Source: Diplonema papillatum (Eukaryota > Euglenozoa > Diplonemea > Diplonemida > Diplonemidae). Taken from it: a stretch of 64,000 bases of DNA. Location of the stretch: NCBI GenBank assembly GCA_030068145.1, contig JAPJBO010000449.1:1-64000 (forward strand). The letters are read 5' to 3'. This document shows, piece after piece, positions 1-64,000 of the stretch. The notes beneath the pieces are model-generated. The model was not told the origin of the DNA. It searched no databases and saw only the letters and a program-made list of their open reading frames with translations. Numbering within the stretch: the stretch's first letter is position 1; each line of letters begins with the position of its first letter. The position numbers were made by a program, and so were the translations under genes.

Positions 1-3000
1 CCCTCAAGACCAGTCCCTTCCGAAAAGTTGACTCACAGCAAGGCCCCTCAAGACCAGTCCCTTCGGAACAGGTGACTCACAGCAAGGCCTCTCAAGACCA
101 GTCCCTTCGGAACAGGTGGCTCACAGCAAGGCCTCTCAAGACCAGTCCCTTCGGAACAGGTGACTCACAGCAAGGCCTCTCAAGACCAGTCCCTTCGGAA
201 AAGTTGACTCACAGCAAGGCCTCTCAAGACCAGTCCCTTCGGAACAGTTGACTCACAGCAAGGCCTCTCAAGACCAGTCCCTTCGGAAAAGTTGACTCAC
301 AGCAAGGCCTCTCAAGACCAGTCCCTTCGGAAAAGTTGACTCACAGCAAGGCCTCTCAAGACCAGTCCCTTCGGAAAAGTTGACTCACAGCAAGGCCTCT
401 CAAGACCAGTCCCTTCGGAAAAGTTGACTCACAGCAAGGCCTCTCAAGACCAGTCCCTTCGGAAAAGTTGACTCACAGCAAGGCCTCTCAAGACCAGTCC
501 CTTCGGAACAGGTGACTCACAGCAAGGCCTCTCAAGACCAGTCCCTTCGGAACAGGTGACCCACAGCAAGGCCCCTCAAGACCAGTCCCTTCCGAAAAGT
601 TGACTCACAGCAAGGCCTGTCCCTTCGGAAAAGTTGACTCACAGCAAGGCCTCTCAAGACCAGTCCCTTCGGAACAGGTAAGGCCTCTCAAGACCAGTCC
701 CTTCGGAACAGGTGACTCACAGCAAGGCCCCTCAAGACCAGTCCCTTCGGAACAGTTGACTCACAGCAAGGCCTCTCAAGACCAGTCCCTTCGGAACAGG
801 TGACTCACAGCAAGGCCTCTCAAGACCAGTCCCTTCGGAACAGGTGACTCACAGCAAGGCCTCTCAAGACCAGTCCCTTCGGAAAAGTTGACTCACAGCA
901 AGGCCTCTCAAGACCAGTCCCTTCGGAAAAGTTGACTCACAGCAAGGCCTCTCAAGACCAGTCCCTTCGGAAAAGTTGACTCACAGCAAGGCCTCTCAAG
1001 ACCAGTCCCTTCGGAAAAGTTGACTCACAGCAAGGCCTCTCAAGACCAGTCCCTTCGGAAAAGTTGACTCACAGCAAGGCCTCTCAAGACCAGTCCCTTC
1101 GGAAAAGTTGACTCACAGCAAGGCCTCTCAAGACCAGTCCCTTCGGAAAAGTTGACTCACAGCAAGGCCCCTCAAGACCAGTCCCTTCGGAAAAGTTGAC
1201 TCACAGCAAGGCCCCTCAAGACCAGTCCCTTCGGAAAAGTTGACTCACAGCAAGGCCTCTCAAGACCAGTCCCTTCGGAAAAGTTGACTCACAGCAAGGC
1301 CCCTCAAGACCAGTCCCTTCGGAAAAGTTGACTCACAGCAAGGCCTCTCAAGACCAGTCCCTTCGGAAAAGTTGACTCACAGCAAGGCCTCTCAAGACCA
1401 GTCCCTTCGGAAAAGTTGACTCACAGCAAGGCCTCTCAAGACCAGTCCCTTCGGAACAGGTGACCCACAGCAAGGCCCCTCAAGACCAGTCCCTTCCGAA
1501 AAGTTGACTCACAGCAAGGCCTGTCCCTTCGGAAAAGTTGACTCACAGCAAGGCCTCTCAAGACCAGTCCCTTCGGAACAGGTAAGGCCCCTCAAGACCA
1601 GTCCCTTCGGAACAGGTGACTCACAGCAAGGCCCCTCAAGACCAGTCCCTTCGGAAAAGGTGACTCACAGCAAGGCCTCTCAAGACCAGTCCCTTCGGAA
1701 AAGTTGACTCACAGCAAGGCCTCTCAAGACCAGTCCCTTCGGAAAAGTTGACTCACAGCAAGGCCCCTCAAGACCAGTCCCTTCGGAAAAGTTGACTCAC
1801 AGCAAGGCCTCTCAAGACCAGTCCCTTCGGAAAAGTTGACTCACAGCAAGGCCTCTCAAGACCAGTCCCTTCGGAAAAGTTGACTCACAGCAAGGCCTCT
1901 CAAGACCAGTCCCTTCGGAAAAGTTGACTCACAGCAAGGCCTCTCAAGACCAGTCCCTTCGGAAAAGTTGACTCACAGCAAGGCCCTCAAGACCAGTCCC
2001 TTCGGAAAAGTTGACTCACAGCAAGGCCTCTCAAGACCAGTCCCTTCGGAACAGGTGACTCACAGCAAGGCCTCTCAAGACCAGTCCCTTCGGAACAGGT
2101 GACTCACAGCAAGGCCTCTCAAGACCAGTCCCTTCGGAACAGGTGACTCACAGCAAGGCCTCTCAAGACCAGTCCCTTCGGAAAAGTTGACTCACAGCAA
2201 GGCCTCTCAAGACCAGTCCCTTCGGAAAAGTTGACTCACAGCAAGGCCTCTCAAGACCAGTCCCTTCGGAAAAGTTGACTCACAGCAAGGCCTCTCAAGA
2301 CCAGTCCCTTCGGAAAAGTTGACTCACAGCAAGGCCTCTCAAGACCAGTCCCTTCGGAACAGGTGACTCACAGCAAGGCCCCTCAAGACCAGTCCCTTCG
2401 GAAAAGTTGACTCACAGCAAGGCCTGACCAGTCCCTTCGGAAAAGTTGACTCACAGCAAGGCCTCTCAAGACCAGTCCCTTCGGAAAAGTTGACTCACAG
2501 CAAGGCCTCTCAAGACCAGTCCCTTCGGAACAGGTGACTCACAGCAAGGCCTCTCAAGACCAGTCCCTTCGGAACAGGTGACTCACAGCAAGGCCTCTCA
2601 AGACCAGTCCCTTCGGAACAGGTGACTCACAGCAAGGCCTCTCAAGACCAGTCCCTTCGGAACAGGTGACTCACAGCAAGGCCTCTCAAGACCAGTCCCT
2701 TCGGAACAGGTGACTCACAGCAAGGCCTCTCAAGACCAGTCCCTTCGGAAAAGTTGACTCACAGCAAGGCCTCTCAAGACCAGTCCCTTCGGAAAAGTTG
2801 ACTCACAGCAAGGCCTCTCAAGACCAGTCCCTTCGGAAAAGTTGACTCACAGCAAGGCCCCTCAAGACCAGTCCCTTCGGAAAAGTTGACTCACAGCAAG
2901 GCCTCTCAAGACCAGTCCCTTCGGAACAGGTGACTCACAGCAAGGCCTCTCAAGACCAGTCCCTTCGGAACAGGTGACCCACAGCAAGGCCCCTCAAGAC

Positions 3001-3060
3001 CAGTCCCTTCCGAAAAGTTGACTCACAGCAAGGCCTCTCAAGACCAGTCCCTTCGGAAAA
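1..3060. repeat. 44-bp satellite array, about 69 copies
   Basis: The stretch is a head-to-tail array with a 44-bp period: the first GTTGACTCAC starts at 27 and the next equivalent position is 71. Every regular unit contains TGACTCACAGCAAGGC followed by a CAAGACCAGTCCCTTCGG core. Two unit types alternate irregularly, one ending AAAAGT and one ending ACAGGT just before TGAC. Smaller variants are CCCCTC versus CCTCTC and a rare TTCCG replacing TTCGG. The array starts before the window, so its full length is unknown. Short open frames through it arise only because the repeat lacks stop codons in one phase, so I do not call genes. It could be pericentromeric, subtelomeric or an interstitial minisatellite. 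Confidence 0.97.
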
Positions 3061-3393
3061 GTTGACTCACAACAAGCACTCTGCAGACCACTCCTCTCGG
3101 AAAAGTTGACTCACAACAAGGCCTCCGGAAACCGGTCCGGCTTCGGAAAAGTTGACCCTCTGAAGACTAGTCCTTTCGGAAAAGTCGACTCACAACGAGG
3201 CCTCTGGAAACCGGTCCCTTCGCAACAAGGGTCTTTGAAGACCAGTCCCTTCGGAAAAGTTGTCTCACATGAAGGACTCTGATGACGAGTCCTTCAAAAT
3301 AGTTAACTCACATCAAGGTCTCAAGAGCAGGCCCTGCAAGAAAGTGGGCTTGCATCAAGGCCGGCAAAGACACACTCAGAACAGTTGACCCAC
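3061..3393. repeat. diverged edge of the 44-bp satellite
   Basis: Recognisable but decayed units continue past the regular array, with GTTGACTCACAACAAG, CGGAAAAGTTGAC and GTTAACTCACATCAAGG spaced near the 44-bp period. Substitutions and indels increase steadily towards 3390. This is the usual picture at the border of a satellite that is homogenised internally but not at its edge. Confidence 0.85.
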
Positions 3394-3418
3394 TTTTGTC
3401 AAATCTTCTTCGAAGGAA

Positions 3419-3447
3419 ATGAGAGAAAGAGAGAGAGAGATAGAGAA
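3419..3447. repeat. GA-rich simple repeat
   Basis: A purine tract of GAGAGAAAGAGAGAGAGAGA type lies just outside the satellite edge. A second shorter GA tract is at about 3551-3566. Confidence 0.8.
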
Positions 3448-3742
3448 CACAGAACAGCCAGTCAAAGGTAGTCACACCCAGGGCCTACCTCCAGGGACTC
3501 GCCACCCACCTGTATGTGTTCTAGCACCAAGCTGACCTTTTCGTTGTGAGGAAGAGAGAGAGAAAAAGAACGGGGCGCAAAAGGCAGGGAAGAAGAATGG
3601 GTATGGTGGAAGCCGAGACATACACAGGCCTCCAACCGGTCAGGGCGACTAGAAAAATACTCGAGGGGCTGCCCGGTGCATATTTCGGAGGCTAGAGAGG
3701 GGAGAGGAGCAACAGAACTACAACGCGTGTTTTTTCGTGAAC

Positions 3743-3880
3743 GCTTACACTCCGCCCAGCACAACCCCCAGATTTAGCTGTGTTTCGTGTGGGCTACAGA
3801 CTGTTTCATGTATTAAGTGGTCGGTTTTTTCTGTTCTAATTCTTTTTGCATGAGGCAGCCTCCTCGAGTATTGTCTACAA
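3743..3880. repeat. dispersed repeat, copy A
   Basis: The segment GCTTACAC...CCCAGATTTAGCTGTGTTTCGTGTGGGCTACAG recurs near 41579-41640 with few changes (for example AGCTG versus ACCTG). A second homologous block follows in both places: GGCAGCCTCCTCGAGTATT here, GGCAGTCTCCTCAAGCATT there, each followed by CTACAAA. The two copies lie 38 kb apart in the same orientation and look like diverged copies of a short interspersed element. Confidence 0.7.
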
Positions 3881-4389
3881 ATGCGGGCGTATTCGAAATG
3901 AAAATGGTTGATCCCGCTGTCCAGCTTTCCGGGGGATTGCAGCTGCTACTACACCGTGCAGGGGCAGCAGCGCTAGACGCATACAAGTGCTGGTTTGTGA
4001 GGAAGAACTGCTTGATGTTAGCCAAATCGTACATATCGGTGTCACACATTTTTTTAGTGTTATTTGTGGATTAGATTACATTTTTTTAGCGTTATTTTTT
4101 GTTTAAGAGTTTCTTCGCAAAGCGGTACATAGCAAAAAGGTTGTGACACCAAAATGGAAATATAGGATATAGGGTAGGGCTTGTGTATGGGCCTGTTGGA
4201 TAACACCATGCGAAATATATATTCCCTCCAGGAAATAACAGGGACCTTTTCCCCCCGATAGGATTTTCGGCAACAAGCCGAAAGGCGAGAGAGAAAACAT
4301 CCCGGGGGAATTGCAAGAACGTGCTTGGAATGGGTATGTGCTCAACACCACACTGTTCCATCTGCACCGTGTTTCGGTCCTTTAAGCCA

Positions 4390-4487
4390 CGGACACATAA
4401 GGCGGACCATCATCAGCGCGGAACCTGAGTGTCTGCAGACAGGACAGCGGTGTGAGTCTGGTTTGTCAGGCGGCTGTTCGTAGCTCG
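4390..4487. repeat. 98-bp dispersed repeat, copy 1
   Basis: These 98 bases are repeated at 7406-7503 with a single difference (GGCGGACC here, GGCGGGCC there). The flanks are unrelated. The element contains the perfect 12-bp palindrome TGTCTGCAGACA (4430-4441). Read on the minus strand it stays open and encodes a CPVCRHSG-containing peptide in both copies, within ORFs of 110 and 198 codons. It may be a SINE/MITE-like element, a structured RNA or a recently duplicated exon. Confidence 0.85.
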
Positions 4488-5959
4488 TCACAGCCAGGAC
4501 CACCCGTGCTACTACAAAACATCCCGGGGGAGGGCAATTGCCCTGTTCTTTCCTGGAGGAACGGTATTTTTCCCCGGCTGGCTGACTTTTATTCCCAATT
4601 ACGTCTCCTGTACGTACACTGCTCGGTTCGCACTTGCTTTGGCAAATATTCTGCTCTGTCTTTCTTGTGTGCATTTCACGAACTGGGTTTAGGTGGGTTT
4701 CAACCTCACGTCTTCACAACCAAGGTTAAGTGCGCAAATGGCTGTCAGCCGAAGCTGGTGAAACATTGGTGCAAAAGTCCGCCGGCCGGGAAGTTTTTTT
4801 TTTTTTTCATGTATCTGTCGGTCTCGATGGACGATATGTCGTGTGACCTTTTGTTTGTTTGGAAGGGAGTTCTGATGAGACATGCTCCAAGAGGTTCTTC
4901 AGCTGCATTTCTTTTTTTTTTTGCTTGGTGCACACTATGTGGTGGGTGGGTGGCTGGGATAGAAAGCTTTACTGTATCGGGCTAGACTTTACTCATGCTT
5001 AGACCAGGCCACTCTGCTGCCTTTCCGCTGGATTCTTGGTAGCAGTCCTGTTCGCATGGCTCTTTGGAAATAAGCACAACCTTAAACTACACCTAGCACA
5101 GGTCCAGGTGGCATTTGCATCTCCATCATGATAGTACGACTACACTCGCTCGTATAAACAAAGCGAGGCAACTTCACCAGGGTGAAATGGTAGAATTGCC
5201 CAACGATGGGCCCACAAAACATTGACTCTAAAAAAAGTTCGAAGTGCGGGTTTGGGGGGATTTGGGCCGTAGTAGGATTTGGGCCAGAAAAAAATAACTT
5301 CTTTCCTGACCCATCATGGAAACCACCGTAGAGCGAGGTCACCCATGGCGGGAGACCTGCTGTACACACAGGCCCATCAGGAGGAGGGGTCACAGGCCGA
5401 TGGATGGAAGGATGGATCTTAACAAAATCGCCGGGGGGTCAGGAAATATTCGGAGGTGCCGCTTACTGCATGCTTCGACACAGGCAAGGGGGGATTTGCA
5501 AGAACATGCGTGCAAGCTGGAATGTGACAATATGCGAATTAAACTCCGCAGAGCACATGCACGAGTTGGACATAGAGTTGCTGTGCAGCGCCGATAGGTT
5601 GATGTACGAAAGGAAAGGGGCAGAGGGGAATGTCTGGTGACAAAGTGTAAGTCACCTACATGGAACATGGTGAAAAAAAAAGGAGGGAGGGACTCGGTAA
5701 CAGACGGGAGGGAAGGGGGGTCATTGTCATTGGTATGGGTTTGTGGAACTACGAAGGATAAGAAGGGTTGGGGATATCCAAAATAATAGTCGGGTAGACG
5801 CTCTCAGGGGGAAGGGAGGGGACACAAGGATGAGTATTTCATTTTGTGATAATTAGAATGTGTGATACTTTTTGTACTATTATTATAATAGCTATTTTGT
5901 TGCAAAGTGAAAACTGGCATTTTGGCCAGCCTGGCAGGGGAGTACAGCAGATTTCCAAT

Positions 5960-6150
5960 GCGATTCTGGGAACACCTTGGTACACCTCGGAAAATTCCCG
6001 GAACACCTTGAAATATATTTCCGGAATATCCCCGGAACTCCCCAAAACATCGCCGGAACTCCTCAGGACATACTCGGAACATCTCCGGAGCACCTTAAAG
6101 CATCTCCGGAACATCCCCAGAACACCTTGGGACATCCACATTCCCGGACT
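5960..6150. repeat. degenerate GGAACACC/CCGGAACATC minisatellite
   Basis: Repeated variants of CCGGAACACCTT, CCGGAACTCC and CCGGAACATCC follow one another with irregular spacing of about 15-30 bp. Examples lie near 5970, 6000, 6030, 6055, 6080, 6110 and 6120. ORFs through it on both strands are composed of the same low-complexity residues and I regard them as spurious. Confidence 0.7.
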
Positions 6151-7405
6151 TTGGAGCACGGCTCGTAGTTTAATCTAAACACTAAACGTTTATTGTTTAG
6201 ACACACAGAACACGACCTTTCCCTCATGTTTGATGCTAGCATCAAATCTTCGAAGAAGACGTTAAATAGAGAAAACGCAAAAGGGAAAAGAGAGTGGAAG
6301 ACTCTGTTTAGGACCCTTGTCTGTATTTTTTTCCCGTATTATTTTTTCACCATTTGAAAGAGAGCTGTCCTTTCAGGGGGGGTTTTCAGTCCTGTTCTGG
6401 TGAGCACAATTTCTGTGGTTCGATTCCTTCGTTGGTTTTAAAAAAAGGGGTGTGGGGATTTGGGTCATAACCAACTGACACGAGACACTAAGTGTTTCCG
6501 AGGGGGCAAAACAGTCAAACGCTGCGGTTGACCAACTTCTCCCATGTTGTATCCCTGCTTTCGTCTTCGGGTTAGGAACCTTGTCAACGCGCCTACATCC
6601 GTCTTTTTCGCTTTCGGAGTCATGCACGCTCTGCAGTGCTGCCATGCGAATTACCACACTGAAGGGAGGTGCCAGTTGTCGTAAAAGGCAACAACAATGC
6701 TTCCTCGGATCAGGAACGAGTCTCTGTGGTCTCTACGATTGCATTCGCCGGCACAATGCCGCACAGGCTGGCCGTTTCTGGCGGAGAAACAGTCTCTACA
6801 GTTGCACTTTCAATGCCGCGCAGCCGACCATTTTCGCAGGCACAATGCCACACAGGACCGAACCACTTTGCAGTGCAATGCCCTTCCTCCATGTCTTATG
6901 AAGGAAAACCAGATAGCGGATAAGCCGCGAAATTTGTTACTGAACCTGCTACCGGAAGAACACGCGCCGACAGAGATCCACGCTCCGCAGAAACAAAAGG
7001 GCGAAGAAATCCGACAGGCGACCTAAGCCCCATTACTTTCTAGTTCCCCTCCCAAATCGGCACAAAGCGGCCCAGTAAAGCCGGCTCGGTGAGCGGCCAG
7101 TTTAGAACCACGGTCCAGCAGTGGGCCGGCAGAAAGGAAGGTGCCTGATGTAAAAAAAGAATAGGCGAGTGTTTGTTTGTACGTGCCGCCGGGAAGAAAA
7201 TCGCTAATCCGATTGTACTCTGCTGGTTTGCATGCTGCTGCTGGAAGTGCGTCGCGATGTCTATGGGTTTTTTGGTTTTGGACACTGCCGGGAAATGCCT
7301 AAACCACAAACAGCTGAAAAATAAAAGTGGTAGCGCATGCGGGTATGTGTGTCGGTCTGAGCATGGACTGCCACTCGGGTGTGGAAGGCGGTAAAAGCCG
7401 AAACG

Positions 7406-7503
7406 CGGACACATAAGGCGGGCCATCATCAGCGCGGAACCTGAGTGTCTGCAGACAGGACAGCGGTGTGAGTCTGGTTTGTCAGGCGGCTGTTCGTAGC
7501 TCG
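7406..7503. repeat. 98-bp dispersed repeat, copy 2
   Basis: This copy is identical to 4390-4487 except for one base and includes the TGTCTGCAGACA palindrome (7446-7457). It lies 3.0 kb from copy 1 in the same orientation. It is followed directly by a C/G-rich stretch and a T tract that are not shared with copy 1. Confidence 0.85.
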
Positions 7504-8381
7504 CAGAGTAGTAGCGCGGGGGGGCGGGCGAGTTCCCTTTTTTTTTAGAGTTAAAGTTCGCTTCCTGCCAAGCCCAAAAAAGTTCAAACCCCCGTTCAAA
7601 AGCAAGATTCCGCTGCCCGATGTGCCACAGTGACAATCGGACGCGTAGAAAGCAGACCAGGCACGAACGTGAAGAGAGTGATGATTGAACCGTTGCGCAA
7701 AGCAGACCAGTGACATGAATGAGGTACGTGATACGTGATTGTCATCATATGTGATCCACTGCTCTCCTTCTCGCGCATGGCAGACGTAATTTCGGCCTGC
7801 AGCGCGTTATGCCCAGTCGAGCTTGTCGCTGCTTGTTGCGTCGAGGTCCAGCGCGTCGGCAGGGTCTCCCTGCCGGCAGGGGGTCCTGGGGAACTGGGGT
7901 TGGAAGTCGGCGAGTCTTTCATCATCTGGTACCTTGCCATGGGCCCAGCATTCTGTCTCTGGTCGGTCGTGTCCTAGAAGGGCTGCTAAGGACGTTTTCC
8001 CCCAGCCGAGGCTCAGATGACCTATGCAAACCCTTAAGTATGTCACCCCCCTTGAGTATGTCACCTCCCAGCGGACTTTTGCAGGGTGACATGTACACGG
8101 GGGTGTAGGGGACCCGCATGACCGTGAGGTCACGTCCGTTCAACACGTGGTTCGGTAGTTACAGCACTTGGGATCCCTTCTGTTCTTTGTCGGGCAGCAT
8201 CGTCGAGCATTTCCTTTCAAGCTGACGCTTATGTAAAAAAGGCTACCGACCCGAGTGGGTAATGTATCGCGTTCTGGTATGATGCTGTGCCCCCCTTTTC
8301 TCCCCTTGTCACAGATGGCGACAGTATCGGACTTGCCGTGGGCCCAAAGCTATTGGGTTTTAGAATCGTTTTATCGACGAT

Positions 8382-8493
8382 TATCGGCCGGATAACGATA
8401 ATGCATTCTCGGCCAACAAGAGAGAGACAGAAGGTTTTTTGAGCAGATAATAGGCCGATACTAATCGGACAATCTAATTAAAAATTATCGGCC
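8382..8493. other. cluster of TATCGGCC motifs in AT-rich DNA
   Basis: The octamer TATCGGCC occurs at 8382-8389 and 8486-8493 and as its complement GGCCGATA at 8453-8460. Partial variants (TCTCGGCC, TAATCGG, GGATAACGATAA) lie between them. Several can pair with each other. Function is unknown; candidates are the subterminal motifs of a decayed DNA transposon or clustered protein-binding sites. Confidence 0.45.
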
Positions 8494-8999
8494 AATTATT
8501 GGCTGTAATCGGTTTAAGAAACCGGCGAATACCCGATAACAGGTCGATCGGTGTGACCCACCGAAGAGGTTTCCTGCAGCTACCCTCGTTGACCACCCAA
8601 GACGTTTCCCCAGTTTGCTTCAGGTTGGTCCCTGATGGCTGGATCCATAATTTGTTACTGTTGCCATCTGTCTTTTGCTTAAAGAAGCTAGTGTCTTCAA
8701 GTCGGTTGAGAGTTGAGGTGGAGCGGGTGTCATTTTTTTTGCGAACGCAGTGTCTATTTTCGCAACGCGGGAGAAAAGGGCTCTTGTTTTTATTTCCCCG
8801 ACTTTCCTCTTTTTGCAACTGGCGGCCCCCTCGAATGTTTCATCGAAAGCCCCCTGCCGGTTTCACTCCAACAAAAGACAGGCCCATCTGTTCTTTGTGC
8901 ACACCAAAACTCTCCTCCTTGTTAAGTTTCACGTAGTACGCTGCTATCTACGACTTCTTGGCACCAACAATGGATTGTAAACACCAAAGACGGTTGAAC

Positions 9000-11900
9000 T
9001 TACACCTTGGTGCTTGGGCTTGCCTTCACAGGGCTTGTTTTTGCGTCCGGGTTTGGACCGGCGGTGGTGTCCCCCTTTTCCTCTGCGATTGCCGGCGGTT
9101 CGTAAGTTGACGGGGTCTCTTTCAGTTCCGCCCCTGAGTTCGATGCCTTCCGCACCAGCCCGGAAGACTTTCGCAGCGGTTCCTCGCAATCGTCGTCAGA
9201 CGTGCCTTCGTAGGCGCTCCCGTTAAGCTCCACGTCGTCGTCGAAGTCGTCATCGTCGAAAATTATCGACTTCATGTTCGGCTTCCCCTGCCGGTTCCGC
9301 ATGATGTAGTACGCCCCAACCACGCACAGCGCGCAGACGACCAAAACGATGCCGGTGATGAGCAATCCCCAGAACGTGCTCCGGCTGTCGCCACCTGCGT
9401 CCGCGGCCGCTTGCTGCTCCGCCGGGGTCGTCGCATTCGTCGCATTCCAGTCGTCTGAGCCGTCATCGGAGGTGTCCATGATCGGTGTGTTCGGAGCGGC
9501 GGGTATCGGAGAATCCGTTTCCGGTGCGAGCGTCGCGTTCGTGGCCGGTGGTTCGGTTTCACGTCGACGGACCAACACGACCTCATCGAGCGGGTCAGGC
9601 ATCCAGCTTGGTTGGTGGTGCGCGATCCAACCGCCGTCGGCGTTCCACGTCTCCCCCCACATTTTTTCGTAGCGACCGTTGACCATCAGCTCGACCTTCT
9701 CAACGATGTATCCATCATCTGTGTGTGCTCGCAGCGCACGCGCCGTCACCTTCGTCAAGTTCTCGACCGGGAACGGGCACGTGTGGGATTCAATAATCCA
9801 CGCCGACCCAACGAGCGGATCGTAGATGACACCGGCGTAGTGAACTTCCTCTTCGGAGTGGAAGTAAACGGTGATCAGGTTCGTCGTCTCGGCGAACTGC
9901 TCCGTGGCGGTAATCCACAACGTCTTGATCGTGTTGGCGACTTTCCCTGGGTGGGTATCGAACCACTCTGAGTCAATATGGCTCATGTCCACAGCTGCAG
10001 CTACGCCACCAGCTTCCACAACGTCCGGTGCCATCATGGAACTCCATCCACCTTTCTTGTACACGTCTACTGACGACACACGCCATGCGTCATTGTCTGT
10101 CCCATTGTACACCAAGCTAATATGAGACACCTTATTAAATACTGAGAAGTTCCCAGCCACCGTCCACCATTCACCCACAGATGGACGATCAACTGTCGCT
10201 ACCAATACGCTCTCATCGTAAGAATGCATGTAGACCGAGAACTTGTCCGTACTGCCCGCATCAGCGTCGTTGGCCGTTCGAATGCGGATACAATTAGGAT
10301 GCGGTGAAAGTACAACCTCATCTAAACGGTCCGGCATCCAACCGGCTTGCACGTGCGAGATCCACCCACCGTAGTTCTGCCAAGTCTGGCCCCACAGCAG
10401 CGTGTAAGTTCCATCCTCCTGCAGCAGTTCAACCTGCTTCACAATGTAGCCATCATTCGAAGCCCGCAACGCTCTGGCAGTCACCATGCGGAGCTCTCCG
10501 ACAGGGAACGGACAGTTCGTGGCTGTGATGGTCCACTCAGATCCCTTCTTGGGGTCGTAAATCACACCAGCATAGTGAACCTGGCGTTCCGAGTGGTAGA
10601 AGATCGTGATGATGTTCGTGGTCTCCGACCACTCCACAGTGTCCGTCGTCCACCTCGTCGTGACCGTGTTGACTTGCAACCTGGCACCCATGTCAAACCA
10701 TTCCGAGTCAATGTGCCCCGCAGTGATAGTCGACACCTCCGGCAATCCAGCTTCTCCTGCTTCAATTGCGTCGGGGCAACTGAGCTGCATCCAGTTACCG
10801 TCCATGTACGCCTCCACGTGGGATACCTGCCAATCGTCATCATTGGTCCCATTGTACACCAAGCTGATGTGTGCCAGCTCACTCACCGAATCGAAAAAGT
10901 CCACGTTGAAAGCCATGACAGATCCCACGGAAGGGCTGTAAACAGTTGCAACCAGGGTGCTCTCACGGTATGTGTGCATGTATACGGAGAACTTGTCAGT
11001 GCTTCCCGCTGCTGCGTCGCTGGATGTGGTGATGCGCAACAACGCTTTCCTCAGCGTAAAAACACACTCGTGCAAAGGATCAGGCATCCAATCTTTTTGC
11101 ACGTGGGTGATCCATCCCCCGTAGGCTTGCCAAGTCTGGCCCCACAACTTCGTGTATACTCCATTCTGCACCAGCTCAACCTTCTCCAGAATGTAACCAT
11201 CGTCCGACGCGCGCAACGCCCGGGCAGTCACCATGAGGAGTTTTTCGACAGGGAACGGGCAATTGGTGGCCTCGATGGTCCATGTCGACCCTTGTTTTGG
11301 ATCGTAGATTGCACCGGCATACTGAACCTGATCTTGCGAGTGGTAGTAGATGGCAATGATGTTCGTCGTCTCCGCCCATAGATCGGTAGAGGTCGTCCAC
11401 TTCGTTGTGATCGTGTTCACCTGCTTCTTTTCACCGAAGTCAAACCACTCCGAGTCGATGTGGCCGGGTGTGATGATCGAAACAGCACGTTGCCCCGCCT
11501 CGGCAGCTTCCATAGCATCAGGACACGAGTAGTTCTCCCACCCATCCTTCGTGTAGATTTCCACGAGCGACACCCACCAATCATCGTCCACAGTGGTGTC
11601 GTTGTACACAAGGCTGATGTGCGCCAGCTCGTCAAGCCCATCAAAGTCCAGGTCGAGCAGCAGCACCTCCCCTGCGGATGGGCTGTCTATCATTCCCACC
11701 AGTTCGCTCCAATGGTACGAGTGCATGTAGACCGAGAACTTCGCAGTGCTGCCGGCATCAGCGGCGCCATCCGTGGTGATGCGCAGCAACACTTTGCGCA
11801 TTGTCAAAACAATCTCATCCAAACGATCCGGCATCCAACCAGCCTGTACATGTGAAATCCATCCTCCGTATGCCTGCCAGTGCACACCCCACAGCTTCAA

Positions 11901-14900
11901 GTAGCTTCCGTCATCCTGCAGCAGCTCCACGGACTCCACGATGTAGCCATCGTTCGATGCGCGCAGCGCCCTGGCAGTCACCATGCGGAGATCTGCGAGA
12001 GGGAACGGACAGTCAGTGGCCGTGATGTCCCACTCCGATCCTCTTTCCGCGTCGTAAATTGCGTCAGCGTAGTGAACCTGTGAGCTCGAGTGGAAGTAAA
12101 TGGCAATGATGTTCGTGGTCTCCGCCCATTGCTCATCGGCAGTGGTCCAACGCGTCGAGATGGTGTTGAGTACCGGTTTCGCACTGATATCAAACCATTC
12201 CGAGTCAAGGTGGCCCTCGTGGATAGGTTCCGGCCCGTTGACTGCATCCGGCGAGAACTGCGAACGCCATCTTTTGTTGATGTACAGCTCCACAGACGAG
12301 ACCCGCCAGTCGTCGTTCTTCGTGCCAGCATACACAAGACTGGTGTGTGCCAACTGGTCGAAAGCGGGGAAGTCGATGCTGAAAATAGACACCTCTCCGA
12401 CAGCTGGACTGACCTTCGTTGCCACCAGCGTGCTGTCATGGTACGTATGCATGTACATCGAGAAACTGTCATTGCTCCCCGAACCTTCCTCACTGGCCGT
12501 TGTGACACGCACCAACAGGTCCGTGTTCTTCAACGTGAAGACAACCTCATGGAGAGGGTCCGGCATCCAACCTGCTTGCACGTGGCTGATCCACCCACCG
12601 GTGCCTTGCCAAGTCGGGCTGTACAACATTGCATAGCTTCCATCCTGCTGCAACAGCTCTACCTTCTCCACGATGTAGCCGTCGTTGGACGCTCGCAAAG
12701 CTCTGGCGGTCACCATGCGGAGTTTTTCGAGAGGGAACGGACAATCATTGGCCGTGATGTACCACACAGACCCTCTTTCCGCATCGTAAATTGCTCCGGC
12801 ATAGTGCGCCATTGTTTCAGAGTGGAAGTAAATTGTGATGATGTTCGTCGTTTCCGACCAGTCGTCTGTAGAAGTGCTAAACTTTGTCGAGATGGTGTTG
12901 ACTGTCGGTTTGTACCAGAAGTCAAACCACTCCGAGTCAACGTGAGCAGCAGTGATGACAGATGCATTCACTTTCCCGCTAGCTACGGACTCCTCCAGGT
13001 CGGGAGAGGTCAAGGCTCGCCAATCCCCGTTCATGTAAAGCTCAACTGCCTTCACCCACCAGTCGTCATTGCTGGTGCCGTTGTACACAAGGCTGATGTG
13101 TGCCAGGTCGGCTATGCCGTCAGCGAAGTCATAGTTCAACAGTAAAACCTGCCCCACAGCCGGACTAACTATCGTCCCCACCAGCAATGATGTGTGGTAC
13201 GAGTGCAGGTAAACCGAGAACTTGTCGTTGCTGCCTGCAGATGCATCGTCGCCGAAAGTCCTGATACGCAACAAAATTGGGTTCACGTTGGTGGTCAAGA
13301 CAACTTCATCCGATGGGATCGTCATCCAACCAGGCTTGGAGTGTATGATCCATCCGCCGTAGCCGTTCCAAGGCTGGCCCCACATCTTCTGGTAACCACT
13401 ACTCGTCATCACCTCAACTCGTTCCACGATGTAGCCATCACCGGTTTGTTCCCGCAACGCGTTGGCAGTCACCATGCGAAGTTCTTCGACAGGGAAAGGG
13501 CAATCGACTGCTTCTATAGTCCACACAGACCCCCGAGATGGGTCGTAAATCACACCGGCGTAGTACGTTTCCGTTTTGGAGTGGAAGTAGATTACAATGA
13601 TGTTCGTAGTTTCCGCGTAGGTCACCGAGGCGGTGGTCCACAACGTCTTGATCGTGTTTGCCGCTGGTTTCGGATGCAGGTCAAACCATTCCGAATCCAT
13701 GTGGCCGGCAGTTATGCGTGCGATACCGTCATCACTTTCCTCAGCATCCGGAGAGGTGAGGTGCTTCCAACCGCCTGTTTTGTAATACTCGACCGATACT
13801 ACTTGCCACTCGTCATCAGCGCTGCCGCTGTAAACCAGGCTGAAATATGACGGCACGCCAAAATCGTAGTCAACGTCGACAATAAGTACCTGACCCGTGC
13901 CCGGAGCCGTAACTGTGGTTGCCAACACGTTCTCATGGTACGAGTGGATGTAGACCGAGAACTTGTCTGTACTGCCGGCTGCCGCACCGTCAGCTGTCGT
14001 AATGCGCAGCAAAGCTCGTTTCGCGGTCAACACGACCTCATCTAAACGGTCCGGCATCCAACCGGCTTGCACGTGCGAGATCCACCCACCGTAGTTCTGC
14101 CAAGTCTGGCCCCACAGCAGCGTGTAAGTTCCATCCTCCTGCAGCAGTTCAACCTGCTTCACAATGTAGCCATCATTCGAAGCCCGCAACGCTCTGGCAG
14201 TCACCATGCGGAGCTCTCCGACAGGGAACGGACAGTTCGTGGCTGTGATGGTCCACTCAGATCCCTTCTTGGGGTCGTAAATCACACCAGCATAGTGAAC
14301 CTGGCGTTCCGAGTGGTAGAAGATCGTGATGATGTTCGTGGTCTCCGACCACTCCACAGTGTCCGTCGTCCACCTCGTCGTGACCGTGTTGACTTGCAAC
14401 CTGGCACCCATGTCAAACCATTCCGAGTCAATGTGCCCCGCAGTGATAGTCGACACCTCCGGCAATCCAGCTTCTCCTGCTTCAATTGCGTCGGGGCAAC
14501 TGAGCTGCATCCAGTTACCGTCCATGTACGCCTCCACGTGGGATACCTGCCAATCGTCATCATTGGTCCCATTGTACACCAAGCTGATGTGTGCCAGCTC
14601 ACTCACCGAATCGAAAAAGTCCACGTTGAAAGCCATGACAGATCCCACGGAAGGGCTGTAAACAGTTGCAACCAGGGTGCTCTCACGGTATGTGTGCATG
14701 TATACGGAGAACTTGTCAGTGCTTCCCGCTGCTGCGTCGCTGGATGTGGTGATGCGCAACAACGCTTTCCTCAGCGTAAAAACACACTCGTGCAAAGGAT
14801 CAGGCATCCAATCTTTTTGCACGTGGGTGATCCATCCCCCGTAGGCTTGCCAAGTCTGGCCCCACAACTTCGTGTATACTCCATTCTGCACCAGCTCAAC

Positions 14901-17900
14901 CTTCTCCAGAATGTAACCATCGTCCGACGCGCGCAACGCCCGGGCAGTCACCATGAGGAGTTTTTCGACAGGGAACGGGCAATTGGTGGCCTCGATGGTC
15001 CATGTCGACCCTTGTTTTGGATCGTAGATTGCACCGGCATACTGAACCTGATCTTGCGAGTGGTAGTAGATGGCAATGATGTTCGTCGTCTCCGCCCATA
15101 GATCGGTAGAGGTCGTCCACTTCGTTGTGATCGTGTTCACCTGCTTCTTTTCACCGAAGTCAAACCACTCCGAGTCGATGTGGCCGGGTGTGATGATCGA
15201 AACAGCACGTTGCCCCGCCTCGGCAGCTTCCATAGCATCAGGACACGAGTAGTTCTCCCACCCATCCTTCGTGTAGATTTCCACGAGCGACACCCACCAA
15301 TCATCGTCCACAGTGGTGTCGTTGTACACAAGGCTGATGTGCGCCAGCTCGTCAAGCCCATCAAAGTCCAGGTCGAGCAGCAGCACCTCCCCTGCGGATG
15401 GGCTGTCTATCATTCCCACCAGTTCGCTCCAATGGTACGAGTGCATGTAGACCGAGAACTTCGCAGTGCTGCCGGCATCAGCGGCGCCATCCGTGGTGAT
15501 GCGCAGCAACACTTTGCGCATTGTCAAAACAATCTCATCCAAACGATCCGGCATCCAACCAGCCTGTACATGTGAAATCCATCCTCCGTATGCCTGCCAG
15601 TGCACACCCCACAGCTTCAAGTAGCTTCCGTCATCCTGCAGCAGCTCCACGGACTCCACGATGTAGCCATCGTTCGATGCGCGCAGCGCCCTGGCAGTCA
15701 CCATGCGGAGATCTGCGAGAGGGAACGGACAGTCAGTGGCCGTGATGTCCCACTCCGATCCTCTTTCCGCGTCGTAAATTGCGTCAGCGTAGTGAACCTG
15801 TGAGCTCGAGTGGAAGTAAATGGCAATGATGTTCGTGGTCTCCGCCCATTGCTCATCGGCAGTGGTCCAACGCGTCGAGATGGTGTTGAGTACCGGTTTC
15901 GCACTGATATCAAACCATTCCGAGTCAAGGTGGCCCTCGTGGATAGGTTCCGGCCCGTTGACTGCATCCGGCGAGAACTGCGAACGCCATCTTTTGTTGA
16001 TGTACAGCTCCACAGACGAGACCCGCCAGTCGTCGTTCTTCGTGCCAGCATACACAAGACTGGTGTGTGCCAACTGGTCGAAAGCGGGGAAGTCGATGCT
16101 GAAAATAGACACCTCTCCGACAGCTGGACTGACCTTCGTTGCCACCAGCGTGCTGTCATGGTACGTATGCATGTACATCGAGAAACTGTCATTGCTCCCC
16201 GAACCTTCCTCACTGGCCGTTGTGACACGCACCAACAGGTCCGTGTTCTTCAACGTGAAGACAACCTCATGGAGAGGGTCCGGCATCCAACCTGCTTGCA
16301 CGTGGCTGATCCACCCACCGGTGCCTTGCCAAGTCGGGCTGTACAACATTGCATAGCTTCCATCCTGCTGCAACAGCTCTACCTTCTCCACGATGTAGCC
16401 GTCGTTGGACGCTCGCAAAGCTCTGGCGGTCACCATGCGGAGTTTTTCGAGAGGGAACGGACAATCATTGGCCGTGATGTACCACACAGACCCTCTTTCC
16501 GCATCGTAAATTGCTCCGGCATAGTGCGCCATTGTTTCAGAGTGGAAGTAAATTGTGATGATGTTCGTCGTTTCCGACCAGTCGTCTGTAGAAGTGCTAA
16601 ACTTTGTCGAGATGGTGTTGACTGTCGGTTTGTACCAGAAGTCAAACCACTCCGAGTCAACGTGAGCAGCAGTGATGACAGATGCATTCACTTTCCCGCT
16701 AGCTACGGACTCCTCCAGGTCGGGAGAGGTCAAGGCTCGCCAATCCCCGTTCATGTAAAGCTCAACTGCCTTCACCCACCAGTCGTCATTGCTGGTGCCG
16801 TTGTACACAAGGCTGATGTGTGCCAGGTCGGCTATGCCGTCAGCGAAGTCATAGTTCAACAGTAAAACCTGCCCCACAGCCGGACTAACTATCGTCCCCA
16901 CCAGCAATGATGTGTGGTACGAGTGCAGGTAAACCGAGAACTTGTCGTTGCTGCCTGCAGATGCATCGTCGCCGAAAGTCCTGATACGCAACAAAATTGG
17001 GTTCACGTTGGTGGTCAAGACAACTTCATCCGATGGGATCGTCATCCAACCAGGCTTGGAGTGTATGATCCATCCGCCGTAGCCGTTCCAAGGCTGGCCC
17101 CACATCTTCTGGTAACCACTACTCGTCATCACCTCAACTCGTTCCACGATGTAGCCATCACCGGTTTGTTCCCGCAACGCGTTGGCAGTCACCATGCGAA
17201 GTTCTTCGACAGGGAAAGGGCAATCGACTGCTTCTATAGTCCACACAGACCCCCGAGATGGGTCGTAAATCACACCGGCGTAGTACGTTTCCGTTTTGGA
17301 GTGGAAGTAGATTACAATGATGTTCGTAGTTTCCGCGTAGGTCACCGAGGCGGTGGTCCACAACGTCTTGATCGTGTTTGCCGCTGGTTTCGGATGCAGG
17401 TCAAACCATTCCGAATCCATGTGGCCGGCAGTTATGCGTGCGATACCGTCATCACTTTCCTCAGCATCCGGAGAGGTGAGGTGCTTCCAACCGCCTGTTT
17501 TGTAATACTCGACCGATACTACTTGCCACTCGTCATCAGCGCTGCCGCTGTAAACCAGGCTGAAATATGACGGCACGCCAAAATCGTAGTCAACGTCGAC
17601 AATAAGTACCTGACCCGTGCCCGGAGCCGTAACTGTGGTTGCCAACACGTTCTCATGGTACGAGTGGATGTAGACCGAGAACTTGTCTGTACTGCCGGCT
17701 GCCGCACCGTCAGCTGTCGTAATGCGCAGCAAAGCTCGTTTCGCGGTCAACACGACCTCATCTAAACGGTCCGGCATCCAACCGGCTTGCACGTGCGAGA
17801 TCCACCCACCGTAGTTCTGCCAAGTCTGGCCCCACAGCAGCGTGTAAGTTCCATCCTCCTGCAGCAGTTCAACCTGCTTCACAATGTAGCCATCATTCGA

Positions 17901-20900
17901 AGCCCGCAACGCTCTGGCAGTCACCATGCGGAGCTCTCCGACAGGGAACGGACAGTTCGTGGCTGTGATGGTCCACTCAGATCCCTTCTTGGGGTCGTAA
18001 ATCACACCAGCATAGTGAACCTGGCGTTCCGAGTGGTAGAAGATCGTGATGATGTTCGTGGTCTCCGACCACTCCACAGTGTCCGTCGTCCACCTCGTCG
18101 TGACCGTGTTGACTTGCAACCTGGCACCCATGTCAAACCATTCCGAGTCAATGTGCCCCGCAGTGATAGTCGACACCTCCGGCAATCCAGCTTCTCCTGC
18201 TTCAATTGCGTCGGGGCAACTGAGCTGCATCCAGTTACCGTCCATGTACGCCTCCACGTGGGATACCTGCCAATCGTCATCATTGGTCCCATTGTACACC
18301 AAGCTGATGTGTGCCAGCTCACTCACCGAATCGAAAAAGTCCACGTTGAAAGCCATGACAGATCCCACGGAAGGGCTGTAAACAGTTGCAACCAGGGTGC
18401 TCTCACGGTATGTGTGCATGTATACGGAGAACTTGTCAGTGCTTCCCGCTGCTGCGTCGCTGGATGTGGTGATGCGCAACAACGCTTTCCTCAGCGTAAA
18501 AACACACTCGTGCAAAGGATCAGGCATCCAATCTTTTTGCACGTGGGTGATCCATCCCCCGTAGGCTTGCCAAGTCTGGCCCCACAACTTCGTGTATACT
18601 CCATTCTGCACCAGCTCAACCTTCTCCAGAATGTAACCATCGTCCGACGCGCGCAACGCCCGGGCAGTCACCATGAGGAGTTTTTCGACAGGGAACGGGC
18701 AATTGGTGGCCTCGATGGTCCATGTCGACCCTTGTTTTGGATCGTAGATTGCACCGGCATACTGAACCTGATCTTGCGAGTGGTAGTAGATGGCAATGAT
18801 GTTCGTCGTCTCCGCCCATAGATCGGTAGAGGTCGTCCACTTCGTTGTGATCGTGTTCACCTGCTTCTTTTCACCGAAGTCAAACCACTCCGAGTCGATG
18901 TGGCCGGGTGTGATGATCGAAACAGCACGTTGCCCCGCCTCGGCAGCTTCCATAGCATCAGGACACGAGTAGTTCTCCCACCCATCCTTCGTGTAGATTT
19001 CCACGAGCGACACCCACCAATCATCGTCCACAGTGGTGTCGTTGTACACAAGGCTGATGTGCGCCAGCTCGTCAAGCCCATCAAAGTCCAGGTCGAGCAG
19101 CAGCACCTCCCCTGCGGATGGGCTGTCTATCATTCCCACCAGTTCGCTCCAATGGTACGAGTGCATGTAGACCGAGAACTTCGCAGTGCTGCCGGCATCA
19201 GCGGCGCCATCCGTGGTGATGCGCAGCAACACTTTGCGCATTGTCAAAACAATCTCATCCAAACGATCCGGCATCCAACCAGCCTGTACATGTGAAATCC
19301 ATCCTCCGTATGCCTGCCAGTGCACACCCCACAGCTTCAAGTAGCTTCCGTCATCCTGCAGCAGCTCCACGGACTCCACGATGTAGCCATCGTTCGATGC
19401 GCGCAGCGCCCTGGCAGTCACCATGCGGAGATCTGCGAGAGGGAACGGACAGTCAGTGGCCGTGATGTCCCACTCCGATCCTCTTTCCGCGTCGTAAATT
19501 GCGTCAGCGTAGTGAACCTGTGAGCTCGAGTGGAAGTAAATGGCAATGATGTTCGTGGTCTCCGCCCATTGCTCATCGGCAGTGGTCCAACGCGTCGAGA
19601 TGGTGTTGAGTACCGGTTTCGCACTGATATCAAACCATTCCGAGTCAAGGTGGCCCTCGTGGATAGGTTCCGGCCCGTTGACTGCATCCGGCGAGAACTG
19701 CGAACGCCATCTTTTGTTGATGTACAGCTCCACAGACGAGACCCGCCAGTCGTCGTTCTTCGTGCCAGCATACACAAGACTGGTGTGTGCCAACTGGTCG
19801 AAAGCGGGGAAGTCGATGCTGAAAATAGACACCTCTCCGACAGCTGGACTGACCTTCGTTGCCACCAGCGTGCTGTCATGGTACGTATGCATGTACATCG
19901 AGAAACTGTCATTGCTCCCCGAACCTTCCTCACTGGCCGTTGTGACACGCACCAACAGGTCCGTGTTCTTCAACGTGAAGACAACCTCATGGAGAGGGTC
20001 CGGCATCCAACCTGCTTGCACGTGGCTGATCCACCCACCGGTGCCTTGCCAAGTCGGGCTGTACAACATTGCATAGCTTCCATCCTGCTGCAACAGCTCT
20101 ACCTTCTCCACGATGTAGCCGTCGTTGGACGCTCGCAAAGCTCTGGCGGTCACCATGCGGAGTTTTTCGAGAGGGAACGGACAATCATTGGCCGTGATGT
20201 ACCACACAGACCCTCTTTCCGCATCGTAAATTGCTCCGGCATAGTGCGCCATTGTTTCAGAGTGGAAGTAAATTGTGATGATGTTCGTCGTTTCCGACCA
20301 GTCGTCTGTAGAAGTGCTAAACTTTGTCGAGATGGTGTTGACTGTCGGTTTGTACCAGAAGTCAAACCACTCCGAGTCAACGTGAGCAGCAGTGATGACA
20401 GATGCATTCACTTTCCCGCTAGCTACGGACTCCTCCAGGTCGGGAGAGGTCAAGGCTCGCCAATCCCCGTTCATGTAAAGCTCAACTGCCTTCACCCACC
20501 AGTCGTCATTGCTGGTGCCGTTGTACACAAGGCTGATGTGTGCCAGGTCGGCTATGCCGTCAGCGAAGTCATAGTTCAACAGTAAAACCTGCCCCACAGC
20601 CGGACTAACTATCGTCCCCACCAGCAATGATGTGTGGTACGAGTGCAGGTAAACCGAGAACTTGTCGTTGCTGCCTGCAGATGCATCGTCGCCGAAAGTC
20701 CTGATACGCAACAAAATTGGGTTCACGTTGGTGGTCAAGACAACTTCATCCGATGGGATCGTCATCCAACCAGGCTTGGAGTGTATGATCCATCCGCCGT
20801 AGCCGTTCCAAGGCTGGCCCCACATCTTCTGGTAACCACTACTCGTCATCACCTCAACTCGTTCCACGATGTAGCCATCACCGGTTTGTTCCCGCAACGC

Positions 20901-23900
20901 GTTGGCAGTCACCATGCGAAGTTCTTCGACAGGGAAAGGGCAATCGACTGCTTCTATAGTCCACACAGACCCCCGAGATGGGTCGTAAATCACACCGGCG
21001 TAGTACGTTTCCGTTTTGGAGTGGAAGTAGATTACAATGATGTTCGTAGTTTCCGCGTAGGTCACCGAGGCGGTGGTCCACAACGTCTTGATCGTGTTTG
21101 CCGCTGGTTTCGGATGCAGGTCAAACCATTCCGAATCCATGTGGCCGGCAGTTATGCGTGCGATACCGTCATCACTTTCCTCAGCATCCGGAGAGGTGAG
21201 GTGCTTCCAACCGCCTGTTTTGTAATACTCGACCGATACTACTTGCCACTCGTCATCAGCGCTGCCGCTGTAAACCAGGCTGAAATATGACGGCACGCCA
21301 AAATCGTAGTCAACGTCGACAATAAGTACCTGACCCGTGCCCGGAGCCGTAACTGTGGTTGCCAACACGTTCTCATGGTACGAGTGGATGTAGACCGAGA
21401 ACTTGTCTGTACTGCCGGCTGCCGCACCGTCAGCTGTCGTAATGCGCAGCAAAGCTCGTTTCGCGGTCAACACGACCTCATCTAAACGGTCCGGCATCCA
21501 ACCGGCTTGCACGTGCGAGATCCACCCACCGTAGTTCTGCCAAGTCTGGCCCCACAGCAGCGTGTAAGTTCCATCCTCCTGCAGCAGTTCAACCTGCTTC
21601 ACAATGTAGCCATCATTCGAAGCCCGCAACGCTCTGGCAGTCACCATGCGGAGCTCTCCGACAGGGAACGGACAGTTCGTGGCTGTGATGGTCCACTCAG
21701 ATCCCTTCTTGGGGTCGTAAATCACACCAGCATAGTGAACCTGGCGTTCCGAGTGGTAGAAGATCGTGATGATGTTCGTGGTCTCCGACCACTCCACAGT
21801 GTCCGTCGTCCACCTCGTCGTGACCGTGTTGACTTGCAACCTGGCACCCATGTCAAACCATTCCGAGTCAATGTGCCCCGCAGTGATAGTCGACACCTCC
21901 GGCAATCCAGCTTCTCCTGCTTCAATTGCGTCGGGGCAACTGAGCTGCATCCAGTTACCGTCCATGTACGCCTCCACGTGGGATACCTGCCAATCGTCAT
22001 CATTGGTCCCATTGTACACCAAGCTGATGTGTGCCAGCTCACTCACCGAATCGAAAAAGTCCACGTTGAAAGCCATGACAGATCCCACGGAAGGGCTGTA
22101 AACAGTTGCAACCAGGGTGCTCTCACGGTATGTGTGCATGTATACGGAGAACTTGTCAGTGCTTCCCGCTGCTGCGTCGCTGGATGTGGTGATGCGCAAC
22201 AACGCTTTCCTCAGCGTAAAAACACACTCGTGCAAAGGATCAGGCATCCAATCTTTTTGCACGTGGGTGATCCATCCCCCGTAGGCTTGCCAAGTCTGGC
22301 CCCACAACTTCGTGTATACTCCATTCTGCACCAGCTCAACCTTCTCCAGAATGTAACCATCGTCCGACGCGCGCAACGCCCGGGCAGTCACCATGAGGAG
22401 TTTTTCGACAGGGAACGGGCAATTGGTGGCCTCGATGGTCCATGTCGACCCTTGTTTTGGATCGTAGATTGCACCGGCATACTGAACCTGATCTTGCGAG
22501 TGGTAGTAGATGGCAATGATGTTCGTCGTCTCCGCCCATAGATCGGTAGAGGTCGTCCACTTCGTTGTGATCGTGTTCACCTGCTTCTTTTCACCGAAGT
22601 CAAACCACTCCGAGTCGATGTGGCCGGGTGTGATGATCGAAACAGCACGTTGCCCCGCCTCGGCAGCTTCCATAGCATCAGGACACGAGTAGTTCTCCCA
22701 CCCATCCTTCGTGTAGATTTCCACGAGCGACACCCACCAATCATCGTCCACAGTGGTGTCGTTGTACACAAGGCTGATGTGCGCCAGCTCGTCAAGCCCA
22801 TCAAAGTCCAGGTCGAGCAGCAGCACCTCCCCTGCGGATGGGCTGTCTATCATTCCCACCAGTTCGCTCCAATGGTACGAGTGCATGTAGACCGAGAACT
22901 TCGCAGTGCTGCCGGCATCAGCGGCGCCATCCGTGGTGATGCGCAGCAACACTTTGCGCATTGTCAAAACAATCTCATCCAAACGATCCGGCATCCAACC
23001 AGCCTGTACATGTGAAATCCATCCTCCGTATGCCTGCCAGTGCACACCCCACAGCTTCAAGTAGCTTCCGTCATCCTGCAGCAGCTCCACGGACTCCACG
23101 ATGTAGCCATCGTTCGATGCGCGCAGCGCCCTGGCAGTCACCATGCGGAGATCTGCGAGAGGGAACGGACAGTCAGTGGCCGTGATGTCCCACTCCGATC
23201 CTCTTTCCGCGTCGTAAATTGCGTCAGCGTAGTGAACCTGTGAGCTCGAGTGGAAGTAAATGGCAATGATGTTCGTGGTCTCCGCCCATTGCTCATCGGC
23301 AGTGGTCCAACGCGTCGAGATGGTGTTGAGTACCGGTTTCGCACTGATATCAAACCATTCCGAGTCAAGGTGGCCCTCGTGGATAGGTTCCGGCCCGTTG
23401 ACTGCATCCGGCGAGAACTGCGAACGCCATCTTTTGTTGATGTACAGCTCCACAGACGAGACCCGCCAGTCGTCGTTCTTCGTGCCAGCATACACAAGAC
23501 TGGTGTGTGCCAACTGGTCGAAAGCGGGGAAGTCGATGCTGAAAATAGACACCTCTCCGACAGCTGGACTGACCTTCGTTGCCACCAGCGTGCTGTCATG
23601 GTACGTATGCATGTACATCGAGAAACTGTCATTGCTCCCCGAACCTTCCTCACTGGCCGTTGTGACACGCACCAACAGGTCCGTGTTCTTCAACGTGAAG
23701 ACAACCTCATGGAGAGGGTCCGGCATCCAACCTGCTTGCACGTGGCTGATCCACCCACCGGTGCCTTGCCAAGTCGGGCTGTACAACATTGCATAGCTTC
23801 CATCCTGCTGCAACAGCTCTACCTTCTCCACGATGTAGCCGTCGTTGGACGCTCGCAAAGCTCTGGCGGTCACCATGCGGAGTTTTTCGAGAGGGAACGG

Positions 23901-26900
23901 ACAATCATTGGCCGTGATGTACCACACAGACCCTCTTTCCGCATCGTAAATTGCTCCGGCATAGTGCGCCATTGTTTCAGAGTGGAAGTAAATTGTGATG
24001 ATGTTCGTCGTTTCCGACCAGTCGTCTGTAGAAGTGCTAAACTTTGTCGAGATGGTGTTGACTGTCGGTTTGTACCAGAAGTCAAACCACTCCGAGTCAA
24101 CGTGAGCAGCAGTGATGACAGATGCATTCACTTTCCCGCTAGCTACGGACTCCTCCAGGTCGGGAGAGGTCAAGGCTCGCCAATCCCCGTTCATGTAAAG
24201 CTCAACTGCCTTCACCCACCAGTCGTCATTGCTGGTGCCGTTGTACACAAGGCTGATGTGTGCCAGGTCGGCTATGCCGTCAGCGAAGTCATAGTTCAAC
24301 AGTAAAACCTGCCCCACAGCCGGACTAACTATCGTCCCCACCAGCAATGATGTGTGGTACGAGTGCAGGTAAACCGAGAACTTGTCGTTGCTGCCTGCAG
24401 ATGCATCGTCGCCGAAAGTCCTGATACGCAACAAAATTGGGTTCACGTTGGTGGTCAAGACAACTTCATCCGATGGGATCGTCATCCAACCAGGCTTTGT
24501 GTGTGTGATCCATCCGCCGTAGCCGTTCCAAGGCTGGCCCCACATCTTCTGGTATTTACCACCAATCATGAGTTCAACTCTCTCTACGATGTAGCCATCA
24601 CTTGCATGATCGCGCAAGGCGTTGGCAGTCACCATGCGAAGTTCTTCGACGGGGAACGGGCAATCCACAGCTTCGACTACCCATACAGACCCCCGTGTTG
24701 GGTCGTAAATAACGCCGGCGTAGTGGGACTGCGTCGCTGAGTGGAAGTAGATCACAATGATGTTCGTCGTTTCCGCATAAGCTTCGGAGGAAGTAATCCA
24801 CATAGACTTGACAGTATTTTCCGCTACCCTGGGGTGCATATCAAACCACTCCGAATCAACATGATCGGCGGTTATCCGAGCGATGCCGTCTGTATTTTCT
24901 TGAGCATCGGGACAGGTCAGATGTTTCCATCCACCCTTCTTGTAGAACTCGACGGACTTCACCTGCCAGTCGTTGTTCTTGGTGCCTTCGTAGACTAAGC
25001 TGAAGTAAGCTAGAGAGAAAATGTCTGGCGCGTAGTCCCCGTTGACGTATGTAACATTGCCGGAGCCAGGTGCTGCGATCGTCGCCGCTCGGATCGACTC
25101 GTGATACGAGTGGATGTTGATCGCAAAGTTATCGTCACTGCCAGCATCCGCAGCGGTGTTCGTCGTGATCCGGATCAAGACTCTCTTCGGTGTCAGCACA
25201 ACCTCGTCCAGCGGATCGGGCATCCAGCTGGGCTGCTGGTGATTGATCCAACCCCCGCTGCTCTCCCAGGTCTGTCCGTACATCGTCGAGAAGGATCCGT
25301 CGGCTTGCTTCAACCCCACCTTCTCCAAAATCCAGCCGTCGCTAATCTCCGAACGAAGAGCCCTGGCGGTCACCATACGGAGTTCAGAGAGCGGAAACGG
25401 GCAGTCGGTAGCTTCCACTGTCACTTCTTGCCCGTTCGTTGGATCGGCGATACTTCCAGCATAGTGAACTGCCAAGTCTGAGTGGAAGAAGATGACGAAT
25501 AGGTTGGTCGATTCCGCCGACGCCACCGGCGAAGTGTACCACCTCGTGGTGATGGTGTTCACGGATGCCCTCGGACGGCCATCAAACCACTCCGAGTCAA
25601 TGTGTCCAACTTCGATGTGTGCCACCCCTCCTGCTGGCACGTCTGGGGCAGTCAAGTCGACCCACCCGCCTTGCATGTACAACTCTACGGCCGCCACTTG
25701 CCAGTCGTCGTTGTCCGTGCCGTTATACACGAGGCTGATGAGAGCCAGCTTATCCATCCCGTCGTAATTGTAGGCGACGACAGCCACCTCCCCCGGGCGC
25801 GAGCTGCTTTTCGTGGCGACCAGCCCGGCTTCGTGGTAGGAGTGCATGTAGATTGAAAAGTCGTCGTCGCTGCCAGCTGCCGGGTCGCTACCCGTCGTGA
25901 TCCGCAGCATTCCGTTGGTTTTAGCGAAGACCGCTTCGTCCATAGGGTTGGGCGCCCATCCCGGTTGCACGTGGTTGATCCACCCCCCGTACCCGTTGAA
26001 CGTTAAACCCCACAGCAACGTGTAGCCGCCGTTCTCCGCCAACTCGACAGTCTTCACGATGTACCCGTCGTTCTTTGCGCGAAGCGCCCTGGCAGTCACC
26101 ATGCGAAGTTGATCGACGGGGAACGGGCAGTCGGTGGCGGTGATGTCCCACTGGGATCCTTGTGCCGGGTCGTAAATGACGCCGGCGTAGTGCACTTTGG
26201 TTTCCGAGTGGTAGAATATTGTGATGATGTTCGTCGATCCTGAAAACTGCACATCGTCGGTGATCCACCGCGTCGTGACTTTGTTGACAACTGGCTTCGT
26301 GCCGGTGAGGTCGAACCACTCCGAATCGAGATGGTCCGCATTGATCGTCGACACGGCAGGCCGACCCGCTTTCTCCTCTTCCAAAGCGTCCGGACACGTA
26401 AAGTTTTCCCATCGGCCGTACATGAACACCTCCATGTGCGACACACGCCAGTTATCGTTACTCGTCCCTGCGTAGACAAGACTGACATGTGCAATGTCGA
26501 AGAATCGATCAAACTCGAAGTTGAAGAAAGCGACCTCCCCTGCAACAGGACTCGTCTTCGTCGCGACCACGACGCTGTCATTGTAAGAGTGCATGTAGAT
26601 CGAAAACGTGTCCACGCTGCCGGAGTCGGCGTCGGTGTACGTCGCGATTCGCAGCAAGACCTTGTGGATCGTCAGCACGACAGCGTCTACAGGAACCGGC
26701 ATCCAACTGGACTGCACATGATTGATCCAGCCACTTGTTCCTTGCCAGTTCTGGCCGTACAAGCTTGCGAAGGTCCCATCGGCCAGTTGCAACTCGGCTT
26801 TCAACACGTGGTACCCATCATTATCCGCGCGGAGCGCCTTGGCGGTCACACTGACAAAGTCCGCAAGCGGGAACGGGCAGTCTTTAGCGACGATGTCCCA

Positions 26901-27461
26901 CTTGGAATTCTTCTCCGCGTCGTAGATGACTCCGGCGTAGTGCACGTCCGTCTCGGAGTGGAAGAAGATGGCGATGATGTTCGTCGTGTCAGCCCAATCC
27001 TCACCCGATGTAGTGAACTTTGTCGCGATCGTGTTCACCGGGGTCTTGTCGTCGTTCATGTCGAACCACTCCGCGTCGATGTGTCCGCTGTAAATCTGGA
27101 CGTGGCCACCCGGCTGGTGGCTTGCGTCCGGCGCGGTCAGATTCTTCCAAACTCCGCCCAACTTCAACTCCAACGTCAGGACCATCCAGTCGTCGTTGTT
27201 CGTACCACTGTACACGAGGCTCGCGTATGCAAAGTCGTCAATCTCGGGTATATCGGCGGTACCCTCTACGACCTCGCCCTCCCCTGGGCTCGAGATGGTA
27301 CCCACCAGCGTGGCGATGGAATATGTGTGGAAGTAGAGCGAGAACGTGTCGATACTCCCAGCTCCCACAAGACTACTGGTGGTAACGCGGTAGTCCACGC
27401 TCGTCAGCGCGCTGCCCTGGGGAACGCCCGCCAAAAGGCAGGCAATGATTTGCCACCGCAT
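9000..27461 (-). CDS. giant secreted/membrane repeat protein, 24 modules of ~248 aa
   Basis: This intronless 6153-codon gene has an ATG start at 27461-27459. Residues 1-19 form a signal peptide ending in GSA-L. Next come 24 modules of about 248 residues. A short Thr/Pro/Asn-rich stalk follows, then one transmembrane helix (about residues 6030-6054, FWGLLITGIVLVV...). The cytoplasmic tail of ~99 residues carries an acidic FDDDDFDDDVE patch. Each module shows LLRITT...GS.DKFSVYMHSYH, ISLVYNGT.NDDW.V..VE.Y, HIDSEWFD, ETTNII.IYFHSE, HYAG.IYDP..GS.W, a CPFP motif and TARALRA..DGYIV..VEL, ending near GGWI.H. Many NGT/NDT sequons suggest N-glycosylation. The strand pattern with DW.V..VE resembles PLAT/LH2 or other beta-sandwich domains, but I do not recognise the family with confidence. 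A surface adhesin, receptor or wall-scale protein is my inference. Confidence 0.93.
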   Translation of the reverse strand: MRWQIIACLLAGVPQGSALTSVDYRVTTSSLVGAGSIDTFSLYFHTYSIATLVGTISSPGEGEVVEGTADIPEIDDFAYASLVYSGTNNDDWMVLTLELKLGGVWKNLTAPDASHQPGGHVQIYSGHIDAEWFDMNDDKTPVNTIATKFTTSGEDWADTTNIIAIFFHSETDVHYAGVIYDAEKNSKWDIVAKDCPFPLADFVSVTAKALRADNDGYHVLKAELQLADGTFASLYGQNWQGTSGWINHVQSSWMPVPVDAVVLTIHKVLLRIATYTDADSGSVDTFSIYMHSYNDSVVVATKTSPVAGEVAFFNFEFDRFFDIAHVSLVYAGTSNDNWRVSHMEVFMYGRWENFTCPDALEEEKAGRPAVSTINADHLDSEWFDLTGTKPVVNKVTTRWITDDVQFSGSTNIITIFYHSETKVHYAGVIYDPAQGSQWDITATDCPFPVDQLRMVTARALRAKNDGYIVKTVELAENGGYTLLWGLTFNGYGGWINHVQPGWAPNPMDEAVFAKTNGMLRITTGSDPAAGSDDDFSIYMHSYHEAGLVATKSSSRPGEVAVVAYNYDGMDKLALISLVYNGTDNDDWQVAAVELYMQGGWVDLTAPDVPAGGVAHIEVGHIDSEWFDGRPRASVNTITTRWYTSPVASAESTNLFVIFFHSDLAVHYAGSIADPTNGQEVTVEATDCPFPLSELRMVTARALRSEISDGWILEKVGLKQADGSFSTMYGQTWESSGGWINHQQPSWMPDPLDEVVLTPKRVLIRITTNTAADAGSDDNFAINIHSYHESIRAATIAAPGSGNVTYVNGDYAPDIFSLAYFSLVYEGTKNNDWQVKSVEFYKKGGWKHLTCPDAQENTDGIARITADHVDSEWFDMHPRVAENTVKSMWITSSEAYAETTNIIVIYFHSATQSHYAGVIYDPTRGSVWVVEAVDCPFPVEELRMVTANALRDHASDGYIVERVELMIGGKYQKMWGQPWNGYGGWITHTKPGWMTIPSDEVVLTTNVNPILLRIRTFGDDASAGSNDKFSVYLHSYHTSLLVGTIVSPAVGQVLLLNYDFADGIADLAHISLVYNGTSNDDWWVKAVELYMNGDWRALTSPDLEESVASGKVNASVITAAHVDSEWFDFWYKPTVNTISTKFSTSTDDWSETTNIITIYFHSETMAHYAGAIYDAERGSVWYITANDCPFPLEKLRMVTARALRASNDGYIVEKVELLQQDGSYAMLYSPTWQGTGGWISHVQAGWMPDPLHEVVFTLKNTDLLVRVTTASEEGSGSNDSFSMYMHTYHDSTLVATKVSPAVGEVSIFSIDFPAFDQLAHTSLVYAGTKNDDWRVSSVELYINKRWRSQFSPDAVNGPEPIHEGHLDSEWFDISAKPVLNTISTRWTTADEQWAETTNIIAIYFHSSSQVHYADAIYDAERGSEWDITATDCPFPLADLRMVTARALRASNDGYIVESVELLQDDGSYLKLWGVHWQAYGGWISHVQAGWMPDRLDEIVLTMRKVLLRITTDGAADAGSTAKFSVYMHSYHWSELVGMIDSPSAGEVLLLDLDFDGLDELAHISLVYNDTTVDDDWWVSLVEIYTKDGWENYSCPDAMEAAEAGQRAVSIITPGHIDSEWFDFGEKKQVNTITTKWTTSTDLWAETTNIIAIYYHSQDQVQYAGAIYDPKQGSTWTIEATNCPFPVEKLLMVTARALRASDDGYILEKVELVQNGVYTKLWGQTWQAYGGWITHVQKDWMPDPLHECVFTLRKALLRITTSSDAAAGSTDKFSVYMHTYRESTLVATVYSPSVGSVMAFNVDFFDSVSELAHISLVYNGTNDDDWQVSHVEAYMDGNWMQLSCPDAIEAGEAGLPEVSTITAGHIDSEWFDMGARLQVNTVTTRWTTDTVEWSETTNIITIFYHSERQVHYAGVIYDPKKGSEWTITATNCPFPVGELRMVTARALRASNDGYIVKQVELLQEDGTYTLLWGQTWQNYGGWISHVQAGWMPDRLDEVVLTAKRALLRITTADGAAAGSTDKFSVYIHSYHENVLATTVTAPGTGQVLIVDVDYDFGVPSYFSLVYSGSADDEWQVVSVEYYKTGGWKHLTSPDAEESDDGIARITAGHMDSEWFDLHPKPAANTIKTLWTTASVTYAETTNIIVIYFHSKTETYYAGVIYDPSRGSVWTIEAVDCPFPVEELRMVTANALREQTGDGYIVERVEVMTSSGYQKMWGQPWNGYGGWIIHSKPGWMTIPSDEVVLTTNVNPILLRIRTFGDDASAGSNDKFSVYLHSYHTSLLVGTIVSPAVGQVLLLNYDFADGIADLAHISLVYNGTSNDDWWVKAVELYMNGDWRALTSPDLEESVASGKVNASVITAAHVDSEWFDFWYKPTVNTISTKFSTSTDDWSETTNIITIYFHSETMAHYAGAIYDAERGSVWYITANDCPFPLEKLRMVTARALRASNDGYIVEKVELLQQDGSYAMLYSPTWQGTGGWISHVQAGWMPDPLHEVVFTLKNTDLLVRVTTASEEGSGSNDSFSMYMHTYHDSTLVATKVSPAVGEVSIFSIDFPAFDQLAHTSLVYAGTKNDDWRVSSVELYINKRWRSQFSPDAVNGPEPIHEGHLDSEWFDISAKPVLNTISTRWTTADEQWAETTNIIAIYFHSSSQVHYADAIYDAERGSEWDITATDCPFPLADLRMVTARALRASNDGYIVESVELLQDDGSYLKLWGVHWQAYGGWISHVQAGWMPDRLDEIVLTMRKVLLRITTDGAADAGSTAKFSVYMHSYHWSELVGMIDSPSAGEVLLLDLDFDGLDELAHISLVYNDTTVDDDWWVSLVEIYTKDGWENYSCPDAMEAAEAGQRAVSIITPGHIDSEWFDFGEKKQVNTITTKWTTSTDLWAETTNIIAIYYHSQDQVQYAGAIYDPKQGSTWTIEATNCPFPVEKLLMVTARALRASDDGYILEKVELVQNGVYTKLWGQTWQAYGGWITHVQKDWMPDPLHECVFTLRKALLRITTSSDAAAGSTDKFSVYMHTYRESTLVATVYSPSVGSVMAFNVDFFDSVSELAHISLVYNGTNDDDWQVSHVEAYMDGNWMQLSCPDAIEAGEAGLPEVSTITAGHIDSEWFDMGARLQVNTVTTRWTTDTVEWSETTNIITIFYHSERQVHYAGVIYDPKKGSEWTITATNCPFPVGELRMVTARALRASNDGYIVKQVELLQEDGTYTLLWGQTWQNYGGWISHVQAGWMPDRLDEVVLTAKRALLRITTADGAAAGSTDKFSVYIHSYHENVLATTVTAPGTGQVLIVDVDYDFGVPSYFSLVYSGSADDEWQVVSVEYYKTGGWKHLTSPDAEESDDGIARITAGHMDSEWFDLHPKPAANTIKTLWTTASVTYAETTNIIVIYFHSKTETYYAGVIYDPSRGSVWTIEAVDCPFPVEELRMVTANALREQTGDGYIVERVEVMTSSGYQKMWGQPWNGYGGWIIHSKPGWMTIPSDEVVLTTNVNPILLRIRTFGDDASAGSNDKFSVYLHSYHTSLLVGTIVSPAVGQVLLLNYDFADGIADLAHISLVYNGTSNDDWWVKAVELYMNGDWRALTSPDLEESVASGKVNASVITAAHVDSEWFDFWYKPTVNTISTKFSTSTDDWSETTNIITIYFHSETMAHYAGAIYDAERGSVWYITANDCPFPLEKLRMVTARALRASNDGYIVEKVELLQQDGSYAMLYSPTWQGTGGWISHVQAGWMPDPLHEVVFTLKNTDLLVRVTTASEEGSGSNDSFSMYMHTYHDSTLVATKVSPAVGEVSIFSIDFPAFDQLAHTSLVYAGTKNDDWRVSSVELYINKRWRSQFSPDAVNGPEPIHEGHLDSEWFDISAKPVLNTISTRWTTADEQWAETTNIIAIYFHSSSQVHYADAIYDAERGSEWDITATDCPFPLADLRMVTARALRASNDGYIVESVELLQDDGSYLKLWGVHWQAYGGWISHVQAGWMPDRLDEIVLTMRKVLLRITTDGAADAGSTAKFSVYMHSYHWSELVGMIDSPSAGEVLLLDLDFDGLDELAHISLVYNDTTVDDDWWVSLVEIYTKDGWENYSCPDAMEAAEAGQRAVSIITPGHIDSEWFDFGEKKQVNTITTKWTTSTDLWAETTNIIAIYYHSQDQVQYAGAIYDPKQGSTWTIEATNCPFPVEKLLMVTARALRASDDGYILEKVELVQNGVYTKLWGQTWQAYGGWITHVQKDWMPDPLHECVFTLRKALLRITTSSDAAAGSTDKFSVYMHTYRESTLVATVYSPSVGSVMAFNVDFFDSVSELAHISLVYNGTNDDDWQVSHVEAYMDGNWMQLSCPDAIEAGEAGLPEVSTITAGHIDSEWFDMGARLQVNTVTTRWTTDTVEWSETTNIITIFYHSERQVHYAGVIYDPKKGSEWTITATNCPFPVGELRMVTARALRASNDGYIVKQVELLQEDGTYTLLWGQTWQNYGGWISHVQAGWMPDRLDEVVLTAKRALLRITTADGAAAGSTDKFSVYIHSYHENVLATTVTAPGTGQVLIVDVDYDFGVPSYFSLVYSGSADDEWQVVSVEYYKTGGWKHLTSPDAEESDDGIARITAGHMDSEWFDLHPKPAANTIKTLWTTASVTYAETTNIIVIYFHSKTETYYAGVIYDPSRGSVWTIEAVDCPFPVEELRMVTANALREQTGDGYIVERVEVMTSSGYQKMWGQPWNGYGGWIIHSKPGWMTIPSDEVVLTTNVNPILLRIRTFGDDASAGSNDKFSVYLHSYHTSLLVGTIVSPAVGQVLLLNYDFADGIADLAHISLVYNGTSNDDWWVKAVELYMNGDWRALTSPDLEESVASGKVNASVITAAHVDSEWFDFWYKPTVNTISTKFSTSTDDWSETTNIITIYFHSETMAHYAGAIYDAERGSVWYITANDCPFPLEKLRMVTARALRASNDGYIVEKVELLQQDGSYAMLYSPTWQGTGGWISHVQAGWMPDPLHEVVFTLKNTDLLVRVTTASEEGSGSNDSFSMYMHTYHDSTLVATKVSPAVGEVSIFSIDFPAFDQLAHTSLVYAGTKNDDWRVSSVELYINKRWRSQFSPDAVNGPEPIHEGHLDSEWFDISAKPVLNTISTRWTTADEQWAETTNIIAIYFHSSSQVHYADAIYDAERGSEWDITATDCPFPLADLRMVTARALRASNDGYIVESVELLQDDGSYLKLWGVHWQAYGGWISHVQAGWMPDRLDEIVLTMRKVLLRITTDGAADAGSTAKFSVYMHSYHWSELVGMIDSPSAGEVLLLDLDFDGLDELAHISLVYNDTTVDDDWWVSLVEIYTKDGWENYSCPDAMEAAEAGQRAVSIITPGHIDSEWFDFGEKKQVNTITTKWTTSTDLWAETTNIIAIYYHSQDQVQYAGAIYDPKQGSTWTIEATNCPFPVEKLLMVTARALRASDDGYILEKVELVQNGVYTKLWGQTWQAYGGWITHVQKDWMPDPLHECVFTLRKALLRITTSSDAAAGSTDKFSVYMHTYRESTLVATVYSPSVGSVMAFNVDFFDSVSELAHISLVYNGTNDDDWQVSHVEAYMDGNWMQLSCPDAIEAGEAGLPEVSTITAGHIDSEWFDMGARLQVNTVTTRWTTDTVEWSETTNIITIFYHSERQVHYAGVIYDPKKGSEWTITATNCPFPVGELRMVTARALRASNDGYIVKQVELLQEDGTYTLLWGQTWQNYGGWISHVQAGWMPDRLDEVVLSPHPNCIRIRTANDADAGSTDKFSVYMHSYDESVLVATVDRPSVGEWWTVAGNFSVFNKVSHISLVYNGTDNDAWRVSSVDVYKKGGWSSMMAPDVVEAGGVAAAVDMSHIDSEWFDTHPGKVANTIKTLWITATEQFAETTNLITVYFHSEEEVHYAGVIYDPLVGSAWIIESHTCPFPVENLTKVTARALRAHTDDGYIVEKVELMVNGRYEKMWGETWNADGGWIAHHQPSWMPDPLDEVVLVRRRETEPPATNATLAPETDSPIPAAPNTPIMDTSDDGSDDWNATNATTPAEQQAAADAGGDSRSTFWGLLITGIVLVVCALCVVGAYYIMRNRQGKPNMKSIIFDDDDFDDDVELNGSAYEGTSDDDCEEPLRKSSGLVRKASNSGAELKETPSTYEPPAIAEEKGDTTAGPNPDAKTSPVKASPSTKV
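10315..24497 (-). repeat. 3720-bp intragenic tandem repeat, ~3.8 copies
   Basis: Within the giant gene, sequence at position n matches n+3720 from 10315 to 20777, so the array runs 10315-24497 (14,183 bp). Lines compared across the copies starting near 10321, 14041, 17761 and 21481 show no mismatch. One unit is 1240 codons, which is five ~248-residue modules, so the frame is preserved. Identity stops abruptly at both ends (10314 and 24498), where neighbouring modules are related but clearly diverged. This points to recent unequal exchange or gene conversion. A collapsed or over-expanded assembly is the main alternative for the copy number. Confidence 0.96.
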
Positions 27462-27723
27462 TGCCCGAATGTGCGGCCGGCCAAATTTTCGTGTACTGGG
27501 TTTCCTTTGTTTTACTGTCGATCCCGAGGGACACTCAGTTCGGTGTCTTGCGACCTTTGGTTGTTTGGTAATTATTTTTGAAGATACGCTTCAGTTAAGG
27601 TAAAACAAAAATGCAACGTCGAAACTTATCCCGTGAGGCGATCCACCTATTTTCTAGCAGAAAAAATCACAGAATTCCAAATCAATTCACAACTTTTCGT
27701 CGTCTTGTTGCATTAGTGGGGAG

Positions 27724-27741
27724 TCATTTGCATGCAAATGA
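27724..27741. promoter_or_regulatory. 18-bp palindrome with two octamer motifs upstream of the giant gene
   Basis: TCATTTGCATGCAAATGA is a perfect palindrome 263 bp upstream of the giant gene's ATG. It contains overlapping ATTTGCAT and ATGCAAAT octamers. A regulatory role is inference from position and symmetry only. The interval 27462-27765 otherwise shows no gene and is the presumed promoter region of the giant gene. Confidence 0.35.
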
Positions 27742-27848
27742 GTACCACACTATGCCAGCTTTTCGCTACGTGACTCCAGAAGGGTCACTTTTTCCGCGCT
27801 TTCGGCGCGGCGCAACTCTAGTCGGTTGCAACTGTTGTTGGCAGTTGC

Positions 27849-30185
27849 TCACGATCTCATATTCCGAAAGGGAATCGGAGTCTTCGCTTTCTCGCTTGCG
27901 CCGATAGGCACGCCGCGATGCGGAGGACGCGAGTAGCCGGGAAGAGCCGGCGGGAGGGCACGATCGTTGTGTGACCCGTGGAGGGTCGGAACCAGAATCG
28001 GAAAAAGGGCCCGAGTCAGGGCCTGCGAAGAGGGCGGGGCCGGGTGGGCGCGGTGTGTTCGGGCCGGCGAGGCCAGTGCCGTCGTCGCCGAGATCGGCGC
28101 GTCGTCGTCGTCGTGCGCGCAGCGCGGCTGCGGGAGAGGCCGTGGGGGTGCAAGGCGCGGGTCGCTTCCTGCCTGCTGGCGGGGGGGCGCGCTTCGGGGG
28201 CGACTTTCGTCGTCCGCCTCCTCCGGCCACGGCTGGTAGGTGTCCCCGGTGGGGACGGCGCGCGCCGCTTCCGGCCTGTGAGGCCGTCGCTCTCGCCAAC
28301 GCTGCGACCGCCACCGCCGCCGCCGCCGCGACCGCCGCCGCGACCGCCGCCGCGTGCGCCGCCGCGTGCGCCGCCGCGTGCGCGGCCGCGACCAGTGCCG
28401 CGGCCGCCGCCACCGTCTCCGCCACTGTTGTCTCCGCCGCCCCGGCCGCCCACGGCCGCGGCCGCCATGACCACCGCCACCCCCGTCGCCACTGCTGCTG
28501 TCGCGGCCAGCACCACCCCTGTGATGCCCCCGTCCGCAGCACGCGTCGGCGTTCGGGCAGGTCCCGCATCGCGTCAGCCGATGCGCCCGGCAGCACTGAA
28601 TGCGCAGGCCGTCGTCCGGGCGGTGGTGCACCTGGCAGCACTGGTCCACTACAAGGCTGTAGTTTCTTCGCATGCCAGTGCACACCGCGCACTTCTGCTT
28701 CGCGCAGGCATCGCAGACCGACTGCGTGCGGAGCAGAGGGTCCGCCTGCGCAGCCGGTACAAGCACGGGAAGGCGCGGGCGTTGCGGCAGAGGGGTGGGC
28801 ACGTCCCAGCGCAGCGAACGCTGTGCCCGCCGCGCCGCGTCGTACTGCGGGAACACGTCCCCGCCCCAGTTCTTCCCGTCCCCGGCAGCTGCCCGCGGAA
28901 AGCTCGTCTCCAGCACCCCGTGCGTCTCCTCGCCCCCGGCGAAGCGTGGGCGAGGTGTCAATCCCCCCCACAGCATCGGCGCCCCCAGGGTCCTCATCGA
29001 GCCCACCCGGACCTTCCGCTCGGCAGGCAACGGCGACGGCAGCTGCAGGTCCTGGCACAGGCGGCACAATGTCGACAGCATCGTCCAGAGGGTCTTCCCC
29101 CTCTGGTTGGCGGCGAGCCTTCGTATTCCCGGGGGGGCAGGGACGTCGACCCCGGTGTGGACCTCGAAGTCCACTGCCAGCTCGACGCACGACACCTCGC
29201 CCGCGTCGGTCCACCTCAGTGCCGACAGCCAGCCCTTGAGCGCCCGCATCGCACGGCCGCCGTACGGCCATCTCGGCGGCTCATCCGGAAGGCGGTCGAA
29301 GTTGAACAGGTGTTGCACCGCCGGCAGCGGCGCAGCTGCGTGCCAGGGGTGCATCGGTTGCACTGCGGAGAGGCGGCGTCGCTCCGCCTCCACGCGTGCA
29401 GTGTACACCGCCGCCATGAGGCGGTGAAGGGCCGCGACCTCCACCCGCATTCCTTCGACAATAACCCCATGCACACGCGTGCAAGACGGCCACCTCGCCC
29501 GGTCCGCCCGCAGGAGTTCGGCGAAGCAAGGACGGCCGCGAATCTCGTCGTAGGCGGGGCACTCCCACCACAGGTGATCCGCTGTGTCCTGGACGCCCCG
29601 GTCGCAGTCCCTGCAGCCGCGGTCCAGCGGCGGACGCTGAGGTTCCGAAGAGGAGGATTCGGAGGCGTGCTCGTCAAAGCTGCCGGTCGTATCAGAGGCG
29701 GTCGACGACACGGACGCCGAGGAGCTCGGCGACCCGTCTGACCCGGCCGCCCCTCCGTTCGCACGCGCATTCCGTCCCCACCGCGCTGCGAGGAACACAC
29801 CCCCGGACAGAATCACCGCCAGCGCACGTTTCTCGCCAGCGTCAGCCGTCGCTAGGCGCAGTTCGTTCGTACGCCTGCAGTCCATCCCTGCCTGCACGCC
29901 GTCGTAAGACGGTCGTTGCCTCGCAAGCTGCGTCCAGGTCGTCTGCCGTAGCCGCGCCCGGATGGCGTGGTGCCTCTCGCCCCTCTCCATGTCGAGAAGC
30001 CGGCGGCCCTCGAGCGCCGCGGTCGCCAAATCGTCACCTTCGAAATCAATGCCCGCGACCGTGAAACCGTCAGAGATGGCGATCCCGACAGGTCCTAGGC
30101 GCGCCTTCGGCAACAACACACCGTGCCGGCTGTAAAGCCGGGCGATGTTCAGCATGCGGGCGTACACGCGTCGAAAAGCGAGCAC
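27849..30185 (-). pseudogene. C-terminal part of the retrotransposon ORF2, zinc knuckle and basic tail
   Basis: A 778-codon open frame continues the reverse transcriptase polypeptide. Near residue 191 it has C191-x2-C194-x9-H204-x4-C209, the knuckle typical of LINE C-termini. About 170 residues further is a WLSALRW...VSCVELAVDFE segment. Then comes a second dense cysteine cluster (CDACAKQKCAVC ... CGTCPNADACC), followed by Gly-rich and Arg/Arg-Thr repeats encoded by GCC/CGC triplets. The last ~150 residues are low complexity, and an overlapping frame (to 27766) is open as well, so the true C-terminus is unclear. The listed first codon is only the edge of the open frame after an upstream frameshift. 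Confidence 0.65.
28300..28405. repeat. GCCGCCGCG-type GC-rich simple repeat
   Basis: Near-perfect repeats of CGCGTGCGCCGC and CGCGACCGCCGC lie inside the retrotransposon. They keep several frames open on both strands and explain the Arg-rich and Ala-rich ORFs there. Confidence 0.8.
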
Positions 30186-30189
30186 AGCG

Positions 30190-31963
30190 GTGAGCTTTCG
30201 CCAGGATGGTCAGCACCGCCGTCACACTCCTCGACGGATGCTTCGTCCCGAAAGCACCCTTCACTACCCGCGACCGCAGCCCCTCAGGCACGTCTGCGTG
30301 TACCCCTCGTACGAGCACCCCGCCAGCACGCTTCCAAGGACATTGGAGCTCGCCACCTCGCAGCGGACCTCGAACGGAAGGTGCGAGGTGCTCAGCCTGT
30401 CCAGCAATGCGTTCTGGGCCCTCAGACGCGCGTCGTTGGTACGTTCCGCCTGAACGCTCGCGACACACGTGCGCACACCGAGGATCTTCGCCGCCGTCGC
30501 TGTTGGTATCGTCTCGTCGCCGACTGCCAGCACGCTCGTAAAGGGCCGCCGCCGACGCTGCCGCGCCGTGCCCGCGGGGATCCCCATCGCCAGTGTCTTC
30601 GTCATGTTCAGCCGCATCCCTGTCAGGGCGCAGAACTGTGCGATGACGTCGACCGCCTGCTGCAGCTCGGACTCCACGGACGCGAAGAGCGTGGCATCAT
30701 CCGCCAGCGACTCCGACGAAACCTCCGGTACGCGCACCGACACCGCTCGGAGCACAATCGACAGCAAGGCGTTGATGAGGATCACCGAAAGTGGGCACCC
30801 CCCCTGTAAGATACCGTTGGTGACCTCAAACTCGGACCCTACGCCCCGCGGCAATATAAACCGGCGCTTCATCCCACGGTACATGGCGCGCAGGGCGCAG
30901 GATGCGCGCGTCGAGGCCCATCTCTTCGGCGAGCCGGAGAACGATACCCTGAGGTACCCGGTCGAAGCACTTCGCGAAATCGAGTGCGACCATGTACAGC
31001 GACTTCGACTCGTCGAGCAGCGTCTCCTCGATCAGCGTCGTAAGCTCCGTGAGGACGTCGTCCGTCCGATGCCCTCTGCGGAAGCCGTGCTGCGACGGAA
31101 GAATCCAGCCGTCCTGCCACTCCATGACGTCTTGCAAACGCCTGCAGGCCCACAACCGATAGACGCAGCTCGTCACGGTGATTGGCCGCAAGTTCGTTGG
31201 CGAGGTGTCGTCGGTCTTTGGTATGAGCGACACCAATGATGTCAGCATACCCTTCGGCCACTCCCCGCTCCTCCACCAGATTGAAGAGCGTCGCGAACCC
31301 GTCCAGCAGCTCGTCGGGCAGGGCCTTCAGCTCGTCCAAGCGCCAGCCGTCCACCCCACACGCCGTAGTCTTCTTCTTCCGCTTGTTGAGCACATCCCGT
31401 AGCTCGCTCCCGGTCACATCCCGCAGGTCCATCTGGCGGCGTGGGATAAACCCCTCGAAGGCCCTGCGGAACGCCTCGTACTCGGGTTCTGGGCGTCCTT
31501 CCCCGTACATGCGCAGGATCGGGTCCCACGCCTCCTGCAGCACCTCGTCCATCTCCTCGACGTTGGCGGTGAGCCGCCCGTCCGCTGTCCGCACCGCATC
31601 GGCCGCCTGCCCCGGACCCCCCCGCAGCATCGTCACAAGAGCCCGGCGATCCGTCCCAAACATCGTCAGCTGCCTCTCCTGTTGCTGCCTCTTCCGTACC
31701 CTCGCCGCAGCCGCGTTGTATCTCGCACTGCGCAGTCGTACGTCGTGCAAGTAAACGCGGGCGACCTCTGCGCTCGGCGGGTCGGAGGGGGGCGGCCCGC
31801 CGACCCCGCCGCCACGGATCACGGCGAGACAGCGCAGCCAGCACAAGCGGAGTTCTTGGGGCACCTGGAAAGGTCCGGACGCTTCTAGGCGAGCTCGCTG
31901 GGAGACGTAGTGCTCCAGGCGCCGGATTGTATTCCCGTGCCTCAGCTCCGTCTCGCACGCCAC
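30190..31963 (-). pseudogene. reverse transcriptase domain, broken by frameshifts
   Basis: The linker and fingers are read to about 31250 (ending ...GVAEGYADI). The frame then shifts to continue with the SLIPK motif, LRPIT, QHGFRRGH and the first catalytic block ALDFAKCFD (to about 30890). It shifts again for GMKRRF, NGILQGGCPLS and the catalytic LADD, where F/YADD is usual. Further shifts occur near 30265 and 30190 before the C-terminal part. The motif order and spacing are those of a LINE RT, and each shift leaves adjacent motifs uninterrupted. Single-base indels are therefore more likely than introns. The two catalytic Asp of ADD and the one in DFAKCFD are still encoded. Confidence 0.8.
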
Positions 31964-32003
31964 GCCCCGGTCCGGCGTACTCCCGCCGCAACGCGAGTCA
32001 TCT

Positions 32004-33300
32004 TCAGCTCCGAGTTACCGCGGCCGGTGTGCGCACGTCTTTCACAGGCAGGAATCCCGCTGCGTCCAGCAGGTACTGCTCGCACATTGCGGAGAGCGCC
32101 ATCCACGCCCCTTCGACGTCCCCCTCGCAGGCCGCGGCGCACATGGCATCCAGCCGCGGGACCTCGACGACCCTACCTGCCGGCTTCACGGGTATCGCTC
32201 GCGGCACGTTGAACCTCCATGTCTGCTGTTCGAACGCCTGCACCGCGAGGTTCATCAGGGCGTAGTCGATGCGCGTGCCGGCCGTGTTCGTGCCCGTGTA
32301 GGTGTTGAGCGGTCGTCCTCCCTCGCACGCCGCCTGCAGCTGCGCTGCGTCCGACCACCCGTTGCTGAGGGCATGCCGAAGCGCCGGCGATCGCTCAACG
32401 TCCGTGTTGAAGTCGCCCATCACGACCGTCGGGGCCTGCCCCACTATGGCCTGCGCCTCGAAGAGGACCGTCTGCAGGAGCCGGTTCCGGGACGCCGCTG
32501 CCGTGTTCCCCGATGGGGCGTAGCCTGCAAAAAAGTGCATGAACATCCGTCCGACCCCCGTCGCGATCATCGTGTGGATGACCCGGTTGCGCACTTCCTG
32601 CAGCGATTCGTTGGGCAGCAGGTGGGCCACCCCCGGCTGCCTGGCAAGCACAACGACTCCGCCCCCCTTCTGCCCGGAAAGCGGGTTTCCGTGCGGACAG
32701 TGCTTGCTGCGCTTCGGCGGTTGCGGCGGCCCCCACAGCGTCTTCCACCTCGACCCGTCGACGGCGCACGGTCTCGCGAGATATTCCGTCGCCTGCGCCT
32801 GCTGCAACTCGCCCATCGACGTCTCCAGAACCGCAATCGCGTCTGCGGGGGCCATCGCACGCACCTCGTGACACACACGCTGGCGCCGCACTCTTCGCAC
32901 CTCCTCTGCATGCGGCCCTTCTGGGTCGTCTTCTGACAATCGCCGCATTCAAACTCCGTTGGAGCCCGCACCCCATCGGTCAGCTCGTGCCGGTGACCGG
33001 CCTTCTCACCCTCGACCGGCTCCTTCAGACGCTGGCGCGGCGGGGACAGCTTCTCGACCGCGCCGGCCACAGCCCGCTGGATTAGCGACTGTCCCGCTTC
33101 CGCCGGCTGCGCCACCTCGTGCTTCCGCTTGTTGGACGGAGCCGGCTCCAGATCCGTGTGCATCGACCGCCACGCCCATCGCCGTCTCGGCCTCATCGAC
33201 GCTGGGTGCGACCCAGAGCCCCTCCTTCTTCGCCTCGAATGAGCGACTCGAGGATCGGCACGTTCCAGTCGAAACTGTGCACGCTGAACACGGTCGCCTT
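32004..33300 (-). pseudogene. apurinic-like endonuclease domain of the retrotransposon
   Basis: The frame ending at 32004 contains AIAVLETSM, KGGGVVVLARQ, the GDFNTD block holding the catalytic Asp/Asn, and GTRIDYALMN. These are hallmarks of the exonuclease-endonuclease-phosphatase fold used by LINEs to nick the target. Further upstream, in other frames, are a CxxC...CxxC finger (about 32880-32970) and an ATVFSVHSFDWN stretch (about 33250-33310). At least two frame changes separate these pieces. I did not see the terminal SDH-type motif. Confidence 0.7.
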
Positions 33301-33310
33301 ACGTCTGACG

Positions 33311-33766
33311 ACGTCTCGAAGGCTCGGGGGAGGAAATGCCCCAATCTGAAAACAAAGAAAGGTCCTCCACAATAGAATCCAGTGGGAACCAAAAAATCGG
33401 CCCCAAAACAAAAGCCCGAGTAGCACCCAACACACGGGCGACCCTAAAAACATCCAGAAAATCCCAAAAGACTTGTCCTTGATCGGTGCAGGTTGAAAAA
33501 CGGCCGGGAAACGCCAGAAAGCCAGGACCCCAGAAGGACACCGCAAACTAGGACGCCCGGAACGGGTCTGTTTCGGCTTTGGAGGTCCTCTTGGGGCCCT
33601 TTTGGACCACAAGAGGGTCCCTTGGGATCCTTTTGTGTCCTCCTGGGGTCCCTTTGAGCTACTCCTGCAGTATAACTCGCAAAGGGGAGCACAAATGGTA
33701 AACAGAGGTCAGAAAGTGTGGCTAGACTAGTCCCGTTTTTGAATCGGGCGACAAAAACTCTAAATC
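33311..33766. other. flank between retrotransposon and PH-like gene
   Basis: No gene is visible. At about 33580-33655 a short degenerate repeat of GGGTCCCTTTTGG / GGTCCTCTTGGGG type is present. The region returns to average base composition, which helps place the left (5') end of the retrotransposon near 33.3 kb. It must also contain the 3' non-coding sequence of the gene ending at 33767. Confidence 0.5.
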
Positions 33767-36163
33767 TCAACAAGGTGTATGAACTGTAATGAGAACATCA
33801 GGATCTGATGAATGCATATCTTCAGTCATGTCAGACTGTCGAATGTAGCTGGCACTAGGTGACTGATACGTGATTGGTCGCATCCCATGCGAAAACGAAG
33901 CAACAAGTGGTCTCGAGTGATCGTTCTTCAAAGGAGTTGGCTGTCGTGACTGAGATGCGAGTTTGAAGGAACCGGTAGCTGCATGTGATTCAAACACTGG
34001 CAAATCCACTGCGCGGATTGGTCGACTTTGATCGTGCAAGGAAAATTCTTTAGGACCTCTGGACCAAGTTCTTGACACCTGGTTCTGAAGAAACGGATGC
34101 ATTTTCGCAATCCTGGAATGGCCGTCCTGTGGATAGTTGTCCGAAGAAGTGAGGAGACTGGGATCATTAGCAGGCTCGTGAAACCCCTGTGAGGGCCGCT
34201 GTGAGGGCAATGAGGCGTGAGACAACAATAAATTAGTATCAGCAGACGTGCGCCGAAAGCCCTGGTCTCTTATCCACTGCTTTTGAGAGCTATTATTTGC
34301 CAGGTTCACTCTCAATGACGCTTCAAGATTTGCAGTCGACATCAATTTGCTGCCACCTGGTTCCTGTGCATACATGTCGATTTCCGCTTTCAATCGTTCA
34401 AGTTTGTGGTTGACGAAATCAAAACTTGCGTTGATCATGCTTGTGACCTCGACACCAGAAATAACAACAACCAGACTCGCGACGATCAACGATCGCAACT
34501 GTTGTGCCTGTGACAACTCAAGACGAGTCATGAGGTTGACACCGCGAGAGTCCTTGATCAGAACCCAATACTTGCCGGATCGACCCCATATTTCTCCTTC
34601 TTTAGTTTTAAAAGCTTCTTCAATTCCAAGAGTTGCACGTTGTTCGATCGTTGCAATGGGTGCACCAGCCGGCGATGTGTGCAGGGAATGGTGTGTCAGT
34701 GGTGTTGTGCACACAAAAAGGGTTTCCCGGCGATCAGCCTCAACACCGGTGCCATCATCATCCTCGTTGGCATTCACTGCCACGGAGCGGAAACGTAGCT
34801 TGCCAACTTCACATCCGTTCAGTTTTATTTTGATACCATCAGACCAGAGGATTTCAGGTGAGTAATTCGACCTCTGGGGCATCAAGTCTCTCACCAAGAC
34901 ACCAGCTTTACCTAAAAGCTCTTCCGAAGATGTTATGGAAAACGTGACTTCCTTCTCCAAACTTAGGGGGAACCTTTTCCATTCTGAGACTGGGAAGATT
35001 GCAACGCCGCCAAGAGTGGAGGCCCGACAGTGTTGAGTCAGCCGTTTTGTAAAAAGTGTTAGTGTCAGCTTATCTGGAAGGTGGGAGTTACCAGAAACAG
35101 AGCAAAACGGTGTGATCGATGCATTGCACAGTGCACACGGCCGGATAGGTGCATCTATGCCCTCGGACCTCACCTCTATCATTTGGAGATGCGTTCGCCG
35201 TGCATTTGCCTGTTGTGAAAGCTGTTCTGCAAGCGCATTAGCTGCCCTTTCAGCTCGCCAAGCTCGCTTTTCAGCCTGTGCGCGTCGGCTTCTTTCGTTT
35301 TCAAGCTCGGAAGCAAGGGCAGCTTTTGTGGACGAATGAGCTGGAGGCCCTGGCGCCAAGCAACTGCCCAAATTCATTGTAGAACCAGGATCTGGGCTTA
35401 TAGACCCGTGTCCTGGTTGCGCGTTTTCGTTGTCAAATGAAGGATTTTTAGATGGGTGGGGTTCTGAAGGATCTTGGACGTTCGATGGAGGTGCTTTGTT
35501 GTCGCTAGGAACCCTGTTGAAGTCATCGGCCAATCCACCCGGCGAACCATTTTCTCCGAGTTGTTCTTCGTTTTTCCTTTGCTCCTCAGCTGCGCGGTAT
35601 TCGAAAGTCGACTTTCTTGGAGAGCCTGGAATTTCAGGCATCCATCTTTGAAACTTCTGTTTTGGAGGAACATATCCGAACTTCTTATTCTTCTGCACTT
35701 CGCCGAAGGTCTCTGGATTCTCAAGAACATCAAGATCCGGAGGGAGCCATTCGACGTGCAAGTCGTCTGCTACCCGTTCTTTGCGAAGGGCGTTCAATAT
35801 AACCAATGCCTGTTTGAAGTCACCAGGTTGATCCATCTCGAACACTTGAGACGGTTCACAGCTATTCGGCTTGCATTTGATCGTGATCCTTGTCGTCTTC
35901 GTAAGATCTTGGAGAAAGACCTTATCAATTTCTTCCAGGAGGACTGCACGCGATATTCCGCCATTTGGTCGGCACAGCAAGTGAAGCCCAGGTGCTACAA
36001 GCCAGATTCGCGGGGTACGGCGCTTGTGTCGTGTCACCTTCCGCACGGGTTCACACAGGTACACTTGCTTTGTTTGAGGTCCTCGAAAACCAGACCCCAG
36101 AGAAGGTGGCAGTTGAACGAGCGTGGGTATGTATGCCGAGGAGTCAATTTGCATCGAAGGCAT
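33767..36163 (-). CDS. PH-like domain and coiled-coil protein, 798 aa
   Basis: The ATG is at 36163-36161 and the frame is intronless. Residues about 34-140 (VYLCEPVRKVTRHKRR...IWLV.. to ALVILNALRKERV) have the strand/helix pattern of a pleckstrin-homology-like fold, with a basic first loop suited to lipid or protein binding. A Pro/Ser/Asn-rich disordered stretch follows. A charged coiled coil lies near residues 280-330 (ELENERSRRAQAEKRAWRAE). A CxxC-containing beta-rich region about 340-460 could be C2-like. A weakly hydrophobic helix (LRSLIVASLVVVISGVE) and a disordered Ser-rich tail complete it. I do not recognise an orthologue. A membrane-associated scaffold is an inference. Confidence 0.8.
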   Translation of the reverse strand: MPSMQIDSSAYIPTLVQLPPSLGSGFRGPQTKQVYLCEPVRKVTRHKRRTPRIWLVAPGLHLLCRPNGGISRAVLLEEIDKVFLQDLTKTTRITIKCKPNSCEPSQVFEMDQPGDFKQALVILNALRKERVADDLHVEWLPPDLDVLENPETFGEVQKNKKFGYVPPKQKFQRWMPEIPGSPRKSTFEYRAAEEQRKNEEQLGENGSPGGLADDFNRVPSDNKAPPSNVQDPSEPHPSKNPSFDNENAQPGHGSISPDPGSTMNLGSCLAPGPPAHSSTKAALASELENERSRRAQAEKRAWRAERAANALAEQLSQQANARRTHLQMIEVRSEGIDAPIRPCALCNASITPFCSVSGNSHLPDKLTLTLFTKRLTQHCRASTLGGVAIFPVSEWKRFPLSLEKEVTFSITSSEELLGKAGVLVRDLMPQRSNYSPEILWSDGIKIKLNGCEVGKLRFRSVAVNANEDDDGTGVEADRRETLFVCTTPLTHHSLHTSPAGAPIATIEQRATLGIEEAFKTKEGEIWGRSGKYWVLIKDSRGVNLMTRLELSQAQQLRSLIVASLVVVISGVEVTSMINASFDFVNHKLERLKAEIDMYAQEPGGSKLMSTANLEASLRVNLANNSSQKQWIRDQGFRRTSADTNLLLSHASLPSQRPSQGFHEPANDPSLLTSSDNYPQDGHSRIAKMHPFLQNQVSRTWSRGPKEFSLHDQSRPIRAVDLPVFESHAATGSFKLASQSRQPTPLKNDHSRPLVASFSHGMRPITYQSPSASYIRQSDMTEDMHSSDPDVLITVHTPC

Positions 36164-36884
36164 CGTCTTGTCTGTCCCACACAGGCGGTTTTACCTGTTT
36201 TACGTACCAAGCAAATTTCATGAATTCATTCCTTTCACAACCTGTCTAATTTTTGACGTACCGCCCTAGCCCCTTCTTTCTCATACGAGTTCTTCTCGGG
36301 CACTACCGGTGGCGCAGCCGGGGGCGTTCTGACTGACGAGACCGCCTGACAGGCGTGTGTTCACACGTTGTTTCGCGGGCTCTCCTTCTTTTAGCAATAG
36401 CCCGCCTTGATGGCGGCGGCTAGCATCTTGACGGATGATCTCAACACCCACTGAACAAAAGATACGTCGTGCGGATACTCAGGCACGGCATCGCTCCAGC
36501 TGTTACGGGCGCAAATTGTTTCCAGCTTGCCCAACATCCACTCGGTCTTGCCGCAAAGCGGGCGGTATGTACAACCCGGCATAGTTAATCTGTCCGGCCA
36601 GCCGGGTTGCCTTTTTTAACCGCGGGCCTTGAGAAACAGGTGCAACTGAGGCGCATAGCGGAGGTATGAAGGATAAAACATGTAAATGTGGTTTCTGCTT
36701 CCAAGACCGGAATCTTTTTGCGGGGTGGGAAGCAACTGTGTTGAGCTTATTTGTCTACGAAGATCTCTTCTAAGATTTTTAGCCTCTCAGGTTTAATGAA
36801 CACACAGCAAATCAACGCGGTAGAAACCGCCTGTCATCACCGTTCAGTCGACGCTCCATCTGAGTAGTACAACCATCGGTGACA
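36164..36884. other. intergenic region
   Basis: I see no supported gene. Short palindromic stretches are present, for example GCCCGCCTTGATGGCGGCGGC near 36401 and GGCCAGCCGGGTTGCC near 36596. I looked for tRNA A and B boxes in the GTGGCGCAGCCGG area at about 36310 and found no cloverleaf. Confidence 0.4.
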
Positions 36885-37672
36885 TCAACCGACACCTGCA
36901 GGCTTTGGTGTGATGTCACGTCGAACAGAGCCTGAAAGGTAAGCAAGCACCGATTCAGCAAGATCTCTTGACAAGTCAAGTGGTCGGTTGCGCAAAAGCC
37001 AAAAGGCAGCGCGTAATCGACGATGCAGAGCTACCAGTGCCTGAGAGCGTTCTTCTCGCAGGGCACGGACCGAATATTCACGATCGCACCCTCTGCTCAT
37101 TGTAAATTCAGTCAGGGCTGTTGTACAAGTCTGCATATTTTCAAGGAGGTCGATCACACTGCGGTCATCAGCTGTTCGCCAGTGTTCACTAAATTGCCGG
37201 CAGCAGTTCGAACCTAAATGAACCCACTGATCTCCACCTTGGTATCTCATGCGGTCCGTTGTAGAATCCTCCAGGCAAATCTGTTGGGGTATTACTGTCC
37301 ACCAAACTGCACACCTTCAGCAAATCTAATGATTAGAAAAATGACCTGTGACTGCGCACATGGCTCCTCGCATCTTTAGCGCAATCATCGAATCGGCGAT
37401 GGGGAACACTTCCCTTCCGAGATAGCATCTCGAATGGAGTGGCGAGTCAGGCTCGCGAGCTTTATATATTCTGGATTGGTCTTGAGTGAACAAAAGTAAT
37501 ACCTCACACGTAACCTTTCGTTTTTTCCTGGTACCTTCATTTTCGAGCTCCGCTAGACTCTTTGCGATGAGATCAGCTGACAAGCCTGCCTGTTCAAAAG
37601 TCTCACTGGTAGCGGTATCCTTCCGCGAGATTGAATTTGTGGTATCCGCGAAGTCATCAGCTACAACGACAT
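36885..37672 (-). CDS. two-exon gene fragment, unknown function
   Basis: Two exons join in phase. The upstream exon is 37672-37503, preceded by TTTCTCGCAG. Its donor is GAG|GTATTAC. The downstream exon is 37280-36885, preceded by CAACAG, and ends at a stop codon. The 222-bp intron breaks the frame at phase 0 on both sides. The upstream exon encodes VVVADDFADTTNS...LAELENEGTRKKRKVTCE with a basic RKKRK patch. The downstream exon encodes a Cys/Arg-rich helix-forming region ending in RRDITPKPAGVG. The first exon enters in phase 1, so at least one further 5' exon is missing. I do not recognise the family. Confidence 0.55.
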
Positions 37673-37844
37673 CTGCGAGAAAGAATGGAAGTTGGCAATA
37701 TGTAGACCGCACGTGGCTCACAGGCTAACACACCCCGTGTTTCCGTACCGGGTCTCTTTTGTAATGACCACTGGCCCTTGTGTTGAGTCATGAGAGGCGG
37801 ATGCTTGATAAAAAAAAAAGTGTGCCAGTCTGGAGCGAACGGGA

Positions 37845-37994
37845 TCAAACTTCGAAGGGGTGTCCTTGAACGTTCCAGGTACGGCGCCGAACAAGCATCA
37901 CCCGAACTTTACCATCACGCTCAATCCTCGCATACGGGCCTTCGGCCCAAGCTTCATTCATGATGGCATAGGTGAGTATCAGGAGGTGTGTTCA
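37845..37994 (-). CDS. short 3' exon candidate, unknown gene
   Basis: The minus strand reads MNEAWAEGPYARIERDG followed by KVRVMLVRRRTWNVQGHPFEV and a stop at 37845. The frame is open back to 37991 (THLLILTYAI). The sequence has normal amino-acid composition and reads like the C-terminus of a real protein. The plus strand is also open here, and a GTGAGT sits at 37972, so the strand is not certain. No joined upstream exon was found. Confidence 0.4.
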
Positions 37995-38276
37995 TCCGAA
38001 GCAAGGCACGCCAGGTAGCGAGTCCCGTCGTTTATTATGTACGTTTTGGTGAAAGAAATGAAGCCTCATCAAATAACGAGCAAAGAGCCCCTTGTGCCTC
38101 CTAAATGTTCCAAGTACTCTCCAATCGTGCACAACAGGTACAAACTGCCAACCCGAGTTAATACTCGCAGCTCGCTGGCCGGCGCTCCAGAAACTGCTTG
38201 ACTTTCCCGGTTGCTGATCCTTCGAAATCACACTCCACTTTAGGCTCCCTCTTGTGATTTATTATCAGCTTGCTCT

Positions 38277-39056
38277 TCATCTTCCTCCTCTGGGCTGGGT
38301 GACTGTTTCATTCCACCAAACCTCGTAGCACCACATCACGCAGAATGCCACTGGTGCTCGGGAGCTAGGAAGTGGCAATGAGAGATGAGAAGCTTCCGGA
38401 AGTCTTTCGTTGGTCGTTTGTGTATGTCTAGACTTCCGGTATTCCGACGCCGTGGTGTTATGGGACGTCATCGTGCTCATCCCGTATTCCGCTTCTCCGT
38501 GCAGTATATACCAGCTCTCGTGCAGGAGCGACACAGAATACATATCTTCACAGCCTGAACCGCCGAGAACTGCACCTTTATACGAAGCAGAAGATGCATG
38601 AGAACGGAGACCGAACAGCTGACGCGTCCACGGTGGCCCGTCCAAACATGCAAGCTGGATCTGGAGAAGCGAAGAGGCCACCGACGTGACTGGAAGGTTT
38701 TTGCTCTCTCCCAGGGAAGCTTGTTGGGAAACGGGTTGCTTGCACCAAAACGCAAGCAAACTGTCCCTCCTTATTTTGTGAAACAACCTGCACCAGTCAT
38801 GATCACCTCGTTTCCCGCGGGGGTTCGCAAACAGGTTAGTGAAACTAGTACGATCTAGGTACTGTGGCGCGCTATTCGATCCCTTGCAATTAAGACCGTA
38901 GTTCCGAGTGTAACAGGCATCTAGGACTTCCAACAAAGGACGTTGACAGCGCAGAAGGAAGTAAGGCGCAACGCACTGATGATCACGAGAGCAAGCCTCA
39001 ACTGGAGCGTGATTTCGAAGGATCAACAACTGGACACGGAAAGCCCAGCGAGGCTC
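38277..39056 (-). CDS. possible exon-containing open frame, weak AlkB-like segment
   Basis: A 260-codon minus-strand frame has no ATG start. It contains SVSLLHESWYILHGEAEYGMS, which loosely resembles the 'SLYVLSGEARYxxxH' strand of AlkB-type dioxygenases. I could not find the expected HxD iron ligand upstream or the RxSLTFR arginine motif downstream. Parts may be spliced out; CAG acceptors precede the segment. This is a low-confidence clue rather than a gene model. Confidence 0.2.
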   Translation of the reverse strand, partial: EPRWAFRVQLLILRNHAPVEACSRDHQCVAPYFLLRCQRPLLEVLDACYTRNYGLNCKGSNSAPQYLDRTSFTNLFANPRGKRGDHDWCRLFHKIRRDSLLAFWCKQPVSQQASLGESKNLPVTSVASSLLQIQLACLDGPPWTRQLFGLRSHASSASYKGAVLGGSGCEDMYSVSLLHESWYILHGEAEYGMSTMTSHNTTASEYRKSRHTQTTNERLPEASHLSLPLPSSRAPVAFCVMWCYEVWWNETVTQPRGGR

Positions 39057-39394
39057 CAATTAAATGAAAACCGTTGCTTCTCGTTGCTTTTACGCGAAAG
39101 CAGACGCTTCTTGTTAATCTTCACTCCTTGTCTAGTTCGACGTCGAGTGCGATGGAATGCACTCGCAGAACAAAATCGCAATTGAACGGGTGGAGTAGGA
39201 GCAAATTCTGTGCTGGGTAGAACTTCTCAAGCTTCGCAACTGATTTCTGGGGGTCCCACATGAAAGTATCTTGGGGTGTCCACTATTTCTGGTACAAAAT
39301 AACCCAGCTTTTGGGCCGGCACACCCTATTTCCGGCACACCCGCTTTTGGAGAGTCATGGTTTCACTCGAGCAAAAGTTGCTGGAGATCACCGT

Positions 39395-39690
39395 GTGGTA
39401 TGACACAGCGTTCAGTCCTCGGTGGTCCTGAAGCGGCCCAGCAACGAACGGGGAACCATACACATGCCCTTCGCATCCGGGACCTACCTGAGTGTCTACA
39501 AGGAGGGACCAACCACCTACCAAGCGGGGACAGCCCAAACCGGAGAGCTGATAACACAACCTCTTTCTTCCCGTCCAACGACACCCTTCTCCGCCTGGTT
39601 CTTGGGTGGCTTGACAACCACAGCAGCCTTCCGCAAGGACAACGGACGATCAGCATTGCACCGTGTACAGATGCGAACAGGTACTATGTC
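39395..39690 (+). CDS. possible plus-strand exon
   Basis: After ATGACACAG at 39398-39406, one frame stays open with exon-like composition: SVVLKRPSNERG...FASGTYLSVYKEGP...FLGGLTTTAAFRKDNGR. It runs to a GT donor candidate at GCGAACAG|GTACTATG (about 39680). No start, partner exon or family was recognised, and another frame is also open. If real, it would be the only plus-strand gene seen. Confidence 0.2.
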
Positions 39691-40010
39691 AAGTACTGGA
39701 AGCAGTCTACAGAAACGCCTATTCGTCGCCAAAGCAAGTGAGAAGCTACCCGGAAAGCCGTGCTCTTTTTCTCCCTTCTCTGTCCTGGCGTAAAGCGGGT
39801 GCCAGCGACAGTGATGATGAGGATGAGGATGAGGTCGAGCTCCAAGCCTGGTCATGTTTCTCCTCGCGCTTCTCCAAGGCAGCAGCACTTAACACTGAAG
39901 ACGATGGCGAAACCAGAGATGAAGCACCATGTGCACGTACCCAAATGCACGAAGTAGCGACCACGACAATGTATGTAGTGTCCACGTCTTCTCTCACGCG
40001 TTGCCACTAG

Positions 40011-43000
40011 CAACCTGATGCCGTTGGACCCACTAGTCCCTCCTGATTTACTGTACTCTTCGTCGTTGTATGCCCCAGCAAGCTGTCAGACTGATTTTCC
40101 CCCCCACTTTGTGACAGTCATCCTAATCCCATAAAACAACTCGCAAGAGTTTCAGGGCACTCAGGGTAGACCCCGCTGCAAAATAACCGGCAACCGACAA
40201 TAAAGAGCGTTCTCTGAAAAGTAAAAGATAGAACATCCACACACCGGAATTGGGCACTGTCATGAAGGAGAAATACCCACTTCAGTGCTGCACCGATGCA
40301 CGGCCTGCGTCCAAGCAGGCGTTGTTAGATTTGCACTTTCGCCCAGCCCACCTTTGTTTTGTACAATGTAAACAGACAGATTTGTCGGACTACGGAAACT
40401 TACCAATTTCTGATTCACCATTTGCTCCACCCTGATTGACTGAGCAACATGGGTCCGAGACCGGAATAAACCCATGTTCGTCGCACGTTCCCAGTTTCCA
40501 TCATCGCAGAACCCTTTTTTGGCTGTCTTAGTGGACACTCTGTGCCTGTCAACCGCTAACAATGCGCTCGCCTCACAACCGTTGACACCTGTGGCAATGC
40601 ATCTCCAGAACTTCTCTGGAGGGTACGGCCGCTTGAGCTGCCGAAGAGACCTGCAGTGTGAGAGCAAGCGGAGATGGCACTTGCTCCAGAATTAACCAGC
40701 ATGAACTCCTCGCCATCAAGCTAGCAAAAGCTGAAATGGCCAAAGAAGGCCGCATCGTAAACAAGCGGAGACAACACTGACCTGTAAATGACCAGTGACC
40801 TCATCCTCATCCAGTTTGACTCCTTTAGCGGACGAAGTAGCACCACTAGCTCATGAACAGGCTATTGCTTACTTGCTCTCAATGCTTACCAAGCACAGAA
40901 GTGGAAGTCGAGTGCGTAAAAGCTGGAAAGGAGACAACACGCATCCTCCGGGCCCGCTGACCCGGACAAGGGTCACCACCTGTTTGCCACTTTGGATTCA
41001 TTGTAAACACTTAGAAACTGCAAATGGAAGCATGGAAGCGAGGGGTGGTATCTAGAGCAAAGTTCAAAGAGCGAAACGAGGCAAAGCCGCAGGAACCAGG
41101 CTTATGGGAAAGAATACTTAGCAACCCGCAATGGTATCATACCAATGTTTCTTCAGTCGGGTGGCAGTAAAATGCACTCGTCTCATCATGAAGAAGTTCA
41201 TACTCTGATGTTGTACTGAAGTATCGTGCTGTGAACTCGACAGCAACAGTGACCTCACAAATGAACATTACCAATGAGTGGATGCCAACATGTTGAGATG
41301 TCGTGACACGCGTGACACAGACGTTGATTGCTAATGACATGTCGTCAAGAACTGGGGCAAGGTTCTCGGCATTTCAGTCATCATTGAGGTCCAGACCGAT
41401 TGTCGATCGATGCCGGGTTCGGCACTTCGTGCGCCGCTTCAAATTTCCTTGCACATTCCGGAGAGCTTCGTGCCAAAGGCTCTGTTGAGGGTTGTGACAG
41501 CTTCGAATTGCACGTAACAAAGTCAGATCAGTGCGACTTGAAACCCATTAACTCAGAGACAATAACTGGATGACGGGCGCTTACGCCCGCCACTAAACCC
41601 AGATTTACCTGTGTTTCGTGTGGGCTACAGCACATTTACCTCCTTTGATCTATCGCAACTGGCAGTCTCCTCAAGCATTTCCTACAAAGCAGGTGCTGTG
41701 TGTGTGCGAAGGACCTGTTTTGTATCTTTACATGGCAGGTTCCAACGCTGCAAACTTTCTTTTTTGTACTGACATGTCCAGCGTGGTATGTTCAGTGATT
41801 TATAAGGGGGGTCTTACGTGGGGGTAACCCCCACGCTCCAGTAGTAGTAGTAGTACGTGTCGTCTGCTGAAGCAGCCGGCAAGACAGCAGACGCAGGGGG
41901 CAGGTCTTGCTTTACAATTTTCTTCTTCATGGAGACCCGCCCCCGGCAATCCCGAGTGTCCAATCACTGTCGAGAAAGGTTTGTGCCCTATAGTGATGAG
42001 GTGGTTGACCAGGCCCCCACGAAGCCTAATACACAACACGGCTACAACACGAGGATGCAGCCCTGCTTAGGTGTGCACTCAGCCATCACAGGGCCTCAGA
42101 TCTCGCTACTTGACCTGACACAGCTGCCACCCAGAAGGCCGCAGCAGTAACCTTCGCAATGAAGGCACGCGCGGCTGAGTGTATGTAGGCGATTCATACA
42201 ACAGCTGCATCAGACGCAGCTTGATCCAAGAGCTCGCTAGGGGAGGTGACGCTGCTCACCTGCCAGACACAACTGACTGCTGCCCCCAAGCCCCCCACGC
42301 TCCAAAAAAAAAAAGAAAACTGTCGGGGGGGCCGCCGTGAGTGGCCAGCACTGGGGGACCAGCCACTGAAGAGGGCCGGCCCGGGGAGCCAGCTTGCTTG
42401 TTCTTGGCGTCCAGTTTCGGACTTCGTTGACTCTTTTATGAGGGAGTACTTGGTTGTGGCGACATGCCACATGTCATGAGAGTGATCACGACAGTGATTC
42501 TGGAGATGACACTAATGATACCGAGGAGCTTCGGACTCAGGAAGCAACAGTGACCTATGCAAATGTGCGCCCTTACGCAGCTCAAGTTTGCAAGAGCTTC
42601 GTTATACTTTGATACGCAGCAGCTGTCCTTACAAGAAGAACCCTGCTTGTTGCACATCCAGTGCCCCTTTTTGAGGCTAGTATTGTAGGCCTGTAGTACC
42701 CCGTTTGCAGCGTACGTTGCTTTAACTTGAAGTTCCCTGCCGTACACTTGACACACCTTTTCCTTTAGACACGAACGAGACACAATTCGGCTGTGCTGGG
42801 CTGCGCTATGCTACACTGGGGGGTCCTTGGGTGCAGCTCCGCAACCACACTGAGGAAACACTTTCTTGGTAAAAATAAGAGCTCGTCACTCGCACAACCG
42901 CGGCTGATACAAAACTAATGATGATGATGACGGGAAGAGAGAGTTGTTTTCATTGAACGCAGTGCCTGATCGTTTTTTACGTAAAGCTGGATTCAGGACG

Positions 43001-43218
43001 CAAGTGAAAACGCCACGGTTTGCGGCGACGAGCTTCTCATTTTCTCCAACATTTCATGTTTGGTAAAAAGTTAACCACCCCCACAGGCATGTGGAGGAAT
43101 ACAGAGGACCCGGGTATGTTGTTCCAAAAACTTTTTTCGTTGACCGCACTACCCTGAGCCCAAATCCTGGACGTGGTTTCAGGTGGCAAATTTGGCAAAT
43201 GATCATGATCAGAAGGTC
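40011..43218. other. region without a supported gene
   Basis: Only short overlapping frames occur. Notable items are the second copy of the dispersed repeat (41579-41690), an exact 19-nt odd palindrome CGTGGGGGTAACCCCCACG (41817-41835) and a minus-strand Cys-containing frame at 42436-42780. The extreme left contains possible exons of the plus-strand frame above. The right end contains 3' sequence of the RhoGEF gene. Confidence 0.4.
41579..41690. repeat. dispersed repeat, copy B
   Basis: Homologous to 3743-3880 in the same orientation. The shared blocks are GCTTAC.C.CCGCC, CCAGATTTA.CTGTGTTTCGTGTGGGCTACAG and GGCAG.CTCCTC.AG.ATT..CTACAAA. Similarity fades after about 41690. Confidence 0.7.
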
Positions 43219-44998
43219 CTACTTGGGCGGTTCAGTTTCCTCACACATTGCATGTGGCTAAATAAAAAAAAGAATTGAGCACACAAATAACCAAACCTTC
43301 AAAGTGTCGCTGGGCAAAATGAGCACCAAGTACCACGAATGCTGTCTTCCAACCGAGAGGCACCGACCAGGCTCCAAAGGTCGCCCGCTGCTGTTCCGAA
43401 GGTCTGAGGGCAACTTCGAGTCAATGTTGATGTCGTCATCGATTTCCAGCTTGATTACACGGCGTTTTCCCTCTTGAACGGGCTTGTTTGGCAGGTCCAC
43501 GCAAACCAGGAGATCATTGAAAAGAAAAACGACGCATCGTGTCATGCTGCGCCCCCTGCTTGCCAATCTTTCCATCTCACCATCCATCACCCAGTATCGC
43601 CCTGGGCGCGCGAGATTCGTGAACTCCCATTTTTGTTCAATTGCTGCTAGCATCACTGTTCCATCGCTCTCGACTTTCCGTTGGTTGCAGTAGTTGCAAA
43701 CACTGGTGGCTTCCCGTAGTGCGTCCTTCAGGAGATCAAAACCGGGTTCTGATGACCGCGTGCTATCGACGAGGCGTTGGAAAATCGTACGATACTGCGC
43801 CAGCATTTGAATGGGCCGTACGAGTAACGACATGATTGAGAGGTCCTGCAAGCCAGACCGGCCCTCCTCTTCACACTGAGCTTCTAGTTCCATTGCAGCA
43901 TTGTGTGTAAAAGTATCGTACGCGTACTTTTTTGCAGGAGGAAGATCCGTAACGTGAGCGATGAAGTCTTCGTACAGTTTAAAATACGGAGTGAGGATGC
44001 GGAACGCACGGAGGTGATTTTTGCAAGCGGGTCCGAAGTCAACGCCCGAGAAGTCGTCCTCATTGCGAGTTCTTTCTTGGTGCTGCGAAACTGCCTTTTT
44101 AAGCTCCTGAAGAAAGGTGCCATTGACTGCCTTTATGTTGTACAAAGACCCAAAAATCTCGTTGACAATCTTATGAGGCAGGATTTCGTTGGTGAGAAGT
44201 GGGGTCAGGTAGGCCGAAATGGCCTGGTCGAGTGCACGCACATAGTTCTCCTCGACCTCTATGAACTCCTTTTTGAGAAAGTTGAGGAGTGCCCGGTACT
44301 GCTGATCGGCATCGTCTCCGGCGGTGGTGTTATCAGGCGGTGGCAAAAAGTTGTCGGGTGAGCCGAACGAGCTGAAATCCTGCTCGTACTCCTCATCAGA
44401 GCCGAGATCACCATCGCTTGTCTGCAACGTCTTACGAGCCGCCGATGGATCGCCTGACCGTCGCATGAGAGCTTGGGGAACACTGGGTGTATTCGTAGGC
44501 ACGGCAGGTATGTCGATGGATTGACCCGTTGAATCTGTTTTACGGCAATGTTAGCTTTGCAGTGTACGCGAAGTTCCCCTCGACACGTATCACGACCAGT
44601 AGGTAACATGAAAAACATGCCGCCCAGAATAATCAATGAAATAGTGAGGACATACAAGGTCGCTGAGGAGGCGAATGAACGTTGTAGCTCTGCGAGATCG
44701 GAATGCGATACTGAGCTGAGAACAATGTCTCGCCGCGTTCAGCCGCGATGCTCACCCGTTTGCTGGGTCGAGAGTCTCGTGCTTCGACATTGCCGAAAGT
44801 GAAGCTGTCACTCATATTGGGGGGCTGAGCGCCGCTGTGTGCTCCCCGACAAGAATACGAGTTTCGTTTTTCATTGTCAAGGAGCGACTTTTTCTCTGTT
44901 GCGACAGCATGAGGTTTGGCTGCACCCGGAGAACCGCCGGCCTTCTTAGATTCATCATCGTCGGTAGCGACTGATAAGCAGCACGGGCACCAGGGCAT
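43219..44998 (-). CDS. RhoGEF with DH-PH domains
   Basis: Proposed exons are 44998-44656, 44534-43297 and possibly 43257-43219 (about 539 aa). The first intron (121 bp) has donor T|GTATGTCC and acceptor AAACAG, and both sides are phase 1. The N-terminus MPWCPCC is Cys-rich and may be lipid-modified. The DH domain (about residues 194-398) shows LKKEFIEVEENYVRALDQAI and the signature helix LSIMSLLVRPIQMLAQYRTIFQRL. The PH domain follows (about 415-520) with CVVFLFNDLLVCVD. DH domains catalyse GDP release from Rho-family GTPases and the PH part tunes membrane targeting. The 3' end is uncertain: the frame also runs through the 39-bp 'intron' to a stop at 43258, giving TLKVWLFVC, which fits the last PH helix. 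Confidence 0.85.
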
Positions 44999-45590
44999 GG
45001 CCTGTTGCCTTGGCTAAAAAGACGTCTCCGTCTTGCAGCGAAATGAGTGTCTCAGGAGGGAGAGCTACTGAGGCGTTCCCTTATTCTCCTTTTTCCCAAT
45101 CCCCGTGCGCAGCCTGCACTTCCTATCTGTGTACATGATATTACCGACAAACAAATTCTGTTGCTCTTGATCGCACGCAGTTCCACACGTTCACAATTTT
45201 GCAAAAATGCGACGATACATTCTCTTGCGACGGATTTGATGCAGAATCGCCCGATTACTGTAGAAACGACAAAAGAGTGAAGCACAAAGAAATGCGTACT
45301 TACTTGTAGCGTTATTTGTGAAAGAAGACTACAAGAATTACAGTAACACGCTCCCCAAAGCAGCTTATTCTGTCGTTTAAGGTCATGAACGCCATGAACG
45401 CAATGTCTTGGGTCGCTTTTACTTTGTGTCACAGTGACTAAGATGGTTTGCAGCGACGAAACTCTGGTTACATGGTTTGGTTCAGTGTACATCCGGAAGT
45501 CTTCCTGTAATGTACCAACACACATGTACATCAATGGCGGGGTGACGATGCGAATCGACTAGTGTCTAACTGTGAAGTCATGCGACGCTG

Positions 45591-46298
45591 TCATCGAGTT
45601 CTGAGTTTCTTAGCAGGTGGAAGAGACTCGTCGCTAGTTTCCAAGCGCTCCATAGCACTTGTGGCCCACAAGGCTTTTTCAAAATCACCAGCCTGCAGTT
45701 CCCCGTTGAGCTCTGCGAGCTTGTCACGGACTAGACTTCGGTAGACCAAGTATTCTGAAACACTGTAGTTCTTTGGAGTGTTGCCGACAACCGATGCATA
45801 TGCCTCGTCAGAAAAGAACGGAAGTTCAGGGACTGCTACTGAGAGAAGAAGGGATGCAGTCGCGGGTCCAACGCCTTTTAAGGGTGCCAAGTATTTGAAT
45901 GCTTGTTTGATCTTACTGTCGTCAAGACCGACGGAGTCCGACTTGCTGTCAAAACACTCCATGGCATTCGAGATGCATTGGATAACGAGCTTCGTGTCGT
46001 TGCTTTCTACCAGTTGCTGCAGCCCTATCCGCCAAGTGCCCCGTGCAAGCTTCCATCGCATCGCTCGGGAGAGCTCGGCTTTTCCGAATTGGCCGCATTC
46101 GATGAGGTCGCGAGCCTCATTTCGAAGGAATGCATCGTCATCGATCAGAAACTCCTTCTTCAAGTCCTTGCGCTTCGCTGTTCTTGCCGCGTACGCAACG
46201 GTCAGAGCAAGCGCTTTTCCATATGATTCCAGTGCATTCTTCCACACCTTGCTGTCTGTTTCCTTAACGAGTCTTCCAGCATTGATGCGGAGTGGCAT
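45591..46298 (-). CDS. conserved helix-hairpin-helix-like protein, 235 aa
   Basis: The first in-frame ATG is at 46298. The frame is open to 46349, so a 5' exon is possible. The protein is helical, with WKNALESYGKAL, AMRWKLARGTWRIGLQQLVESN, and then LKGVGPATASLLLSV (about residues 140-154) and PFFSDEAYASVVG. The LKGVGPATAS segment is a helix-hairpin-helix motif as in DNA glycosylases. The arrangement 'WKL.RG.(F/W)R..LQ.LV..N ... LKGVGPATAS ... FFSDEA' matches a widespread uncharacterised eukaryotic family as I remember it. No catalytic Lys/Asp pair typical of base-excision glycosylases is evident, so nucleic-acid binding is likely but a reaction is not assigned. A basic PPAKKLRTR ends the protein and may be a nuclear signal. 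Confidence 0.75.
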   Translation of the reverse strand: MPLRINAGRLVKETDSKVWKNALESYGKALALTVAYAARTAKRKDLKKEFLIDDDAFLRNEARDLIECGQFGKAELSRAMRWKLARGTWRIGLQQLVESNDTKLVIQCISNAMECFDSKSDSVGLDDSKIKQAFKYLAPLKGVGPATASLLLSVAVPELPFFSDEAYASVVGNTPKNYSVSEYLVYRSLVRDKLAELNGELQAGDFEKALWATSAMERLETSDESLPPAKKLRTR

Positions 46299-47104
46299 TA
46301 CCCTCCCTGAACCTGGATCTGGACGACTTGTATGTTTACGTCTTAACAAGAGGAAAATGGAGAAGCATACAAATGAGATAGGTTGGTTTTGTTCATACTC
46401 ATGCGAAGAGAGGTGGAAGTCAGGAGGGGGTGTTCACATTGTCACAGTGCACGTATGAGACGACGGAAGGGGCACCACCGGGAAGTGTTCGGGGCATCAG
46501 ACAGCGAAGCAGCAGGAAGAAACTACCGACAGCCTTGTTCAAAAAGGCTGTTCTAGAAGTGGGCTGGAGCTTTGACGTGTGCGGGACCCGGCGCATCCGA
46601 AAGAATGGAGTCTCTTCCACGACGTCGACACAGAAGACAGGGCGCGAAGCGACAATTCTGGTTACGCGATCATTCCAGGCCAAGGCGGATTTCCTGCCTC
46701 GTCTTTCTCGGCTTTTTAGCTTGGATTCGGTCGAATCCAGGTCGTCCCAGTCATGGAAACTCGGTTGTTGCCGTCTTCTGGACGAGTCCCTGGATCTGTC
46801 ACCAGCTTGGGATATTGGGTGTACATTCATGGCTGTTGCATGAATCTTCAGAAACAGAACACGGGTTTGCGTCAAGCACGATCATTCTTTGCAAGCCTTT
46901 CCAACCCGTCTTTGCTTGGCAGAACGGCTGAAGGCTGTGATTCCGCTCGCAGCTGTCACAGTGGGCAAGAACATCCTCAGCTCCACCCTTTCCAGCATGG
47001 ACGCAAAATGCTCTTTCATGGATATGGCCTGAAGATGTAAGGAGCTTGCAACAATCTTGTTGACATCCCTCTTTTTGTGGCACTCCGGGGGGTCCAGTTG
47101 AGTT

Positions 47105-47133
47105 CAAAAAGCGGGTGGCACACCCGCTTTTTG
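47105..47133. other. perfect 13-bp hairpin, 3-nt loop
   Basis: CAAAAAGCGGGTG and its exact complement CACCCGCTTTTTG are separated by GCA. The right arm (CACACCCGCTTTT) recurs near 39336-39348. The hairpin sits in an intergenic or intronic position between the helix-hairpin-helix gene and the dCache gene. Confidence 0.6.
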
Positions 47134-47767
47134 GGTGTGGATTTACACGAGTTTTCGTCGTAGCAGCCGCTTTTCGGGTGTGACTCGGGCACATCCTCTT
47201 TAACTAGACCTCGCCGTGAAGTTTACCACATGGTCGAAAGGCCGGATCCCTTGCTCGGCATCCGCGCTTTTGTTTAGAGTGCAAGTTCGTTTTTTTTGTC
47301 GCAGTCAGCCAATCAGAAGTGGCCGCACAAGCCCAGAGCCATAGCCCCCAAGACACGGTTTCATTCTACCAGCTTGCCTCGTCAACCCCTGGATCCTAGA
47401 AACGAAAGAAACCTGATAACTGATTCGACACAAACTTTTACTCTTGCTACGCGGTGCCGGTCATGTTTCCTCACTTGTGCAAACGCCGAGAAACCCCGAA
47501 CGGAATTAGGGAACACACCAAGAGGCAAGGCAGGAAAAGGGGCCAGACGGGTAATTAATACACGACACCAAAAACCCGAAAAGCAAAGCAGCAGCAAGCG
47601 AAGGTCGAATTACTTCATGATGACACAAATAACACTTGTTCGTATCGGTTTGTCACCGACGGAGCTAAATCATCGATGCCGCGCACGTCCTCTGCTAGAG
47701 ATGATGCGCGTGCAGCAGTGGCTGCAGCGGAGTGTCGTGTTGCAACGTGCTCGTTGTGGACGTGCAG

Positions 47768-49414
47768 TCATTCACAGATGCGATAGATTCTCAAAATGAC
47801 TATTCCGACCACTACGAATGCACAGATGCTCACGAGACAAAAAGATAAGCAACCACGCTTGCCACGACGAGGAACAGCATTGGCTGTGATTGGCCGCAAC
47901 TGTCTGCTCTTCTTTCAGAATCGTCGGTCACAACAAGCAGCCATATTGGCCCACTCGTTAAAGTTTCGCCGGGAAGCTGAACCTGTATTGTTACGCTTAT
48001 ATTGTACGATACTACTGATCGTGTTCACCCTTGACAAAAAACGCCGAAGGGTTTCCAAAGGCTCGTAACACCAACCGCCAAGAAAAACACGAGAACAAAA
48101 GAAGTTTCTGGCATACCGGTCGAGTATACACTGCATCCCACTTGAGAAGACTCCCCAAAGCATGCTCTGCTCTTAATAGCACGGGGCCCATCCTAGCTGC
48201 TCTCTCCAAGCCTCCTAGGCTGTGAGCAATGGGATTGAAGATCTGGGCGAAGGGCGTGTCAAAGCAATTGACCTTCTTGTGCTGCAGGCGTGTGTTCAGT
48301 TTAAGGGATGTAGGCAGAAATTTTGACACTTTCCAATTTCCACAATCCGGTCCAGTTCGTCGCTGATCCAAAACGGGTGGGACGGTGGGGATCGGATGCA
48401 GCTCAAGACTTCTGAATGCGAGCACAAAACGTGACGTATGAAACGCAAGTCACACCGAGATGCGAATCAGTCGTGCAGCCGGAATGGTAGACGCGATGAT
48501 AGTATTTTCAGTAGGATCTGCTAGGACTACCTCAGCGCCAGGCGCAGGTCGCAATGGTCTGTGGGGTTTTAAGCGTGTGAGCCGCGTTGTTCTGACATCA
48601 GAAGAGCGGATATCCATTCTGGAGGAAGCACTCGTTCTTTGCACAAATTCTTGCTTTCACTTCTATCATTCGCCGTTGTTTGACAAAGTAGCGTGTCAGT
48701 TAAATTGGTGTGCTTCCATTTTTGGATAGCACAGCTGGTGGTGGGAACATGAAGCAACACAATTGTGGAAACAATCTGCAAAGGAACACACCCGACTACC
48801 ATATCAAGAAAGCTCAAGTCGATGTCAACCCCAACAGTGCCAATGTGGTTCCCGTCCTTGAACACACCCTTCGAAAGTGTGATGCCGATAGAAGAAGCGT
48901 ACGTGTCCTGCTTGAAAACATAAGGAGACGTCCACTTGATAGTGGGAGCCGTAATGAACCACGCGTGCTCCGCTAAATTGAACGACGTGTTCGACTTTAG
49001 ATCAGACAAATCCCATGACTCTGCGTTTTCCGAGACGCTGTACACTTCAAGGGAACCTCGTCCTGACGTATCTCGCGGGTTTCCCTTCAGAATTTCGTAC
49101 TTCCCGGCCCCCCACGAGATTCCGTCAAGGGCTCCATTTGCAGAACCGAAGAAGACGGAAATAGCTCCACCGTTGCCATCTGGAGCTTCTGTAAGGGCGC
49201 GCACCTCGCCGTCGAGGGCGCGGTAAAAAGATGGGAATTTGTCTGGCTTCTCATACTCTGCCAGCGCCACCGCCTGCGCTTTGTTCAATAAGAGAACTGC
49301 GCGGTTCATGTCCCGGCGAACCGCATCGCTGCACTTCTCGCCGCTGGCTCGGATCTTCTCTGACGGCAGGCCGGCTATCAACAAGGCAGCCGAGACTGCC
49401 ACGGCCAACAACAT
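47768..49414 (-). CDS. dCache-type extracellular sensor membrane protein, multi-exon
   Basis: The first exon (49414 to about 48792) has an ATG followed by a hydrophobic segment (LLAVAVSAALLIAG) that is a signal peptide or signal anchor. A strong acceptor (CCTTTTCAG) just upstream leaves room for a 5' exon. The following ~190 residues carry dCache features: ISVFFGSANG, WFITAPTIKWTSPYVFKQD and GTVGVDIDLSFLDMV. A second exon at about 48590-48457 supplies APGAEVVLADPTENTIIAS, the membrane-proximal Cache strand. A third open exon (about 48360 to 48130) is phase-compatible. An exon from 47883 encodes a transmembrane helix (CLVSICAFVVVGIVILRIYRICE) followed by TGA at 47770-47768. dCache domains bind small ligands in chemoreceptors and cyclases. 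No cyclase or kinase domain follows here. Exon joins other than the phases stated are inferred. Confidence 0.65.
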
Positions 49415-49839
49415 GTCTCGGTTATCTTGTTCTCCCCGTTTCTGAAAAGGTTGTGCAACATTGCTACGCTACTAGAGTTGGGCCGAGGTGGCCCACCTCG
49501 CGCTCACACCCAGAAATTCGTGAGGCGTCGGAATTACCCTTTCAGTTGTTTTGGAGCTCTTTCCGCACTTTCGGCAATTCCGGTTACCCAGATCCGCAAC
49601 AAAAAGAGGAGAGAATGAGAAACATCTTTAGGTTTCGAATCTAATTTCGTTTCGGTGAGGGAAACTTCTAAAACGGCTTTATACGTTCGGGTTTGCAAGT
49701 AGATAGAGAGAGCCTTCGGGAAGGCCGAAAGAAATAGCAGCGGTAGATGCCGAGGACCCATAAAACATCATAAGATGTCTGCTTTAAACAGAAGGCAGGG
49801 CCATAAAGGTGAGAGTGCGGCAACAGGACCGGACCTTGA

Positions 49840-52800
49840 TTAGCCAAGAACGGTATTCTCGTATGATCCAGTGGTCCGAGCGTCGTACTCCCAGATCCCT
49901 TTCCACGTCTCACCGTCCGCATATTGCATCACTCCGCGACCGTGTTTGCTTCCTTCTTTGAAGGAACCCGTGTACACATTTCCTGATGGATCCGTGTACT
50001 TCCCTTGCCCGTGAAACAGGTTATTCTTAAAATGGCCTTCATATACCACCCCTGTGGAGAGTTCGAGAACACCTTCCCCAGAGAGCATGTCTTTGTAGAA
50101 ATTGCCTTCGTAGTGGTCACCACTGGCAAAAGCCAAGCGGCCGCTTCCGTGTTTCAGGTGTGCATGCACCTCACCTTCATAGATGTCACCTGTGTGGTAT
50201 TCCAAGAGGCAGGTGCCGCTTCCTGATGTTGAAGCTTCGGGCCAAATCCAGTGGTACACATCGCCGTTGGTGTGCGTTACCAGTCCTTCTATGGTAGGTG
50301 CATTGTTTTTCAGCATCCCTGTATAGACATCACCATTTGGATACGCAATGCGGCACGGACCATTCAAGGTCGCAGTGGACGAATCAAACCCACCTTCCGC
50401 TGATATCTTGTTCACTTCCAAAACGCCGGGCCCCGCAGGATTGCCCTTTATGAAACCTCCACTGTACTCCGAGGCATTCCCAGGAGTCAATTTCAACAAT
50501 CCTTGGCCTGTAGCTTCATTGTGATCCCAGTCACCCTCATAGTCAAAAGCAAGATTTGGCTTCTTTGCGTTCATCACTACTAAGCGACCTTGTCCGTGCC
50601 TGATGGCATAGGGCTTGTTTGACTGAACAATAGCTTCGCCTACGTAATGCGTCTCTTTGTTGTAGAAGATAGTGCGGCTTTTCGGCTTGCTGGGATCTGC
50701 ATGCTCTGACGATGTAGACAAGGCACTAGCCTTCAGAGCTTGGGTAAAAACCTCAAGGCGAGGATCGTGGTGTGAGTGTCGAGCTGCATGTTCTCTCCGA
50801 AGTTTCTCCCTGCGCTGCTGCACTGCGTGCATGACACTGTCCTTGAGTCCTTTCGGTGTTCTCTGACGATGTATGCTCACTGCAGGAGCTAGAGGGCTAT
50901 CACTTTCTAGACGGTTGGAGTCCTTTGGCGATTGAGAATTGATCAAGGGGGGATCAGTTCGGCGAGGCGAACCCCGCAATTGCGTTGACGCTGGTCGTTT
51001 TGGGGTGGAACACCGAATCCGCTGTTGAAGCTGAGCAAGGGACGGGGACTCAGTCGCGTCGCTCTTTTTGATAGTGCGACGGCGTGCTCCTTGCGATGCG
51101 TTCCGGTCCTCAGCTTGCCGACTTTGTGGGAGCTGGCGCTCGGGTGGTCGTGAAGAAACTTCGTGTTTCGGAAAATGGCGACGGGGCGCAGTAGGTGGAT
51201 CTCGAGAGCAAAGGTCGCCAAATTTGAGCCGAGAGCCGTTTGGGCTATCGGCTGGTTTGGGTGCCGACTTCCCAGCATCAGCTCGTTTCGGTGACAGCAA
51301 CAAGCGCAGTGCGTCTTCATCTGTTGCCCCTCGTGGCAGACCCGCCTTCGTTTCGTACAACAAGTTCAAAAACCCGTCTCCGTATTTCGAAAGCGATACC
51401 TCATCAAAAGCCTTTCGAACCAACGACGGGAGCACAGTATCGCCACCCTCGCTCAGTGCACGAAACACATTGGTAGGCGTACCGTGCAACCCTAACAAGG
51501 CATTTTTGGCGGGAGATATTGCTGTCTGAAGGCTTTCAGTCCAGACCACACCTTCATCAACGAGTGAACATTCTGGAGAACCAACGGGTGTAAAATAATG
51601 TCGGTCGACAGGAGTCGCGAACACAGGCTCGTCCAAAACTGATGATGACGCGCTGATTCCCTCTTCTGGCAGAGGGCTCTGGGACGACAACAAAACGCGA
51701 AGTGCATCAGCATCACTGGCACCCGAGGGAAGCTGGGCTTTTGCTTTCTCAAGCGAGAGGAGGAATGAGTCAGCATACGAGGATAGCGACAGCGCGTCGA
51801 AGACTTGACGCACCGCAGATGGAAGAATGGTAGCTGCGTCCCTGGACAGTGCTTTGTGCACTGCTGTCGGGGTGCCAAACTTTGCCAGCAGTGCCTGGGC
51901 CAGGTTGTGTGCAGACAAAAGAGAGCCGCTGTTTTTGCCTGTGCATTGCACGTCGTGTTTCATTGACGGTGTGGACGCACCGAAGTCAAAAAGCTTCCTC
52001 TTATCGCTGGTCAAACTCAGCAAGGCGTGTAACGCATCCTCATCAGTTGACCTCTCTGGCAACTCATAAAGTTTGACAAGTCCTAAGTAATGCAGAAACG
52101 GTTCGGCATAGGGTGCCAGGGAAACATCAGCAAATGTGCCACGCACCATTGAAGGCAGGACGGTGTCGCTTCCCCGGGAAACGACCGTGTAATAGTTGTG
52201 CCATGTATCGTAAGCATCGAGAAGAATGCGACGAACAAACGAAATGAAGTCTTTGGGACCCTCTGCGTAAGAGTACTCAGCACAGTTCACAACAGTTTCA
52301 TACGAGAACTCGCCATCAAAAGCAATACCAGCCATGCCTTTGATGATAAGTGGTAGTGCCGGGTCAATGTGCAATTTCGTGCGAAGGACCCTTTGCAGGT
52401 CACCGGCAGACACTCCTTTCATGACGCGAAACGGCTCTCGTGCCGAATGTAGAGCCCCTTCCCGCAAGAGGTACACCGTTTTGTATGAGCAGTCCTCCCT
52501 CGATCGAGCTGAAAGGGACTGCAGATCACGAGACGAACTTGTGTTGTACGAGTCCGCCTTCTGAATCACCAACATGGTTTCACTGCCTGGTGTGCACGCA
52601 CTCGGCTGGGTCTCCAACTCTTTGTCGGTCAACGTATGCGCTGGTCGTTGTTGGTCGTCTTGAGCACCTGGACAGCTCAGCTCTGTTAGAACGGGAAACG
52701 TAGGAAGGCTGGCTTGAGAGCCACGTCTTGTGCCTGGTGTTGCCGTTGCAGATGCTGGTAGGGTCGCGTTGGGGCTAACTTTGGTTTCACAGGGTGGCGC

Positions 52801-54138
52801 TGCTGAGGTGTGTCTCCTCGGGGACGATTGCTGCGACAGTAGCTCTTGCAGCGACTCCGTTGTTGCAGTGTTGAGGGTAGCGCGTGCATTCCTTTGGGGC
52901 ATAGGTGCAATAGCGGTCTGGCCCGAAGCAGTTAGCGGCGTTCCCTTCTTCACGTTTGGGCTGCCCACGTTGCCCGTCCTTGCACTAACTCGTATCTGCG
53001 GTGAAGGGGCTAGTGACATATTCGGAAACGTGGTTGACGATTCCGTCGGAACCTGTTTTGGTGGACTTTCGGACAACACCATTGTGTCAGGCGCATTTGA
53101 TATTGCTGCAGGTGGCTGTTCGGGATTGGCCTGCAGCTCAGCCTCCCTGACAGATGCAGTTCGGTATGCAGGAGGGGCGGGTCGCGTGTCATGTGATAAG
53201 CCTGTCAGAGGGCAGATATCTTTTTGATCGCGACTCTCACCGCAGTCAGCGCAGGGCGCCGCAATGAGGCCTGACAGCCGTGTGTGGAGGGCGGAGGAAA
53301 GGTCACAAGTTTGTTGCTTGGTGACCCGTCTGTGTGGTTGAGTTTCCGGCGCACCGGATGTGGGTTGCAAACGTGCACCGCCATCTGCCACTGGAGTAAA
53401 GTTGGCAATGCTAGTCGGCGTATGCAACTTCACCGATGATGCATCAGAGTCACGCCTGTGTTCCGTGTCCATGTTGTCACCGTCTTTTTCCTGTTGCTGC
53501 AAGCCTGCAAGCACCTTATCCGTCACATCAGCGACCATCGCCTCTGTTCTCAGGAGTCTCTTGGCCTTTTTCTCTTCGACTTCCGCCCTCGCTCGTCGCG
53601 CAGCTGCGAGCCGCTCTTTCAGCCCGGCCGTCTTTTCCTTTTCATGGGCAACAAGTTCGTCATTGCTGCTTGCCTCATCGACGTCATGGAGGCTATGACT
53701 CTCGTTGCTTGCGCCTGAGCCGCGAGCATCAGCTTTTCGAACTTCTTCGCACTCGGCTGATGGGAGTGAGGCTAGAACTTCGTTAGCCTCGTTGCCGTCG
53801 TTGCTTCGCTCTGGTTGTGGGAGTAAAGCTCGCGCTGTGTTGTTGTTTGCCTCGTCGTCGTTTAGTTGTTCTGGTTGCTTGTTGTTGGACGACGCAGCAT
53901 CCTCAGTTGTAAGTGATGGGCCGTGAGAAGGCGGGCTTTCACCTTGTTCGTGGGTGGTTATTTCTGGCAGAACCTCGGGGAGTTCCCAAGATGTGACGTT
54001 ACGCGCGACATTGTGATAATACTCCTTTCCGTCATCCGCATGGCACACAAGCCACAACCAGTTGTCGCCTGGATCCGAAAGGCCCTCGGGGTGGGTGTAA
54101 GTCTGTCCTGTGGCTGGGTTGACGACGCGCTTCCACAT
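49840..54138 (-). CDS. WW domain / triple-repeat / MORN-repeat protein, about 1432 aa
   Basis: The first in-frame ATG is at 54138 (MWKRVVNP); the frame is open to 54270, where only TTG exists. A WW domain lies at residues about 27-54 (WLWLVCHADDGKEYYHNVARNVTSWELP; W...YY...W spacing normal). A charged coiled coil (LKERLAAARRARAEVEEKKAKR) follows, then a long Ser/Pro-rich disordered part. A compact region (VYLLREGALHSAREPF to CAEYSYAEGPKDFI) could be a ubiquitin- or doublecortin-like fold. Next are three ~68-residue repeats (about 52225-52010, 51890-51690, 51505-51300) sharing TVLPS.VR..FD..SLS.Y.D.FL and A..DALR.LLS. The C-terminus has about ten MORN repeats (YEGDW..., YTGMLKNN, YEGEVHAHLKHGSG, YEGNFYKDMLSGEG, YTGSFKEGSKHGRG). 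MORN proteins act at membranes and in flagellar or cortical structures; this role is inferred. Confidence 0.88.
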   Translation of the reverse strand: MWKRVVNPATGQTYTHPEGLSDPGDNWLWLVCHADDGKEYYHNVARNVTSWELPEVLPEITTHEQGESPPSHGPSLTTEDAASSNNKQPEQLNDDEANNNTARALLPQPERSNDGNEANEVLASLPSAECEEVRKADARGSGASNESHSLHDVDEASSNDELVAHEKEKTAGLKERLAAARRARAEVEEKKAKRLLRTEAMVADVTDKVLAGLQQQEKDGDNMDTEHRRDSDASSVKLHTPTSIANFTPVADGGARLQPTSGAPETQPHRRVTKQQTCDLSSALHTRLSGLIAAPCADCGESRDQKDICPLTGLSHDTRPAPPAYRTASVREAELQANPEQPPAAISNAPDTMVLSESPPKQVPTESSTTFPNMSLAPSPQIRVSARTGNVGSPNVKKGTPLTASGQTAIAPMPQRNARATLNTATTESLQELLSQQSSPRRHTSAAPPCETKVSPNATLPASATATPGTRRGSQASLPTFPVLTELSCPGAQDDQQRPAHTLTDKELETQPSACTPGSETMLVIQKADSYNTSSSRDLQSLSARSREDCSYKTVYLLREGALHSAREPFRVMKGVSAGDLQRVLRTKLHIDPALPLIIKGMAGIAFDGEFSYETVVNCAEYSYAEGPKDFISFVRRILLDAYDTWHNYYTVVSRGSDTVLPSMVRGTFADVSLAPYAEPFLHYLGLVKLYELPERSTDEDALHALLSLTSDKRKLFDFGASTPSMKHDVQCTGKNSGSLLSAHNLAQALLAKFGTPTAVHKALSRDAATILPSAVRQVFDALSLSSYADSFLLSLEKAKAQLPSGASDADALRVLLSSQSPLPEEGISASSSVLDEPVFATPVDRHYFTPVGSPECSLVDEGVVWTESLQTAISPAKNALLGLHGTPTNVFRALSEGGDTVLPSLVRKAFDEVSLSKYGDGFLNLLYETKAGLPRGATDEDALRLLLSPKRADAGKSAPKPADSPNGSRLKFGDLCSRDPPTAPRRHFPKHEVSSRPPERQLPQSRQAEDRNASQGARRRTIKKSDATESPSLAQLQQRIRCSTPKRPASTQLRGSPRRTDPPLINSQSPKDSNRLESDSPLAPAVSIHRQRTPKGLKDSVMHAVQQRREKLRREHAARHSHHDPRLEVFTQALKASALSTSSEHADPSKPKSRTIFYNKETHYVGEAIVQSNKPYAIRHGQGRLVVMNAKKPNLAFDYEGDWDHNEATGQGLLKLTPGNASEYSGGFIKGNPAGPGVLEVNKISAEGGFDSSTATLNGPCRIAYPNGDVYTGMLKNNAPTIEGLVTHTNGDVYHWIWPEASTSGSGTCLLEYHTGDIYEGEVHAHLKHGSGRLAFASGDHYEGNFYKDMLSGEGVLELSTGVVYEGHFKNNLFHGQGKYTDPSGNVYTGSFKEGSKHGRGVMQYADGETWKGIWEYDARTTGSYENTVLG

Positions 54139-54270
54139 GCAACTCTGTCCGGATGGGCTGCAGAATTCTCCCAACCAACCGCTATCAGATCTAAAACTGA
54201 AAGCTTGTCTGCCAGACGTTCCTTTGGGTGAGGGGGAGATCTGTCGTTCACACAATTGGTTCAAGATCAA

Positions 54271-55070
54271 GGTAAAGCAAAGAAATTGACCTCTTTCTGT
54301 GGTAGCAACGAGTCTTATCAGTGTGCGTTGAGGACTCGCACACTTGGTGTGGCACTTGGAGTGGCGCTTGGAGTGGTGAGAACTCGCGCACTTCGTACAG
54401 CGCGCTCCTTCTTACCGGAAGTAGGTAAATCTTGCCGTTTTGATTGCATCTCTACGTTGTGTCTCGTCAAGGGATGAGACCAAATACCGAAGAAAGGCGA
54501 AGTAGACGCATTTTTTTACATTGTTCACTTTTCCTTTTTTCAAAAGAAGCTGCAATGTCGGCGACTGGGCATCAGCGTTGACCTCAGCAGTGTTGATTTG
54601 TGGCCTGCATTTGTGGTGACCTGCACACACAAGCAAGTAATGGCAGGTCACAGTGGGGACTTCACTGGGACCTGCCGAAGGGCTGGTTGAATGCTAAGAA
54701 ACTTTCACGCAACCTCGTACAATACAATCGCAAAGTAGCGAAAAGGACAACTACTGGGAATGCAAAACAGGGTTTGCACCCGAGCGTCCGGCAAATTCGT
54801 TAACGGTAACCCATGGCAGTTGCAAATGGGTATCAGGAAAGGTTGGTAACCCGAATCTTGCGGGAACCCGTTCTGTCTTTTGCCTGTTACTCAAATCCCA
54901 CCACAAACCCGCAAACCCGGCGATCTTCTAACAAAAGATAGTCGGGTTGCGAGTAGTTACCCCATGCAATACTAGCGATAATAGCGCATCAATGCGGCAT
55001 CATCAATGCTAGCTCAATACAAAGTCGGCTTTGTGGGGATGAGTGTCAACCGCTGCCGAAAAAAGGCTCG
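54271..55070. other. intergenic region
   Basis: No gene is supported. The motif GGTAACCC recurs near 54807 and 54846, and as its complement GGGTTACC-like form near 54951. A CTTGGAGTGGCGCTTGGAGTGG direct repeat is at about 54355-54375. The promoter of the MORN gene should be at the left end. Confidence 0.4.
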
Positions 55071-55691
55071 CTAGACCGCGGGAGGTTGGGGCTTTGATGG
55101 CGGTCGGAAGGACTCATCGGGGATCGGCTGTCCATTGAGGATGTTGTAGCCTGCCATGTTGTTCTTCCGCAGCAGCATCTTAGCCCGGCAGGTTGCAGAA
55201 TACTGAATACACGAGTCTTTGTACCGGGCGATGGCTTCCGCCTTTGTGTCGGAGAAAGTGTGATTGGTGATATTGTACCGCACAGAAGAAGCATTGCGGA
55301 TGCTTGTGCCCGGAAGTGCCTCGTTGCGGTTCTGCTCCTTTTGCGCTGCGGCTGCCTGTCGTTCGATGCTCCCCACCTCTCGCTGCCGCCCCATGGAGCG
55401 GTGCAGGTCCCATTTTGCCTGGCGACGCGCCTTCGCCACGTTGTCCAAGCGCTTAACCTCGTCTCCCGTGTCAGTCCGCAACCGCTCCGCTTCTGGAATC
55501 CAGCCAGATCCCTGGGGCAGGTGCTCAACCGAATTTTCCCTCACATCGTACCGGACGTGCCCTTCTCTTCGGTTTCCCATGATCACCTTCAGGCGAGCAT
55601 CCCTGTGTTTCATAGCTCGGCGTGCCACCCGTCCTTCGGGCGGGGCATTCCGGAACGTATTGGGCGCAACCGGCGGCAGCGTGAGCGACAT
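55071..55691 (-). CDS. small basic helical protein, 206 aa, unknown
   Basis: An intronless frame runs from ATG at 55691 to the stop at 55071. The protein is rich in Arg, Lys, Ala and Gln and is predicted largely helical: RRAMKHRDARLKVIMGNRREGH, EVKRLDNVAKARRQAKWDLHR, REVGSIERQAAAAQKEQNRNEA. It ends in a Pro-rich tail. A conserved-looking segment is LLRKNNMAGYNILNGQPI. Similar 'YNI(L/I)(N/T)G' ends occur in some axonemal or cytoskeletal proteins, which is only a weak hint. No signal peptide or membrane segment is present. The regular composition and clean ATG-to-stop frame support a real gene. Confidence 0.65.
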   Translation of the reverse strand: MSLTLPPVAPNTFRNAPPEGRVARRAMKHRDARLKVIMGNRREGHVRYDVRENSVEHLPQGSGWIPEAERLRTDTGDEVKRLDNVAKARRQAKWDLHRSMGRQREVGSIERQAAAAQKEQNRNEALPGTSIRNASSVRYNITNHTFSDTKAEAIARYKDSCIQYSATCRAKMLLRKNNMAGYNILNGQPIPDESFRPPSKPQPPAV

Positions 55692-56698
55692 TTTTGCTTG
55701 TTGGTAAATGCTTGTTGGTAGTTGTTTCCTTATTTCTTTGCTGGAAACTGTATAAAGCTTTCACCAACGACAAGGCTCACGATTGCCTGGACTTGGCTGG
55801 TTGGCTTGTTGCTGGCTAGCTATCGGCCCGTCAGCGGAGTCCAACCCGGTCAGGACCTGTTCTCTCCCCGAGAGGTGAAGCACAAATCGGGTCCTGGGCT
55901 TGCGAAGAACTGACACTTGTACATTCCGCACGAGTAGCTGTCCCACGAATTTGTTGCAGTATGTAAAATCAAACAGGCTCTTGAAACTCCCAGACAAGAA
56001 GGGGACGGGTAAAAACCAAGTTTTCGGCTCCATAGAAAGGACCTAATGAAATCCGGAATCCAGGTCCACATGGTCGGTACAAACTCGGCACAAACCCGGA
56101 AATTCAAGGGGGTTCCAATCTTTTATTTTGCACCCCTCCAGTTCATGGCAGGTGACCGCTGCATTCCAGCCCTGCCAAGACAGACAGGAACCGCTATATT
56201 CCAAAGCCTCTATCAGGAAGTGCTCTATCAGCGTCGAAACACGCTGGTCAACCAGAGAACCAGCCCCCTTTGTACTTGACGACTTGGCGACGGAACCCTG
56301 CATCCCAAACCTGCATCCCAAAGCAGACCGTTCTAGTTAACCGGCAACTCCCGATCTTCTACAAACTTTGCGAGGGACTGTCAAAACAGATACAGAACGT
56401 TTGATCGCGATGCGGAAAGCGAGATTCACACGAGACGAGAGGAACCCTGGACGGTCGGTGAGTGACTCTCATTTGGCCCGGTGGCTACAAAAAGCCGCAC
56501 CACCTCATCATCGGGCTGATGTAGCTTCATGTTGCCTCTAATTGTGGGGGAGCCTGAGGATAGCCCTCTGAGACGAGACGGATATCTTCTTCGTGGCTAA
56601 CTTTAAAATGCTACTGCTAGCGCTTTGTGCTCGCAGCCAACCAATACAGAGGGCTCGGCGCCACAGCGCAAAAAAAGCAGAAGGACGAGTCTCGTTGC
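55692..56698. other. intergenic region
   Basis: No coding region is supported. Frames on both strands are short and without recognisable motifs. The region should contain the promoter of the 206-aa gene (left) and the 3' sequence of the kinase gene (right). Confidence 0.4.
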
Positions 56699-57388
56699 TC
56701 AACCTGTTAGAACAATGTCAGCAGCAACCTTGGTTGTGCGAATCAGAAGAGCGTTCAGGTAGTCGGAGCCCTGAGCCCGCTCCAAAGCTTTTTGGCGCGG
56801 GATGTTCCATGCAGCCATGTGTCGATTTGCGAGGCGGTCTATCGCCACACCCTCGTCGCATTCCAAGAATACGCGGATGTCGAACTGATCTTTCACGTTT
56901 GCCCACCGCTGAAGCCGGTCGAAAAGGAGGTAGTTGCCTTCCACTATCAAAACACGGCACTCTGGCTCAACCGTGATGGCACCATGCTCAGGGTCCCCTG
57001 CTGCGTGGTCGAAAGCAGGAAAGACGCACCGATTCCGTTTGCGCGCCAGGGAAAGATCAGCGTAGCATGAATCTGCATCAAAGGTCCAGTGTGCGCCGCG
57101 TCTTTCAAATGCTTTGTCGGGGTTTGGAAACTTTCGAAGATCTTCTTTGCTGTAGTGGTAGCCGTCCATAGGGATAGCTGTTGAGAAAGCTGGACCGCGG
57201 CTGCCATTCAGCGCCGCACTGAGAGCTGCTGCCAGCGTCGTCTTCCCGCTGCCTGGGACGCCTGACAAAGCAACAAGAACCCGAGAACCCTCATCGAGCC
57301 GCGAAATGTGCCGTTCAATCTCATTTATGACAGGTTCGAAGTCGACATTTTTTATCAGCATACCGTCCCCTCCCTGCTCCCCACCCAT
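56699..57388 (-). CDS. uridine kinase-like P-loop kinase, 229 aa
   Basis: ATG at 57388 starts MGGEQGG; a second ATG at 57361 (MLIKNVDFEP) is also plausible. Walker A is GVPGSGKT (about residues 43-50). Next come the PMDGYHYSK motif and RRGAHWTFDADS, both characteristic of the phosphoribulokinase/uridine kinase/pantothenate kinase group. VLIVEGNYLLFD and the DIRVFLECDEGVAIDRLANRH segment follow, the latter with lid arginines. The length fits the family close to bacterial YfdG-type and fungal YFH7-like putative kinases. These presumably phosphorylate a nucleoside or other small alcohol using ATP; the substrate is not known. The C-terminus is ADIVLTG. No introns and no targeting peptide are obvious. 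Confidence 0.87.
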   Translation of the reverse strand: MGGEQGGDGMLIKNVDFEPVINEIERHISRLDEGSRVLVALSGVPGSGKTTLAAALSAALNGSRGPAFSTAIPMDGYHYSKEDLRKFPNPDKAFERRGAHWTFDADSCYADLSLARKRNRCVFPAFDHAAGDPEHGAITVEPECRVLIVEGNYLLFDRLQRWANVKDQFDIRVFLECDEGVAIDRLANRHMAAWNIPRQKALERAQGSDYLNALLIRTTKVAADIVLTG

Positions 57389-58054
57389 GCCGACCAACGC
57401 AAGGTCGTTCTCCCGTGTGCACTTCGCATGGTGATCATTGACTCAAAGACAAGGTGCGCTTCTCGCGCATATCTTGTGTTCGGTCTCTGCAAACGCTGCT
57501 TCGGGCAATCAGTTCTACTACTGTTAACAGAATTAACGCGCATTATAAAGTGGAGGTGACAAGAGTATCGCAGAAGAATAGTCAACCTCTCGAAAGAGTG
57601 AACCGAGGAAAATGCAACAAAATCGGTGGTCAAAAAGTTAGCTGAAGAGCTACGCAGAGCAAGATTGGGGAAGGCGCTGGGAGAGCTTCTAAATAAAGAA
57701 ATGCGTAGTTTTGGTTTATTCTTTTGCTTTTAGTTGTCGACAACATTATTTACTTTCAGCGTCTTTTCATGCCTTTAAATGACGGTATTTTTGGTTTTCT
57801 TTCTTCACCATGGTTTTTCTGGACTTTATGGTGCCATAGAGTTGTCGTACTCTCTCTATGCCGCCCACGTCATGTTCGTTTAGCATTGAGTTCTTTTAAG
57901 TACATGAACCACATGGATTAGCATGCACTTTAAGCAGCGGTTGCCGAATCATGCCGTAGCACCGTCCTTTCGCGTTTTTTTGGGGGCTTTTTCTGATAGA
58001 AAATACGTGGTAACACCCTCGTAGCTCGCCGGGTGAAGCACTCCAACCTTTTTT
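57389..58054. other. intergenic region
   Basis: I see no gene. The sequence becomes T-rich between 57700 and 57830. It lies between the kinase promoter side and the first 20-bp motif array. Confidence 0.4.
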
Positions 58055-58134
58055 GTTTCCGATAAATATTTTTCTGTTTCCGATAAATATTTTTTGTTTC
58101 CGATAAATATTTTTTGTTTCCGATAAATATTTTT
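58055..58134 (+). repeat. four tandem copies of GTTTCCGATAAATATTTTT
   Basis: The 20-21-bp unit starts at 58055, 58076, 58096 and 58116. The right edge is followed at once by GATACGGG and the 18-bp palindrome. The same unit appears in the opposite orientation at 59264-59417. Confidence 0.95.
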
Positions 58135-58145
58135 GATACGGGTTC

Positions 58146-58163
58146 CTGGGGACTAGTCCCCAG
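58146..58163. other. perfect 18-bp palindrome
   Basis: CTGGGGACTAGTCCCCAG is a perfect inverted repeat 11 bp after the motif array. It is followed by an imperfect one (CCCAAGGGGAGTCCCATTGGG, about 58174-58194). It may be part of the terminus of a mobile element. Confidence 0.6.
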
Positions 58164-59263
58164 TGCGAAATGTGCCCAAGGGGAGTCCCATTGGGCAAGC
58201 AATTTCATTGGATTTTGCGAGGACCCTAAGTAATCCGGAGCCAGTGTGATAGACCTCTGTGATGTGGGCCGCTTCACTGCTCGTCTGCATGTGGACTGCT
58301 CTGTACCTGTGCCTTCTCCGCGCTTGCAGCTTTTCAAGCCGGCCACGCCTGCTTTCCCTTTTCTGTCTTTCGACCTCGGTGATCCCTCGCGGGCGTCCTG
58401 CTGTGCCATCTGAATCTCCTCGCCTTCCTTCCTGGTTTGCTTGGCACCCTCTGCTCGCGCAGCTTGCGGCGCGGGTCTCTTCAGAGCCGGTCGTCTTCGT
58501 GTGCGCTGTTCTGTCATCGCTTGCCTGTGTTGCTGATTTCTGCAACAAAGGCAGTTTTGGCCCGTGAAATGGGCTAGTCTTTATTGTGTGAGTGCTTTTG
58601 TCTCCAGGATTGAAATGAGGCTGACGCGGAAAATCCTACCGTCCGACATGGCACAAGTCAAGGGAAACAAATATTTTACGGGAACTAGTATGCACGGCAG
58701 CCCCGATACTACTAAGCCCCGTTGGCATACTTACACTCCATGGCTGCCTCGATGGCACCAAATCCGTAGTCGTGGTTAGACATTTTCAGGTAGGAGGATG
58801 TTACCTGGTCAGGACCGCATGCAGTTTTGTCGTATTGGGGCCGCATAGGACCCGGATGAAGTCGTTGCGAATACACACAACAGATCAACGAAGGGTAGAA
58901 CTGGGGAACATGCAGATCAGACGGAAGTAGAATGTGCAAACTTATCCTTTTCTTGACTTGCCGTTCTGAAAGCTGTTGAGGGGCCCCTACGTAGGTTCTC
59001 GCATGATTCGTTCGCCTTTGTAACACTATCCGTTTGTAGTAAGCTTTGCAGTTGTGTTCTTGCAATATCTAGCCGAATGGTGGGTGGCGGATTTCCGCGC
59101 TCGTGCGCAAGACGCAGTTTTACTGCAACTGCAGTGTAAGCCGAACCCGGTTCGTGACCTTTGTCTCACAAAGTCTTCAGCTTTCAGATCCGGATACTGC
59201 TCAATGCAACCAGATAGTTAGATGTCACTTGATGGATACCCGTGTGCTGCATTCAAAAAGGTT

Positions 59264-59417
59264 CGGAAACAGAAAAATATTTATCGGAAACAAAAAATAT
59301 TTATCGGAAACAACAAAATATGTATCGGAAACAAAAAAAATATTTATCGGAAACAAAAAAAATATTTATCGGAAACAAAAAAGATATTTATCGGAAACAG
59401 TTTCCGATAAATATTTT
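59264..59417 (-). repeat. inverted array of the 20-bp motif ending in a hairpin
   Basis: Seven tandem copies of the complement (CGGAAACAAAAAATATTTAT) run to 59398. One copy in the forward orientation then follows after a single base. The junction is a perfect 15-bp arm palindrome with a 1-nt centre (59384-59414, ATATTTATCGGAAAC / GTTTCCGATAAATAT). One unit has TGTATCGG in place of TTTATCGG. Together with 58055-58134 the arrays form an inverted pair about 1.1 kb apart. Confidence 0.95.
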
Positions 59418-59723
59418 CCCGACTTAAGTGCTTCCCTATGGTTTTCTCCGAGAAAGAAGAGGTTAAAGACACGGAAGGAACTAAAGTTCTTAGCCATCTT
59501 GTTCTACCCTGCGCGTGCAAGCTGCTGTCGACGAGCAAGCGGCCGCAAATCGTCTGCTGCAAAGCTTCAAATCCCACGTTCGCAGAACTGACAATTGTAG
59601 TTGGGGTGGCACTATCCGCAGAAAGTTGCTACAACAATACAACTAAGGCGTAAGCGCAGCCGATACGTCCAGCGCGCGGGGGCCGAAACTTCAGGTTAAT
59701 CTACAAAGCACGCTGGGAACTAT

Positions 59724-60218
59724 TTACCGACCATATTTCTGCATTTCCCATTCGCGGTTGTCCAGCGGGCACACCTGTATGTGGTGTCGTAATGAAGAGC
59801 ATTGGGTGGCACCCAGACATAAAGTTTTCGACGTATCGGGTTCAGTCTTGCGGCACACCGGACATGCGCAGTGAGTGCACTCATCTTATACTCTGGAGGA
59901 GGGAGTGCCAATTTGTAGGTGTTCTATTGACAAAAACAGAAAGAAAAACACCTGCCGAGTCTTGAGCCAGCGAGAGATGCAGTGAAAGTGGAAGGCGTGA
60001 TCGCACATGCCCCAAGCCACTGTACACTCTTCGGACGAGCTGGAAAGCTGGTTCGCCTGGCATTCAATGCAAAGTTCCATGATGTGATTTCGGCAAATGG
60101 CACACGTGTCTACCACAATGTCCCACGCCCACAGCGCGACTGCATTCCACTTCTTCACGTCGAAGCGGGCTTTTGGCTTCTTCTCTTCCGTCGTCGCAAC
60201 AGCGGCGGCTTCAGCCAT
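59724..60218 (-). CDS. RBX1 RING-box protein, copy 1 (105 aa)
   Basis: Exons are 60218-59952 and 59774-59724, separated by a 177-bp intron (CAG|GTGTTT...CATACAG), phase 0. RBX1 is the RING subunit of cullin-RING ubiquitin ligases: its N-terminal strand inserts into the cullin and the RING recruits the E2. The strand [18 protein letters not shown] is present at residues 22-39. The zinc ligands are C39, C42, C50, C53, C65, C72, H74, H77, H79, C80, C91 and D94, the full RBX1 set including the final Asp. The protein ends [11 protein letters not shown]. Its length fits the family (about 108). The [11 protein letters not shown] core marks it as RBX1 rather than RBX2. Confidence 0.96.
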
Positions 60219-61097
60219 AGTGTCTCTGTCTCTCCTCTTCTTTGTTGTGCAGTGTTGTCCTGATTCTGTGAAGACCGGGGGTGTTCGGGGTGCAAAATTA
60301 TCGGTGTCTGCAGCTCTTTCGGCGGCTCAGCGTTCGTTGTCTCTAAGAATGGCGTTTCTCTCAAAAACCGACGATCGCTGCCTTTTAAGAACCGACCATT
60401 TGCGGCGCGGTTCGACTCCGCTCGTCTATCGACTCGTTCACTTATCCGCAATTGGTGAGCTCTTACGCAGAGAGAAGAGAGCTAGAAATCACAATAGAGC
60501 AAGACAGAGTTGCGGGCGAGTTGGAAAAGTCGAATGAGAATAGCAAGAAGGGTGCGAACGAAAACCGAAAAGGGGAAAAGCGACGGACGACTGAGTTAAT
60601 CTCACGCCAACAAAAGCGTCGGGGTGAGAAGGCGCCATTCCGAGCTCGCTCGAAGTCTTGGCAGTCTCCGAAATGCACAGTCCAAGTAACACGTACTAGT
60701 TAAAAAGCATCAACGTCGTTCTGTTTCAACAACATACTGCTGGCGCCCCTAGGGGACTGAAGAGACCCCAAACAACCAAGCCTCGTCACAGCGTTGAAGA
60801 CGGCTTGTATGAGGACAACGTACGGGGAAGGTGTTTCTTGCAACACGCGCAAATCCACACTGTTCTACTTTAGCTACTCAAGATAAGTACGGCATCGGCG
60901 ACACCGCGTGGTCTCTCTAGGGCATGGGACAGAGTGCCGAGCAAGGTGGAGACAGCACACAAGGCAGAGGAACAGTTGAAAAAGGCCAAGCGAAGCTACT
61001 TGCAACGACGAGAAAAGGAAAAGAAGTCCGGGACATTAGGAGTAGAGTTCGAGTCGTCGAAATGGCTTGTCGCTGGCCTGTGGTTGCAATGGATGGC
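60219..61097. other. spacer between the two RBX1 genes
   Basis: The interval holds the presumed promoter of copy 1 (left) and the 3' end of copy 2 (right). No additional gene is supported. Short frames on both strands lack motifs. Confidence 0.45.
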
Positions 61098-61621
61098 CTA
61101 CCGTCCATACTTGTGAAATTCCCATTCACGGTTGTCGAGAGGGCAGACCTGTGAGATTTGATGCGGAGATGAGGCTTTTTTCGGAAGCAATCGAATATGG
61201 TGTGTGAGTTCAGAAACAACAAAATGGAGGCAAGTTTTGGTCCTTGGTCAAAAGGAACCCGTCTTCGCCCAGACTGATCGCACAGGAGGATGGAAAAAAG
61301 CTTGCGCACCTGCCTTGTCAGCAGCCACCGGGAGATGCAATGAAAGTGAAAGGCGTGATCGCAGGTCCCCCACGCCACAGTGCACTCGCCGGAAGTTGAT
61401 GCCGGCTGGTTAGCTTGACACTCGATGCAAAGCTCCATGATGTGATTTCGGCAGATAGCGCACGTGTCAACGACAATATCCCATGCCCACAGCGCAATAG
61501 CATTCCATTTTTTCAGCTCGAAGGGATTCTTCGGCTTGGCTATCTCCGTTGATGACGGCTTGGCTACCTCAGCTGATGACGACGCCGCCGCCGCCGTGGC
61601 AGGTTCCTCCGGCTGGCCCAT
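61098..61621 (-). CDS. RBX1 RING-box protein, copy 2 (120 aa)
   Basis: Exons are 61621-61310 and 61148-61098, with a 161-bp intron (CAG|GTGCGC...TCACAG) at exactly the same codon and phase as copy 1. Residues 1-35 are an Ala/Ser/Glu-rich extension containing a duplicated E(V/I)AKP motif, absent from copy 1. The cullin-binding strand [18 protein letters not shown] follows. All RING ligands are kept: C54, C57, C65, C68, C80, C87, H89, H92, H94, C95, C106, D109. The protein ends [11 protein letters not shown]. Conserved intron position and tandem head-to-tail order show a local duplication. Divergence at the N-terminus and in the loop (PASTSGECT versus LSSSSEECT) means it is not very recent. Confidence 0.96.
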
Positions 61622-62176
61622 TTGCTGCCTTTGTTGTGTACCCCCCTCAGGTATTGGTGTCAGTACCCACCTTTCCTTTGAATGTCGCATGCTGACTCCG
61701 GAAAAACAACCGAGTACCGCTTCGTTGAGTACGAACGAGTGGCCAGTTTGATCAGTTGCCGCTTGTCGGGAAGAGATCTTTCTCCGCCGGTGTTCGGAGT
61801 GTTCCGCCTTTAGCGTTCCTCCGTTTCTATCTAACAATTAAGCAAACGGCGTTCGAGAATCACTCAAAGACCAACGCGGGGCTCCGACAACAAACGCTGG
61901 CCAAGACAAACAAAGGGTAGCAAAAAGAGAAGTTGGACAGCAGAGTTGCTCTCAAAAGCTAAATTTTCGTGGCAGGGAAACGCTAGCTGAAAAACAGGTT
62001 GCTCTGCCGCGGTTTTCTCTGCAAGGCTTCTGGATTTGAGGTCTCAACGTTTGACAGTCTGACCGAGTAAGCTCTTCATTGAATAGCCTCTGAAACAGGA
62101 ACTTCAGGCATTACTAGAGGAACAAATGAACGACAACTTGCCTGTCGAAGTACACCCGAGGATGCGTCAAAGCACC
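61622..62176. other. intergenic region
   Basis: This is the presumed promoter of RBX1 copy 2 plus the 3' sequence of the Sfi1-like gene. No supported gene is present. The frame of copy 2 extends upstream to 61837 without another convincing start. Confidence 0.45.
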
Positions 62177-63684
62177 TCAGATAGCAGCCGGTGGTGTCAT
62201 TGGACGCTGTTCCGAGGGCATGGCGAGGTCAACTAGCGGAGGCTGAGGAGAGTGAGCAGGTTGTTCACTGATTGTCGCGAAGCTGACAATGATCAACGAA
62301 GCTCGAACCGCAGAATACGAGAGAAGCTCGGCACGGGTGAGGAAGGGTCGGACCTCCTTACCTACTGCACCGTTTCCGTGTGACAGCAACCTTTGATAGA
62401 CCTGAAACAGGTTCGGTAGTGCAAGCACCAATGGGAACCGCGGCTGTGCAGGCGGCTGGCCTTGGTGACCGGTGCACTCCCACGAAGCTCGGCTGATCGA
62501 GTAATTCTCCATCTTCGACACGTAAATGCGGAGGGCTCTGCGATGCTCGACTCGCAAGGCCTCGCCGACCTTTCTACCCTTCAGCACGATCGGCATTGCC
62601 AGCCCACGATTCGATAGTAGCACTTGCTTCACCTTTTTGCGTAGCGTACTCAAAGAAGACGTGCCGGTCATCTGGGCGACACTTGTCTTCCTTTTCGTGT
62701 CAGGTAGTGCCACAACGGCAGCTGTTGATGCTGCTTTGTTGACTACTTCGATAAGCTCGCCAAACGTCTTCAGCGGGCTTTCTGCGCGCTGTTGCAACTG
62801 GAGCACAATATGTTCCAGTTCCCGGAACGCCATCGTCCACAACTCCATTCGGTTGCGCAATTGCATCAAGAACCGCCGAGCGGTTCGTTGCAATGTGATC
62901 ACCGTGCTCCTGTACAACATAACTGCTCTTCTGTACTGACTCGCTCCGCTATGGTCGCGCAAGTAGGCTAAGATGAGATCCACTTTTCTCTGGCGAAGCT
63001 TGTCACGAACTTTCAGCACTTGCGTTCGCAGGACGTGCTCCGACTTTGCCGTAAGTTGCTTAAAGAGCAGCAGCCTTGCTTTGAGTTGCACAGCACCCAG
63101 TGCGTGCCCTGCTGGTGCAACAACTCGTGAAAGAATCCTGTGTTGTGAAAGCAAGAATTGAGCAGCATTTCCGTAAGCAGAATGCGGCATCCGAACAGTC
63201 CAGCGGGTAACTACAACCCAGACTAGGTTGCAACTGCACGCCCACTGATGTCAAAAGCATTCAAAAGTACAGGGCATACCGAGCAGCTGTCGACAGGTGG
63301 ACAGAGATCTCCATCTTCGGAAGCACGTTGGGGCGCACAGACCGATTGAGCTGCCTGTTTCTCTCAGCTTCAACCATTTGATACGAAAGTTGCCACCGCT
63401 GCACCGAAGAGTGGAAGAGCACGACTTTGTGCCACGTGGAAAAGCGCTCCCGCAGCCGGGCAGCGTCAAACTTTTTGCGCTCGCGCTGCATGCGAGATGC
63501 GACGTGTTCTTCTCTTTTCGACAGAACCAGTCTCCTGAACTGTTCAAAGACCTTCTCCCTTTTGCTGCGCGCATGCGCGGACCTCTTCGTGAACAGTCCC
63601 TTACCCGATGGCACAGCGCATGCATTTGTTATGTTGTCATAAATGAAGTTGTGTCCGCCACGCTGACGATGCCGCGGCTTCAGC
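62177..63684 (-). CDS. Sfi1/IQ-like helical repeat protein, 5' end not resolved
   Basis: Two exons are phase-matched: 63684-63280 (acceptor ATTGCACAG, donor CG|GTATGC) and 63233-62177 (acceptor GTGCAG), with a 46-bp intron. The protein is helical and basic. Units such as KREKVFEQFRRLVLSKREEHV, RLRERFSTWHKVVLFH and WVVVTRWTVRMPHS resemble the W-containing repeats of Sfi1-type centrin binders. VITLQRTARRFLMQLRNR is an IQ-like calmodulin/centrin-binding motif. The C-terminal half is less regular, with a Pro-rich tail (SPQPPLVDL, RPMTPPAAI). The first codon shown follows a splice acceptor, so at least one 5' exon is missing. A basal-body or centrosomal role is inference. Confidence 0.6.
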
Positions 63685-64000
63685 CTGTGCAATGATGTTG
63701 ATGAACAATAAATCCAGTACCTGCCGCGGAATGCCAACAGAATAGTTTACAAACTCCCTGGATATGCAGTGCTGAGGTTGGGTGTCAACCACCGAGGAAA
63801 TGAAAGCGTCGTCAGTATGGAAGGAAAGGGAAGTCCCCGGAAAAACAGAAAAATGGACCCCACCCTGAGTTCTACCGAGTTTCTGCCGGTTCTTGGCGAC
63901 TTCTTACCGGGGTCTGGATCACACCAAGAATGGCGCTTTCTTTTTTTGTGCGCACTAGTGGAACTCTGCTTCGGTAAGTTTCATGTAGTCCGCTGGGACC
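63685..64000. other. likely intron or upstream exons of the Sfi1-like gene
   Basis: No clear coding stretch is visible. The sequence before 63684 ends in a pyrimidine-containing acceptor, so this end probably holds an intron and possibly 5' exons that continue outside the window. The final bases (AAGTTTCATGTAGTCCGCTGGGA) loosely resemble 8923-8946. Confidence 0.4.

Follow-up and report, generated by a model that had tools for sequence, protein, structure and literature searches.

The locus and its surroundings

The window is a 64,000-nucleotide stretch of the genome of Diplonema papillatum, a marine euglenozoan flagellate (contig JAPJBO010000449.1, positions 1 to 64,000; C449 in the following). 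A giant open reading frame on the reverse strand (9000..27461) starts with an ATG and encodes 6153 residues of about 686 kDa, uninterrupted by stops, in agreement with the intronless gene of the original prediction. The features of the giant gene and its neighbours are listed in Table 1. The D. papillatum genome paper reports spliced-leader trans-splicing and introns in ~41% of genes (PMC10161547).

A 44-bp satellite array occupies positions 3-3156 of the window; an exact 34-base piece is found 319 times in the genome, 271 times forward and 48 times reverse. The region 28000-33000 is GC-rich (up to 72%) and contains pieces of a reverse transcriptase (30264-31031) and an endonuclease (32004-32948); it looks like a broken non-LTR-type retrotransposon. 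Ordinary-looking same-strand genes lie at 43258-61837.

Table 1. Features of the giant gene and of neighbouring genes in the window
Feature	Position	Strand	Basis or remark
Signal-peptide-like start MRWQIIACLLAGVPQGSA, residues 1-18	27408..27461	-	by eye; paralogues C59a and C59b begin alike
Modules 1-4, types A, B, C, D, each a predicted A-half + B-half PLAT-fold pair	24435..27389	-	module profile
Modules 5-23, order EFGH-(IEFGH)x3, five-module higher-order array	10290..24434	-	module profile, typing
Module 24, type K, final module	9552..10289	-	closest partner is the final module of paralogue C59b
A-half example, module 7, predicted PLAT-fold domain	22599..22952	-	
B-half example, module 7, predicted PLAT-fold domain	22206..22598	-	
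Juxtamembrane linker, short, Thr/Pro/Asp-rich	9369..9551	-	sequence
Predicted single transmembrane helix GLLITGIVLVVCALCVVGAYY, residues 6032-6052	9306..9368	-	top hydropathy region of the protein
Predicted cytoplasmic tail, acidic patch DDDDFDDD...YEGTSDDDCEEPLRK	9003..9305	-	like tails in C59a and C59b, more loosely C1250 (by eye)
RhoGEF	43258-44502		
PDC/Cache sensor piece	48569-49414		
MORN protein, weak WW match	49840-54270		
Kinase-like	56699-57442		
Rbx1-type RING	60917-61837		

We compared ten modules of the giant gene, each with its two closest partners among the 36 modules of the paralogous frames C59a and C59b. dN/dS is 0.09-0.31 in 20 of 20 pairs, with dS above 1 and near saturation in four of them. 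The giant frame is thus under purifying selection.

The protein has a predicted mass of 685.7 kDa and a highly acidic ectodomain (pI 4.6), and 36 N-glycosylation sequons were counted. Residues 6030-6048 form the most hydrophobic 19-residue stretch of the protein (mean Kyte-Doolittle 2.76), while the runner-up (1.75) sits inside the modules. The 101-residue tail after this helix contains 21 D/E and 13 K/R. A signal-like start recognised by eye, one strong hydrophobic stretch and a tail with an acidic patch are consistent with the single-pass, surface-type topology proposed originally. The tails of the giant protein and its paralogues, compared by eye, have a common pattern, in which an acidic run is followed by Y and then by an acidic segment containing PL and K; this may be a motif for sorting or signalling.

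Two homologous domains in each module

The original prediction described 24 consecutive copies of a ~248-residue unit with invariant landmarks. The number of modules holds: H.D[AS]EWFD and CPFP each occur 24 times, and the module profile likewise gives 24. Among the landmarks, CPFP is invariant (24 of 24), but exact copies of the others are found in fewer modules (HIDSEWFD in 10, ETTNII in 20, HYAG.IYDP in 7 and TARALRA..DGY in 17). There is indeed one repeated unit, but it contains two homologous domains of ~120 residues that had been overlooked.

Module sampling gave 139 matches from 12 D. papillatum frames; six with at least 40 gaps were removed, and the 90 distinct modules among the remaining 133 were used. 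hhalign matches the first half of these modules to the second half with 99.1-99.2% probability (E 4e-19 to 5e-18) at five different cuts, the aligned rows being paralogues and hence non-independent. With only the ten distinct modules of the giant protein, the values are 93.2% and 3e-7. Because the two halves match, we read every module as an A domain followed by a B domain, and the giant protein as 48 domains in 24 fixed pairs.

Predicted PLAT fold of both halves

Structure models of the two halves, built on ten related sequences, were submitted to fold comparison, which places each half among the PLAT domains of lipoxygenases and lipases. Both models have the PLAT beta-sandwich. For both halves, PLAT structures outrank carbohydrate-binding modules and have a smaller rmsd; Foldseek also returns C2 and fibronectin-type rows at low probability. 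Among the fold families returned by these comparisons, the module is most likely a tandem pair of divergent PLAT-fold (C2-like) domains homologous to PLAT. The "PLAT/LH2-like flavour" noted originally is thereby supported, whereas the description of the module as unrecognised is not supported. A plain new fold is unlikely, given the PLAT matches of both halves.

Sequence comparison supports this assignment weakly. Specifically, Pfam PLAT is the commonest family over 40 modules, yet it matches only 4 of 40 at E up to 1, with a best E of 0.0047. It is absent from the giant protein searched as two halves at E 0.1, with the repeats summed, and as two pieces at E 10. In two paralogous proteins, P0002 and P0003, Pfam PLAT reaches whole-protein scores of 66.4 and 31.3 bits against a cut-off of 23, with no stretch passing alone; the best stretches land on A-halves and cover 102 and 85 of 117 profile positions. 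The repeats push unrelated families over Pfam cut-offs too (NapD in P0002, DUF2147 in the giant protein), and such high sums without a single passing stretch indicate that repeats inflate whole-protein scores. DUF2147, Beta-Casp and MapZ_C2, matched by the giant protein with E down to 4e-11, were dismissed because no stretch passes alone, because the DUF2147 and MapZ_C2 matches span just 24 and 23 residues, and because weak repeat matches sum. The module is therefore not classed as a member of Pfam PLAT (PF01477), its sequence score being under the threshold. Consistent with this, no strong profile match of the module to a described family was found, sequence profiles staying below single-domain thresholds.

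We also compared the halves with eleven PLAT domains encoded at four loci of the D. papillatum genome, using hhalign and 30 shuffles. The A-half aligns in register (5.2% probability), with a score of 19.4 versus a shuffle maximum of 17.5. A- and B-halves stacked score 18.1 (3.2%), barely above the shuffle maximum of 17.2, and the B-half alone scores 12.2 (0.2%), below its shuffle maximum of 18.1. W72 is invariant over 40 aligned modules and presumably coincides with the D-W motif of PLAT.

Other libraries gave little. PDB sequences give nothing at E 10 with the 40-module profile and two weak chance matches with a single module (E 0.12 and 1.2). In a viral fold library, the sole row under E 0.001 has a TM-score of 0.21 and an rmsd of 14.2. 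The best NCBIfam family matches 2 of 40 modules, weakly and in scattered positions.

A five-module higher-order repeat

The order of modules in the giant protein is A B C D EFGH I EFGH I EFGH I EFGH K. The 24 copies noted originally are thus confirmed by motif and profile, but only ten types are distinct, and a five-module higher-order repeat had been overlooked. Shifted by 3720 bp, the segment 10315..24497 of the reverse strand (14,183 bp) matches itself with zero mismatches; the five-module unit is 3720 bp long and is repeated ~3.8 times. Types D and I both have module 4 of C59b among their two closest partners, and type D looks like a relative of type I, so the array can be read as four five-module units preceded by ABC and followed by K.

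Repeat units at 98% identity or above are present in paralogues as well (5217 and 1497 bp among others in C59b, 2172 bp in C1250, 726 bp in C379, 4110 and 4299 bp in C170), with a self-identity of 98.8% at shift 5217 in C59b. No such unit was found among the 14 modules of C59a. The end modules keep their partners across paralogues: modules 1, 2 and 3 pair with modules 1, 2 and 3, and the last with the last of C59b. Best-partner dS is 0.22-0.38 for modules E-H, 0.49-0.57 for modules 1-4 and 9, and 1.36 for the last module. This pattern fits recombination within arrays, and perhaps between arrays. The gene clearly exemplifies the growth of a higher-order repeat within a coding sequence.

Contig C2573 (14 kb, redundant) matches window positions 769-10622, with 99.2% identity over 7474 bp and 99.96% over 2479 bp, and breaks off within the array. 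How many units there are is therefore a matter of assembly: 24 modules is the number in this assembly, and the zero-mismatch identity of the units may be a product of assembly or polishing.

A multi-locus family

Searches of the D. papillatum assembly (271 Mb, 2910 contigs) with two different modules gave at least 148 and at least 150 matches. Besides C449, family members lie on C59 (two genes), C1250, C379, C740 (two genes), C170, C2240, C304, C413, C644 and C8, with pieces on C202 and C2573. This makes eleven loci in addition to that of the giant gene, omitting the redundant C2573, the broken C202 and C2240, which is possibly the same locus as C170 (long matches 99.1-100% identical). The pieces at C202:271935-273406 are broken fragments, ~95% identical to the repeat unit of the giant gene, with an internal stop.

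Two main architectures are recognisable by eye among the members on C449, C59, C1250, C379, C740, C2240 and C170. In the first, a signal-like start is followed by 14-30 pairs, a short linker, a transmembrane helix and an acid-patch tail (24 pairs in C449, 22 in C59b, 14 in C59a and 30 in C1250). C379 (15 pairs) is grouped here too, but by eye has no evident transmembrane helix in its frame. In the second, a signal-like start and 4-6 pairs are followed by a long Ser/Thr/Pro mucin-like stalk, a Cys-rich patch, a transmembrane helix and a tail (4 and 6 pairs in the C740 genes, 4 in C2240); the 12 pairs of C170 fall into three groups, and no clear transmembrane helix precedes the end of its frame.

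A search with the giant protein matched two annotated D. papillatum proteins, DIPPA_34692 (77% identity) and DIPPA_34685 (62%). These are the two C59 frames letter for letter, the match covering all 3624 residues of one protein and, in the other, residues 1-4316 of 4340. The NCBI model DIPPA_34692 (P0002, on C59) departs from the open frame after residue 4316; since identity stops there, its annotated end is probably wrong, with a false splice inside the repeats.

Elsewhere in the genome, Pfam PLAT gives seven matches above cut-off, on C705, C109 and C428, and none on the contigs of the giants. Above-cut-off PLAT domains, including those of C705 and C109, are in tandem, and in two frames they stand behind another domain, which looks like a glycerophosphodiester/sphingomyelinase-D-type domain.

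Outside D. papillatum, a 40-module profile found no protein at E 0.01 among 7998 candidates scored, in a search that takes proteins 0.55-1.75 times the length of the 249-residue query. A three-module profile (741 residues) gave one match among 7993 scored, P0004, which probably comes from C2573 of the same genome, and none outside the species. The giant-protein search found no match outside D. papillatum among 964 candidates scored. Pattern hits to giant-protein modules in prokaryote genomes (152) and pattern hits in viral contigs (13) yielded no confirmed match. These searches depend on shared short words or patterns and restrict protein length. Within that scope, the family is so far known from D. 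papillatum alone and is likely absent from bacteria, archaea and viruses. The suggestion that the giant protein may define a family is supported by a multi-locus family in D. papillatum, with no match in other species so far. The portions of the literature covered, including parts of the genome paper (PMC10161547), do not mention the family, which may be listed in the supplements of that paper.

Discussion

Our computations show that the giant gene is an open frame on which purifying selection acts; they also give topology signals, an architecture of pairs, a predicted PLAT fold, a family and a higher-order repeat. The architecture and the family are new, while the fold itself is already known, and a shared fold says nothing on function.

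We propose that the giant protein is a long multivalent surface adhesin. The signal peptide would send the chain outward, the single helix would anchor it, and the short acidic-patch tail would face the cytoplasm (type I). The outside part would be a long chain of 48 divergent PLAT-fold domains in 24 fixed A-B pairs, whose many weak, acidic and probably calcium-dependent contacts could sum to firm attachment to prey surfaces, substrate, mucilage or neighbouring cells. The array may lengthen and shorten by recombination between repeat units. Surface location, extended shape, calcium dependence, ligand and adhesive role are what we infer, and we consider this explanation as a whole to have an even chance of being right.

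Surface topology, multivalency, the acidic ectodomain, the 36 sequons and the mucin-stalked sister group point to adhesion or a coat. Adhesion to prey, substrate or other cells is the most likely role, at about one chance in two. A structural coat comes next and is on balance unlikely; here the chains would make a hair coat, glycocalyx or mucilage and bind chiefly to one another instead of to prey. A glycocalyx and a hair coat have been described in D. japonicum and D. aggregatum; sessile cells of both species sit in mucilage that fixes them firmly to surfaces, and those of D. aggregatum are also fixed cell to cell (PMC5845003). The very acidic, repetitive ectodomain and the mucin stalk of the sister architecture would suit such a coat as well, but the present data do not link the giant gene to those structures, and the tail common to several paralogues is a hint of receptor-like contact with the inside of the cell. 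We regard it as a good deal less probable that the pairs, like their counterparts in lipoxygenases and lipases, bind lipids or membranes, docking on prey membranes or holding secreted hydrolases at the surface. The nearest folds are indeed PLAT domains of lipid enzymes, and the assumed function of PLAT is calcium-dependent membrane access (PMC9196635), but no enzyme domain is seen in the chain and the fold alone does not give the ligand. Lectin-like binding of polysaccharides, as by calcium-dependent carbohydrate-binding modules, is less probable again, given the better rank and rmsd of PLAT structures for both halves. Predation on eukaryotes by D. papillatum is an inference of the genome paper (PMC10161547).

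Two readings concern the gene rather than its role. The frame is most improbably an untranslated pseudogene or chance frame: one relative, on C202, is broken by an internal stop, but the giant frame has 6153 open codons and low dN/dS in all pairs, and the signal-like start and transmembrane helix are kept in paralogues. More weight, though we doubt it, goes to the reading that assembly produced the array length and that the true gene has another and perhaps far smaller number of modules. The mismatch-free 14,183 bp and the end of C2573 inside the array favour this, but comparable arrays in paralogues have real divergence between copies (as in C59b, and in C59a, where none of the modules is near-identical), and the assembly used long PacBio reads (PMC10161547). 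A variant antigen was rejected, with dN/dS far under 1 and the window's first 4 kb containing neither TTAGGG nor CCCTAA.

The family is a concrete candidate for the means by which diplonemids hold on to prey, substrate or one another, and its role is testable, since gene replacement in D. papillatum has been reported (PMC10161547). As a large natural PLAT-fold array, it is also useful for asking what the domain does outside lipid enzymes.

Bodonin of Bodo saltans and DGF-1 of Trypanosoma cruzi are large multi-copy surface families that have been proposed to adhere to prey, substrate or host; bodonin averages seven transmembrane helices, and its ectodomain has been likened to autotransporter/beta-barrel folds (PMC4728078, PMC9967923). 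In contrast to the approximately seven to nine C-terminal transmembrane helices of bodonin and DGF-1, the giant protein has one predicted helix, together with predicted PLAT-fold pairs. Tentatively, and with more doubt than confidence, we suggest that diplonemids evolved a giant-adhesin class of their own, independent of kinetoplastid bodonin, DGF-1 and VSG, in which PLAT was duplicated to an A-B pair, up to 30 pairs (60 domains) were stacked on a transmembrane or mucin-like stalk, and array length changes by multi-module recombination, so that copy number could tune the reach and avidity of the surface.

LAP1 of Plasmodium, an adhesive-like LCCL-domain protist protein, has two PLAT domains (PMC11285972) in a mixed-domain architecture, whereas the giant protein has only predicted PLAT-fold pairs outside the membrane. 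PLAT/LH2 domains of lipoxygenases, lipases and RAB6IP1 (PF01477) have the same beta-sandwich that is predicted for both halves of the giant protein, which differs from those proteins in having no attached enzyme and in single domains that Pfam misses. To our knowledge, the family has the largest PLAT-fold arrays, LOXHD1 being the published array used for comparison, and LOXHD1 is not known to have a signal peptide or a membrane anchor. LOXHD1, a hearing protein of human and mouse, is likewise a PLAT array, with 15-16 PLAT domains (PMC9196635), whereas the giant protein has 48 predicted PLAT-fold domains in fixed A-B pairs, a signal-like start and a transmembrane helix.
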